DNA of 64,000 nt from Marchantia polymorpha subsp. ruderalis (taxonomy: Eukaryota > Streptophyta > Marchantiopsida > Marchantiales > Marchantiaceae): positions 6,778,001-6,842,000 of the forward strand of contig AP031357.1 in assembly GCA_037833965.1 (NCBI GenBank), in the 5' to 3' direction. The position numbers were made by a program, and so were the translations under genes. Positions 1 to 64,000 of this stretch are shown one piece after another. How positions within the stretch are numbered: the first letter of the stretch is position 1; each line of letters starts with the position of its first letter. The notes beneath the pieces are model-generated. The model did no database searches and had not been told where the DNA came from. It was given only the letters and a program-made list of their open reading frames with translations.

Positions 1-2031
1 ATACGTTAATCAGATAATTACCCAATAAAATAAAAAATACATTTTACCTATATTTATTCATCTACGTTCTTAAATCACCAAATGGTTGCACATGATGAGA
101 GTTTTCTTATGACAACTTCTGAACATCAATATTTGATTCTCTTCATTTCTAATGAATACAGAGATTATCAGTTTGCCAATAATAAGCGAAAAGGTTAATT
201 TATTATCTAAATAAAAAATATATAATATGTATAAATATTTTTGTCCTATTTTTAAAAAAATCTTTCGATATAAAACATGAAAAAACTGTCTGTGAAGGAT
301 GAAAATCCTTCATCATTTTCTATTCTTAACCTATTCTTTTATTCAAAAGATGACTTAAAATACACAGGGAAAGCTTGAGCACCATTAGACAATTGTATTA
401 TTTATGTCAATTAATTAACAATCTTAGCATATCAACCGGAAGACACGTCAATGCTTTTGTTCTGATATACGATTATACACGTATTTATAATTATTATTCT
501 AGAAGCCTTAAGTTTTGTTATATACAAAAAATCGACATATAAGTATTGTCAACTTAACAGGTAATTACTCGGGTAACGGATAAGTAAATCGGTATTATTT
601 TTACTCTGCCCTCTACCTCACCCATTGATAATTTTCCTATCTTTACATTTAACTTTTACCGTTTACCCTTGAGTAGAAGGTATTTTACGTTACCTTGCCG
701 AGGCCCGAGTGGAAAGTAGTGTCTCTATTTTTACTCGACGTCATATATTTTACCCCCCAAAAATAAAAATAGTACATCAAGGGCTAAGTATCAAAGTTTA
801 CTTTGATCGGATAGAGTAATAATTCTCACTTTCAGAGAGAACAAGAAATCGCAATTACACCAAATGCATGTTTATCTCATGTGTCCCTGGCTTTAGTGCG
901 GACGAGTATAGCAGTAAGAAATGCTTTGAAAAACTTCACTAGCGATCAAGAAGCACTCTTGAATATGCGAATTTCCACATCCTCGTGGCCATAGCCATAA
1001 CCTTAGCCATACAGAAAAGCGGTCGCAGTCTTCGAAAGCTAACAGCTTACACATTATACAAGCTGTACTGTACTCGTTCGTAGATGACTTTAACAGCTCG
1101 GAGGCTATGGAGTGAGATGCTCCGGGAAGGTTTAAGCGCTGGGAGGAAAATTGTTAGAAGTAGAATTTGGAACCAATAGAGGATCGGGAGTGAAGAGTGT
1201 GTATCTTGTGTAGTGGAACTTTTTCTCATAGTGATATCATTTTACCCGAATAAATAAAATTTCTAACAAGGGTCAAGTACCCAAACGTTGAATATTTCTT
1301 ATAGCACATTCTATAGCTGATCCATTTTGGAGATATTTGATTCATTTGCATCTAAAAACGATTTTTACGTTCATTCTCGCATTACATGATGATTTTTTTC
1401 TCTCTTATCTGATTGTTCCATATAGAACAATGAAAAAAATTTTACTCAAAATCAACCGTAACTAAAAAATTCCCATACAATTTACATTGTTCAAAATCAA
1501 TGCAAAAAACAAAATCAATCTGACCAAGTAATATTTCTTTTGCAAACATATCAAGTTTTTGTGTAGAAGTCATGATCTTTAGTTCATTTTAAATGTAAGT
1601 TATCTAACATGAAGAAGTGCATAAATAGTCATTTACTTGCAAGTGACTATTTATCGTTGTCCCCTCGGTGATCCTTGAGTTTGTTCGATGTGAATTGATT
1701 ATGTTTATTTAGTGTTTGAGCCTGTACTTTATATATATTAGGAGAAGTATTTATCAAGATATTTGTAGTCTTCAAAGTTTCATCTTAAGAGTGATATATC
1801 TGTTATTCTTTAATGTTACGATACAACAGTATAAACCCCTAATAGGAAAAGAGTAACCTCCCACCTCATTACTATATTTGGAAACCTTGGCTCCCATTCT
1901 TTAACTCCAAATGGAAAATCACTAGGAATAAGTGTGAAGGGTATAACTGGCACTCCGGAACCAAATATAAATATGACTCAGCCCTGATCTCCTGATCTAC
2001 TGCAAGCTATTCCAAGGATCAATCAAGGGAC

Positions 2032-2078
<47 letters not shown>

Positions 2079-2213
2079 CATACTACAATGCGCACACAAA
2101 AGTTCTTCCCAGAGCAATGGAGATCCTGGGTCTGAAAGCAACAAAGTGTATTCATTAAACTAGACGAGAAATCCAGTTGAGATCAGGCTTCATCGATTGA
2201 CCTTGGCAGTAAA
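1..2213. other. AT-rich intergenic DNA, no gene seen
   Basis: This stretch is strongly AT-rich with short frames only, and I see no protein motif, RNA gene or clear transposon end. It ends with an (AT)n microsatellite. It may be eroded transposon sequence, but nothing diagnostic remains. Confidence 0.5.
2036..2074. repeat. (AT)n microsatellite
   Basis: About 39 bases of uninterrupted TA dinucleotides, read directly from the sequence. Confidence 0.95.
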
Positions 2214-3290
2214 ATGGATCCCAAAGTTCCAAGTCGGAGTAGACTATACCAGACCACTCAACCGCCATGCCAAGTAGAGATTCTAATCAAACTCACTGGC
2301 CGTATGACCGACCGTACATACTTCGAAACTTGGCCCTACGGAACAATATTTTGCGTTCCCACTTTATTCTCTAAAGCAAATGCACATTCTATTCTAGACC
2401 TAAAGGGGGAATGTGTCCTAGAAGCACAAAAGTTGAATAAGCATTTCATGGATTAAACCAAAAGGGGTGCCAAGGCACTGGCCTACCATACGTCCAGTAG
2501 AGCGTATATCTCCGTGTGATACTTTGGGGACGTAGTAGTAGCATGATCTGGATTCATGCCCGTGTACTTGCAGGGCTCTTCCCGTACGTTTCCGGCATTA
2601 CTCGGTGTCATTGTCCCCCCGGATATGGAACTCGGAAGGTCGTCCAACATTCCTTCGGTCCCGGCGGCCTTGACGTCACCGTCAACGAACGGAGTACGGA
2701 AACGGAAGGCCGGGGTCCGTGATATCCGACGGTAGAACGGACAAGGATAATGGCCACCGGAGTACCCGGACCGTCCTTTTCCAGGGACCCGTGCGGTCGT
2801 GCCCCGTGGCCGATGCCGTCAGCAGCTCCGGTTCAGACAGACGCTGACGGAAGATGATCTCCTGTCCCCGGAACAGGAAGGAGTTTCGTCGCCCAGCGGT
2901 CACTGAGATGCAAGGCCCGCCACGTGGCTGGACGTCGTAGCCGACTTCCTTCTTCGGCATCCCGGTCAGACTCGAGATGCCGCGTGGCACTAGCGAGCTC
3001 GTGAAGCTCTCCCGCACGGACGTCGGCATGGCGTCCGTCCGTGTGGCTCCCGTCGGCGACCCTCGATTCGGACCGACGGTTAGACTCCGTTCTGACAGCG
3101 CCCGAGTGGGCTGAGACCCGGCGTGTCAAAGCGGCCTCGCCGGCCCGGAAGTGAACGGAGGGCTCGGAGGCGGCGAGGTCGAGTTCCCGGGCTTGATCTA
3201 TTTACCATTTACCATTTACCGACAACGGCGAGCTCGAGCATCGTGGACTGCTGCCTCTGCGGGCCTGGACCGATTTCGCATTGCGAACCG
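2214..3290. other. Gene-free stretch, GC-rich in its second half
   Basis: No convincing gene. From about 2560 to 3190 the composition becomes GC-rich with many CpG, against AT-rich DNA to the left. It lies directly upstream of the NTAQ1 start codon and probably holds that gene's promoter and 5'UTR. Frames here on both strands show no recognisable domain and look like by-products of GC richness. Confidence 0.4.
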
Positions 3291-5204
3291 ATGATGATGA
3301 TGGCGGCCGAGGATCAGAGCAGAGCTGCCGAAGGGCAGAGGAATTGTGGAAATGTAGGGGAATTTCTGTACACCGCGTGCTACTGGTAAGCGCAAATCTT
3401 CCTGCTCCTCCCCTCCTGATCTTCTCGATCGATCGATCGATCGAGAAGAGAAGACAGATCGGTCGCTGAGGACATGGCATTTGATGGCGAGCGAGGTTTT
3501 GGTGTTTGGATCGAGTGTGAAGTCAGAGCGTTGGTTCCGCTTTTAACTCTAGAAGTGCAAGAGCGAGTGTGCCTCTGATGCTGACATGTGCAGCGAGGAG
3601 AACATCTACATGCTCTGCAAAGCCCTGGGGGAGCAAGGTGTGGCTGCTGCGGATCTTTCCGATCTCTTCGTCGTCTTCATCTCGAACGACTTACAGCGGG
3701 TACGCCTGGGCGATCACCTATGGCGAAAGAAATCCCTTTCTCCGGAATTTTTTAAATGGATCGTTAGCATTTTCACCTGACCCTGCTCTTTGCCTAAACT
3801 TCGGCACGAGCATCTGTTGTAGAAGCAGCCGGACTGTACTGAATTTCTCGTGTGTCCTCCTCAGAATGTACTGTCTCGTGATCGTCGCCTTAGCCATGAG
3901 GGTGATCGACCCAATTTGCTCGCACGCATTGCATGACATTGTCTGACGAATTCGCGCAGGTTCCCATATGGCGGCAGAAAAATTGCTCCTCCGGGTCGGA
4001 GAGCGTCTGCATCTGGGACTATCATGTCATCTGTATACAGGTCACCCACCCACCCACCCACCAGTCATCCCTGCATGCATGGCCTTAAATGTTTCTTTCT
4101 TTCCTCTGAAGATTTCCGTCCCATCGAAGCAAGTCGTCCACGCAATTTTCTTGCAGAAAATTCGTACTCCTCTAATCATCATGGCCAGAAATCAAGTCGT
4201 CGTGGCGGGTTTGCTGATTCTGAGAGTATGTACGTACAGAAAGCAGGAGCTCAGGAAGCTTTGGTATGGGACCTAGATACCACACTCTCCCTTCCTGTTC
4301 CTTTGAGCTCGTACGTGAAGGAAGCTTTCAAACCGGAGATTGAGCTCGACGAATTGTACCTCAGGTGTGGCCTGAATCTTCAAACTCCACAGAATGAAGT
4401 GACAGGCGAGCTGTGAATGCACCAGAATGGATGATCATTGGGATGAGCTTCTAGCTGTTGATTTGGCTGAAAGGGAAAAAAGATAAAAGAAAAAAAAAGG
4501 GCCACATCGAAGCAAACAAACGATGATCAGGGGAGACCAGGGCTGGCTACGCCCCAAAGCAGGCGTCGGTATCTGATCGAGAACTTGTGAACCAGCTCAG
4601 CGATGTGGACATAGTCAATTATAGGGTTGGTTTCGTGCAAATTGCCTGCCTGCCTGCCTGCCTGCCTGGAAGAATGGAGTCAAACGAGCTTGAGCCCTTC
4701 CCCCTGTGCTGATCTGATGCTACTGAGCTCGTTGCCCGCAGGCTCTTCCGTGTGGTCAGAGCCTCCACGTTTCTGAGAACGTTTGCGTCTGACAGGAGAC
4801 ACATGAGGACCCCAGAGGGAGGCTGGCTCGCCCCTCCCCCGAACTACGAGTGCATCGTAGCCGAAGGTAAGAGCATAGTCTGTCTGCCTGACTCGTGGAC
4901 TGCCGTGTTGGACTGCCACGTTGGATTCCCCAGGAGTAACACTAGTTATGATATTGTTCGTTCGTGTTGACGTGGAGCTGACTCGGGTGCAGATGGAGAG
5001 GCATATAATCTAGAAGAGTACAATAGAATGGCCCAAGGCAACGTACAGCACGCGTCCGACGAGGACTTGGACAAGTCCATGAGTGATAAATACGGCGTGG
5101 TCCTCTCAGAAGACGGGTTTGTTAAGGCATTTGCAGTAAACAGAAGCCGTGCACCTCTACAGATTCTGGATATTAACAATCATCAACTTGTCATAAATGG
5201 GTGA
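3291..5204 (+). CDS. NTAQ1: Protein N-terminal glutamine amidohydrolase (six exons)
   Basis: Deamidates N-terminal Gln to Glu, feeding proteins into the Arg/N-degron pathway (cytosol and nucleus in known family members). Exons fitted by GT-AG and phase: 3291-3385, 3594-3699, 3960-4040, 4240-4364, 4742-4866, 4993-5204, giving 744 nt and 247 aa. Human NTAQ1 is about 205 aa. Family motifs appear in order: the catalytic Cys in [10 protein letters not shown] (C32, split across intron 1), VFISND, WDYHV with the catalytic His (H89), WDLDTTL with the catalytic Asp (D105), then FASDRRHM and PPPNYECI near the C terminus. All three catalytic residues are present. The start is the first of four tandem ATG codons in frame with exon 1. 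The acceptor of exon 4 has a poor pyrimidine tract and is the least certain junction. The C-terminal 25 residues or so after the conserved core look lineage-specific. Confidence 0.9.
4643..4668. repeat. (GCCT)n microsatellite in NTAQ1 intron 4
   Basis: Six tandem TGCC units inside the fourth intron of the NTAQ1 model. Confidence 0.9.
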
Positions 5205-5448
5205 CAATTAATCATTATTTTAACTTTCTCCCCGACTTCAAACTATTGCGTCTTGTATCGAACTGATGGACCTTTTTCATGCCATTTTCGAAAAGCCCCG
5301 TCTGTACAGTCGGCCCCCTCCACAATCATCCGTAAGGCTTTGTTTACGATATTCAGCTGTGACTGTATTTCCACTGCCCGTAGGTACGAAGAGCCGAAGA
5401 TTCGAAATAGCTTGACGATTTACACGCACGATAAACTGTTAAGTTTGA

Positions 5449-5597
5449 GATTGAAAGTTCATAGCACTAAGTGTAGACCGAAGTTGCGAGCCGTTTAAGA
5501 TCGAAAGTTCATAGCAATAAGTGAAAACCGAGTTGCGAGCCGTTTAAGATCGAAAGTTCATAACAATAAGTGGAAACCGGAGTTGCGAGCCGTTTTA
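5449..5597. repeat. Three tandem copies of a ~50-bp unit
   Basis: The unit contains GAAAGTTCATAGCA, then AAGTG, then GTTGCGAGCCGTTT. Copies begin at about 5449, 5499 and 5548, with period 50 then 49, and differ by a few substitutions. It lies about 250 bp past the NTAQ1 stop codon, so it may fall in the 3'UTR or just beyond. No coding potential. Confidence 0.85.
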
Positions 5598-5599
5598 GG

Positions 5600-7567
5600 T
5601 GAAAGCCTCAGTTACGGTTCTTGACTCCTTCACTCTATATCGAGTGCTGCTGGTTTGGCTCGGAAAATTTCTATCAATTGATGAAAAGGGTGCCTCCCAC
5701 GGCATGCCCACAAATTCCGTCTTGATCGATATAGGAACAAATTATACACTTAGCTGTCGTCAATGATCAACCGTCATAAACATAAGATTGCCTGGAAATC
5801 GTCCCTCAAAATTGGGCGTGAATGAAGAAACTGTCGTGTAGGTTTCTCTTACATCGGAATTAGGGTGTAAAACTGTTAAGACCTTCTCGTCATACGAGAC
5901 AGTACGAGGATAGAAGGGAATCGGAGAGGACCTAAGAAAGAGACCCATACACCAGAGTCGAAAATCAGCAGCGAACTAATCTCTTCCGAAGTATTGAACA
6001 CTGAACCGTTCAAAAGATGATCATTTCCTGACGCTGCTTTGATTTGAAAAATTGTGCGACATAATCGACTACATACGCTCCGCTCACATCTCAGTTGAGA
6101 GCGACCTTCAAGCTCTCCTCCTGTTGTATAGCTGAGAAAGCACTTCAGGTGACTTCCGGCGAAAGACATGACGGGCTCAACTGCTTGATCCTCCGCGCTT
6201 AACAATCGCGTGAGTAGCTCTTGTTGAACCGGTCGAAATCTTCTCATGAGGAAATGGATGGGAAGTGCATCGCTGCATGAAGACCGACTCCATTATATGT
6301 AACAGACATACTAATCAGTGTAGGAAGACGACTAGTGATACGCAAATGCAGAGATGCAAGTAGAATGACCTCGAGCATTCGGAATGGAAGGCTCAGCACG
6401 GCAAATGACTTGCCCATGAAACGCAGATCACATCAGTTTTAGTCGAAAAATAAATACCAGTGATATTAGAAACCTCAATCTACAATGGGAAAGCCTCCTT
6501 ATATGTTTTCTAGTCATGTTCAGACCTGTCTAGGCAAGGCTGAAAAACGGGTTGGACATAGTTCCACACTCCACACGGCACAGCACAGCCTTCGATCGAT
6601 TCCCAAGCGAACACTCACAACATGCAGTGACGGACCTTTCGGAAGGAAGACAACAAAAGGTTCCAAGAGGCAGAGCACACATCCAGACTGGGGGGAGAAA
6701 TAGATGTTGCATATGGCTAAGGATGTAGCCTGGAAGCAGCTACAAGTGGGTTCTCTTCGGGCTTCGACGTGTCAGAAGTTTACAGTATGGTACTTTAAAA
6801 AATCTCTATTGTTTGCAATTGCGGGTAAATTGCCGTCATGCTTTCGTACAGGGAATAATGCGTTTCTACATTTACAACATGTGATGGCCGAGTAAGCCAG
6901 TAAGAGGTACTCTAGTCGATGTCATTCTTGACGTTTGCAGTGGTGTTATGGGGGTACGATGGCCACATCAAAACTTGTGTACTCATATCCAGCGTCCCAC
7001 GTGATCCAGCAGCTCAGCAAATCCTGCTTCGGTACTCTCTCCTGCTTGATGAAGGTTTACGCGCTTTGTCTAAGGAGAAGCCTGAGAGTACTTATGCTCG
7101 ACTAGAAGACCACGCAGCAAGTCCGCTGATCCTCCTCGAAGTACGTTCTTCCCAGCCCCTTGGCAAAAGAATCATGACGGCTGAAGGGAGTCATTGTTTC
7201 TGAATACTGATCAGTGCTTCCGCACGTCCAGACTAGTTGTAGACATGTCAAAATTTGCCAAAACCAACAGGCGACAGTTTCGGTTCAATCTGGACTCCCT
7301 AGGTCACGAGGGAGATAAATGAGATCTAGATGTCAAGAAGTGGGCAAAAAGCAGGACCATGTAATAAGGGATAAGCTCAAACACATCCCACGCTGAAACA
7401 CCTGCCAGGAAGACCTGCCAGCATAGCATCTCCTTCGCCAAGTTGCTCTTCATAGACGTGGAAATTGCATCAACTTCGCATCCTCAGAAGTCTCTCCTCT
7501 GTCCAGATTGTATCAAGTGATATGATGAGCTAGATTTTATACAAGATGAGCAACATTGCGTGAACTG
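5600..7567. other. Intergenic region between convergent NTAQ1 and TPC genes
   Basis: No gene recognised. The two flanking genes converge, so this region should contain both 3' ends. A 123-codon minus-strand frame at 5876-6247 shows no family motif, and I do not call it. Confidence 0.45.
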
Positions 7568-10500
7568 CTACTGCCTTCGTGGAGGGAGGTTGTAGTATGA
7601 CACCGTTTTCTTGAACGTCATGAAATGACCAGGTCCTCCCTGAGCTCTGCTCCTCCCAAGCCCTGGATTGCGCGCTTGAAATGCCTCCCTCCGTGCTATT
7701 TCAGTCAGTGCCTTCGCCCTTGCAATGGACTTCTCCATTTGAGTTGAATATGCCTCCACAAAAAATGATATTACGACATTGAGCGCAAAAGCAACTGTGA
7801 TCAACCAGAAAGCAATAAAATACAATCGGGACCAATCGCTTTGAGTTGCCGCGGAGTAGCCTTCCATAATGATGTACCAATTACCCACAATGCACAGATT
7901 CAAGGAGGTTGCCATTGCCGATGCGTAGTCGTTGTAGTTGAGTACCCAAAGGCCTGAGGTGGCGTACTGGGTTCCTTCTAGATGTACATTATCCTTGTGT
8001 ACGACGCCTTCGAAAAGATGAACACCCAGAAGAGCGAAAATTGAGCAAACACAAAATTGCATCCCGAGAATGGGGGCACAAGCTGAGACCATGCGAAGAA
8101 GTGTCTCTGACTGAAGTTTCCATCGGTTGAAGTAGCTGAAGACGACGACGGCTCGGAACGACCGTACAATCAGCAGTATTGGCACCCTACAAGTTCAAAG
8201 ATCAATTTTTAGTACAACAATGGCTTTTTCTTGAGAAAACCCGCGTTGTCTTCATTCTTCTCATAACCAGGTAAAAACCCTTGAATAGACTCCAGGAGAG
8301 TGAAAACAAGAGTTGGACTACTTAAATGTAGGAGCAGTAGGAATTTCATGAAAGTAGGATTGGATCGTACCACTCTCCAGCCGCAGGGTACTCATATGCT
8401 GCCAAGTGAGTCCCAACGATCATCGCAGCAAAAATGAAATCGAACCAGTTCAGTGGGCTTTTCCAGTAGAGCCGCCTACCCAGCACCAGGATCTTGACAA
8501 CAGCATCTAGAAGGAAGAGGCAACCTGCACGATGAAGTAAGGTCAGCAACGACCGAAAACCTTGTTCGAACCCTGTGAAGAAAAGATAGAAGTGACTTCC
8601 CATCGGCAACGTCCTTCGCAAGAAGGTAATTAAAAATGATACGTACCGAAAAAAAACTCCATGTTTACCAGCACGTTGAGCGATGCAGGATTATTTACCT
8701 GAGCGGACAAGAAACACGCGAATCAATATGATAACCTTGATTCTTCCCAAAATTTTCAATCTGCTATTTCATACCTCAGCTCGGAACATTAGAAGACAAC
8801 AGACTTTGCACGAGTTTGCAATTCACCCATCAATCACCATAACATTAGCTGCACATGAAGAGGCTTTAGCTTTATACGAGCTTTAACTTTCATCTTATCA
8901 CACAGCTTTAGGGAGTCCACTCACACTTCTCGCGGAGATTGCCACTGCCACTGAAATCATTGTTGCCACCCAAAGAAAGTAGTCATAGGCTGTGTTTTTC
9001 ACAAATTGGAGGCAACCAAGAAGCCACATCATCTCGAACTGACGGTATCTTGAAAAACTTGCAGCCTTAGGCCGCTTTTGGACCTCTTTGGCTATCACAT
9101 CACAAAGATCTTCAAAATCGTCCGACCAGATTTTGAAATCCCCCCGCTTGTTAAGAGCCAGAAACAGCTGGCTGGTGCGCGAACGAACATCAGGGATATG
9201 TCTGCAAAACGAGATAACGATAGAAGCGATTCTTTCCGTGTCAGGTCTTCCAGACGCCCATGATTCGACATTGACACAAATCTTCAGGACGCGTGACACA
9301 ATTTACATCGAGTAAATAGAGACTACTCTAAGATAGCATAGCATGCAGCTCACCTGTAATTCCCAATGGCTAAAAACAATGCAATCATGGTTGGACCATC
9401 GATCCACTCTTGGTGGCGTGTATCCAACAAACTAAAAGCTGCTCTCAAGCTTCCTTGTCGTGCTGTAACTTGTTTCTTGGCTTCGACTGCCATCTGCCGA
9501 AAAAGTTCATGCCATCAGGATGAGTTCTGATATAGACGAGTTGGAATAACAGAAACGCCAGGATGATTCAGCATTGCTTAGGAAACTCTCAGAAACGAGA
9601 ACAGTCATACTGAGACAGACAACAGGATGCTGCGTGAAGGAAACGAGAAGCATGTATACGTAAGACAGTTGAATTTGTGACCTGGCTGTGATGTTAAAAA
9701 CTCTATCCCAACTTGAAGTGAAAAAAAATAATAAGTGAGCATCAATGGCACGACAATTTTACCTGTCTTTTGAAGTTGGTATATATGACAGCGAAGGCAA
9801 CATTCATCAAAAAGAACAGTCCAACGATGAGGTATATGAACAAGAACAGGACTGCAAGACGATGAGGATAGGCTGAAGACCAAACATCGGCATCGTTAGC
9901 TGCTGTCAACAACGAGAAAAGCTTCAACAGCGTCGATGGATAATCTTCGAACTGCTCCTTCATTATAAGTGTCCCAAGCCAAGCGGATAGAAGGATATAC
10001 ACCAGGACCATGATCTGCAAAAGACACGGGCGAAGTTGCACAAACTTAACATACACAGTAGGCTGTGACAGGAGGGCACCGTGTACCTTGCTAATGCACA
10101 ACACTACTGTAACCACACAGCCCTCGTAATACTGAGGATTCAATTCAATAATCATCTCTCCGCATCCATTGAGGACACTCCAAGGTTGGAGAACAAGTGC
10201 TTACTCCAATGTCTAAGAAAGCCTCCGCAATGCGTAACGCTACGCGAAAACAGCCTCGCAAAGCCCTGCAGTAATTTCAGAATTTTGCAACTGATCAACA
10301 AAAACTCTAATGACGAGTCATCGTCAGACGTCAGAAGGAAAATACTCAATATCATGGTGTCCTCAACAATTCTCAGTACTCCCATATATACACATCCGAC
10401 AGGACTCGGACAAGGGAATACAGACCAAAACTTTTAGTCCAATATTTCGAGCACAAGCATCTTTAAGTGGTGAGGTAATCCATGCCTGAGGCGAGAAGTC

Positions 10501-12586
10501 AGGTATACCTGCTGAAAAGTATAGGAATTAATACACGTAAATACATTGACACCTTTCTTCCTTGCAGCACACCCATCCACTGCACCTCGGCCACCGTGAT
10601 AGACATACTGATGGCTAGCGAAAACAGCAACACCACCTGTCCCACAATCATTCTCAGGAATCTGCGTTCTTGAAATGAAGGAACCTAGATAACTGTCACT
10701 TCCACAGGAATCGAGACTAATGAAATTCTCAGGACAACATCAAGCAAATGTATCCAAACTAATTCCCAAACTGAGCACAAGCTGAACAAGAGATTTCATT
10801 CAATTAAGATCCTCAACAACTGCCGTCTACAACACAAGGAAGTACAGCCTAAAAGATCAGTAGCACACCTTTACGATAGTGATATGATTACTCCAAAAAC
10901 TCAAAAACTTGAAATACCGCTGCAAAGCAACTGACCATGCCAGCAGAAGCAGGCACACAAGCTGTACATGTCACAAACGATATAAAAATTGTTTAGTTTA
11001 AAACGCGATCCGAAGAATACCATGAAACCATACTCCGCGCAAGACCAAAAGAAGGTGTCGGCACAGTTCAGATAGCTGAGCCAATCAACAAGAAAGATTC
11101 CTGGGAAACAGATGCTCTTAACAGTAGAAAACCCCACCTCCACCGCAAGAGTAAGCCATGGTGGCAGGTACCAGATACCACTCAATAGGAATCTGTCCGC
11201 ATCTCCACAGGGATTGTCTGCAGGCCCCTGACACCATTCTGGCACCTAGCAACGAAATTACATCGCAAGATTTAGATCTCGATATTGATTGCCAACAGAC
11301 GTGGCCCCTCTATTCACATTTACTAATGCTTCCTTCCCTGTTCAGAAATGAGAGCGCACTGCCACGAACTTTCAAGCCCCAATTCTCCTAAGAAGGTGTA
11401 CAGTATGTTCAGCTGTTAAGTCGCCCTCTATTTAAACTTGCATTATCTTGGAGGTTATCGACAACCAAAATATGTCCTTGAACCCCGTTAAGAGGGTAGA
11501 AAAAGGTGGAAGAACCTGACCTCGAACAGTGAGAGCCCGATTAGAGTCACCAGCACAGCGCATCTTGGATAAGAAAGGTGATGATAGAGTAGAAACGCCT
11601 GTTTCGCACTGAGGTAGTCCTTGTGATGGACAACATCTAGAGGCATCCAGCGACCTAGCATCGCCTGCAACTCCACATACTGATGATCAGCTTCGGTTTG
11701 AATCATGCACTGTCACCTTCAATGGCAGGTCCGCCTGCCCAAAGAAAATGACTATCCAACAGTTTCCATCGCATCCTAAACGAAAGAGACATTCGCAGCT
11801 CCGCAGACTCCAGACGTCAGCCGGTTACGTCATGACACAAATTTAAGTGTCAACCCAGTCTAATCTGTTGTTCGCTTAAGGCTCACAGAGCTGAGAGTCT
11901 GGGGAGGGTTCGCTCGAATGCAACGCTGACCCAACAGCAAAATGTTAAGCGTTGTTTCGAATTCCTATGACCTGACGACTGCTGAGTTGACAACGATGCC
12001 AGTCGAAGTAATGAATACTCTTTAATCCAAAGCAATGGTCTGGAGATCGCGAGGCGTCAATACGTGGAACACATAATGCACACTGTGTATGGCATCCCCA
12101 ATTTCGATGGATCGTGCTTGACACTGGCGGTCCCTAGTACCGCTGTAGGATCGTTGAGAATTTCTGCGAGTTACTCTACAAAGTTGTATACCGGTCAGAT
12201 ATCGGACCCTGCGACGCCTCGTAGATATCGTGGATCGCATGCAACTCAGACGTAAAACACGCCAAATCGATCATGAGTAAGGCCGCGTGGTCACAACTGT
12301 CATCGAGCTGCGCTGAATGGAACCGACGAGAAAGCCGGACCTCAGAGAAAGGCAGGGCCAGGACAGGTTGAAAATGCACCTGATCGACAAGAGCAGCTGC
12401 CTTCTGTATATTGGAAGTCAAGTGACTGTCGTGGTTGACATCTGACATCGTGGAAGCCGATCCCTTCACGTCGGCTGCTGTTTCTGCGCGTATGCGATGT
12501 AAAAGAGGGTCCGCCAACGTTTCTTCTTCGATTTCGGGAAGAGTACTCCTCTTCCCTCTCCCCTTTTTGTACATCTTGGCCCTCAT
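7568..12586 (-). CDS. TPC: Two-pore cation channel (13 exons)
   Basis: Endomembrane (vacuole-type) cation channel with two six-helix repeats. Exons (minus strand, GT-AG, phases all consistent): 12586-12380, 11679-11521, 11227-11138, 10961-10869, 10636-10553, 10430-10330, 10265-10205, 10014-9763, 9493-9354, 9201-8925, 8698-8647, 8524-8371, 8186-7568, totalling 2289 nt and 762 aa. Arabidopsis TPC1 is 733 aa. Landmarks: QKAAALVDQ in the N-terminal cytosolic part; YLPPWL before S1; pore I with LLTAANDADVW (about residues 300-310); an EF-hand-like linker (about 370-430); second-repeat S4 with IVRSFRAVV (R565, R568); pore II with NYNDY and IVGNW (about 640-660); a basic C-terminal tail. Both EF-hand loops lack several Ca-binding acids, and the last S4 arginine of Arabidopsis TPC1 is Val here. 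The family call is firm. The acceptor at 10430 and the start Met at 12586 are the weakest points. Confidence 0.9.
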
Positions 12587-13761
12587 CGGCTGCCAAGATC
12601 ACCGAGCCTTGTCAAATACACTCCTCTTAGGGTCAGAAGTCAAGAGTAGCACAATCCAGAGGAGGCGGTCCTGTCCGCAAATCACCACTTGATCCAATTT
12701 CTCATCTTCATCAAAATCTCGACTCCGCCACAAATATATATAAAAGACGGTGCTACGCACTGAGCTGTTGGAGGTACCAGTAATTTGCACTTGAATACTC
12801 CTCAGATCCTAGAATGAACCCCGATCAACTTGAAGGACTTTGGTTCTCGGACGTTCGAAGAAAGTTGAATTGGTGAGCTTGAATATCGCAACGAGCCGAT
12901 TCCAGATAGTGCTGCCAATTCAGTCCAAAACAGTCTCATACACTACCCGGATCTATCTCACAGAGGAATAAATTGTCCGCCCTCCCCATTTCACACGTCC
13001 ACTCTTGAGCTCCTTCACGTAATTAGCACAAGCTAGGTCACTCGAGCCACACAACCGGGGCTTTGTCGGCAGATCGATGTAGCTCGCGCTAAACCTTCAA
13101 TCCAAAATCACCATGGACACAATCACAGTTAGAGACAAGCAGGCTACATCCTGCCGGAAGAGGAGGAGGAGGGGGAGGAGGAGGAGGAGGCCGTCCCCAA
13201 CCTACAAAGAAACTACACTGTATATAATCGTGGAGATCCACAAACTCAATTCTATCCCACAAGCCGGCCACATCAAAAGAAAATGTGGACAGAGATAGAA
13301 GAAATTCCTGCGAAAATACTCCAGGCTCGGGTTCGCAAATCCCTAGGAGCATAGAATCACACAAAATGCGATCGTTTCCAGCGATGAAACACGCTCACCC
13401 TCGGTCGAACAAAAGAACTGAAATACATGAGACTCATGACGTGCCGACAGACCGACTCGCTTGCCCTCGACACACCACGGGCTCCTGTCAAATTACCTCT
13501 CCGCACAATATAAACGCCAGCCGCCATTCCTAAACCGGATGCTTCTTCATATAGTTCTCCATCAGCCAGATGGATTCCGCGCGACTGCACCACTCCTCTT
13601 CCTCTTCTTGTCTGCTCTCCGCTACATCCAGTCCAATTACTCCTCTTGCACATGACTCAACACCCCCGGCACCACCTCCTTACCCTTAAGATTCACAGCC
13701 CCATGCCGTAATCCCCTCCTCTTTCTGCCCATTATTCCCCTCTCTTGTTTTATATTCCTCT

Positions 13762-13809
<48 letters not shown>

Positions 13810-14960
13810 CGCTCGGCTCCCTTGCACAGCAGCACTCCTCTCTTTTTCTCTCTCCCTCTTTCTCTGGTGCGCTCTGGCTCTCGCCTTGGCGTGGCTTGCT
13901 GGTTTTGTTTTGGCTTCTCAGATGCTCAGCAGCAGCAGCGGCAGCAGCTCATCGGAACCACCATCATATCATAGCTCGCAGGCCTCCATCTCCGCCCCCC
14001 TTGGCTGCTCTCCCCGGCCCTTCCCGCCTTCCCGGCCCTTCCCTTCCCTTCCCTTCCCTTCTCTGCTCTTCTTGTTGAGCCCCGGCCCCTCGCCTGCTCT
14101 CTCAGCAGAACGAACGAAGACCGCAACATCCAACACTCGATCACCCCCAACTTTGTCGATCTCTGCTCCACAGCTCAGCACTGCACCGCTCCTCCTCCTC
14201 TTCCTCCTGCTGCTGCTGCTGCTCCTGCTCCTGTTGCCGCGATGTCCCCCGCTGCTGCTTGGCTACCGTTGCCGCTCCCGTTGCCCATCCTCCACCCTCT
14301 CGACGCCTCCCGCGTCACTGCTGCGTCTGCTCGTCCGTCCGTCCCTCCCTCCCTCTTTCCTTCCTTCCGTCCGTCCCTCCCTCGTCCATCAGGTCACCGA
14401 GTCACCTGCTCTCTCTTCAGTCCCTCAAAGAGCCAGCAGCAGGCGACTCCCTTCGCTTCGCTTCGCTCCCCGGGATTCCGCCTTTTTTTTCCTCGGCGTC
14501 GGGCAGGCAGGCAGGGCAGGCAGGGCGGCAGCCAGGACGTCCGGCCTTGGGGGGGTGGGGGTGGGGGACCCTAGGCCGCCCGCCCGCGCGGGACGATTCG
14601 GGAATCTGGGCCCGGGCCTCTCTTTGTGTTATGTGCAATGGTCGGCAGGCCTGCGATCCTTCTTTCCTTCTTTCGGTCGCGTCGGTGCGCAAACGATTTG
14701 GCAACAATGGTGTCAAAGAAGTGGAAAGGGAGAGAGGGAGGGGGTGCCTCGAAAGTCACCACACGAGCACAAAATTCTGGAGGAAAACCGACTGCTTCGC
14801 TCTGTGCGTTCACGGGATCATCATCTTTCGTGATGCGAGCATGATTCGCCTGGTCGAAAAAGAGGTTCTCTTGTCAGCCTCCCAGTCGCCCAGCCTTGAC
14901 TTCACCTCGCCTCGTTTCGTGGACCACACACACACGCTGCTCTCTTTCCATCGGTAGACA
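12587..14960. other. TPC upstream region; pyrimidine-rich and GC-rich low-complexity DNA
   Basis: This lies upstream of the TPC start codon and should hold its promoter and 5'UTR. It includes a GGA-rich tract near 13157-13190, a long (CT)n run near 13758, and GC-rich pyrimidine-biased DNA to about 14720. Long open frames occur on both strands (for example 13745-14833), but they encode runs of Leu/Ser/Pro and reflect composition. I see no protein domain. Confidence 0.45.
13758..13814. repeat. (CT)n microsatellite
   Basis: Nearly uninterrupted CT dinucleotides of about 57 bases, ending in CTCG units. Confidence 0.95.
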
Positions 14961-15027
14961 GGCTTTGCTTTGATGCTTGCTCGCTCGCTCACTCGCTTGC
15001 TTGCTGCCTCGCTCCCTTCCTGGAGAC

Positions 15028-15235
15028 GATGGGTGGTCATGCGAATCATCCGTCGAGATATGGGTGACGATGGTTAATAATTTATCTCGCAGCAAAGTGA
15101 TGACATTGTTGGTTGGATGCAAATTGGGCGATGGGTGGCCATGCGAATCATCCATCGAGATATGGGTGACGATGACAAATAATATAACTCGCAAAGCATT
15201 GATATTGTGGGCTGGATGCATTTTGGCCGATGGGT
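15028..15235. repeat. Tandem duplication, unit ~102 bp, two copies plus a partial third
   Basis: The unit begins GATGGGTGGYCATGCGAATC and contains GAGATATGGGTGACGATG. Copies start at about 15028 and 15130. A partial third start (CGATGGGTCC) follows near 15229. The copies differ by scattered substitutions and small indels. Confidence 0.8.
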
Positions 15236-18200
15236 CCTGGCACAAAAGATGCAGCCGGAGAAATGTGATGGATGCGAGCTACGCATTGCATCGAAGATCT
15301 AGATTCGATCCACCGAACGGATACTGGAGCACATATATAGTCCTGAGAGTTTTCGAGGAAACACACGTGATTTGTTCCTCTGCCTCTACTTTGCTCTGCG
15401 GATTCTAATCCATATGGGCCAGGGCTCAAGAATCTGCATTGTTCTGCTCCAGCATCTTCGCTTTCAATTTAAATATTATCATACCGCTCGTCTCTCTTTC
15501 TCTGACAGGCGTCACATCGCCGAAGTTTCGAATATCATCGCCCGCCTTCCAAAATTGAACTCTACTATAGTCTGAAACTTCCGCAAAAATCACTTCGGAC
15601 TCTTCCCTTGTCTCTCCATGCGCCGGCCCTCCTTCAAAGATTTACTCTCTGATAAAGGCAGCAAAAGCAGCAGCGATTCTTTTGAAAAGGAGTTCTTTCA
15701 CCCATAAAATCTCAGAAAATACACCTCGACACCAGATTATTGGCCTGATCGAGTTTCGGGAACAAAGATAAAAGGCATGGCGGGCGGGAGGGAGAAGGAG
15801 GCTTTGTTAACAATTTACTGCTATGTTCTCCTATCTTTCATCTGCCACAATTTCAATTTCCCATTCTTCTTTGGCTCTTGTCCTAGAGCTCTGACAATGA
15901 GGCATTACAGTGCAGGGCAGGGCAGGGCAGGGCATTGCATCCGGATAGCGTAACTCGCCTCGAGAGGCAGAGACATACAGGGCTAGGGTTTGAGGGTGGC
16001 CCCTGAGAGTGATTTTTCAGGGCTTATAAATAGATGGACAGGATTGAAGAAGGCACGCCCTGTAGGCAGGGGGGCATGGCAGGTCTATCACATACGGAGG
16101 GGCTCATTCGATACAGTGAAGGGCATGGAGCAGACCGGTGGGGCTGTCAAAAGTCCTATAGCGAGCAGCGACCGCGCACAGTCGGACACGAGACCCCCCT
16201 TCGCAATGCGAAGTCTGCAAGGAGAGGAGGCCCTCGGCGGTGACCTTCTACGTGGCGGTCACTGAACTCCCGAATCTGCGAATGCCACCGGCTCCGAGAC
16301 CTGTTCTGATTCGATGTGACCGGACGGGTCCGTCGTCCCGTAGCCTGCTCTCGTAGGCCGTTGACGTCTTGCCGTGAGTCAGCCCCGCTCTCGTCGATCT
16401 TGCGGTCGCGTACCGTCAGATAAGCGGACGGAGGGCTGTGGACCGGAAAGTCCGGGAGTGGAACTCTGGTACGCACGAAGGGTTAGAAGAAACGCGTTCT
16501 CACTTACGGGACAGAAAAGCAGTCTTGACCAAATCATCGACCGGCGGGTAGAGGTGACGTTGAGGGTAACTATGTGGCCTGGCACCCTGTACCCGATGAG
16601 GGGGATGGGAGATCGGGGCCCGAAAATATGTGGATCACCAACGGGAAGAACCAAAAGTCTTGTAATTATTGAGATGGGTGTGCGTGCTGCTGATGTATGA
16701 GGAAGGTCGGATCTCCACAAGTCCACAAGCCTGTAGTATCCGTTCCTTGTGAGAAAATACTCCTACCAGTCCCGGCAGGCATGAGTTCAACTGGCAAGCC
16801 CACTTATCTACTATACCGAGATTTGTCATCTTCTTGCAGACAGACATCTAATCTTCCACAGTCAATTCGACTCGAGTATTATAATGAAAGTGTAGCCCTT
16901 GCCTCCATGCTGGAAATTTGTAGGAAATTCTCACGAAAGACGACATGCCAATTATCTACTATTTGTTTTACGGACTGTGTATTGGCATATCTTTCTGGAC
17001 ACGCAATCGTCTGGAAGCATTTTTTTAATTTTATAATTGACTGAATTCTGCTTCGTACACTAAGCATTTTCCCATGTGAAAGTCACTATCACTTCTCGTT
17101 ACCTGTGGTCTTACTTTGGTCCTGTTTCTGTATCTTCTTCGACAACTTCCTCCGATCTAGTGGGTTCAAACCTTACGACATCATTGAGACAGAGTAGAAT
17201 CAAGGATTCTGCAGAAGGGAGCCTAGAGAGACAATTGTAGGTTGTAAAAGAGCGTATGGTTGCTTGGAATTTGCATGTCAGTAGATTTCCAGTCACAGTT
17301 GACAGTAATAGAAAGGCAGCTTTACTTACCTCCATCTTAAGGAGAAGAAAAGCTACATCATCTTTGTTGTCGTTGTTGTAGTCACAAGGTGACGAAGCCT
17401 AGAGGCCCGAGATACTGTGTGCATTATCTGCTATCCACAATAAACAGATTGTTTGAACTTTTGCAGTTGTCCCTGTTGTCGACTGTAAGTTCTGAGGTAG
17501 AGAGAGGATAATTTGCACAATTGATACCGATCATGAAACGTTTAGATCTCCTCCATGTGGAGTACATGGACATCTACATATTTCCTCTAAAATGTGAAAA
17601 GCCACGCACGCAGGGCAGAAACCGACCCGCCTACAAGTTGAAAGATATAGAAGACAAACCAAAATCAGGAGGGCCACCCGTGTCCCTGCCCAGCCACCTG
17701 AGCAGGTGGAATCATACTTAACTCATGTGTGCTGACTGCGTCCTAATGTACTCCGAACATAATCTATCATTTATGTCAAACCATTCTCAAGTAAAATGCA
17801 GTAGATATCAAGTACGTCGCTCTATACGTCTACCATCATCTTGTCCACTTGCGCTGGAGGTATGGATGAAATCAACTTCAACTTTTGTCACACCTCCCAT
17901 TGTCTTTTAACGATATAGAAATTTACCAACAAGACCTACTGTTAAGCTTGAAAGTATTTGTATCCACCTCCCTTTCTGCTTCCATTCCTGCTTTCAGCTT
18001 TCTCATTCTTCTTCAAAGTTTGTAAGTTCCAATTTTGTCACTTTGTTATGTGTTGAGGATTGAAAAGGCCTATAAACCTATTCACCAGTCCAAAACCACC
18101 AGAGAAAGAGCAAAAGCACATCGGGGAGCAACTTTCTATATCTGGCATCTACGCTGGAATACTAGCCGAAATCACAAAGTCACCTAAGGGCCTTTAGGAG

Positions 18201-21200
18201 GAAGAGGAGCCCACTGGTGAAATACTAAAAGAAGGAACTCCAAACTGTCCAGGTTCTCATGCTTCAATCCCACACCCGAAAATAGGGTGGGTGGGGGGGC
18301 GGCAGGGATCCATAATCTTGGAATTTGCTAGGTATCAATAGCATATATTTGCTGTGACTGTACGGAAGTAATTGGATTGCAATCTCCACCCCGTGGTGCG
18401 AAGGAATGCGACCAAGTAGTCTGCAAATCATCAAGCGCAACCCTTAAATCGAACCCCAAACTTTGAAAAATGGGATTCAGAGGAAGAGTGAGTCATTCTT
18501 ATACCGATCTATCTATTCTTGCCCGCTTCAATATCTTTTGGTCAAGTCAAAAATTTAAAATAATTAAAATAAGTCTAAAATAATTTTAGAGTTTTTATAG
18601 TAGTAAATGACCACCTCTAATGTGCAGTGAAAGCCACCTGCGCTTTGCGCTGGGAGAACCAAAAAGGATGAAAAGACCCCTACAAGTCTACAAGGATGAA
18701 ACAAAGGGGTAGGATAGGGCTAGGCCTTATTAGCATCACAATCGGAGATATGTCCTTCAGTACCTTTTGCATCACAGTTTGCACCAAGAGTGTCTGGAAC
18801 CTTTCCGTCACCCGTCAAGACGATAACGTGTGAGCCACAATAGGTGGGCTTGTCAGAAAATTGCTGCTGTTTTTAACACAAGTGATGTACCTTGAGAAGC
18901 CAGCAAGTAAGCAAGATATAACCAGGCAGCAATCAGTTGGTGATTTGCCATGTTCTTATCTACTCCCATGTGGAGATGTGATTTGGGACTGCTTGTTATA
19001 ATCATACGCCCAAATATCTTGGTCCGGTGGACAACAGGTCAAGGCAATAATGAAAACATCACTTCTACAGCAAAGTATACTTCAACTTGCATTAGTCCCT
19101 AGAGTACATGAGGGCAGATCCCTATTTCCCAAGCTCAGTTTTCGTAAACGATTCACAGTTTAATCTGAGTCATGTACGAACACAAGAAAGACTGGCCTTA
19201 ACCGACAATGCATGCTCTCCCAGCTCCTCGAAGCTTTCTTGAGAAAGGATTAAGCTCTGGGGTCAATGGGGATCTCATGCAAGGGTTCAGAATATCAGCA
19301 GAGCATCGCACAAACGTTTCATGATTACAGTTCACTGCGACTAAAGACAAAAAGTAGTGAGAAGGACCTCGCCCAGACGCCAAGAAGGAACTTTGCGCAA
19401 AATCTACCAAACGAGATAGAGAATTCGTCCAAGTATACAAGGCACTATAAAGTCAAGAAACGAGGGAAAATCTTCTTCAGAAGTTTTTACTGTGAGAAAC
19501 AACTCCGACCGATTTAAGAAAGGGATAGCAAAGTTACTCAGCGCATAGCAAGGGTGATCGGCCTGAAGACAGTATAGATGAATCCAGGTTGCGAGCACCA
19601 TTGTGACTGCCAATGCTTTGCTCGTAAGGTACAACGAACGCTAGGATCGAGGCTAGGAATCATCCTCTTCCCATATCCTTTCAGTTTGGAAGGACAAAGT
19701 TCTGAGACTACGTACGTGAAGAAGAGTAGCACAATAGTAGAGAAAGTACTTACTACTCGGTACATACAGCAGGCACGAACGTGACCTGCAGGAGACTCGA
19801 CGTACGATAACGGTACTGTACAGTCCCATCACAAGACCTTTCTCTTAGAGGTTGCTGGTCTGGAGATCAGTAACAGTCACTGCTCACCATGCCAAGAACA
19901 AGCCGCTACCATAAGTCAATAATCATTCTCTTCCCAAATTCTCTCAGCTGTCTCGCAAGGACGAGATCTCGAGATCGCGGTCATTTGAGGCATAACGGAA
20001 TCTTCAAATAAAGTGCTCTCGCGGCAAAGAAAGACAGAAAGCAAGCAACCAACCGAGAACGTGTGCAGATGAGGTCTCGCACTGTGCTATGCATAACCAC
20101 AGCGCTGTTTCGATGGAGTTACGATGCAAGAATCGTCGCCTGAAGTCGTCATCAATCCTCTACATCCTAAACCGCCATCCTGGAAACAAGGCCATGACTC
20201 GACTGGTTTCTGTTCCTCCGAGTAATTGTATAAAACGCAATAAAAGATCGATGGCTCTGCACACAAAATCAACGATCATCCCGATCGGTAAATCCTCGAT
20301 TTCTTGAACGATGACTGAATTATGATTGGACTATACCAGACAGTTGCGAATTGAAAAGAAGTCCTTGGATCTGGAGTTTCTAAAGTTATACAGACGTATG
20401 TTCTAATACAAGCTTAGGTCACAAGGATACGTGTGCTGATTGATTAAGCTGATTGTGCTGATTAAACAATGCCATGGGCCCTGGCGGCCCCCATGACATT
20501 GTTTCTTGGACTGCGACGTTGATGGCAATTAGTCAAATTATGTGGCGCATGGGATTGTGCTAGCGCGGGAGGTTCTCCACATAACGACTTTGTCTACTTT
20601 GCCGGCCGCCCTCGCGTTCTTGGGCTCTTGATCATTTTTAACTCATCATCGGTAAATAAATACAAGCCCCCTCGAAGACAATCTACTGGGATATATTACT
20701 AGCACATACACGCATTACCGGAGTGTTGGTGTTGTCCAAACATTGTGTTTCAGGCTGCCTGGACACAATATTGGGGCCCTTAGCCCGATGGTACTAGCTT
20801 GGTTTGTTTCCATCCATGTACTACTTATGGGATCTTTCCATCTGTCTGCTATATTGTTGTGTGAACACACCTGATCTATGTGTGTAATGTATATATATGT
20901 GTTTACTGTATTATGGGTTTGGCATGTAGCATATCATACACGTTACTTTACCATTGATTGTGGAGCGTCTATGTATTTCACATGCAGCGTCTTGTTACTC
21001 ATGATATTTTATAATGTGAAAATGGAAAATATTTTCATCATATTTTGATGATATCAAAATATCTTTGAACTTCAAGTGTGTTCTATAATATGAAACAAAC
21101 ATATGAAACAAATAAAAGAAATCATCTGGATGGAAGGGTAGGCATATTATCCAAAAAATGTTCCACCACGATTTTTGTTCTAGCCAAAGATTAAAGCATT

Positions 21201-22100
21201 GTCAACATCTTTCTCATGGACTATGTGTGTTATATGATATCATAGTGGGAAAAAAAATCAACATCCGATAATCCTTGAGATTTAGTTACATAGATTGTGC
21301 TAGTTCTCCTATCAAGACTATCAGGTCACATGAGATATCTTTTAATCCAAAGGCTCGACATAGAGTCTCATATTTTTATTCATCAATTGGATTGGAGTCA
21401 TATAATCATGATCCGGTTGATCATTCCTAATACTACTAGCTTTCATATCTTATCTTGCCATGCCTTGCATCTAGCCTATACCTACCCAACCATCTCTACA
21501 TTTTACTGTTTAGCTTTTGTGTTATATATATATATATATATATATATGGGAGTAGGAAAGTGATGTTTGCTATGAGATAAGATTGCTGAATACTTCCCGC
21601 GTAGTGATACACATGACACAATTTTGCAAAAGTATAATCATACATCCTTTTGGATGTGTGGAGAGTAGAGTGGCAAAGTCTAATAGTATAGGAGTGCCCT
21701 AGACTGTCTAACAAGAGACAGCGTGGGAGAGACTAGATAATCATGCAACATGGGTTTCATTGTCTTTATAACTCGGGGTAGATTTTCTGGGGAAGATTTT
21801 AAACCTCCCTGTATCGAGAGCAATCACTTTACGGGATGATTATTTGGATGCTCAACAGTATAGAGACCTATTATCGTCTTTACAGTTTGGATAGATTAGG
21901 TGAAATATGAAATAATTCTTATTGATGCTATTGCAGCCTATCCTTATCACACCATGCTAGTTTCCAACTTAGAGGACTCGATGATGGAGTCTTTCCATTC
22001 TTTTGGCCATATAACTTCGGCTTTACTTCAAAAAAGCTCTCCTAACTTGGAACCCAAAAAGCAATCTCCCCTACCTACATGACAGACTAGCATATGGTTT
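15236..22100. other. Gene-poor intergenic DNA
   Basis: About 7 kb in which I can support no gene. A short minus-strand frame at 17111-17335 and others near 19200-19770 have no recognisable motif. Near 20460-20810 there is a short inverted repeat around a GGCCC core, then a sequence somewhat like a decayed LTR end with a degenerate Met-tRNA primer site; I treat this as unproven. An (AT)n tract lies at 21523-21548. Confidence 0.4.
21523..21548. repeat. (TA)n microsatellite
   Basis: About 26 bases of TA dinucleotides, read directly. Confidence 0.95.
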
Positions 22101-25100
22101 ACAGTGATATCATAAACAAAACGAGTTGTGCTACGAGCGGACACACACTGCCTCCATTTCCTCCCTCGCCTCGCCTTGCCTGGCCTTGCCTTCGCTTGGT
22201 CCATTCCTTCCTTCTGCCTGCCCTCGTCTTCCTTCTTCATACGGCACTGACACCCCCATCCCATCCCCAACAAATTGGAAGTGCGGAGATAATGGCCAAT
22301 CAATGGAATGCAGAGCCGCAGAGCGTGTCATTCAGTGCCAGATTCGCTGTCTTCGTAGATCATCCTGAACGTGTGTTGTCGGAGTTTGCTCAGGTCAGGG
22401 CCTCAGGGCTGGCCGATCCGCAAGCTAAGCTAAGCTCAGCTCAGCTCAGCTCAGCTCAGCTCAGCCTATTCCATCATCCTATGAGCTTTCTTAATTTGGC
22501 TCCCGCTGGCTCTGTAGGCCGTGGGGACACGACGACCGCGCAATACGGCAATCTCGACAGCATTACCCGGTTTGGTGCAAAACAAAACGTGGTTCGGTTT
22601 GTGGATTGTGTCCGCCTTACTTAATCCGCTCCCGGCAGTAAGTTAGTCGACAATGCTGACTGACCGCGCTGCCTGCCTTTTACCCCGGTGATCCTGCCAT
22701 TGGCCGGGACAGGAAATTCTCTCGCTGACCGGGTGACCGGAAGGATGGACGACCGACCGACCGACCAACGATGGTCAACAGCGAGGGGCTGGGGTTGAGT
22801 ACATGACGAGGTGACTTGGGAGAGAATGAAGCCAATTTTAGACGGCTCGGTGGTTCGAGTTGGATTACAACTATGTCGCGGATTGCGTTGGATTGCCACT
22901 ATTGGCTGTGCACACAGCGCATGAGAAAGGCGCTCGCACGGGATCCAGACACAGCTGTAGTTCGTCGATTCGGCCTACGCCAGACGAACTCGCAGCGTGC
23001 TGCAGAGTGTGGGGCAAACGCGAATTGCCACAAGTCGGAACGTCAACCTAATTAACCGATCGATCGATCAATCGATCGATCAGAGAATCAGTGAAAAATC
23101 TGCAGGGAAAGTAAGTGCTTGGCTACATCGGCCGGTTCTTTATCTTAAATCAGTTGACTCGTATTCGTTTGTGGCCTTCCCACACAGCGCGCTGAAGATG
23201 GCCTCGCAGATGGACTGCTGGGCCTTGGCTTGCGAAATTCCGTCCCGAACCGTCAAGTCTTCGCTCTTATACTGGCCTGAAAACTTGGCTGCCTTCATGA
23301 CCCGCGGCACCAATCTCCTCCAATCTCCTCAGCATTCGCGAAAGCCAAATTTAACTAACTTGTACTCTCGAAGCTACTGTAGGTCTGGAATACATTGCAG
23401 TGTATATTCCTGGTGGCATCCTGTGGAAAAGGAGTGTGTACTCAGAAGAACCACAAGCCGTAACGAGCCCCAACAACACCACGAAACGCTGATGTCGATT
23501 CGTGGAAAGCCTCTTTGGGCAGCATTTATCCTTGCTCCTCCAACCTGGATAGGATGGACGAGTACCAAATTAAGAGTGGTCTTTCGAGTTCCAAAAGGAC
23601 ACGAGGTTCTGATTGCTCGATTGACTTATCCCATAGAGGCAATTGACATGCTATGCAGCTTTTGCAAGCTTTAGATCCATCAAAGCGTTCGGCAGCCCCC
23701 ACCAGAGCCCTTTTGAACTCTCGCATTCTAACGCTCCAAAGTCGCTTTTGTGAAGGCGAACGGATTGTGTTTCACTCCACGGAAGAAGAATGTGCGTTCT
23801 CTTGAACGTTTTTAGTTTCTTCCTTTTGCGTCGGACATTGGATACGATATCATTTGTAATTTTTAGCTTAACAAAGAACTTCACATCTCGTCCGAGAAGT
23901 TGGTCTTCGGCCGTTTGATAAGTATTTTATAGAACAATTGCAAATGTGTTGAATCTGTTTTTTAGCATGAAACGCAGAGGCCATTTTTGCACACATGGAG
24001 ATAAAACACATCTGAAGAAGTGTTTACTATTGTCGTTGTGAAGCCTTACTTTCATATTTTCTCTATATTAGACTAAATGAACAGTTATGTACAAAATTAT
24101 ATATTCTAATCATTTGGAAATCACTCCAACTTGAAAAATTTGAAGGATGTAGATTCTAAATATAAATTTGAGCTAGATAGATTTTCTCAATTTCATTTCA
24201 ATTGGTATGAAGCCTTTACCGCATTGCTTGAGATTCCTAACAGACTCAGCAGGAATTGAATTTATATGTAGTGCTGGATATGCTTTGGAAATGAATTAAG
24301 TGCATGGTAATTTTTTAAATGAAAATCATCATTATTGTAACATCCAAGACTTGTTTAATGTTATTTTATATCATTCAAGGCATTTCTTGATCTAGGATGC
24401 TTTTAAAAAATCATAATTTTTTTTTGAATAGATATAATATGGACTTATCAAACTTTGAATAGGATGTAAGATGTTATTCCAATGATTTATTCAGATCATA
24501 TAAATTTCATCAACATTTTGATGTTATAAATAATACTCATTCTAGATTTGACAATTGATTGATTTACTAAATTGATATAAAGACACTTGCTTATATTCAA
24601 ATTTTAACCGTAGGATATGGTTTTAAATATCAAATCAACTCAATACATAATTAAGAATTTGAATGAAAATAAATTATGTCAAAGTTTTATTGAGAGGTAA
24701 AAATGAGGATTTACCTAAGATTCTTATTTTAAGTCATATTTGATCACAACTTCTTCAATTCAAGTATTAAAATATAGTCTTTATGTATGAATAATTTTTC
24801 TATGAGTCTGCTTAAGCTAAATCCAATATTTCGTGAAGAGTTTTTTACATTATCCACGTCACTTCGATACGTGAACATGAGTGATAAGACATGAATAAAA
24901 TGTGAACACGAGAAATATCGCATGTACAAAGGCGATGTATCTGAAAATCTAAATGACACACTTAGTATACATCTCAGTTGAGTGAATTGAAACTCCCAAG
25001 ACATGAATGAAACATACTTTTCTTTCATGCATTATACTATATTATGCAGGTGTCTAGTCCTCATTTGTTCATTTTTTTAAGTATTTAGTATTTTTTAATT

Positions 25101-28100
25101 ATTTACTGGAGAGGATTCTTTAGACAAAACACTTCAATGTCAGCTTTTACGACTACAATCATCAATTTGAAATATTCCGCGCAGTTCATTTTTCAGTGCT
25201 GCCTTCAATTCTCTCTTTCCTTCATAGCAATAACTAGTCAAACTATTATAGTTATCAAACTCAAAATATAGCACACTCTCAATTAATATATTGGAAAAAA
25301 TATTCAACTATCGATTATGACTTGGAAATGAGTTTTTCACATGGCATTGTTCAGTGTAAAACAAGATGTACATGTAATTATAGAAATGTAAGGACACAGA
25401 AGCATAATCATGTAGATGATAAAAGGTTTTTTTCCCAGAGTAATCGTACAGAATTAAGCTGGTGGAGATGCGTATACGTGTCTCACAAAAGGACATCACT
25501 AATCTTGAAGAACTGAGTTTGATGAAACTCAAGAGTCAAACAACAAGTGTGGTGTGATTGTTACTGGCTTTGATAACACATGTACGAACGAACGAGTGAC
25601 AATCAAGTCGATTAGTGATGAAGGGAAGAGAAGAGAAGATAAGAAACACATCATTGCCGAATTCGACAACTCATTAAAGAACTGGTCGAGAAGACAAGAA
25701 GCACATGGAGAGAGAACGGTTGAGTTTCTGGCTCGAATGACCATTGTGCACTTTTACGGAAATGCACACGAAAGGTACAACAAATCCACCGAGCTTCGGG
25801 CCAACGAGAGAGCCTCGAGATGCACCCAGACAGAGACAGCGACACAGGAGGCCACTTCAACTGACCTCGCGAGAAGGTGAGCACTTGAGGAGCAGAGCAG
25901 CAGAATTTAGGGTATGGTCCAAGGCCGGCGGGGCAGCAAGCAAGAGGAGGAGGAGGAGGAGGAGAAGAGTTGCATGCCGAGGCATTGGTGCGTGGGAGAT
26001 ATGGGTGGGGCACTGGGGCTTGGAAAAACTGCCGATATGTTGCCAGCCGTAAAAGGAAAGAATCCTAACCGGCAAATTTAGTGGACAGGTCCTTTCGTAC
26101 TTTGATTCGTTTGAAGGCATCGAGGAAGATAGCAACGGAATTTGCGGAAACTTGACGTTGTTAGGTACAAGTTTGTGCCTTTTATTCTCACTAGACTTGC
26201 ACACATCCGTACGCGATTCGCTAGTTTTTGAGTTGAGTTGTGGGAAGAATCAAAATACCAAATATGAGACCCGGAGTCGTTGACACCTACTACGACGTAC
26301 GAAGTTACTTTTCGACGAAATGACCAATCCTGTACATTTCGTTTTTCTGCCCATAGGTTTTATAGAGGCGAAAAATCAGAAACTTACGTCGATGATGTGT
26401 TGGGCAATGTGATCTTTTTCCTTTCCAACAATCTATCCGAAGTTTAATGCAGATTGACATCATGCTGAGATAGATCTATGCGTTGGCCCTCAGGAATGTG
26501 TACCTGTTCGAAGGTTCTCTCTGTCAACCATTCTTGCAGAATGTATTTTGAATTGCTTCGAAATGATTACGGATGCAGGGTTCGCTGAAAGGATTCCCAC
26601 TAGACCAGGAAAACACTATGTCTGTTCGTTGGGTCCGATACATCCAGACCGTTTCTGATCTGGAGTAGCGTAGGTCCTCGTCAAAACTTACACACTTCAG
26701 ACTGAGTTGCTGTTTGGAGGGGCCCGAATCCATGTGGAGGGCAAGAACGTAGCACAACATTGGTGGCCAAGAGACCTGGATATTTTGACCAAAAACCTTT
26801 TTATCCCTGAGGTGCTGAACCAGCATTGTTCTGGTGGAAGTGGTGGACACAATGCTCCCCCGTCGGTTGCATTCAAGAGTGACGAGACCAAGTTGTAAGC
26901 GCTGGGTGTATTCCACGATTGAATTGAGTATTACCTCGATAGCCGGCTGCTGTAAGGATCCATCTCTGTTTGTTGGGGTTAGATGTACACCCAATATATC
27001 ATCTCTATGAGGCATAAAGCCTTTCGAGAATGTGTTGACTGTTGCTAAAGACAAGGTCAAGGATAAAACATCTCACACATGCGGCAGCACGAATCTATTC
27101 AAACCCATTCAGCTTGTAAAGTTGGTTAAAGCAATGCTGTAGTCATGATCTATGCACTACAGTGGATAATAGTGAAAACGACAAGAAAACAAAATTTTGC
27201 TCGAAACGATTCCTTCTTTTCGGTCTGGTTTCTCGATTTCATTCAAATTCGAGGCAGAGTTGCCTATTAGAGGTTTACCGGTGACTTGCATCTGTAAATT
27301 ATTAAATGCATCGTTCGTCGATTGAAACCAGATGATCCGCGTTCTCAGTCTGTTGTATGCCTGTCGGGAAGTTCGAGGATTAAAATGATTCAATCCTTGA
27401 GAAAAACAATTATTAAACAATTATTCGAGCTGCCATGCCGACTCTCAATGCCTTGTACCCCACTTTGGGACTTTGGTACTACGCTCCAGACCTGCTTGAC
27501 CGTAAGCTATCACATAACCCAGAGTTAGAAGGAGAGACGTGGATGAGTCGAGAAGATCTCCATTTGGAAGTCCCTGTGAGAAACCAAACCCCTGTCGCAT
27601 TACTTTCTCAGAAACTGTCAAGTAGGTTGTGTGAGCTGGAGATATCAAAATTTACCTCGGGATGGTCACTGCCTAACAGCATGTAACGCAGCTCTGCATT
27701 CAGGTTTCTGCCCTTTGTGCCGAGGGTGAACGACTTGACAGGGTTAGTCTGAAAGCTCCCTTCTCTCACTTGACTTGCTTCTGATACAATAGTCCTCGCT
27801 TTATGTTGTCCATTGTCAGGACCATGGCGGGTCACATTCAGGTGAAGGAGGGCACGTTGATTTGCTTCGACGGCTGGCTATTTGCTGTTGACCTAGCCGC
27901 AAACCTGGGATCAGATTGACATGGTTACGTCAAGAAACACCCGCTCGAGTTCTACCCCGGCCCATCGACAGAATCGAAGTGACAGGATTGACTTTTGAGA
28001 CGGTAGGTCCTGCTTAATCGTGTGCGAGTTCATCTGGGGCACAATATTCTCAGATGTACCAAAACACGGAAATGCGGTGGACGAGGAGTTCAGAGGGTAA

Positions 28101-28989
28101 GCAAGACGTAGAAGGCGTGGCTCAAGCAACCGATTCACTCGGGAACTGGGGTATGCGAGGACCGACCCGGACCGACCCCGACCGACCCTAGCGACACTTC
28201 ACTTCAGCGCGCGTAATCTGACCCCGCCAGCTCCAGATTACGCAGTCGAGGTCGTATTCCATTGTCGTGTGACCGCATTCTCGTTCAGGAAAGAGGTTTC
28301 GTGTCCTTACACGTTATTTCGGGATAAGTTGGCAATAATTCGGATGCTCGTGGGAAAAGTAAGTTCTTCGCAGCAGTATGCGTGAATGGCTGGCCGTTCC
28401 TATGCGACAGGTGAAACATGCGTGCTCACATTCAGTAACTGATCTGGGGCTTCCTGGCTCATCAGTGGAGTGATTGAGAGCATGAGGCCGTGTGAAGAAC
28501 AAGCAGATATGAGCAATTTACAGTCGTGCGAAAACTGGAGAAAATTAACAAACGAAGTTCGGGCAATGTCGTAATGTTATACAGTGGGTCAGCGTCCCGA
28601 GCACATCATGAGGACTGAGACGAGACGAGACGAGCCGAGTTGGCTGAATCTGGCCTCGACAGGTGCTTACACGATGGAAACTGGCCCTGTCAGGTTGCGC
28701 ATTCGAATAAGCAACAAATTACACAATACAATTTCCAGCAACTGGCCTCACTCCAGGAGTACGTATCAGCGGCGACGTCGGAAATCCGTAATATTTACAA
28801 TCTACGGAGAAAACGTGTTGTTTAAGTTTCAGAGTATGAGAGATCCATCCATGCCAAGTGCAGCGCTGCTGCGTCTATTTTCAAGCGTTCATGTTCCTCA
28901 CGTAGGAGAGCGAATGGCGACAGAAACAAGACGAAGAAGAGGAACTGGAAAGAAGGGAAGGGGAGGGGAGGGCTCAAGAGCAAATTCGG
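22101..28989. other. Gene-poor intergenic DNA with an AT-rich core
   Basis: No gene can be supported. An AGCTC pentamer repeat lies at 22423-22465. From about 23900 to 25320 the DNA is very AT-rich and looks like an eroded repeat. A 178-codon minus-strand frame at 26524-27060 is the longest open stretch, but I recognise no family in it and see no supporting exons. A cluster of GACCGACCC units occurs near 28158-28190. Confidence 0.4.
22423..22465. repeat. AGCTC/AGCTA pentamer tandem repeat
   Basis: About eight tandem pentamers (AAGCT then CAGCT type), read directly. Confidence 0.9.
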
Positions 28990-30948
28990 CTACAACTGCA
29001 CGGACACGAGACGAGACCTGGTCGGGCACAGAGCTTCGACGCTGGCCGGCAGGTTGTCCAAGTAGACGAAGGCGGGAGGGCGAGGGGCGCTGGACCGCGA
29101 GGTCCAGAAAGAGGCCGAGAAGGAGGAGGTGGGCGAGAGCGAGCCCGAGCCCGAGGGCTCGGAGGCGCAGGAGGCGTCGTGCAGGTCGAAGGAGCGCTTC
29201 ATGAGCACGGCCTCGGGGCTGCAGTAGAGGATGCCTCCCTCGTCGGCGTAGTACTTCTTGCGGAACACCAGCAGCGCGAACAGCTCGTTGTCGACGGCGA
29301 CGCACGACGACACGTACTGCTCCTCGGACCAGCCGGGCGAGACCATTTTGTGCGACTGGATGCGCGTGCGCTTGTAGCCGAACGGCGCGTCGTCGTAGCG
29401 GAAGATGGCGTCCTTGGTCACGTCGCAGATGCACGCGGGCTGGCCGTCCTGGCCTGGCAGCAGCAGCAGGGCGCCCTGCGGGCACAGCTTGGCGAAATTC
29501 TCGACCTGGCGCCAGCGGTCGCAGGCCGGATTGTAGGCGTCCGTGAAGTCCGAGTCCTTCATGTCCTCGAGGTCCTCGTAGCGCGACCAGCCCTTGGGCC
29601 GCGCGTTGCCGCCGTACATGAACAGCTCGCCGCGGAAGTCGACCACGCTGTGGCCGATGCGCCCCAACGGCATCGACTCGACCGAGCTCCACTCGTTGCG
29701 CGCCGGGTCGAAGACCTCGCAGTTGGTCCAGATCTCGCGGTCGCGGTAGTACTCGTACTCATACTTGTCGGCGTGCGGCTCCAGGCCCCCGAAGACGAAC
29801 ACCTTGCCGTCGACGGCCGCGCACCCGAAGCGCTCGCGCACCACGCCCATGCTGGCGCAGCGGCGCCACGTGCTCTCGCAGGCGCCGAGGTCGAGCATGT
29901 GCACCTCGTCGCCCTTGTGCAGCACCTCGCCGCTCTTCTCCTTGAACAGGCCGCCCAGCACGTACAGGCGCCCGTCGACGAACACGGTCTCGAAGTGGCC
30001 CAGGCGCCAGGTCTTGGCCACGCCGTCGGCCGGGCTGGGCAGGAAATGCCAGGCGTTGCGCGCCGCGTCGTAGAGCGAGAGCGCGAGCTTTTTGAAGTCG
30101 TACGACTTCTGCAGCAGGCTCACGAGCGACGGATGGCTGAGCACGAAGAGCGCTTGCTGGGCGCCGCAGCGCGCTCGCGCGTCGTGCACTTGCCGGCTGC
30201 GGAAGGCGTGCTGCCAGCTGCGGTTGAGCGTCGAGAGGAGGTAGAGCTTGCACCAGGGCACGAGCGTGAGGATGCGATTGATGGTGATCTCGTCCGGCAG
30301 GCCTGGGAAGAGAGTGCTGGCGTCGGCTTCGGACTTGCAATTCGGATCCCTCGCAGCCGGTGCAATGCCGGACGAGGTTGCTGTGGCCGCCGACGCCGAC
30401 GCCTGCTGCTCTCGCTCGGCAGCAGCAGGATGCGAGTGCGGATGGTCGTCGGCGGCGGCGGCGGAGAGCGCCGAGTAGCGCGAGCTCGGTCTGCAGCTCG
30501 ACGAAGCTGAAATCCGAGAGGTTCTATGGCTGGATATGATACATGGACTGCGAGGGGGGCTTCGTAATCTCGTAGCGTCGGCATAAGCCCTCTCCACTCT
30601 CCTCACGACCTCCGATACGTCCTCGGTGATGGCTGAGTTGGACCGTTCCAATTGCAGCATCGCCTGCCTCTGCTCGGTCACCTTCTTCTCCAGCGACTGA
30701 ACGCGCTGGCGCAGCTGCTTCAGTTCCTCGATCACGTTTTCTCGCCTGGCGTTTTCTCGAAATCCTGATGATCTGCTCTCGTCCCCGGCCGTGGACGTGC
30801 TTCTCTTCTTGGGCCTGGCATCTCTCTCCGCCGGTCCTCTGCTTCCGAAGTCCGCTCCTTCCTCTGGCTTCCTGCTCCGACTTCGCGACGGCGCCTCCTT
30901 GGATGTCGAGTAGAAGTTCGAGTGTCCTCCAGATTTACTCCTTCTCAT
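28990..30948 (-). CDS. F-box/kelch-repeat protein, intronless
   Basis: Probable substrate receptor of an SCF (Skp1-Cullin-F-box) ubiquitin ligase; the substrate is unknown. The ATG at 30948 gives 652 aa. The frame stays open about 45 codons further upstream but without an ATG, so I use 30948. Order: Ser/Arg-rich basic N terminus; a coiled coil at about residues 70-123 (heptad-like VIEELKQLRQRVQSLEKKV); an Ala/Ser/His-rich linker; an F-box at about 213-255 (LFPGLPDEITINRIL ... SRSW-like end); then kelch blades to about 560 with GG motifs such as LYVLGG, VFVFGG and LFMYGG. The C-terminal ~90 residues are Ser-rich. The coding region is much more GC-rich than its surroundings. The N-terminal coiled coil suggests self-association (inference). 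Confidence 0.9.
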   Translation of the reverse strand: MRRSKSGGHSNFYSTSKEAPSRSRSRKPEEGADFGSRGPAERDARPKKRSTSTAGDESRSSGFRENARRENVIEELKQLRQRVQSLEKKVTEQRQAMLQLERSNSAITEDVSEVVRRVERAYADATRLRSPPRSPCIISSHRTSRISASSSCRPSSRYSALSAAAADDHPHSHPAAAEREQQASASAATATSSGIAPAARDPNCKSEADASTLFPGLPDEITINRILTLVPWCKLYLLSTLNRSWQHAFRSRQVHDARARCGAQQALFVLSHPSLVSLLQKSYDFKKLALSLYDAARNAWHFLPSPADGVAKTWRLGHFETVFVDGRLYVLGGLFKEKSGEVLHKGDEVHMLDLGACESTWRRCASMGVVRERFGCAAVDGKVFVFGGLEPHADKYEYEYYRDREIWTNCEVFDPARNEWSSVESMPLGRIGHSVVDFRGELFMYGGNARPKGWSRYEDLEDMKDSDFTDAYNPACDRWRQVENFAKLCPQGALLLLPGQDGQPACICDVTKDAIFRYDDAPFGYKRTRIQSHKMVSPGWSEEQYVSSCVAVDNELFALLVFRKKYYADEGGILYCSPEAVLMKRSFDLHDASCASEPSGSGSLSPTSSFSASFWTSRSSAPRPPAFVYLDNLPASVEALCPTRSRLVSVQL

Positions 30949-33900
30949 AGTCGCAGAATTGGATCCCCGGAGCCTCGATTGGCTGGCAGGCAGGCAGGCA
31001 GGCACGGGGAAGCACCGGAACTCCTCGCCTGCGGCAGCCGGACAGACCCCTTTTTGCTTCGAGCAGAGCAGAGCAGAGCGCAAAGGAAGCTCGGCAGCAC
31101 AAACCCTTGCAAGGATCCGCAGGCAAGATCCGCTGGTAGGATCGATCAGGTCGATGTCGGGCCGATTCTCACGCCCAGCTCACGGGCCAACTGAGGCGGC
31201 CGGGGCACTGGTATAGGGGGTGAGGAGACATGGACGACGATCAGATCCGGTGCGCTGGAGGCCGATGGGGGTGCATTCTGGTCCGGACGCATCGACCCTT
31301 CCCTTGCAGAAGAAAGAAGCTCGATCGGAGTGATCACGAAGTAAGTATGTAAGTATGTCGGACTATATGCCGGCAAATCGCAGGACTTACAGCATCATAA
31401 TACGTACGCAGTGAGGAGTGGAGCATGCGATGTCAGTCGGCCTCAACTGCTCTTAAATCAACGCTCGGAGAATCCATACGATACTCAGGGGGAAGTGGAA
31501 CTTGCCACTGGTCAATATCTTCTCCATCGGGGACGAATTCTCGCAGACCGATGATCGATCTGCAACCATTCACGTGAAGAACAGGCTTAGATGTGGATCG
31601 CCATTCTATTGGAGAGTATGATCGCTGCTGAGCACGCAGCAGCAGCCGGGAGCGGTGGATAGTCTAGGAGCGTCGACACTCAGATAGCATCGTCGCTCCG
31701 AGAAAACCAGCCTCACCTTTACGAGATGGACAGACATTGCCATCGAGATTCCCTGCAAGCGGAGCCGGACGACGCGAAAAGTCAACTATTCCCGTGTGGG
31801 TCACTGCACAGTCGCGGTTTGCGTTGCCCTGTTCTTCTCCAAGATTCTCGATCCAATTCCTCCCTCCGCGCAATCCTTCGCTTGATCAAACCCCCAAATC
31901 CCCGCCCGAAAAGACAAAACTGTGGCGCAGTTCGTATCACTTCTCTACAGTATATGAATCGTGACCCCCGTCGACAGGACTCTGATCGAAAGGTCGTAAA
32001 CCCTGCATTTGGGCGAGCGCAGCTCCAGAATGGACGCCGCTTGCCTCAAACTGACCATCCGCCGTGCACGAAGGTGGTTTCACTGCACGTTTATTTTGAG
32101 CCTTGCACCGTGCACAACAGTACGGATGGATGCTGTGGGATCGGAGCGAGAGACAGAGATAGAGGGAGATGCTGTGTACGTCAACAGCACGAAACAATCG
32201 GAATTTGAAAAGATGAGCCCAAATGAAATTTCGGCAGCAACTTATCACCATCGAATTTCGCAACCCTCTAAAATTGGGCCTTGTTCCTATGCTGCTCGAG
32301 TTGGATCAGGATACAGCGTCGTGGCGGACAGGTCAGGTCGGATCACGTTTCCCACTTATTGCAGATCAATGCAAGGAGGGAACCATCGGAGCCTCTCTCA
32401 TCGTGCCGGGCGTCGCGGGGGGAGCACCGATGATGAAGACATTCATATTCGAACACAGATTGCATCCGGCTGCATATATTCACCCTTCACAGACAGATCC
32501 CTCCTGGAGAATATGGAGCACGTTTCTCAATTTTCTAAACTTTTTTCCCCGATAAAGTCATTGACTCCTCCCGTCCATCACGATGCATTGTCCGAGTCTA
32601 GCTGCAGCGGTTGGAGACTATGAGGTCTTGGAGAACTAAACCTCGGTCTCCTCACTCTGCCTCTGCCTCTGGAATCGAGGACACAAAATATATCAATAAG
32701 CCTACGTATGTGAATAATGAAACAATTAGATAAATAAAGTCGAGGCTCGGATAAGTCCGTCTCCTTCTGCAGTGGAAATGTTTTCTGGAAGGAGCGTTTC
32801 ACAGTGAGAAAAGTAGCGACCAGTACCGTTCATCAGAATTATCAGGATGCATGCCAGTCTAGCTTTTTGAGGACACGGACATGCACAGAATATGCTCAAA
32901 AAACTGTCGTCATGACGCAGAAAATCTCCGCAATCCCATGTTTGTTATCACCGGAATGATCGATGTGCGTTTGAAGGACAACTAGTTCTTAACATGCTCA
33001 ATAGGTCTTGAAAGCATCAAGACTCCAGTTGGGAAGAAGTGATAAATCACAGTTCATGTTCAGCTCACTTTTCTTACATCAAGCCAGCAAATCATTTTAG
33101 CATAGTACACAAGCATTGAGTATATCAGTGCCAAGAAAATTTTGACATATTGATGATACTTATGCCTGTGATTCAGAAGCACAGATGCTTGTATCAGAAA
33201 AATACGGAATGAACCTAGCCTGATCGAAGGTTCGTCTTCAGCCCGAGTGGGACAGGAAGGACGTCTCCGTTATCTCCAAGTCTGGATCACTCTGTGACCC
33301 GACTTACAGATCGACCGAATGGGAATCGAGGATTCGTTCGTGACATCGACTTCGTTGTTCCTCCACGAACTGCTAGGTTGTTACAAGGAAAATGACAATG
33401 TTTTAGTACCCAGCTTGGACTCCACTAGGTTCACATGCCTGAAGTGAGGACTCTACCATGATGTGTCGAGGCTGAATCGATCTGAACGTACCGAGGTTTC
33501 TTGTATACCCCATTCTTGTCAAACAGTTTTCAAGAAACTCTTCACTGGTATGTACGGACATGGATGACCGAGTACAAACACGGATTCCTCCAGTTGGAAA
33601 CTGAATAGACAGGACTGTGATGCGCATTTCTATTGAACATAAGTTCCAGCAGGTATCAGACTCTGACACGGAGATTCTCACGATTGTCAGTAGCTCCCTT
33701 GCCAATTCAACCGACAGGTCTTTGCAGGATAATCTAGATCGAAATCTGGCACCTTCAACACACTCTCAACACATGGAACACTCTAGTTCACCGTGAACTC
33801 AGAAGGTTGGGCTTCAATAACAGATTTTGACATTTGTATACCAATTTTACGAAAGGTCGAACATGAAGAGGCCAGCGCAAATCACTTTCAAGTGGTGAAG

Positions 33901-36900
33901 ATTAATGACAAAAGCTGAACGTGAATTAAGTAAAGCTCACTTTCCGTGCCAACTATACTGAAGCTCAGATGCACAAAAGCTCACTAGGAAGATAACATAA
34001 ACACGTGCATGTTCCTTGTCAGAAGCCAATATTGTTCCAAGGCAGGAACGTTTATTTTCGGTCAGAAGAGCTTCACCTCCCAGTGTCGAATCTTAATCGA
34101 ATGCGATCTTCCTGAAATGACTTATTGTTGTAAATTTTCACTTCTGGGAAAAAAATCCTATATGGCCCAGAAAGATCGAGCAAATGCAATGTTTCTTAAC
34201 TACCCCAGTCGGATTCATTATACCCGTGCAGACCCCGATTGTCTTCCTCGGTCGAAAGAGCAGAGGAAACAGCGTCTGACACTTTGAAAGATGGTAGGAT
34301 CCTCTTCTTGCAGATTTCATTCACCGTACTTCACTTCTGAGATGTCGAAACTTCAGCGAATGAAGTGAAGAAGCTTCAGTGCGAGAGTTCGTTAGACTGA
34401 AATGTTCCATCGCGGTTCTTAGAATTACAGTACTGCAGGTGATACATGTGAAATAGGGAAGTTCAATTGAAAATCCTTTGCCCTCTTATGCCTCCTGAAC
34501 ACACCGGCAAACCCTGACGGTCCTTTTAACTCGACTGAACCACGATCTGGTACGCCAGTTACTAGTCCGTTCCGAATTGACTCCAACTTCGAAATCTTCG
34601 TTCAGATTGCTTACCTCGGGTTAACCGAGAAGCAACACATTCACACCAGCAACTCCTAGTATTGCGTGCTTTGGTATAACGATTGACCGTCGACCAAAAG
34701 CCGATCCACTCTAATAAGGCTCGGGAGCAGCATTCGATCGTAATTTGATCGGCGTATAGCTCAAATCAATGACGGGATCAGGCCGTCCGATCTCGATCTT
34801 CAACTGCGAATTGACGTCGGGGCACGAGATCCTGCGTTGAGAAGGAGGAAGTATCGACAATGAGGACTAAAAATTGATTTTGTGCTCACGTCCTTCGTTC
34901 ACCGGTTCGACAGTCCAGTCGTGAATCCGAAGCCACCATCAACTATTTAACTTCCCTCGCTTCTCATGCATAAAAACAGGGCGACTGTCATGGACGAAAC
35001 ATCCTGCTCCTCCTCGTGCGAGAAAGTGGCGAAAGCGATACATTCGCCTCTTCTAAAATGTTTATTACATCTCTCATCAGCGAACAGTGTGATGAAATTA
35101 ACAAGGACGTGATAAAATTTCATGTTTTCACCTGATATGAAAACAAATTGCTGCCAACCGCTCAGAGGGATAGAGAGAAGGCATTCTCTCCTTCAAAAAC
35201 TCAAAGGGGTCTCTTGTAAACTGTTGCTTCTTTTGTGCTTTGGAAAAAAATTACTCTCACGATGACCAGATTGCATTTGCCTTCCTTCCTTTCGGTCCAC
35301 GGCCCTTTGTGTGGACCTGTGGGCGAAACGATTGAAAACGTGGCCTGCGGCATTCCGATCGACGTAAACTGTAGCTGAAAATCACTTCTTGTGTGTCTGT
35401 CAGCAAGCAGACATCACAGACGCTGACTGTACAAATAAAAACTTGATTTGCCAAAGTCACCCCATTCGACGCCATCGACGAGTTTAGTGGTTCCCAGTAC
35501 GAAGAGAGGACGAAATTGATGCTGCGCTCCCGACATCAACTGCAACCAGCTCCTATGTTTGGATGGCGTCCCAAGCCATGCACCACCACACACACAGCCA
35601 GCTCAAGGTCGTGCTCCTTCCTTCCGGGCCCCAGGGAAGTTTCCACCGCAGCGCCACCGGTAGCTACGGTTACAATCCGCCCGGTAGACCTCGGGTTAGC
35701 AGCCGACGACTCTGAGAGTCGGACGGACCACCACTCGCGAGCCTGGACGCTTCCGTCGACTGCGACTGAAGTCCTGGTCTGCTTGCTTCAGAGTGCCGGA
35801 CAGAGCTCATGATTCAAGACGTGCAGTTGAAGAGAACCATTGAGTACACGAGACGTCCATCTTCCGTCAATTGACCACGGTTCCGTTTCGTTGGGTCAGT
35901 TCCTGTCCGGGTATGTGTTAGTGTGCCCACCTCAACTCACTCTACTGGGGTCACAAGTCCCAGTCAGAGACTCCTCCTGCAAGTTTGGCGGCTGTCCCAG
36001 AAGGACCGAACCATGGGCGAATAGATGGGAAATGCGTCCCGAACCAGGAAGGAATATACGAAGAGAACCCCCTTCGTAGCAGAGCAAATATATTGGGGTA
36101 TGTATCATTGTAGATGTGGAAAGAAAAAATATGAACCTATTAGAAAAGTAAGAAGAATGCGATCGTCGTCCTTCCATCAATATATAGAAGTCGAAATCGC
36201 TTCTAGATCGATGCTCACTACTAATTTTTGGTAAGACAATGCCTTCTTACCGGACATTTAATGAAATCAAACAAACGCTCAGTGACACCAAAAAGGATCC
36301 AATTTCTTCATTTGATGGAAGAGATCCTCGGGTCCTATCTTTCGCCCTGTTTTTAACTTTAGCTTCAAATCCCGGAAACCCAACAACTAGGAAGCGATCG
36401 AATATTAGAACCTTAAACCCTAAACTCATATATACCAATCGAGCCGTACACGGATGAAACACGGGGCAATCCCCAGAAGAATCACAATGGAAACATGTCC
36501 TATTGCAGCCCAGATTTGCTTACTTTCTAGGTCAATTTTTAAGTGGCGAAAGTCAGTCTATTTGGTTACGCCTTACTTGAACTGTTCAAAGTCCCTGACG
36601 TAACCTCCCCACGTTTTCGTGCTTGGCTTTACACCTGACTCGCTAAATACTCGCTAAAATGCTCGTCATTCTCGTTAAAATCCCCGCTCGAACCCTGATG
36701 GGGAATGACCTCTGGTTTACGAACAACCCTGGGTTCCTACCGATCCTCCATCTCGAGGTCTGCGGAATCCGTATATTCCAGACTACCGATCATCGAGATC
36801 TACCGGCCAGGTATATTCCCATGAGAGAATACGTAGTATGGTCTACGTAATACAGTACAAGAACGTATGATAAAGTACTTTCTGTAGATTACACGCCATT

Positions 36901-37400
36901 TGTGTTATATGATTCTGGTATGCTCTCTTTATGAAAATTTAATGTATGGAGCGGTTAGTTATCATTAATTAGCCCTCATTTTACTATACGCAGTTCTCTT
37001 ATTGGTGATTCAGGGTAGTAGGGATGCAATAGCAACTACTTGTAAAATAAGATGTTCCACAAATCAGAGAAGAAGGTATAGGAGGTTGAGGCTAATTAGC
37101 CCTAACGGAGGGATAAGTAGCCCCTCTCTTCAATGTAATGCATCTGGTTTTAGATTAGGTCAGATTGAAATTTACAAAGTAGACTTAGTTCATGAAGTCG
37201 TACAATCTCATCCTATGCGTTTCAGTAGATTAATCTCCATCAGCTGATCGCACTGACCTCGATGTTGACCGCCAGACCAATGAGGGCCGTATTGATGGTC
37301 AAAACCAGGACGACCGGTGCTCCGGTGACCGTCGGGCACCTCTCGTCGAGCTGGGCCTCCAGGAGTAGTTCGGCGGGTCGGTTGACGGCCAGTGAACACG
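30949..37400. other. Intergenic DNA without a supportable gene
   Basis: This begins with the upstream region of the F-box/kelch gene, including GCAG-rich short repeats near 30984-31005. Frames such as 32009-32623 (+) show no family motif and no convincing splice context. The remainder is ordinary mixed-composition DNA. I see no RNA gene or transposon end. Confidence 0.4.
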
Positions 37401-37432
37401 AAGAATATGGGAACGGATGACATGGGCCGGAA

Positions 37433-37840
37433 GTGCATTGTCAACGTCTCTATAGTGGCTCCGAGGGACGTCAGAAACTCCGTCATCTCGACGCAGCCGT
37501 TCGCAAGTTGGGGGAACTCGAGGGATCTGCCCACGAGGGCACAGGTCGACGGCCAGGAGCAGGAACACGTGGCACGGAGACGGCTAAAGGAGCACCGGAG
37601 AGCAGCAAAAGATATGACCGCCGTTCGACGTGGCGGGCAGGCTCCGCGGGCAGCCAACGTGGTGGAAGCCACACGACGAACCGTGCCCAGCGAGATTCGG
37701 GGTGCCCGAGCGCGGGCAACGCGTTGCTCCAAACTGGAGGGGCCCCTTGTTTATCGTGGCAGATGGTCGAGCCCGAAGGCCCCGGTGCCACACAAACGGC
37801 GTCCAACCGCTTTTCGGAAACACAAGGCAGACAATTGTCC
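37433..37840 (+). mobile_element. Decayed Ty3/Gypsy pol 3' relic (integrase C-terminal part)
   Basis: Plus-strand pieces in different frames resemble the end of a Gypsy integrase of the Tat/Athila kind. They are KRYDRR in one frame, EATRRTVPSEIRG in a second and RVAPNWRGPLFIV in a third, followed by a CHTNGVQPLF-like piece. In intact elements these motifs run in one frame in this order, so several frameshifts are implied. The stretch is GC-rich against its neighbours. No LTRs were found. Assignment rests on motif memory only. Confidence 0.45.
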
Positions 37841-39442
37841 TGGTTTTATTTCCTGGGGCAAGCCAGAGTTTCTGCGAGGCCTCGTTTGCCTCCAATGGCC
37901 GATGCCATCCTTGTGTCACATTTTGAGGATCACATAAACATGAGTCCGCGGTGAGGACAGCTAGCCGAGCTGGATCTTTTCACCAAGTTGGAGGGTCCCA
38001 TCGACGTCTCATGCAGGCCAACCACGGCGAGCCAGGAGACGTCCGCCTCGTACACCCCTTCTAGTGTTCTCTCGCTCTCTACCGAGTGAACCGACTGTCG
38101 ACGACTTCTTCTTGCACAGCGAGTGGTCAGTCGGACACCGAGGTTGAGGCCCGCTCGACCATGGTCCTCCACAACCTCGTTATGGGGATAGAGCATGCTT
38201 CGGTCACCAGATAGAGAGCCTCGCTTTATTTCTCTTGGCTACATTCTTATTTGGGTGGTAAGCCGGGGTGTCCAAAGAATTGCAAAGTCTGACACCACAT
38301 GGATTCGGATGATATTTATTTTCCCTTGCTGAATATGATACTCCTCAACTCAATGGAACGCCAGAAGACCAATTTTTTTTCTATATCTGTCATTCATATC
38401 TCCATCCTTTCGCGGAGTTCAAAACCTGCCCTAGGACTTACACGAACATACGAATCTTTTTTATAACTTCTAATCTCGAACAAACGAATAAATTCGTTTG
38501 AAAAACATTTGAGCTTTAGAAACAAGAAATATTTAGAATGGATCGGTACGACGGAGAAATGAGCACAGAGGCAGCACGGTGGAGGGAACCAGGCAGTAAT
38601 ACTTTTTCAATGGAATAGGGGTGGGAACCAGGAAACAATATTTAATGGCATGGAAGGGAGGCAACCAGGTCACATCGCCAATGCACACAAACCATGTCAC
38701 CCGACCACGGAACGCGCGCCACGTGGCGAGATGCAGCATATTAGATGGCCCTCCCCGTTCCCTCTCTCTCGCAGACAGCAGACAGGCGGATAACGCGCTC
38801 CGAGTCTCTCCGACGACGAGGGCGGCGACGCAGTAAGGAAACGGAAGGCGCGACGACTGCGTGCGCAGTGCCCGACCGATCTACCCGCTCTGCCTGCCCG
38901 CCCGCCCGCCCGCCCGCGGGCCTCGTGGTTCGCCCTCGCCTGACGCGTCGTCTCCAGGTGCGTCGGGCTCTGTCTCGCCATAGCCGTCCACTCGCATCTC
39001 GCTTTTGGGCGCTCTCGTTCGCCCGTCTCTGCATCCTCCACCATTCGCGTCTCGCCCTCGCCCATCGCTGCTCGCTTACTTGAGCGCACGCTTTCGTCGA
39101 CCATCGCTTAGATATCACAACACTCCAACCGCAGTCCCGAACAAGTCACGGAAGTCTAGCGTTTCCTCGCTTTGTACCAGCGCAACTGTTTTCTGTTCCT
39201 GCTTTCATCTGATTCGGACGTCGAGTTCGTGGACGTGGTTTTTAGTTGTTTCGCATTCTTCGTCAATTTGCGTCGAGCGCTCTGATCGCCATCTATCTGA
39301 GGTTTCGCACAGGGTGCGGTCGGTTGAGTAATTAGGTTTGGACGACGAGAAAGCGGAGTCGTCTTCGTCGTCGTCGGCGAGTCGGAGGTTGGCTTGTTGC
39401 TTCGGTTTGGGGATTTGGAGATTGCTGAACAAGGCTTCAAGC
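37841..39442. other. Intergenic DNA and upstream region of the DnaJ-type zinc-finger gene
   Basis: No gene recognised. The part to about 38200 may be a continuation of the decayed transposon. From about 38740 to 39300 the DNA is GC- and CpG-rich with a CCCG repeat near 38893-38920, as expected of a promoter/5'UTR for the gene starting at 39443. Confidence 0.4.
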
Positions 39443-39760
39443 ATGTCGCCAGGAATCATGGTAACGCAGCTTGCACAGGGTATTGGAGTCATTGCCGGGG
39501 CGTGGGCGATCAAGTCTATCATGGATGCAGAGAACGAGAAGCCTATGGCTGGGGGATACTCTCGGTGCCCTACATGTAACGGGTCTCGAAGGGTGCCTTG
39601 CCTGTGCAACCGCTGGTCTGACAAGGATGTAGGTTGCAGCACTTGCAGTGGAAGTGGGCAGATGAGATGCAACAGCTGCGGAGGTAGTGGGACGGGCAGA
39701 CCTCTCCCGGTGCAAATTCAGGCTACCAATATTCCTGGAGGATCCAGGCGGTCCTCATAA
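39443..39760 (+). CDS. Small DnaJ-type cysteine-rich zinc-finger protein
   Basis: A 105-aa intronless reading frame from the ATG at 39443; the frame is open upstream but has no earlier ATG. It has a hydrophobic N-terminal segment (VTQLAQGIGVIAGAWAIKS), then CxxC pairs typical of the DnaJ cysteine-rich zinc-binding fold: CPTCNG, CLCNRW, CSTCSGSG, CNSCGGSG (about residues 42-85), then the conserved-looking GTGRPLPVQI. There is no J domain, so it is not a complete Hsp40. Plant proteins of this small class are mostly uncharacterised, and some related CxxCxGxG proteins act in plastids. The N-terminal segment could be a membrane anchor or targeting sequence. I do not assign a specific function. Confidence 0.8.
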   Translation: MSPGIMVTQLAQGIGVIAGAWAIKSIMDAENEKPMAGGYSRCPTCNGSRRVPCLCNRWSDKDVGCSTCSGSGQMRCNSCGGSGTGRPLPVQIQATNIPGGSRRSS

Positions 39761-42700
39761 GTCCCCGCACTTGGGTTTCTCTGTCAATTTAGCTGTTTCA
39801 TGTCTCTCGCCTGGATTGTGGAATTCACCGGCTGCATCTCCTAGACGCATGCTGATGTTGTCTTTTGTTTGAAGAGGCGATTTCGAACATAACCTTGCGT
39901 ACTTCAGCATATTCTGGGTTTCGGGATATGAGAAAGCCGTGTTTAGGTCTACGAGGCGAAAAGCCATCTCACCGGATTGGGCCGATGGTAGTAACTTGTT
40001 TTAATCGACGTGGAGCTGGAGTTCAAAATCGGCATTTGTCGATTTTGTCGATTTAGTCTCCTTGCGACCAGGGTCCGGGTCATACCTTTTTCGGAGCCGG
40101 TCCCAAACGGCTGCATAGTGGCTCTTTTGTGTATATGTAACATGGGTAGGAGTAATCACACGTCCATTATCGTGAAGTGAAACATTTTTGCCCTCTTCAC
40201 AGTGAGCAATTTCTACCACTATTTGTTAGCACGTTATCTGCGTGCTTTAGGTGCAGTTGAATTCTGTTGTAAAGTATGGTCTGTTGTAGAGGAGAGATTG
40301 TCCGAATTGGAAGCTGACGAGCATCATTAAAAGTGCAAGCAAAGCGTGCCGGATCCCTCATCATTGTACCGCGTGAATGGTCGTAATTTTCTTTCTGGTT
40401 GTTTTTGTAATGAATGTTTGGATGCTGTACAGAGTCTCTTTATAAACACTAGCCATGTTAATGACGGTTTAGCAGCAACATGAACTCGGCAGCAGAAGAT
40501 AAGGTACAAAGACACAAGAAATGGACGTAAGATGTTGATTTTGTGTCAGCTGATCTGCGAGTTGACAGATTGGAACTTCTGATATGCGAAGTGCAGAGTT
40601 GATAGTCGCTAGCGACACAGAGCAGTTTGGTTGGTCACAGCTTGCAGTTTTGAGTGAACAGTTACAGGCGAGTGGTATTTCTTAAGCAGAATATGTCAAA
40701 TCTGAAATTGTGCCCCGAATCATGTCGATGATACTTGATAAATGGTGTATGACTAGCTGGGTTCAATCTGTGACAGAGCAATGTATTTTTTTCTTGGGAA
40801 GTCAGTTGACAGAATGTGTCTGCAGGCTGCCGATTGAACTCTGCTGACCTAGATGGACTTGAGTGTAGACAACTCAGTTTGTGTGTAAATATCTGAATAC
40901 TCTACTGTCTATGCGAAGAATGTCAAGCTTCCTAAGAAAGAAATTGGTTCTCGCAAGCCAACAGACGAGAAAGGAAATGACATATTCTCATGTTATGTGA
41001 CGTGAGGAAAGTTGGAAGAGAAGAGAACAGTGCTGGTCGAACTCTATAATCGATTGAGACTTTTACAGATGAATAGATGTTAAAACTGCCAAATTCCACC
41101 TCTGTCCACCGCACGAACAGTGAGGTATGGTGAACTGTACTTAAGTTTTGTACATATTGACAGACTTCGAGAAGAAAATTTTGCGTCTAGCTACGATGTT
41201 ACGATCCTGAAAGCAAAATCGACTAGATGCACTTTGTAATGATTGCGCACTGATGAAGTAAGCAGTGTATCCTCAACCATATATTTTACTAAAGTACTTC
41301 TCTGAGCATGATATGAATCCTCACAATCCTGTCAGAAATAGAAGGTTCTAGTGAAGAACTGACTTTATCGGAGGGCCAAAAGGTGTATGCTGCACTTCTG
41401 ATCAGATGTAAATTACTAAACATCCCATGGACAAGGAAGGGAATAAAGTGATAGAGCTACCCGAATGTTTCAAGGCCACAGAAAAGAAGGCTACAATATA
41501 TCTGAAGTTAAAATCTAGTGTTTCTTATTGCATCCCCAGACAATATGCGGATAAATCGAATTATATTGGAAAACTAATTTTGAGGTGAAAGCTTGTTATT
41601 TATATCTTGTTGATTTGCAATTTTTTTGGCTTCATGTCTGTCTATGCTTGTGATAATGAATCTTTAGTTTGGCGGAGAAGTTAAATTAGCTTTGGTTCTC
41701 ATTAGTAAAATATGATTTGCGGACCTTTGGTGTACGTGGTTATGTAGTTTCATATTCACCTTGCGTTAACACTTCACGGTGCCTCCAGTTAGACAACAAA
41801 CTCGTTCTGGTTGGGAACTAGGTCTGGATAAATTATCTCGATGATACATTATTGTCACAATAGACATTACTATAGGTTTTGAAAGAAATCATCAGAATTA
41901 TCGATGGGTACTTGCGGAGCGATGAGTAGTCTGCTTATGGAAACTGACATTCACGATCTTGATGTAGAGTAATTCACCTGCGCTTGGTGGCTTCCATTGA
42001 GTGGATATAGATTCTTATAGACGTGACATAAATCTATGAAGCCACCGAGTTTCACAGACAATTTTACGCTATGGTGTGTAACATTCAGGTCGATGACTGA
42101 ATCCAACTCATGGTGGAATTAGGGACATGTCTGCAATTGTGTCAAGTCAAGAAATCTAGTTCAGCATTTGGAGAAAAGTAGCCTTGGCCCAAGATCTTTA
42201 TACATCTACATATGATGTGAAAAGGTGAGGCGAGGAGAAATTGCATATTAGACACATGAATCAACTAGCCTTCAGTATTTTCATTTGAATTTTAAATGTC
42301 AAAGATGGCAATCTATTTATATCACCTCACTCGTTCTTAATACATGTATTTTTTGCAATAGTTGGCTGTGAATACCAACTTTTGACCAAAATTAGTTTCC
42401 AATGACTCCACTTGGATGTATATTTCCAGGAAATACATCTGAACGTTAAATTTTCTCTCCAGCAAACCGTTGAAAGAGTTTGCTACCGGACTCAATGCAT
42501 GTCGTAAATCAGAAGCTGCAATCGTCGATCCTGCTTTTCCAATCATGCCGCTTGAGTATCCAACACCAAGATATCTACCACAACTTCGTTAGACTGAAAT
42601 AACAGACTACATAATATCTGGAACAGCTAACGGCATCTTGGTTGCATCCACCTCTTTCGGAAAGCCGCCCGGTCTGTCAAAATTTTACAAAGCGTATTTC

Positions 42701-44547
42701 ATTCTTCGAGTCGTTCTCCCAGATTTCATCAGTTTGACCCGGCAGACTCACTTCAGAATTAGCCAACCTCAACTCAACTCCGCAGTCTGTAAGTATCAAT
42801 GACCAAGTTAAAACAGACGATATAGCCTATTTAATCAATCTCCCTTCACTCCTATTTGCTTGTCTTTTAATGCTACCCAAACAGGAAAATGTTGTACACA
42901 ATTGATCACTATGTTCCAGCAGGTAACAATCTTCATCTCACGGTATTCTACACTACGCCACATAAACTCTCCGATCCTTGCCCGGCAACAGCACGTAAGG
43001 AAGAATCAAAGAGTGGATTGCGCTCGAACAGGAGAGCATTCATTCTTTTGCAGTGATAGATCGAGGTTACGTAGCTGTTATCGGAGGAGGATCTCCGAAA
43101 AGCTCTAGAGCACCCCAAGCAAAGTTAGATCGGGCAACCGGCAGCTGGTTTACGGCTTTCGATCATGAGGTGGACGTTCGTTAACACCATGGACTTCCTG
43201 AATCGGATCTTCATCGTCGATCGCAGCTCTCAGCTTTCTAGTCATCGTTTCTTATTCGATCCATGAGTAGTTAGACTCTCCAATCTCATTAAACGAGAGA
43301 CATACAATATGACGTCTCTGTTGTATCTGTGGAGGCTCATGATATGAAGTTTAGATCAAAGCGTTCCGGAGAGATAAGTACTTAGAACACGGTCCATCCT
43401 TTTTGTTCCGCGCAAAACTAGATGTGCCTCCGTGAACCAGGAAAGCAGACGTTTCTGATGTGGCCCGGAGCCTGTTCACCTTATCACTGAACTAAGTCTA
43501 AGTTTTCATCAGTCATCTTGGGACTTGTGTCTTCGGAATTTCTTCAACTCCTTTTACGAAGATATCAGATGTTTAATACCAGATTTTCATTAACTTCCTG
43601 ACTGCTATGTGATACATCAGAACGATCATAGGATATAAAAGAAAGGAATTCAGTCCACATGGAAGATCCGCACACAGCCAGACCTTTGGTTTGTAGAATC
43701 TGACGTCAAAGATGCAGGTATGGTCGATCTGGTTGTATCGAACAGTGTTATGCACGAGTAGAAGACAGTACCAAAGTGCAGGGTGCTGATACATTAGACA
43801 AACATCTATCGGCAGGGTTGGTCTTCCCGTCCAGCTAATTGTCAGACTCATCAATAATTTGATGAAATCTCCGTGGGTCACTTGGTATGGTCGCTGTGCT
43901 AACAAGTCGTTCTGTGCGATGCAGGTTCTTCTTCCAAGTAAGCTTTGGGTGAGATTCGTAAGAACAATGTTCGCAGATGCTAAAATTGACAAGCAGAGTC
44001 TGATCGGAACGAAGAATTGTGCCCTTGCGTTGAGAGAATCACCTGGTCGAACCAATGTCCTCTCCTTTACAGATGGACCATATTATCTTTCTTTTACGAG
44101 AGGTACATGTGTGAATTATGCACAAGCAGTGCGAATATACATCAATTTGATGAATAACTGTGAGGTAGTTTAGTATACCTCTCAACTAGATCGGCATTGA
44201 CTTTGTCGTTGATGGGCTCTAATGTTGAAAGTCTGAAATGCTGAGATTCTTCAGGTGGTCTATGTATTGGGTTCCTGTACACTAATTCCAAAAGGCAATC
44301 TCTGAAGTAAATGCTCACTCAGAGCACCGAAATGGAGCCGACGTTGTAGTCGACATGGAATTTCAGAAACCCTCAAGTTCCATCAATTAATTGATGGAAC
44401 GTGGCAAGGAACTAAGAGCAGGACATTCCCTCTCGTCACTTCGGAACCTCAAGGGGCTTATGCTAATGTCCTCGGCAAGGAATGTAGAGCGAAATGGCAA
44501 TGTCCATCAACCAGAAAATCCCTGAATATTCATTCGCGAAGTTCTCG
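39761..44547. other. Gene-free stretch between the zinc-finger and SANT genes
   Basis: About 4.8 kb of mixed, mostly AT-leaning DNA. The longest frame (43573-44055, minus, 160 codons) has no recognisable motif. A perfect 20-bp palindrome centred on AATTAATT lies near 44384-44403. I see no other structure. Confidence 0.4.
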
Positions 44548-47108
44548 TTAGCCATCGCAATCGTAGGAAACCCCGCCATCATATTCATCTTCGTCATCGT
44601 TTTCTTCTCCTTCTTCTCCTTCGTCTTCATCTTCTTCTTCCTGTCCCGGACCAACAACGTCGAGAAAATTGCGCTCCGCACCAGACTTCGAAATCACATT
44701 TCTTAGTTCCTCCTTGGCACGCTGGATGGCAAAGATTGGGTCGTCCCCAAAGTCCAGAGCGTCCTTCGAATGCAGGTAGACGTTGGCCTTCTTGACCACC
44801 GTCTGGCCTCCAGTTCTGGGTCTTCTCGAATGTCTCTGATGCAAGTGATCGATGTACTTGTCCAGGTGCGTCGGATCCTTCAACTTCTTCAGAACTTCCG
44901 GGCTGCAGAGCTTTGCCGGAGACCCAACCAAGATCGCACCTTTCCCGCATGCCAAGGCGTTGATGTTTCGATTCTCTTTGTCGCTAGGAAGTCCTCCGGT
45001 CACTGAATTCTCGAATTTCGGAATGCTCGATTTCGTCTCAGAAACAACAGGAGCAGGCTTGCAGGTCGGAACACCCGTGACCTTCAAGATGGCCGCTTCC
45101 ATTTCCACTTCCGCGATATTCAGAACACTCTTTACGACGTCGGGACGCTCCAGCGCGACGAAGGCATCGGCTTCGTATTCTTCATCATCCACCTGCTGCT
45201 TCCTGAGAATGTTTCGAATCGTTCTGTGCGCCTCCAGGAGCCTTTGCTTGCCTCTCGCAGTCTTCCCCTTGGGCTTACCGAGGACATCGTCATCGTCGGC
45301 TGCGGCTGCGGCAGCGGTGTCCTCCGCAGCGTTCCCAGCTTGACGATTGGACCGCTGAGCTGCGGGTGGGGTTGGATGCCCTGCGTAGAACTTGTTGAAG
45401 CATTCTTCAGCTGTTCGCCCCGGCACCTGTCGACACACCCTCGCCTTGGTTAGAATCTATCGTCTCAAGGCCCTTTTTCAGCCTAGAGCACATAAAGCCC
45501 GAGAGACAGGAATTTAGTTTCTGGAATTCTGCAGTTTAGAAACCTTACCCGCTTCGATATATGGTACCAGAAGTCCGCTGCGGGCTTCACTGACACATAG
45601 GCGTTCTGAAGGGCTATCTCCTGCTCAGGAGTCCAATCCTGTGAGCTCTCAGGGGAATCCTCGAGTCCAGAACCTTGCTGTTCGAGTCCTGCTGCTGCTG
45701 CTGGGGTTCGGGATCCGGACTTCCTGGCAGCACGGCCTGGCAGAGGCGGTCTTACCTGCTCAAGAAGTCCATATCTTTTGGCGTGATCCTCGATGTCGCC
45801 TTTCAGTCTTCGCACTAGTGCAGATTCTGTAGCTTTGGGAAGGTTTTCCTTGTTGGCAACGCGCGGGAGTTTCGTGGGAGTGGACGCCTTCTTCAGCGAC
45901 GCGGTACTTCCTTCGTGTTGCTGTTGTTGTTTGGCAAGTCTGCTGCTCGATCTCGTGAGCCGAGTGATACCTTTGCGCAGCTTCTCTTTCATATCTACAC
46001 CCTGCTCCATGGACGCCAGGCGGAACGAATCCAGCTCCTGGATCAGCTTTTCTGCAGTTATGCTCGACCTACTTCGATTGCTTCGAGTCGACCCATTGCT
46101 GTTGCTTCGAATTTCATCTTTCGAGCCCGCTTCAGCAGCAACAGCAACAGCAGCGGCCCCCGCTTCTTCACCCACCAGCTTCTTGGCCTGCTGCTGCTGC
46201 TGCTCCCGAAGTCTCGCTTCCGCTACTGCATTCAGAGCTGTGCGCACGAAGCCCGTTGCGTCGTCGGCAACTCTCAACGCGTTGGTGGTGCTCTTACTGC
46301 GAGTGACTCTCACATTGTCGTCGGCCGTTCCATTCAAATCCAGCGCGGCAAGTGCCGCCATGGAGACGTTGGTCTCGTCAAATTCCGACTTCCGTCTGGC
46401 GGGAGGATCAGTTCGCAGCTCTTGTAGTCCAGACTGCGGCGTCGTTCTTGCCCTCGCGACATTCACCACAACGGTCGCGGACTTTTTGGCCGCGGGTTTT
46501 TTCGCCGCTTTCCTCCTCTCGGTCCCTGCTGCTGCTTTCTGCGGCTCCTTCGTCACAACCTTGCGCTGCGCGGTCACATTTCTCCGCAAAACGATCCCAA
46601 TCCGTCGAGGCGTCCCGCGGCCCATTCCGGAATTTGCATTTTCTTCCTCCGACCCGGAAATCTCCTCCGAAATCTTGGCCAGATGCGGCAAGAATGTGGA
46701 TCGAGTTCGGACGGGAGATTTTTTCGACGTCGGAGCGCCAAGTGATACTGCTAGTGTGTCTCGGCCCCGCTTCCGATTCCCCAAGCCAATGTGCTTACCG
46801 CTCTTGGCCTCGGCAAGCGAGCCTATGTTCCTGTCATCCCTGGAAAGAATGCCGACCGCAGTCTTACTGCGCGTTCGCCTCAATGGACTCGACGGCTCCT
46901 TGGCGCGACCATCCGGAAGTTTGCCTTTGCGTTTCTTGCCCGGCGGTGCTGCTTGCTGGTCTGTGCCCATTTTCACAATCTGCGATTTCCCTCTCTGTCC
47001 ATCTCCTTTGCTCGATCCCGTATGCGTCACGCGTTTGAGGACCGTCTTCTCACTACCAGAGCTTGGATTCCTCCTACCTCTACACACATTGATGATCGCC
47101 GCGCTCAT
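44548..47108 (-). CDS. SANT/Myb-domain nuclear protein (two exons)
   Basis: Exon 1 is 47108-45549 (ATG at 47108) and exon 2 is 45426-44548; the 122-bp intron has GT-AG ends in phase 0 and the protein is 812 aa. The intron cuts through a SANT/Myb-like domain: exon 1 ends with WTPEQEIALQNAYVSVKP...FWYHISKR and exon 2 begins VPGRTAEECFNKFYAGHPTP (about residues 492-540). The pattern (W...E..L..A...FW..I...VPG.TAEEC) is like that of MIS18BP1 and a family of plant SANT proteins. The N-terminal half is basic, rich in Arg/Lys/Ser/Ala and probably disordered. Downstream are a conserved-looking KQRLLEAHRTIRNIL stretch, a KKLKDPTHLDKYIDHL stretch and a very acidic C-terminal tail. A chromatin or nuclear role is likely; a centromere role is only a thought from the MIS18BP1 resemblance. 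Confidence 0.8.
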
Positions 47109-48374
47109 CTCCCTCTACTGCTCCTCGCCCCGACACGCCGAAAATCCTGTCATTGTTCGTTCAGCCATACCATCCGGAATCGATTCCACACGCGCAATTT
47201 ACAATATCCGAAATTCTTCCGTTTCTCCATTACGCAAAAACCTCAACACCGGAAACACGCTAAACCTCCCCTCCCCTGGCTACAAAATCGGCCCCAATTT
47301 CACATCAGCCGTGCATGTCCCCAATTGCGTCGACAGAAGACAAGAATCCCGCTGACCGGAAACGAAGGCTCGGGGGCACATGATCGTCCAGACAGAACGC
47401 TCGATTGAGGGAGTAGCCAGCGCTCAAACCGAATCCATCGAATGAAAACAAATCCGGCCAGTGCATCGCCGTCTGCTCGCACGAAGGTTTGCAATCGAAT
47501 GAATTCGGCACCCGCAGGCCTCCACCTCCATCTCCATCTCCACTGCACTCGATGGCGCGCGCTGCTCTCGGCGCTTTCGTCGTCGTCTGTTTTTTCTGGT
47601 TCGGTTCTTCGTCTGTCTGTCTGTACAGATCCTCGAGGACTGGTCCAGCCGGTGTTGCCTTCTTTCTTCCCTATTCCCGGTCACGTGACCGTTGGGGGAG
47701 GGGAGTGTTGTGTGAGCGCCTACCCTGCAGAAATGGCCTTCACGACGAACGGCATGTGGCGCCATCTATTCTAGTAGTGAATCCATTTAGGCCAATTCCT
47801 TATCCACGAAGAAATATTACAAATTGGTAAGCGCGTGAAGAGTCATCCATTTGCAAGCCTATAGTTTAGTGCTACTCGAATGACTTTATTCTATCATTTG
47901 ATTTGAAAAATTAGAAGGGTTAATTTTTATGGTTTTGATCCCCAATATCGTCATTCGGTTTATCTTCTGAGCAATTACGTTGACGATAAGAGATACATTG
48001 TGAATGATGCGAACAATTTTGATCACATGATGACTATTACGTTTTGGATCTAGATGTTTTACTTTCTTCTGTACAGAGATAAGTATATCAACTTGAAGAT
48101 ATTTTCAAAAAAAAGCATTGATTTTTCACATTCATTTATAATTTTTATAAATAATTTCATGCATTAACTCTAATAATCAATTCAATTTCTACATTCTTTT
48201 TTCGTGAATAATCACTTGAATTTATAACATCACTATATGGATTTTCAATAAAAAAAAATACATGATGGATTGTTGATGATTTTAATTAACCTCAGGTTAA
48301 AAATGTAATTATTTTGGTTACGTATTTTTCATAAAATTGTATATATATACTAGAGAGAGAGAATAAATTGATTA
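47109..48374. other. Upstream region of the SANT gene, then AT-rich DNA
   Basis: The promoter/5'UTR of the SANT gene should lie in 47109-47780. From about 47850 the DNA turns AT-rich. Frames on the plus strand here are antisense or compositional shadows. No gene is called. Confidence 0.4.
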
Positions 48375-48440
48375 CAATAGAACCTCTATAATCTTATCAA
48401 GCTGGGACCGGCCCTTTTTGATAAGTTTATAGAGGTGATA
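48375..48440. mobile_element. Possible end of a pogo/Emigrant-like DNA transposon (MITE)
   Basis: Near-perfect inverted repeat arms of 18 bp at 48383-48400 (CCTCTATAATCTTATCAA) and 48418-48435. They frame a GCTGGGACC motif and are preceded by TA. AACCTCTATAA...TGGGACC is the kind of terminal sequence I associate with plant pogo/Emigrant-like elements. I did not find a second terminus, so this may be a lone or truncated end. Confidence 0.4.
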
Positions 48441-48944
48441 AATTTTTAGAGTTTATTAAAATTGATTCATTTAATTTTGTTTGATTGGTCTCAAAACCAT
48501 CCGGAAGGTTGCAGAAAGGTATGGAAGGTTAGGAAAGTTACGGCAAGGAATGCAGGACCTCGAAAAGACATAGAAGTTGTTTGATACCCAGGTTCCGTAT
48601 GTATTGGCTTTGGTATTGTAATGGGGTGTGTAGGGCACTGTATCCTGGCGTACTGTATACAGTTGGACTGTGTAGAAGAAAACTTCTCAAAATGTAAATA
48701 ACTTAATCCAGGAAAATCCCTAACCCACGTCAGATACTTAAGCAGCCAACAAACAAATGTGAACAAAAGCTTAGTCAGACAACCATTACAAGTTTCTTTA
48801 GTCGATCATAGTCGTACAAATGTAGCTCGGAAAGCACATCAACCTGAATATAAGTTTATAAAAAATTTGGGGCAGCCAAAACTTGATAAGTTATATGTCG
48901 TGCGAATACATATCGCCATACACTCTACATCGCTGACATGCTAC

Positions 48945-48979
48945 TCACATACACATACGCACACACATACACACATATA
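48945..48979. repeat. (CA)n-type low-complexity tract
   Basis: ACACATACAC-type repeats, read directly. Confidence 0.85.
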
Positions 48980-49011
48980 AGGCACGAGAGAGTACACACT
49001 CAAATGTCACA

Positions 49012-49023
49012 ACTCGCCCCCCT
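49012..49023 (-). other. Candidate polypurine tract and 3' LTR start of the outer element
   Basis: On the minus strand AGGGGGGCGAG is followed by TTGTGACATTTG. A G-rich purine run just before a TG is where a Gypsy 3' LTR should begin, so the LTR may run from 49011 to lower coordinates. No matching second LTR was found to confirm it. Confidence 0.3.
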
Positions 49024-49092
49024 AGCTGGCGGTCATGTCCCTCTGACTCCCAAGTAGCCCCATCTACAACTACATGCTATACACCTTCGTGG

Positions 49093-49097
49093 GTGCG
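49093..49097. repeat. Target-site duplication (GTGCG), left copy
   Basis: GTGCG immediately precedes the left LTR and reappears directly after the right LTR at 55160-55164. Five bases is the usual Gypsy integrase spacing. Confidence 0.93.
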
Positions 49098-49517
49098 TGT
49101 AACACTAGGGTTTAGAGAGAATTTCACTCGAAGATAGAAACGTAAACTCTGAAGATGAGAGATACCAACAATGGTTCTCCTCTCCCTTATATAGCTCTCA
49201 CCAACAAGTACAAGGTGATAAGATCTAATCCCCACCATCCATACCACTCCTAGTGGATGGATGACGTGGCGGATAACCCTAACAAGCACACGGATCGCTG
49301 ACGTGGCGCACCCAACTAACACACTAACTAACACACTCAATCCTTACCTACAAGCACACGGATTGCTGACGTGGCACTGTCAACTAACACATCCACTCTG
49401 TACCTACCAAGTGCGCGGATCGCTGACGTGGCAGCTATGACTAGTGCACACTAAAGTATCTACATCAATATTCAGAGTAACCTCTACTTTAGTTCTAACT
49501 AACTAAAGATGGTTACA
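49098..49517 (-). repeat. 3' LTR of the chromovirus
   Basis: 420 bp, begins TGTAACACTAGGG and ends GATGGTTACA on the + strand. No difference seen from the other LTR at 54740-55159. Confidence 0.96.
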
Positions 49518-49532
49518 AACCTCCCTCCTTTT
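49518..49532 (-). other. Polypurine tract of the chromovirus
   Basis: AAAAGGAGGGAGGTT on the minus strand directly abuts the 3' LTR. It overlaps the pol stop codon at 49531-49533. Confidence 0.85.
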
Positions 49533-52500
49533 AAGATGCAACGTCCTCGTTGCACATACGTTCAAACTCCTGAACTATCAAAGGTGCATTTGCTAAATTT
49601 TTAGCTGGTTCCCAAGTTGATTCATACGATGGATAGCCTTTCCATTGAATCAAATACTCTACTTTGGGATATTTATGACCTCGAATACGTTTCTTGAGTA
49701 TCTTTTCTACCTCAAACTCCTCATGATCTGCTATCAAGGTTGGAAGAGGAGGTGGTGCTGGTTGATTGGTGAATTGTTTTGGTCGTGGTACATGTTTTCG
49801 CAATCGTGACACATGAAATACTGGATGTATTTTCATATGTGACGGAAGTTCCAACTTGTATGACACTTCACCAACACGCTTCAAAACCAAAAATGGACCA
49901 ATGTACCTAGGGTTTAACTTTGGTGTTCCTACAAGAGACAAATTCGTTGTAGATAACCAAACATGATCTCCAACCTCAAAATTCACTTCTCTACGATGAG
50001 CATCGGCATGCTGCTTTTGCCGATTTTGAGCTATCACCAACTTCTCCTTGGCCTGATGTAGTCCTCGGTGAATATGCTCCATGAATTCGTTGACTGCTGC
50101 AACTTTGGTCGAAAACTCCTCTCCTTTCGGAAGTCTCATCAAACTTGAAGGAGTTATCGGATGAGCTCCATACATAAGAAAAAATGGAGACACTTTTGTG
50201 GATGCATTAACAGAATTGTTATATGCAAATTCCACAAGTGGCAAAAGGTTGTCCCACTCTTCTTGCTCTTCTAATGTGAATGCTCGTAGCATATCCTCTA
50301 TGGTTCTATTTGCCCTCTCAGTTTGTCCATCAGTTTGAGGGTGATAGGCCGTTGACATTGCTAGTTTTGTTTTGAAAAAACTAAACAAAGTTTTCCAAAA
50401 TAAACTAGTGAAGTGAGTACCTCTATCCGTGATTAACACTTTGCTTAAGCCATGATTCACAAAAACTGCGTCTAGATACAATTGAGCTAGTTGTGGAGCT
50501 GTTACTGTTTTTGTGGTTGGCCTGATGTGAATCATCTTGCTCAATTTGTCCACAAAAACCACCACTGAATCATGTCCTAACGAAGTCCTTGGTAACTCAC
50601 ATACAAGATCCATGGTGACATGTTCCCACCGCTGTTCGGGAATAGGAAGAGGTTGTAATAAACCCGCTGGTTTTTGATTACTTGCCTTGTTTTGTTGACA
50701 AGCAACACAACTTCGAACGTAAGACTCCACATCCTCACGTATTTTGGGCCAAAAGTACACTCGTTGTATACTCTCCACGGTTTTCTCCACTCCCACATGA
50801 CCTGCAATGGCTGTATCATGACTTTCTGCCAAAATCATTGTGCGCAAATCGTGATCTTGTGGAATCCATATACGCTGATTGTAAAACGCCAAACCTCGAG
50901 ATTTCTCTGCCTTTCCAGTTTGTAGTGCTCGAGTGATCTCTTCATCCTCCTTTGTGGCTTGTGACATCTTGCTCCACCAATCCGCCTGAATTTTCACTTC
51001 TGCAACATGATTCAAACAAGGCATGCGTGTGAGAGCATCTGCAAGTTGCTTCTTTCCCTCCACGTACACAATCTTCATGTTGAAGCGTTGACGCCACTCT
51101 GCCCATCGAATTTGTCGTTTGGACAGATCCTTCTGAGTTTCCAAATAAACCAAGGGTTTATGATCAGTCTCCACCACAAACTCCTTATCACCCAGATAAT
51201 GCTTCCAATGTTTGGTTGCCAACACGATAGCTAACTCCTCCCGTTCTGTCGTGTGATAATTTTGTTCCGCCGCCACCAACTTTCGAGAATAGAAAGCAAC
51301 TGGATGCCATCCATCCTCCCATTCTTGTTGAAGTATGCCACCTACTGTTGTACCTGATGCGTCAGTGGCCAACTTGATAGAACGGTTAGGATCATACCAC
51401 TTGAGAATAGGTGCGTGTAACAAAGCATCTTTCAATGCTTGAAAAGCTAACTCTTGAGCTGTTCCCCATCTCCACTTCTGACCTTTCCCTAACATGGAAG
51501 TCAAGGCCTGAGCTAGTCGAGCAAAACCTTTCACAAATCTACGATAGAATCCAGTGAGCCCTAGAAAACTCTTCAATTGAGTTTGATCCTCAGGTGCTAT
51601 CCATTTCTGAATGGCCTCTATCTTCTCACTCATCACTTGGATTCCTGTAGCTGTAACTCTATGACCCAAGTAATCTACTTCTGACTTGCCAAATTCACAT
51701 TTTGAAGCTTTGGCATACAATTGATTGTCTCTTAAAACTTGAAGTACCTCTCGTAAATGACTTCTATGATCACTCAAAGTTTTGCTATACACCAATATAT
51801 CATCTAGAAAAACAATGACAGATTTATCTAGATAAGGGCGAAAGATATCGTTCATCAATCCCATGAATGTAGCTGGTGCATTAGTGAGACCAAAAGGCAT
51901 CACCAGATACTCAAAGTGTCCATACCTAGTACGAAAAGCTGTCTTGTGAACATCTTCATCTGCAATTCGAATTTGATTGTAGCCGCTTCTCAAATCTAGC
52001 TTGGTGAAGTACTTCGCTCCTTGAAGTTGATCAAACAAATCATCCATACGAGGTAATGGATATTTGTTTTTCACCGTTTGCTGATTCAACCCGCGATAAT
52101 CGATACATAGTCTCATGGATCCATCCTTCTTCTTCACAAAGAGTACTGGAGCTCCATAAGGTGAAACACTTGGCTGAATGAATCCCTTGCTCAACATCTC
52201 CTCCACTTGAGCTTTGCATTCTTCCAATTCGTTTGGAGCCAAACGATATGGAGCTTTGCAAGTTGGTGTACTTCCAGGTATCACCTCAATCTTGTGATCA
52301 ACTCGCCTCTTTGGTGGTAATCCTGCAGGTAGATCATCTGGAAAAACATCTTTATACTCCATAAAAATGTCGTTCAAGGACTCCGGGATGTAAGGTTTGT
52401 CCGTGGACCCAATATCTCTTATAAGTCCAAGGAAACATACATCATCTCTAGAAATGGATGCTGTACCCATCACAAAGAGGGGTAAATTCCTATTCTGAGA

Positions 52501-52959
52501 TCTAATTCTATCTCCATAGATCTTCCATCCGCTACTTGTAATCACTTTTCTTCTCCAATCTACCTTCGGATTATATTGTTCCATCCATGGCATTCCAAGG
52601 ATGACATCATACCGAGCTAAACGAATTACTCTCCATTCAATGCTCTCCTTGTATCTACCTATGGATAATTCTACACTCCGTGGTAGTGTTTCTATCACTT
52701 CAGTTTGCCCGTTTGGCAATTCAACTTCTTCACTCACGTCCTTCATCAACATCAAACCTAACTTCATAGCAACACTCCTTGATAGAAAATTCTCAGTTGC
52801 TCCAGGATCAATTAAAACTCTCACCTTGTGTCCTTCCATGAAACCATCAGTGACAATGAGTTGAGCTTGCTTCTTACTCCTTCCATGAGCTCCCAACCAT
52901 TGCTTTCTTCCAACCTCGCCTTTTCTTCGCTTTGTAGAACCAGTAAGGCCGCGAGGCAA
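49531..52959 (-). CDS. pol: Chromovirus Pol: protease, RT, RNase H, integrase, chromodomain
   Basis: About 1142 aa in the -1 frame relative to gag. There is no ATG at its beginning, and the frame is open from 53004, so it is made as a Gag-Pol fusion. Domains: retropepsin with [10 protein letters not shown] (D51); RT with VFLDDIL (about 384-387); RNase H with ATDASG (D533); integrase zinc-binding H714, H721, C751, C754; integrase core D784, D845, E881; C-terminal chromodomain about 1082-1132 with aromatic cage candidates FEVE, QWKGY and STWEP. Chromodomains on integrases tether integration to marked histones (known for chromoviruses). All catalytic residues I can place are intact. Confidence 0.95.
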
Positions 52960-52983
52960 GATTACTGGTGATCTTCGTTTCCC
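52939..52983 (-). promoter_or_regulatory. Programmed -1 ribosomal frameshift signal (gag to pol)
   Basis: Minus strand: slippery heptamer GGGAAAC (52983-52977), correctly phased as G GGA AAC in the gag frame. A 7-nt spacer GAAGATC follows, then an 8-bp perfect hairpin whose arms are ACCAGTAA (52969-52962) and TTACTGGT (52946-52939) with a 15-nt loop. The gag stop codon is in the first arm. The pol frame is open only from 53004, so the overlap is about 42 nt and contains the heptamer. This fits the X XXY YYZ rule, and slippage here gives the observed pol frame. Confidence 0.85.
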
Positions 52984-54125
52984 GAAACTGCTTCCTCCAC
53001 CTCTTCATACTCTATCCCCTCCATATTGTTGAACGGTCGTCGCTGCATGGGCCGTCCTCCTTGTTGTGTCGGCCGAACTCGACAAAACTTGGCTATGTGA
53101 CCCATTCGTCCACATGCATAGCATTGGCGATTGTCACGAACTCCAGCTCCTCCTCGAACCATTCCATTATTTGCATAACCTTCTTGCAAATTTGGAACTC
53201 CTGGTCGCCTAATCTCACCTCCAAATCTTGGTGGTGGTCCTCTTGTTGGTGCAAAACCTTCTCTACGTCGAAGGTTTCCCAACTTCATCGGTGTTGGACC
53301 AGATGGATCTCTAAAATTGCTCACTGGCTCACCGTGTGTGACACCAAAAGCACCTGAAATTCGTTGAGCAATTGCGATTGCTTCATTCACAGTAGATGGA
53401 TTGCTTACCATCACCTCCTTTCGAATTCGATCTTTCAAGCCTCGTTTGAACACGTCCAAGGCTTCAGCTCCACTCATATCCATGATAGATACTTGAAGAT
53501 CACGAAATTCTTCAATGTACTCATGAATACCTCCTTTCTGCTTCAGATCCCACAACTTCATTCTTGCAGTTTGAAGAGAATCCACCGCTTGAAAATTTTG
53601 CAGAAGTCCTTCCTGCATTCCACTCCACGAAATGGTAGCACCTCGTTCTGAAAGCATTCTCTCCCATGTTGTGTACCATGTGAGAGCCTTATCCGTAAGA
53701 TAAGATCTCATGAACATTCCTGCAATATAATCAGAAACATGAAAATGGGATAAATGAATATTCATCCTCATAATCCATCCCTCTAACACTCCCATTGCTC
53801 TACTCCCTTTGTAAGCTTCCACCTTACAGGATTTTCCCATTCGAAGCAAAAGATTTGCTTGATCTTCAATCTCTTGAAGACGTCTCCTATTTGCCTCTGC
53901 TGCATCAATAGGAGTTGGTTCTGGCTGAACTTGGGAAGCTTGAACTTGAGGTTCAACTTCCATCTCTCCAACTCTCTCTCTATCTACTTTCTCACTCTCT
54001 AATGCAAAGATTTTATCTTCCATGGCTTGCTGCTTGGTATGCCCATCTACTATCGCTTTTCTCAACTCCTTCATCTCCGCCATGATTGCATTGAGAACCT
54101 CACCCATATCAATTGATGTTCCCAT
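52962..54125 (-). CDS. gag: Chromovirus Gag
   Basis: 387 aa from the ATG at 54125. The structural protein forms the virus-like particle. An N-terminal coiled-coil-like region (about 10-55) is followed by a capsid/retrotrans-gag region (about 100-260, with [19 protein letters not shown]). One CCHC zinc knuckle, [14 protein letters not shown], lies at about 335-348. The frame ends in TAA inside the frameshift hairpin. Unbroken. Confidence 0.93.
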
Positions 54126-54142
54126 GCTTTTTCACACTCCCT

Positions 54143-54397
54143 CTAATACAAAGTGAGTATAATCATTATGTGACCTCTCAACAAAGGAGTCACAAAAGGT
54201 GCAGGTGACTCTATCACAGCTCTATAGTACTCCTCTCCATAATTCCTCACAAGAAAATCTCTCCATATCCTCTTCTGTCTATATACTGTTCTAATCTCTA
54301 CATAAGTGCTGAATCGAACCAGGACAGGTGGTTCGCGGTTCAAATCCATGAAACAATTAGTATAGAATGTATATAGTACAATCCCAAGTCTCTCCAT
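54143..54397 (-). CDS. Leader ORF B in the chromovirus 5' leader, unknown
   Basis: 84 codons with an ATG at 54397, ending 17 nt before the gag ATG. Shared with ORF A: an MD..NREP-like start, an LV..YG.E/D.. core, V(I/M)ES..P and a final LY before the stop. No known family recognised. Unbroken in an otherwise intact young element, so expression is possible. Confidence 0.45.
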   Translation of the reverse strand: MERLGIVLYTFYTNCFMDLNREPPVLVRFSTYVEIRTVYRQKRIWRDFLVRNYGEEYYRAVIESPAPFVTPLLRGHIMIILTLY

Positions 54398-54605
54398 AAG
54401 TAACTATTGGAAGAATCAGTGGCACTCTTGACTCCATCACTCTAGTCATAAAATCTGCACCCCAACAAGCCACAAGGTACATCCGAAAATGATGTTTCTC
54501 CATGCAACGAAGGTGAATATCGAATAGGTTAGGAATTGGCCAGTGCGGTACTGGATTCCTGTCAATCCCGTCCATATCTGCAAAAACACAATGTCCCCCT
54601 TCCAC
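54357..54605 (-). CDS. Leader ORF A in the chromovirus 5' leader, unknown
   Basis: A frame of up to 82 codons between the primer site and gag; the first ATG is about 11 codons in, at an MDGIDRNP stretch. I recognise no family. Its C-terminal part (YLVACWG...RVMESRVP...LP...) resembles leader ORF B, suggesting a duplicated small protein. It overlaps ORF B by about 41 nt in another frame. It could be translated before gag or be a remnant. Confidence 0.4.
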   Translation of the reverse strand: MEGGHCVFADMDGIDRNPVPHWPIPNLFDIHLRCMEKHHFRMYLVACWGADFMTRVMESRVPLILPIVTYGETWDCTIYILY

Positions 54606-54726
54606 CTCTCTCTACATGCAGATGAATGACCTCTGCCAACCTCTATACACTCTCAAGACTACACTCCATCATCACTCACTTGCTATTCCATGAGGGGTAA
54701 TCCACACTCAAGGAAAGAGCAAGGTC

Positions 54727-54738
54727 GCTCTGATACCA
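54727..54738 (-). other. Primer binding site for initiator Met tRNA
   Basis: TGGTATCAGAGC on the minus strand, one base after the end of the 5' LTR. It is complementary to the 3' end of plant initiator methionyl-tRNA and primes minus-strand DNA synthesis. Confidence 0.93.
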
Positions 54739-54739
54739 T

Positions 54740-55159
54740 TGTAACACTAGGGTTTAGAGAGAATTTCACTCGAAGATAGAAACGTAAACTCTGAAGATGA
54801 GAGATACCAACAATGGTTCTCCTCTCCCTTATATAGCTCTCACCAACAAGTACAAGGTGATAAGATCTAATCCCCACCATCCATACCACTCCTAGTGGAT
54901 GGATGACGTGGCGGATAACCCTAACAAGCACACGGATCGCTGACGTGGCGCACCCAACTAACACACTAACTAACACACTCAATCCTTACCTACAAGCACA
55001 CGGATTGCTGACGTGGCACTGTCAACTAACACATCCACTCTGTACCTACCAAGTGCGCGGATCGCTGACGTGGCAGCTATGACTAGTGCACACTAAAGTA
55101 TCTACATCAATATTCAGAGTAACCTCTACTTTAGTTCTAACTAACTAAAGATGGTTACA
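54740..55159 (-). repeat. 5' LTR of the chromovirus
   Basis: 420 bp, same sequence as 49098-49517. As the 5' LTR on the minus strand it carries the promoter that drives the element. Confidence 0.96.
54830..55074 (-). promoter_or_regulatory. LTR promoter: TATA box plus four bZIP-type ACGT sites
   Basis: On the minus strand a CTATATAA TATA box lies at 54830-54837. Upstream of it are four copies of GCCACGTCA (TGACGTGGC on the + strand) beginning at 54904, 54941, 55009 and 55066. This ACGT core with G-box/C-box flanks is the kind of site bound by plant bZIP factors, including ABA- and stress-linked groups. The repeats sit in 35-70 bp spaced, partly duplicated segments. The 3' LTR carries the same set from 49262. 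Confidence 0.65.
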
Positions 55160-55164
55160 GTGCG
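55160..55164. repeat. Target-site duplication (GTGCG), right copy
   Basis: Matches 49093-49097 exactly. It marks where the chromovirus entered the outer element, about 85 bp past the latter's integrase-PHD stop codon. Confidence 0.93.
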
Positions 55165-55249
55165 CGAACCAGTAGGCCGGGTGCTATGTCGCCCCATCGT
55201 TAGTCGCCTATCTGCAATTCATAACATGTGAAGATCAAGTCATCTACCC

Positions 55250-57016
55250 CTATGAAGTACATCGAGGACAAACCCATCGTCCAGCCGGAATAACATCGAT
55301 AGGCGGAGTTAGGCACGACATGTGCCATCCCCTAGAGCACCTATCACACACCAACATACGGGCCGCCTGACCAGCCGACCCACACAACATGCACCTCAAG
55401 CTAGCACGTACTATCGCTAAGCTTGGTACCATAGTGCCATCTACGTTTGGGAGGTGGCATGGCGCACAATTGCGCACATGATCCTTCCAAACAACGCCGT
55501 CACGACCCTCCAACAGGAGAACTCCAAAAGGTAACACCTCCCGCACCCGCAAGATGATGCGTCCCGCCGTCACATCCAATGTCGTCGATGCAGTCTGCTG
55601 TAGATAGACGTAGTCTCCCACATGGAATCTACGAATTGATGGTCGATAACCTCCTCCCCGAATGGTTGCATACCGCAACGTATCTCTATGTTGAGCAATC
55701 GCAAGATTCTCAAACGCTGCAGGCATAACTCTTCGAAAGAGCTCTGCACGTTGAGAACATACTCTCACCCACATATTCGGGTCATCAAGGTTCACCACCT
55801 CGCTAGACTCACGACGAATCGATGTTGGCAAGTCTGGATCTCGGCCGTACAATAGAAAATATGGTGAGAAGGAAGCCAAGGATGCCTGCCGACTGAACCG
55901 ATATCCCATGGCCAACCACGGTAACTGGATATCCCAGTCCCCAAGATGACCTTTCTGCAGGCCATACTTGCGCAACGCCCTCTTCACCGTCTGTACAACA
56001 CGTTCAGCTAAACCATCCGCCTCTGGATGATCTCGCGACGTGGTCCGATGATCAATCAGTGCCTTGTCGCACAAGACCTGAAACTTCGTTCCCTGATCGG
56101 TTAACACCTCAGCTGGTGCACCATAGTGACTAAGCACTCTGTCAAGAAAAGCATACGCTACTCCCTCACTTGCCCTGTCAGGTAATGCCACCAACTCAAT
56201 CCACTTGGAGAAATGCTCCACCATCACCAACACATACCGATGATGTCGTACAGTCAAAGGTAGTGGTCCAGCAAAGTGTAAACTCCAACGGTAACCCAAC
56301 CCCATGATGGGTAATGGATGTAACACTGGTGTCGGGGCATTGAATGATGCCCTCACTCGATCACAAACCATGCAACGTGATACCAACTGTTGTACCTGAG
56401 TATGCATACCACGCCACCAATACTGACCAAGGAGTAAGCTGTATGTACGCTTCACTCCAAAATGTCCCAACTCCTCATGAGCATGCCTCACAATGCGTGC
56501 TCTCTGGGCTGGATGTAGTACTACTCGTACCCTACCGTCCTCCCATACTCGAAGAACATGTGATCCCTCCAATCGGTACCTCTTGGCCCGTTGGAGAACA
56601 CGATCTCGCTCCTTGGCACCCACTGTGCCTGGCACCATGCTGGTCCGTAGGAACTCCAACACCAATGCATCATCGTGTACATCACGCTGATCCACACCAC
56701 CATCCTCAACCTCAGGATTTGGAGATCGACCATCTACTCTCTGACTAGAGTAAGATGTCAGATGATCCTCTCTGCTGGAGTTCCCACGTAACCAACACAT
56801 GAAGGCAGATGCATGCCAACCAGGCACCATCTCCTCGTCAACCTCACCATGCCATCTAGCTCCAGTGTCATCCTCCTGGCTAGTGCAGGGGTTTCGACTC
56901 AAACCATCGGCATCTAGGTTCGCAACTCTAGGTCTATGCACCACCTGAAAGTCGTACTCCTGTAAGATGAGAGCCCACCGTGCAAGCTTCCCTGTAAGCT
57001 TGTCGGACTCCATCAA
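55250..57016 (-). pseudogene. Outer element: end of RNase H, integrase and C-terminal PHD finger
   Basis: 588 codons open, continuing the RT/RNase H frame after a TAG. It begins with RNase H/connection sequence (LTGKLARWALILQEYDF). The integrase zinc-binding motif is H180, H185, C215, C218. In the core, the expected first catalytic Asp in the (D)FAGPL motif is His (H247, codon at 56276-56278); D307 and E338 are kept. The last 47 residues form a PHD finger with C542, C545, C557, C560, H565, C568, C583, C586 and GRWVCPRC at the end. PHD fingers bind histone H3 tails, so this probably played the targeting role that chromodomains play in chromoviruses (inference). Lack of the catalytic Asp makes this copy integration-defective. 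Confidence 0.85.
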
Positions 57017-57052
57017 CCACTTGAGCGGTTGATGATCAGTAACAAGGGTGAA

Positions 57053-58360
57053 CTACGTACCAAACAAGTAACACCTGAAGTGCGCCACAGCCCACACCGC
57101 TGCCAAGCACTCTCCCTCGTACGAACTATATCGCGACTCCGCTGCATTGTTCGAACGACTAGCGTACGCAACCACAAACTCCTTGCCCTCATCATCACGC
57201 TGCGTCAACACCGCTCCAAGTCCCAACATACTCCAATCAGTGTGCAATTGGTATGGACGACCTCTGATAGGTCTCCTCAAGATGGGAGCGGCCACCAACC
57301 TGGCCTTGAGCTCAACAAAAGCCCTCTCCTGCTCATCTCCCCATTGCCACTCCTGATCTGACTTCAGCAACTGGTTCAAAGGCTTGGCTATAGCACTGAA
57401 CCCCTTCACATACCTCCTGTAGTAGTTCGCTAAACCCATAAATGCACGAACTCTACTCACATCCGTGGGACGAGGGATGCGTGCAATAGCCTCCACCTTT
57501 GCTTGCTGAACTCCTAAACCACCTGGGTATATCACATGACCCAAGTACTCAACCTTCTCCTGGAAGAACTTACACTTCCCAGGATGTAACCTCAAACCAT
57601 GAGCCCTCAATCGCTCAAACACAATCTGCAAGTGTATCTGGTGTTGCTCCACAGTGTCACTAAACATCAAGATATCATCAATGTAACATCTGACAAAATC
57701 CAGCCCCGCCAGGATTCTGTCCATAACCCTGTGAAACTCGGTAGGTGCATTCTTCAACCCAAAGGGTAAGAATTGCCACTGATACAAACAATCCTTGCCG
57801 TGGGAGTTGACGCCCCAAAACGTTGTCTTGATTTTGTCCTCCTCCCGAATTGGCAACTGATGGTATCCTGCTCGAAGATCCAAAGTACTAAAAATCCTCG
57901 CATGTCCCACCACATCGAAGATCTCCTCAGGTGTAGGCATGGCATACTTATCGGACTTCGTCTGCCGATTGATAGGACGGTAGTCTCCACACATGCGCCT
58001 ATCCGTGTAGTTGCCATGTACATCCTTCTTCACCGGCATGACAGTGGCTGACGCATACTCACCATGCGATAACTCCACTAGTCCAGCCTCCAGTAGGTCC
58101 AACGTCCTACTCCGAATCAAATCTCTCTCCATCTCACTGTATCGATAAGGACGACGGAAGATTGGCGTATCACTAGCCAATTCTATCCGTATACCGGGTC
58201 CAATCAACGCACCCAACTCCTTCATACTGAAAGCAAAACAACTCCTATAGTCTCGTAGGAATTGTGTCAATCGTCGCCTCTCTCCTCCTGTGATCTGGGA
58301 ACCAATCAATGGCTCCCATTCCTCCTCCATAGGCACACTAGAGGGAGGCGACACTGTCAA
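57053..58360 (-). pseudogene. Outer element: reverse transcriptase and first part of RNase H
   Basis: 435 codons, in frame with the methyltransferase segment. RT motifs: MPVKKD, MCGDYRPINRQT, STLDLRAGYHQ, FLPFGLKNAP and the catalytic YIDDIL (226-229), then EYLGHVI and FMGLANYYRRYVKGF. RNase H begins with HTDWSMLGLGAVLTQ (D375) and is cut by TAG at 57053-57055, inside the conserved LFG...F.LVTDH stretch. RT looks intact; RNase H would need readthrough. Confidence 0.88.
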
Positions 58361-58366
58361 TGGTTG

Positions 58367-59425
58367 CTACGCTACACACTGCAAAGAAGGGTTCTCTGTA
58401 CCCTCCTTCGTAGCCACCTCCACGTGAGAATCCTCTCCAACTGCATGGGCTGCAACTCTGGCAAGTCCTTTCGTCACGTCCCATAAACTCCAAGGATAAC
58501 GAATATCTCGCCTGTCGCCCCCAGCCATTGCTACTACCGTCCCGGTAGGTAATGAGCTAATAAGTGGTGTTACAACCACCAAATCTGCGCGCAAACGGCG
58601 TTGCTCGGCCAAACCCAAGCTCACAATCCACGTCAAGCAGTTCAGGTCCATAGCCTGATCCAAAACCTGACGACACGACGCCTCTGAAACTGAAGAAGCC
58701 GCGGTCACACCAGTAAGAAACCCCATCGCACGCTCTCTCTCATCAGCGTTGGGCTCCACCAACTGATGTAGGGTACTGTCCCATAGTAGTCCAGGTCCCC
58801 CATCACGATATGCATGGGATGCCGGATAATTGACAAATGTAGGTAAAGCCATCCGAGGCTGACCTACGCGGTTCATCAATGCCATAGGTGACCTGTTAGC
58901 AACTCTCACTACTTGAGAGTGCCGGGAAACATCCAAGATACTGTCAACGGTGAGTGTAGTATCACGCTTCATCGAATCATAGGCATGACGCAATATCTCA
59001 CGTGGCAAAAGGTTGTTCCACCACAAACGTGCACGATGCGCTCGTGATCCAACCCTCGCAGCATCCAACAGTACTGCTGATCCAATCCATGCTCGGACTT
59101 GATGGACACTCGCCATCAACTGGGCCCGAGTGTCACCCAACAATGGTACGTTCTCCAGAATGTATGCTGGAGAACATGTCTGCTGCACTTGGAGATGACG
59201 TAACACTCGCATCATCTCCCAAAACATCTGAGATCTGGGATCATGCAACCCTGTCCCATGTCCAGCGCGTGTGTGTCCCTGACATGGCCAGCCCGCAATC
59301 ACCATATCAATATGGCCAACGCGGTCAAGGTCTGGCGCCCCCAGCAACGAAATGTTTGAAGGCAACGCCTTCTGGAATCCTCGGACAGCTGATCGCGGCA
59401 ACAACGAAGGAAAACGCCGCATCAA
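58367..59425 (-). pseudogene. Outer element: cytosine-5 DNA methyltransferase, motifs IV to X
   Basis: 352 codons. Motif IV is VIAGWPCQGH, with the catalytic Cys at residue 48. Motif VI is YILENVPLLGD (Glu 91). Motif VIII is SRAHRARLWWNNLLP (130-140), closely like the SxxHRARxFWxNLP of the DNMT3/DRM branch. The motif IX-X end has PNADERERAMGF and the DQAMDLNCLTW stretch. It is in one frame with motif I upstream and RT downstream. It transfers methyl from S-adenosylmethionine to DNA cytosine in known families. About 80 residues after the catalytic domain link to RT and have no known fold. A TAG at its end (58367-58369) separates it from RT in this copy. Confidence 0.88.
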
Positions 59426-59893
59426 CTATGCAACATGTCGTGAAGAGACTCGACGTGCAGTCTCGTCCTTCTCCACATACAAGTATCTCCGTACGGGAAT
59501 ACCTGACTGCAACACCGCAGCCAAACCGGTGCTGTACCCACCAAAAAGATCCAGCAAACAAACGCCCTCTGAGGAATACTCCCATGCAATAGGTGTAGTA
59601 ACCAATGAAGACAATGCGCTAGAACCACCAACTAGCCGATCAGCTGAAGCCCTCTCTGGCTCTGCTGGTAAAGAGGCTTCACTCCAAGCCTTTTTTACCA
59701 ACCTATCAGCTTCCAACTGCAGTGCCTGGCACGAACTCCACAGTGGAACATCTAAGGGTGAAGTCACCGCCGCTGTGAAACTCACAACCTCCTCCACATC
59801 CTCGTAGACTGAGGTATCGTCGGCAGACATGTTCCCCTCCAACAAGTCATCGGGCCAGGTAAGCATTCCGCTAAAACTTGCTACAGATGCCAA
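59426..59893 (-). pseudogene. Outer element: methyltransferase N-terminal part with motif I
   Basis: 155 codons. The last 45 carry the S-adenosylmethionine-binding motif I region VCLLDLFGGYSTGLAAVL, followed by RRYLYVEKDE (motif II acid). A TAG at 59426-59428 then breaks the domain before motif IV; reading continues in the same frame in the next segment. The first ~110 residues are an acidic/Ser-rich linker after the protease. Motif I has Ser where the third Gly of FxGxG-type motifs often stands; DNMT3-type enzymes have Ala there, so activity might tolerate it. Confidence 0.85.
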
Positions 59894-59899
59894 GACCGC

Positions 59900-60373
59900 T
59901 TACAAAGATCCAAGAGGTCGATCCCGAGAAATAAATCTCACTGGCAGCTCGCTAAAACGTCCATCTCCGGACTGCCAACCAGGACGATATGCGGCAGTCT
60001 CCGTCCAATAGTTCATTCGGAAGCCCATCGGGTATAACACCACTCCACCAACAAGCACATCATATGACTCTGCTGATGTAACCACAGCACGAACTCCAAA
60101 CTGCGAGCTATCATGAGGGTGATCATGCCTCAACTGCACCGCTATGCTCTCCCTAGTCATAAAGTAAGACCTATTGCTGGCACCACCAAGGGATGTCTGG
60201 ATCTGGAATGGGCAAGGTTCCAACTCTGACCTCCGAATGCCCAAACTAATGCATGCAGCCTTGCCCAACATCAAGGGTTGTGCACCAGAATCCAACAAAA
60301 CTCTGGCTGGGACATACACCTGTCCAGTAGAACTCACTAACCGAAATAGACCACTTCGTTGTCCACCATACAT
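59900..60373 (-). pseudogene. Outer element: aspartic protease (retropepsin)
   Basis: 157 codons. VLLDSGAQPLML has the D-S-G active site (D28), and a later YDVLVGGVVLYPMGF stretch matches the ILG-like flap/C-terminal part of clan AA proteases. It lies in the -1 frame relative to gag and overlaps its end by about 40 nt. A TAA at 59900-59902 separates it from the methyltransferase segment in the same frame. I see no canonical slippery heptamer in this overlap. Confidence 0.8.
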
Positions 60374-61668
60374 ACATCAGGGACAATACTCTCGCGATCA
60401 ATGGCTGGGCGAGCTGGTAAGGACTCCATCCTCGCCGCTGCGGCCTGCCAAGTCGTCTCCTTGAACAATGTAGACGTTGAGGATGGGTCCTCAACTGTAT
60501 CCTCACTTATCTCGGCACTAGTAGCAGCGACTCTCCCACGCTCACACGACGTGGCTGCCACCCGAAATACTCGAGCCAAATCAATACCAGAGTCTATCAA
60601 CTCCGTGGCTGAGAACAATGGAGATCGCAAGACTGAAGTGGCCATCCGCATCACTGCACTAGATGGCAAGTCTGCGCCCACAACAGATGATGTAAGAACC
60701 TCAGTTCTCACTCTAGTGTCAGTAGGCGGTGCAGGTCTCATAGATGAACTGCTACCCACCTCTGACAACAAAAAGGACTGGGGAAGTCTAGACTGACGTC
60801 CACCCTCACCCCTCTCAGGGTCCAACTCCACAGTCGCACCACGTGGCTCTGAAGTGCGAGCACCACCTCTGGTCACTGCAACTGATGCCTCAACCTGTGC
60901 TGCACTGGCCAAATAGGAGAAATCCTCTCCCTCGTAAGATGTGGAAGTGCTCGCCCCCAGACCGGCCATAGCAGCAAGCCTCTGCTCCAACTGCTCAATC
61001 CGAGCAGCCATAGCGCTCTCTGTGGCAGAAGTAGCACTCGCTGCGGTACGCTCAATGGCCCCGGTACCTCTACCACCTCTGCCACCTCGACCACCTCGGC
61101 CTCGCGGAGCATCACCTCCACGACCTCTACCTCCAGATCTCAACTCAGGATGAAGGTCAAAGCAATGCTCTCGAGGGTGACCCGGTCGATGACAATGATC
61201 ACAGGTCACCTGTGCCGGCTGTGGCCTAGCCTGTGGAGTTTGTCCCTCTCGCTCCTGGGGACAATCCTTCCTCATATGGCTACCTCCGCATGTCCAACAT
61301 GACGGTCCCTGTGGCTGACCCGAAAATGAAGGCAGTGGTGGCCGCGCACTAGGCTCTCTGTGACCTGAAGGATGTCGTGTATGACCTCCACGACTCTCAC
61401 TTATGGGGCGAGACTGTGCTAGGCTATGTGGGATACGCGAGGTAGTGGTCGTGTCCCTCGCAAATGTAGACGTCACCACCCTCTCCTCCACCATGTTAAG
61501 CTCAATCTTCTTAGAAAGAGCAAACACATGGGCTAATGTGGGTGATGAGTCGCTCATGAGAGTAGCATCACGCACTCTCCTCCGCAACTCTCTGTCAAGG
61601 ATCCGATACCAGTACTGGACAGCCTGTGCCTCAGTCACACCGTGAGTAACTGAGATGAGCCGTCGCAT
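60337..61668 (-). pseudogene. Outer element: Gag C-terminal half with two zinc knuckles
   Basis: 443 codons from the first Met, with the frame open further up to about 61780. It contains capsid-end sequence (QYWYRILDRELRRRVRDA), then CWTCGGSHMRKDC and CDHCHRPGHPREHC zinc knuckles, then an RG-rich tract (GRGGRGGRGGRG). It lies in the -1 frame relative to the N-terminal gag segment. The sequence just before this Met in this frame (GESLREAYTRMRRL) reads like normal gag, so the two halves were probably once joined. Confidence 0.8.
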
Positions 61669-62366
61669 ACGAGTGTATGCCTCACGAAGACTCTCACCAG
61701 TCTTCCGCTCAACTCTTGGAGGCTCCTCAACTTCTCCGTTTTCACCCCTTGATAATTCTTCCTCAATCTCTGGAAGAACTCAGGAATGGGGCTAAACGAA
61801 GGTACGCCACCAGCATCTCCCCTCGTGCTGCCACCGGCAATGCTAACAGTACCGCTGCTGGTACTAGTACCAGTTGTGCCAACTGCTCCACTGGTACTCT
61901 CGCTGATGCTACTACTCGCACCTCCACTGATGCCGATACTCGCAGCTCCACTGGTACCCACACCACCCTGGGTAATGGATGAGTAGTTCGGAGACCAATG
62001 CCGTCTCCATGCATCAATCTCTACAGCATACTCTCTCCCAAACTCATGATAATCGTCCATGGGATGCCCCTCCAAATGCTGGAATAATCCCTTCCATGCA
62101 AAGAAGGGTGTAAACAACGTGGGGTTACGCAGAAACTGCATATCACACCACGTGTCGAACTCCTGAATAAAATCATCAAGCTCGATGGTGCCCACTGCAC
62201 CAGAATAACGTCGAGGGCCCTTCGCGGCCCCGTACATCCCGTCCATGTCCCAAATCAATGGGGTGGGGACACTAGACGATATCACCAACAAAGACTCTCT
62301 GTCTGCAACACTCTGGTCCTGCTCCGCAACAACTGGCGAAATAGGTGAAGGTAGCCGATACCTCAA
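61635..62366 (-). pseudogene. Outer element: Gag N-terminal half
   Basis: 243 codons open. No ATG at the nominal beginning; the first Met is in WDMDGMYG. Capsid-like sequence (FIQEFDTWCDMQFL, FFAWKGLFQHLEGHPM) is followed by a Gly/Ser/Thr/Val-rich stretch. Near 61760-61790 the capsid sequence passes into the -1 frame (next segment), most simply a frameshift mutation. Confidence 0.7.
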
Positions 62367-62500
62367 CCCACTCCGCGTAAATCCCCCGCGGTCCTCAACA
62401 GGACCACTAGACTGCTCCGTGATGGCGAGACTTCAACTGGCACCACTGCCAGATCTCCACCCAATAACCCAATCCGCCTCTGATGTCGTGCTGCACTGAG

Positions 62501-63127
62501 CTACTCTAGCCCTACTAGCTAAGGTGTATGGGCAACCTAACCTGTCACCACAGCAAGAAGACTCTCACGGTCTACTGGTCATCACTCCAGTCTCACCGTG
62601 AGAGAAACATAGATAGACCGGCCGGTGATCAAGTCCAGCCCCCTATCGCCACCACACAGGAGTAAAACTACTCCGGAAATCAGCGTCACCCCTACACGGG
62701 CGCGCACCAGGAAGCAAGACTGGAGAGGATCCAAACACAAGCAACCAGCTAGCAACGACTCTCCAGTCTAAAGGAAACACAGCACAAAACAAGACAACAC
62801 ACACGGGACATCGCATCGCTTCGCGATCCCGATTTGATCTCCATCGCCCTCCATTTACGTGGGCCTCCAGTGCCTATGATGCCCTCTTCCACCAAATTGC
62901 AAACAAAAATTGTTTGAAAACTTCTTTTTTTTCTTTTTTTTTTTCTCCTTCACACAGGGGTCACACTGCCCCTCAACAAACACACTACACACTGAAAGCT
63001 TAATATATTGACTACGTCATATATATATTTACAATGCTTTCAAAACATCACGTCACAGGTAGTGAAACCGGGTGCAAACTCCCGATCCCTTCAGGAACTC
63101 CTATCTAAACGCTACAAGTATTTGCTA
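62501..63127. other. Region upstream of the outer element's gag
   Basis: Probably the 5' leader of the outer element, with a poly-T/C tract near 62922-62950. From about 63000 it becomes AT-rich. I looked for a second copy of the candidate LTR and for a Met-tRNA primer site and saw neither. Confidence 0.4.
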
Positions 63128-63487
63128 TCAATCCTTTGGAAGACTATCAAGAAATTTTTCTAGTACAAGAATTTTTTCTGAAAGACAATCTTGAATATAC
63201 TGAACATCTCTCAAATGGTCAGCAATATCCTGTGGAAGGTCTAGTAACTCATCCTCATATACCCTATACTCTAGGCCGGATTCCTCTAGAAGTTTCTCTA
63301 CGGCTAGTGCCTCGTCCCAATCTAACCCGGAATCTTTTTCTTCTGCCACAACAGTGTTTACCGGATTCTCTTCTATTTGAGGCTGCACCGTCACCTCTTG
63401 CTCCTGATCACGTTCCTCGCTACTGACGACTTCCACTGTCTGGATTTCTTGTATATCACTGTCATCCGCTTTTTCTCCAAGCGGCAT
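63128..63487 (-). CDS. Hypothetical acidic protein
   Basis: 119 codons from an ATG at 63487, in a purine-rich context. The product is strongly acidic (many Glu/Asp). Its C-terminal half could form helices (WDEALAVEKLLEESG; LSEKILVLEKFLDSLPKD). No family recognised. It could be a small gene, an exon of a gene running out of the window, or part of an undefined transposon next to the outer Gypsy element. Confidence 0.35.
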   Translation of the reverse strand: MPLGEKADDSDIQEIQTVEVVSSEERDQEQEVTVQPQIEENPVNTVVAEEKDSGLDWDEALAVEKLLEESGLEYRVYEDELLDLPQDIADHLRDVQYIQDCLSEKILVLEKFLDSLPKD

Positions 63488-64000
63488 TTTCCCTTTATAG
63501 TTAACACTTCACTGTGTACAAGGATATTTGTTTTTACATAGAATCTGTAAACTAAATCTGAAGGGAAAACTGAAAATTGTTTAACTATAAAACTATTAAA
63601 AGGTTTTAATAGCTTTAAAGAACTTGGCATAAACAAATTCACTTGAACTAGTGAATTTGAAATTTTCTACAGCAAACTTAGCACTGCTGTATTTTATCAC
63701 AAATCTGATTGTAATCAAAAGACCTGCATAGGCCAACTTCACCTAGCAGATCTCCAAAAAACAGAGGCTACAGCTATTGGACTATTTCAGTATGGTATTA
63801 TGCCAACTAAGTCACACATAATCCTCTTTGGCTCAAGTATAGCACACTATGTAATTAAGTTCGTGTGGATATAGGTGGCTGAACATCCAAGTAGATATTC
63901 GAAAGCAATGTCACTAAACATTCTTTTACCATGAAATGTTTTAGGAAAGGGAGAGAGTTATGGCAACCAACTTCAAGCTAACCAGGGTAAGTTACCTCCA
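63488..64000. other. AT-rich DNA at the window edge, nothing recognised
   Basis: No coding frame of note, no LTR and no RNA gene seen. Confidence 0.4.

What the first reader, a model, noticed from the sequence alone, without database searches (positions are those of the whole stretch)
58367..59893. A DNA cytosine methyltransferase embedded in the pol polyprotein of a Ty3/Gypsy retrotransposon
Motifs I, IV (PCQ), VI (ENV), VIII (HRAR) and the C-terminal target-recognition/closing region lie in order between a retropepsin and an RT. All are in one frame, apart from single stop codons. The motif VIII region points to the DNMT3/DRM de novo branch. I recall reports of methyltransferase capture by retrotransposons in dinoflagellates and charophyte algae; this copy has a specific layout (protease-MTase-RT-RNaseH-IN-PHD). 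The element may have methylated its own cDNA or the host around it, to pass as host chromatin or limit damage; that role is inference.
Basis: partly seen in the sequence, partly recalled or inferred. Interest (0 to 1): 0.93.

Follow-up and report, generated by a model that had tools for sequence, protein, structure and literature searches.

The report
Liverwort retrotransposon carrying a DNA methyltransferase
A jumping element present in many copies in a liverwort genome carries its own DNA-methylating enzyme, in one reading frame with its capsid protein and parted from its copying enzymes by a leaky-looking stop signal; the kind was known from an alga, but this form and its abundance in a land plant look new.

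Summary

The kind is known: KnitGypsy-Dnmt3 of Klebsormidium (PMC5890265).

Readthrough and methylation of its own cDNA are inference.

The parts
55160..64000 (-). part of the element inside the window; homology to intact copies stops at 55160 (3' end with B1-A2-B2 missing); the 5' repeat A1 lies about 2.6-2.9 kb beyond the window end
63609..64000 (-). start of the variable 5' segment (continues beyond the window)
63131..63508 (-). small acidic ORF (126 aa), also in two other copies (C32, C33), not found in C31; no Pfam family
61638..62432 (-). gag, first piece (frame differs from the next piece)
   Evidence: weak Retrotrans_gag in intact copy, E 0.011
60340..61779 (-). gag, second piece, with two zinc knuckles, and linker
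59903..60376 (-). aspartic protease (LLDSGAQ)
   Evidence: weak
59900..59902 (-). private stop (decay)
59429..59899 (-). MTase N-terminal part, motif I (LLDLFGG)
59426..59428 (-). private stop (decay)
58370..59425 (-). MTase, motifs IV (PCQ, catalytic Cys codon 59282-59284), VI (ENV), VIII and C-terminal part
58367..58369 (-). conserved TAG between ORF1 and ORF2
58361..58366 (-). CAACCA (CARYYA readthrough context)
   Evidence: motif from PMC2754532 and PMC4132726
57056..58366 (-). RT and most of RNase H
57053..57055 (-). private stop (decay)
55253..57052 (-). end of RNase H, integrase (first Asp lost here), PHD finger (55259-55393)

Best explanation
A dead copy of a high-copy, recently active Ty3/Gypsy-type retrotransposon of a Marchantia-like liverwort. 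Shown: intact copies have ORF1 = gag-protease-DNMT3-type MTase (1361-1365 aa), one conserved UAG, and ORF2 = RT-RNaseH-DDE integrase-PHD (1042-1045 aa) in the same frame; ends TGTC...GACA, 4-bp target duplications, split direct repeats A1...B1-GC-A2-B2; the MTase is a selected part of a TE lineage distinct from the host's own DNMT3. Inferred: the UAG-CAACCA is read through at a low rate, so the MTase is made at gag-like dose and packaged, with RT/integrase as the minor extension; the MTase then methylates the element's own cDNA or fresh insertion, so that it enters the genome already marked like host heterochromatin; the PHD finger steers integration to a histone mark.
For: Domains and order. 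Open ORF1/ORF2 with one stop in 4 of 4 long copies; 25 of 115 scored copies have ORF1 frames of 1351-1365 aa without a stop (counted). TAG-CAACCA in 30 of 30 loci; 98 TAG, 1 TAA, 1 CAG among the 100 listed of 177 genome sites. CARYYA context in plants (passages). DNMT3 identity. Selection: omega 0.212 for MTase, 0.243 gag, 0.076 RT-RNaseH. Target duplications in 7 of 7. Recent copies. Footprint of CG and CHG methylation on copies. Precedent with active relatives in yeast for the dinoflagellate elements.
Against: No readthrough product or activity was measured. An AUG lies 36 nt after the UAG, so reinitiation is possible. The RNA structure after the stop is outstanding in L031 (lowest z of 100 windows) but only 13th of 100 in L034. 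The Klebsormidium domain was inactive in yeast, judged inconclusive by its authors. The Klebsormidium relative P0209 and P0155 run from MTase into RT without a stop, so the leaky stop is not needed for the kind. The methylation footprint does not tell host from element enzyme.
Confidence: 0.6

Rival explanations
1. The UAG is a true terminator and ORF2 is made by reinitiation at the AUG 36 nt downstream or from another message. The MTase would still be part of the gag polyprotein.
For: An AUG follows 12 codons after the stop in L031 and L034; relatives P0163, P0165 and P0166 are predicted to start with Met nearby, though ORF callers choose such starts.
Against: The 12 codons before the AUG are open in 30 of 30 loci and of equal length in L034; exact CARYYA context.
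Confidence: 0.3
2. The MTase acts not on cDNA but on RNA or as a brake that lets the host silence the element and tolerate it; methylation of copies is the work of host MET/CMT/DRM.
For: C/T differences are as frequent at CHG (1.61%) as at CG (1.56%) sites against 0.70% at CHH, a plant-silencing pattern; the Klebsormidium domain showed no activity in yeast; such roles are discussed in PMC5890265.
Against: Motifs IV, VI and VIII nearly invariant in 31 relatives, DNMT3 fold, selection; all fit DNA methylation, none proves it.
Confidence: 0.3
3. Gypsy elements captured DNMT3 several times (Klebsormidium, bryophytes, volvocine algae) rather than once.
For: Two layouts exist: PR-MTase-RT, and RT-MTase-IN in P0158, P0160, P0161, P0218, P0220 and P0231; PMC5890265 speaks of acquisition in the K. 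nitens lineage; deep nodes of both trees are weakly supported.
Against: All MTase-labelled RTs fall in one clade, support 0.99; the 28 TE MTases tested lie on one side of a split (UFBoot 99) from host DNMT3, two DRMs and human DNMT3A. Only four cellular sequences were in that tree.
Confidence: 0.25
4. One reading: one gag-pol frame in which the stop after the MTase is ordinary decay.
For: The window copy does have three decay stops; P0155 and P0209 have no stop there.
Against: TAG at the same codon in 4 of 4 long copies, 30 of 30 loci and 98 of 100 listed sites.
Confidence: 0.02

Closest known systems
KnitGypsy-Dnmt3 of Klebsormidium nitens (PMC5890265; abstract, three sections and passages read)
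   Same: DNMT3-type MTase in a Gypsy polyprotein between protease and RT (P0209: PR-like at 62, MTase 231-608, RT 758-952, IN 1308-1435); intronless; purifying selection; DIRS-like repeat structure with Gypsy domains (Fig. 4 legend).
   Different: Here MTase and RT are parted by a conserved UAG-CARYYA; a PHD finger follows the integrase (the paper's text does not hold the term PHD; P0209 is a partial protein); many more copies; land-plant host; MTases 42% identical over 140 columns.
SymbioDIRS-Dnmt3 of dinoflagellates (PMC5890265)
   Same: A retrotransposon-borne DNMT3; active as CG de novo MTase in yeast; split or DIRS-type repeats.
   Different: DIRS backbone, unrelated acquisition by the authors' account; here DDE integrase and 4-bp duplications.
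Plant DNMT3 with DUF3444 (PMC6453930, section 6 read), here the host gene L064
   Same: DNMT3 branch, linear motif order.
   Different: Host gene has introns and DUF3444; 31% identity to the element's MTase over 154 columns.
Type I leaky stop of tobamoviruses (passages of PMC2754532 and PMC4132726)
   Same: UAG followed by CARYYA between an upstream product and its polymerase extension.
   Different: In a retrotransposon; readthrough not measured.
Host-gene capture by plant LTR elements (passages of PMC13317346)
   Same: Host transcript pieces joined into an element, probably by template switching.
   Different: Here one family carries different cargo from copy to copy at one place, just after repeat A1.

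Membership tests
DNMT3-bearing Ty3/Gypsy elements (broad kind) | DNMT3-type MTase encoded between protease and RT | tested here: met
   protease itself weak by Pfam
DNMT3-bearing Ty3/Gypsy elements (broad kind) | Gypsy order RT-RNaseH-DDE integrase | tested here: met
   DDE residues present in L031 and L034, first Asp lost in the window copy
DNMT3-bearing Ty3/Gypsy elements (broad kind) | intronless, multicopy, MTase under purifying selection | tested here: met
   (omega 0.212)
KnitGypsy-Dnmt3 in the narrow sense | MTase in one uninterrupted ORF with RT | tested here: not met
   conserved TAG between them; P0209 of K. nitens has no stop there
KnitGypsy-Dnmt3 in the narrow sense | DIRS-like repeat structure | tested here: met
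   A1...B1-GC-A2-B2
DNMT3 methyltransferases | DNMT3-like sequence and fold, motifs I-X in linear order | tested here: met
   PCQ instead of the PCN of DNMT3A
DNMT3 methyltransferases | de novo cytosine methylation of DNA | not testable with these tools
   needs an enzyme assay
DRM methyltransferases | rearranged motif order (VI-X before I-V) | tested here: not met
   motif I to VIII in linear order; host DRMs L065 and L070 are rearranged
DIRS elements | tyrosine recombinase and no target-site duplication (recalled) | tested here: not met
   DDE integrase and 4-bp duplications in 7 of 7 copies
Type I stop-codon readthrough | UAG followed by CARYYA | tested here: met
   30 of 30 loci
Type I stop-codon readthrough | measured readthrough product | not testable with these tools
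   needs a reporter test or mass spectrometry

The most novel reading that the evidence does not exclude
One DNMT3 capture founded a green-lineage clade of Gypsy elements that has kept its own methyltransferase from algae to land plants. In the liverwort form a TMV-like leaky UAG sets the methyltransferase at capsid-protein dose, so that each particle carries many MTase molecules that premethylate the cDNA before a DDE integrase, acting on a circle-type B-GC-A junction (palindrome GACAGCTGTC), inserts it; the same particles copy spliced host mRNAs into the element's 5' segment.
Probability: 0.25. Interest if true: 0.85.

Novelty: new variant of a known kind. Interest (0 to 1): 0.62.

Why it matters
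Hosts silence transposons by cytosine methylation, yet this transposon lineage keeps its own DNMT3-type enzyme. The Gypsy case rested, in the papers seen, on one alga whose domain was inactive in yeast. A high-copy, recently active family in a Marchantia-like liverwort makes the question why a transposon would methylate directly testable in a model plant. The conserved leaky-stop context predicts the enzyme's dose (capsid-like, not RT-like), which separates cDNA methylation in particles from rare action in the nucleus.

Tried and rejected
Stop 58367 as decay: rejected. Host gene fallen into an element: rejected. DRM branch: rejected. Ordinary LTRs: no long direct repeat in the window copy, which lost its 3' end; intact copies show split repeats. 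DNA of relatives outside this genome: one viral-contig scan gave a single locus, 33% identical over about 109 residues, of no use; so the UAG context could not be checked in other species, and ORF ends of relatives are protein predictions only. The 277-bp gap in the C31 cargo has no splice signals and is not counted as an intron. RNA structure after the stop: strong in L031, unremarkable in L034. In the second-look fold list DRM chains are not among the 50 rows; by the tool's note that excludes nothing. Literature: no report of DNMT-bearing Gypsy elements in bryophytes appeared in the listings (open-licence library; few of the papers opened). PMC12344493 (passages) mentions DNMT3s within retrotransposons of streptophytes, citing the 2018 paper; its supplementary figures were not seen and might include bryophyte copies.

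Full report
WHAT WAS CHECKED. The best named relative of the element's ORF1 is Marchantia polymorpha subsp. ruderalis Mp_8g17980 (95% over the MTase part), and Mp_8g17980 ends at the same residues as ORF1 here. So the host is most likely Marchantia or close to it; that is inference. The element lies on the minus strand.

THE OBSERVATION. Pfam finds DNA_methylase in 58370-59425 (E 2.2e-10), RT and RNase H in 57056-58366, integrase and PHD in 55253-57052, and a weak protease in 59903-60376. The ORFs from 60376 down to 55250 abut each other in one frame.

INTACT COPIES CHANGE THE READING. The MTase query gives 115 scored places out of 668 candidates, a lower bound; by my count of the table, 25 of 115 have open frames of 1351-1365 aa around the MTase with no stop inside. 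Four long copies (L031, L032, L033, L034) were read: in 4 of 4, ORF1 of 1361-1365 aa ends right after the MTase, then comes one stop, then ORF2 of 1042-1045 aa in the same frame. The stop is TAG followed by CAACCA in 30 of 30 loci; these 30 are the best scoring of the 115, so biased to good copies, and include the window copy. A pattern that leaves the stop codon free and fixes its flanks (up to 2 mismatches) has 177 sites; of the 100 listed, all with exact flanks, 98 are TAG, 1 TAA and 1 CAG. The L034 subfamily has other upstream flanks, so 177 undercounts. UAG-CARYYA is the context reported as essential for TMV readthrough in plants (passages of PMC2754532 and PMC4132726; the first also mentions readthrough candidates among rice Gypsy elements). 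Twelve codons separate the UAG from the next AUG; they are open in 30 of 30 loci and equally long in L034. The RNA after the stop folds unusually well in L031 (z -3.89, 0 of 200 shuffles as good; lowest of 100 windows), but in L034 the same window is 13th of 100. Readthrough is the best reading; reinitiation at the AUG is the main rival.

THE WINDOW COPY IS DEAD. It has private stops at 59900, 59426 and 57053, gag in broken frames, His in place of the first integrase Asp, and no homology to intact copies beyond 55160 on the 3' side.

SELECTION AND AGE. Between L031 and L034 omega is 0.243 for gag, 0.238 linker and protease, 0.212 MTase, 0.076 RT-RNaseH, 0.102 IN-PHD. Within the 30 loci the pooled pN/pS is 0.216 for protease (24 open copies), 0.359 for MTase (17) and 0.290 for RT (26). 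So the MTase is held about as strongly as gag and less than RT. Three copies are 99.87-99.9% identical over 2970 nt. A1 and A2 of one copy are 100% identical in L056, L058 and C31, 99.7% in L053, 98.0% in L057, and 93.8% with a 17-nt gap in C34. The family was active recently. Among pairs of 29 loci at most 6% apart, C/T differences stand at 1.56% of CG, 1.61% of CHG and 0.70% of CHH sites: the footprint expected of CG and CHG methylation, as in plant silencing. It does not say which enzyme did it, pairs are not independent, and coding constraint was not removed.

ENDS. Intact copies carry A1 (about 293 bp) - internal - B1 (about 119 bp) - GC - A2 - B2. In the 7 copies where both ends were read, the element starts TGTCATG, ends GCACGACA and is flanked by an exact 4-bp duplication in 7 of 7: AAGA, TCTT, ATCT, AGTG, GATG, ATGT, TGTG (the ends were located with typed end strings). 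L056 has an extra B-A unit. The K. nitens element was also described as having DIRS-like repeats with Gypsy domains (PMC5890265, Fig. 4 legend). The inner B1-GC-A2 junction is the palindrome GACAGCTGTC; cutting after each CA would give the recessed CA ends that integrases use. That last step is inference.

SPREAD. MTase relatives (163 proteins, 120 listed; 42) include Marchantia polymorpha, M. paleacea, Riccia sorocarpa, Calypogeia fissa, Sphagnum species and many unnamed metagenome proteins. The ORF2 search (267 hits, best 120 listed) adds Klebsormidium nitens P0209 (order PR-MTase-RT-IN) and Tetrabaena P0218 (order RT-MTase-IN). In an RT tree of 104 sequences all MTase-labelled proteins, 19, fall in one clade (support 0.99). 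Two proteins inside it with a long upstream part show no MTase (P0208, P0222); outside it 0 of 15 with a long upstream part have one; the rest are too short to score. The MTase label was given at any length, the no-MTase label only with a long upstream part; under one length rule for both, 11 of 13 inside the clade have it. Many distant ORF1 proteins end 87-156 residues after the last MTase motif without RT, while P0155 and P0209 run on into RT. The M. polymorpha models P0129 and P0134 also join MTase and RT, and Sphagnum P0137 skips the junction; I take these for gene models that splice over the stop, untested. So the split ORF1/ORF2 form is probably not confined to Marchantia, but its codon context elsewhere is unknown.

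CARGO. After A1 plus ACTCGAAGAAC, copies that are mostly 97-99% identical elsewhere carry unrelated sequence; of the copies compared, L054, L055 and C33 share one segment, and C31's segment recurs at three other places. Seven segments were searched in the genome. In C33 the segment is a mosaic: six consecutive exons of a gene at C8:424060-426298 with a Sec63 domain (E 6e-35), and two-exon pieces of two other loci; 7 of 7 junctions fall at GT-AG introns, counting both strands. In L053 five exons of a locus at C7:8670463-8672109 are joined, 3 of 4 junctions clean GT-AG. CW, the window copy, has one possible GC-AG junction at about 91% identity; C31's gap is not an intron; for C34, L057 and L058 splicing was not shown. 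Host-transcript capture by LTR elements is known in plants (passages of PMC13317346).

HOW IT MOST LIKELY WORKS. Shown: parts, order, ends, conservation, selection, recent copies. Inferred: low-rate readthrough makes gag-protease-MTase the main product; the protease frees the MTase in the particle; the MTase acts on cDNA or on the new insertion; the PHD finger guides integration; template switching between packaged RNAs loads host mRNA pieces. In print, SymbioDIRS MTases methylate CG de novo in yeast; the K. nitens domain did not, which its authors call inconclusive.

VERDICT. A new variant of a known kind: confirmed, better understood than at first reading, and more abundant and widespread than the searched literature says; its function is still open.

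Noticed in passing
L041:60-2990 (C33), L053:1170-3410, and the 5' segments of other copies: The segment between repeat A1 and the conserved leader differs between copies and in C33 and L053 consists of spliced host mRNA pieces (10 of 11 junctions in these two at GT-AG introns): a mobile trap for host transcripts.
   Followed up: partly
window 49531-54131 (-): A second Ty3/Gypsy element beside it, a chromodomain type: ORF of 389 aa with gag and zinc knuckle and ORF of 1157 aa with protease, RT, RNase H, integrase and chromodomain, the two overlapping in different frames.
   Followed up: no
L064 (G000:C6:12459429): A host DNMT3-DUF3444 gene, although PMC5784723 (passages) lists only MET, CMT and DRM enzymes for M. 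polymorpha.
   Followed up: partly
P0158, P0160, P0161, P0218, P0220, P0231: Relatives in which the MTase sits between RNase H and integrase instead of before RT; Tetrabaena is one. In P0158, by eye only, a second methyltransferase-like stretch follows the PHD finger.
   Followed up: partly
L032 with L036 and L040 (G000:C2:20744376-20758575): Copies of the family stand head to tail (2208 bp at 99.96% at an offset of 8316) and inverted (2759 bp at 99.86%) next to each other.
   Followed up: no
window 63131-63508 (-): A small acidic ORF upstream of gag, kept in three copies (CW, C32, C33) and not found in C31; no Pfam family. It may be an old captured piece.
   Followed up: no
P0164: A relative of ORF2 (68%, 1083 aa) comes from an assembled transcriptome in EukProt, so such an element is transcribed in some eukaryote; species not shown.
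   Followed up: no
window 28990-31179 (-) and 7568-10200 (-): By eye only: a kelch/F-box-like gene and exons of an ion-channel-like gene.
   Followed up: no
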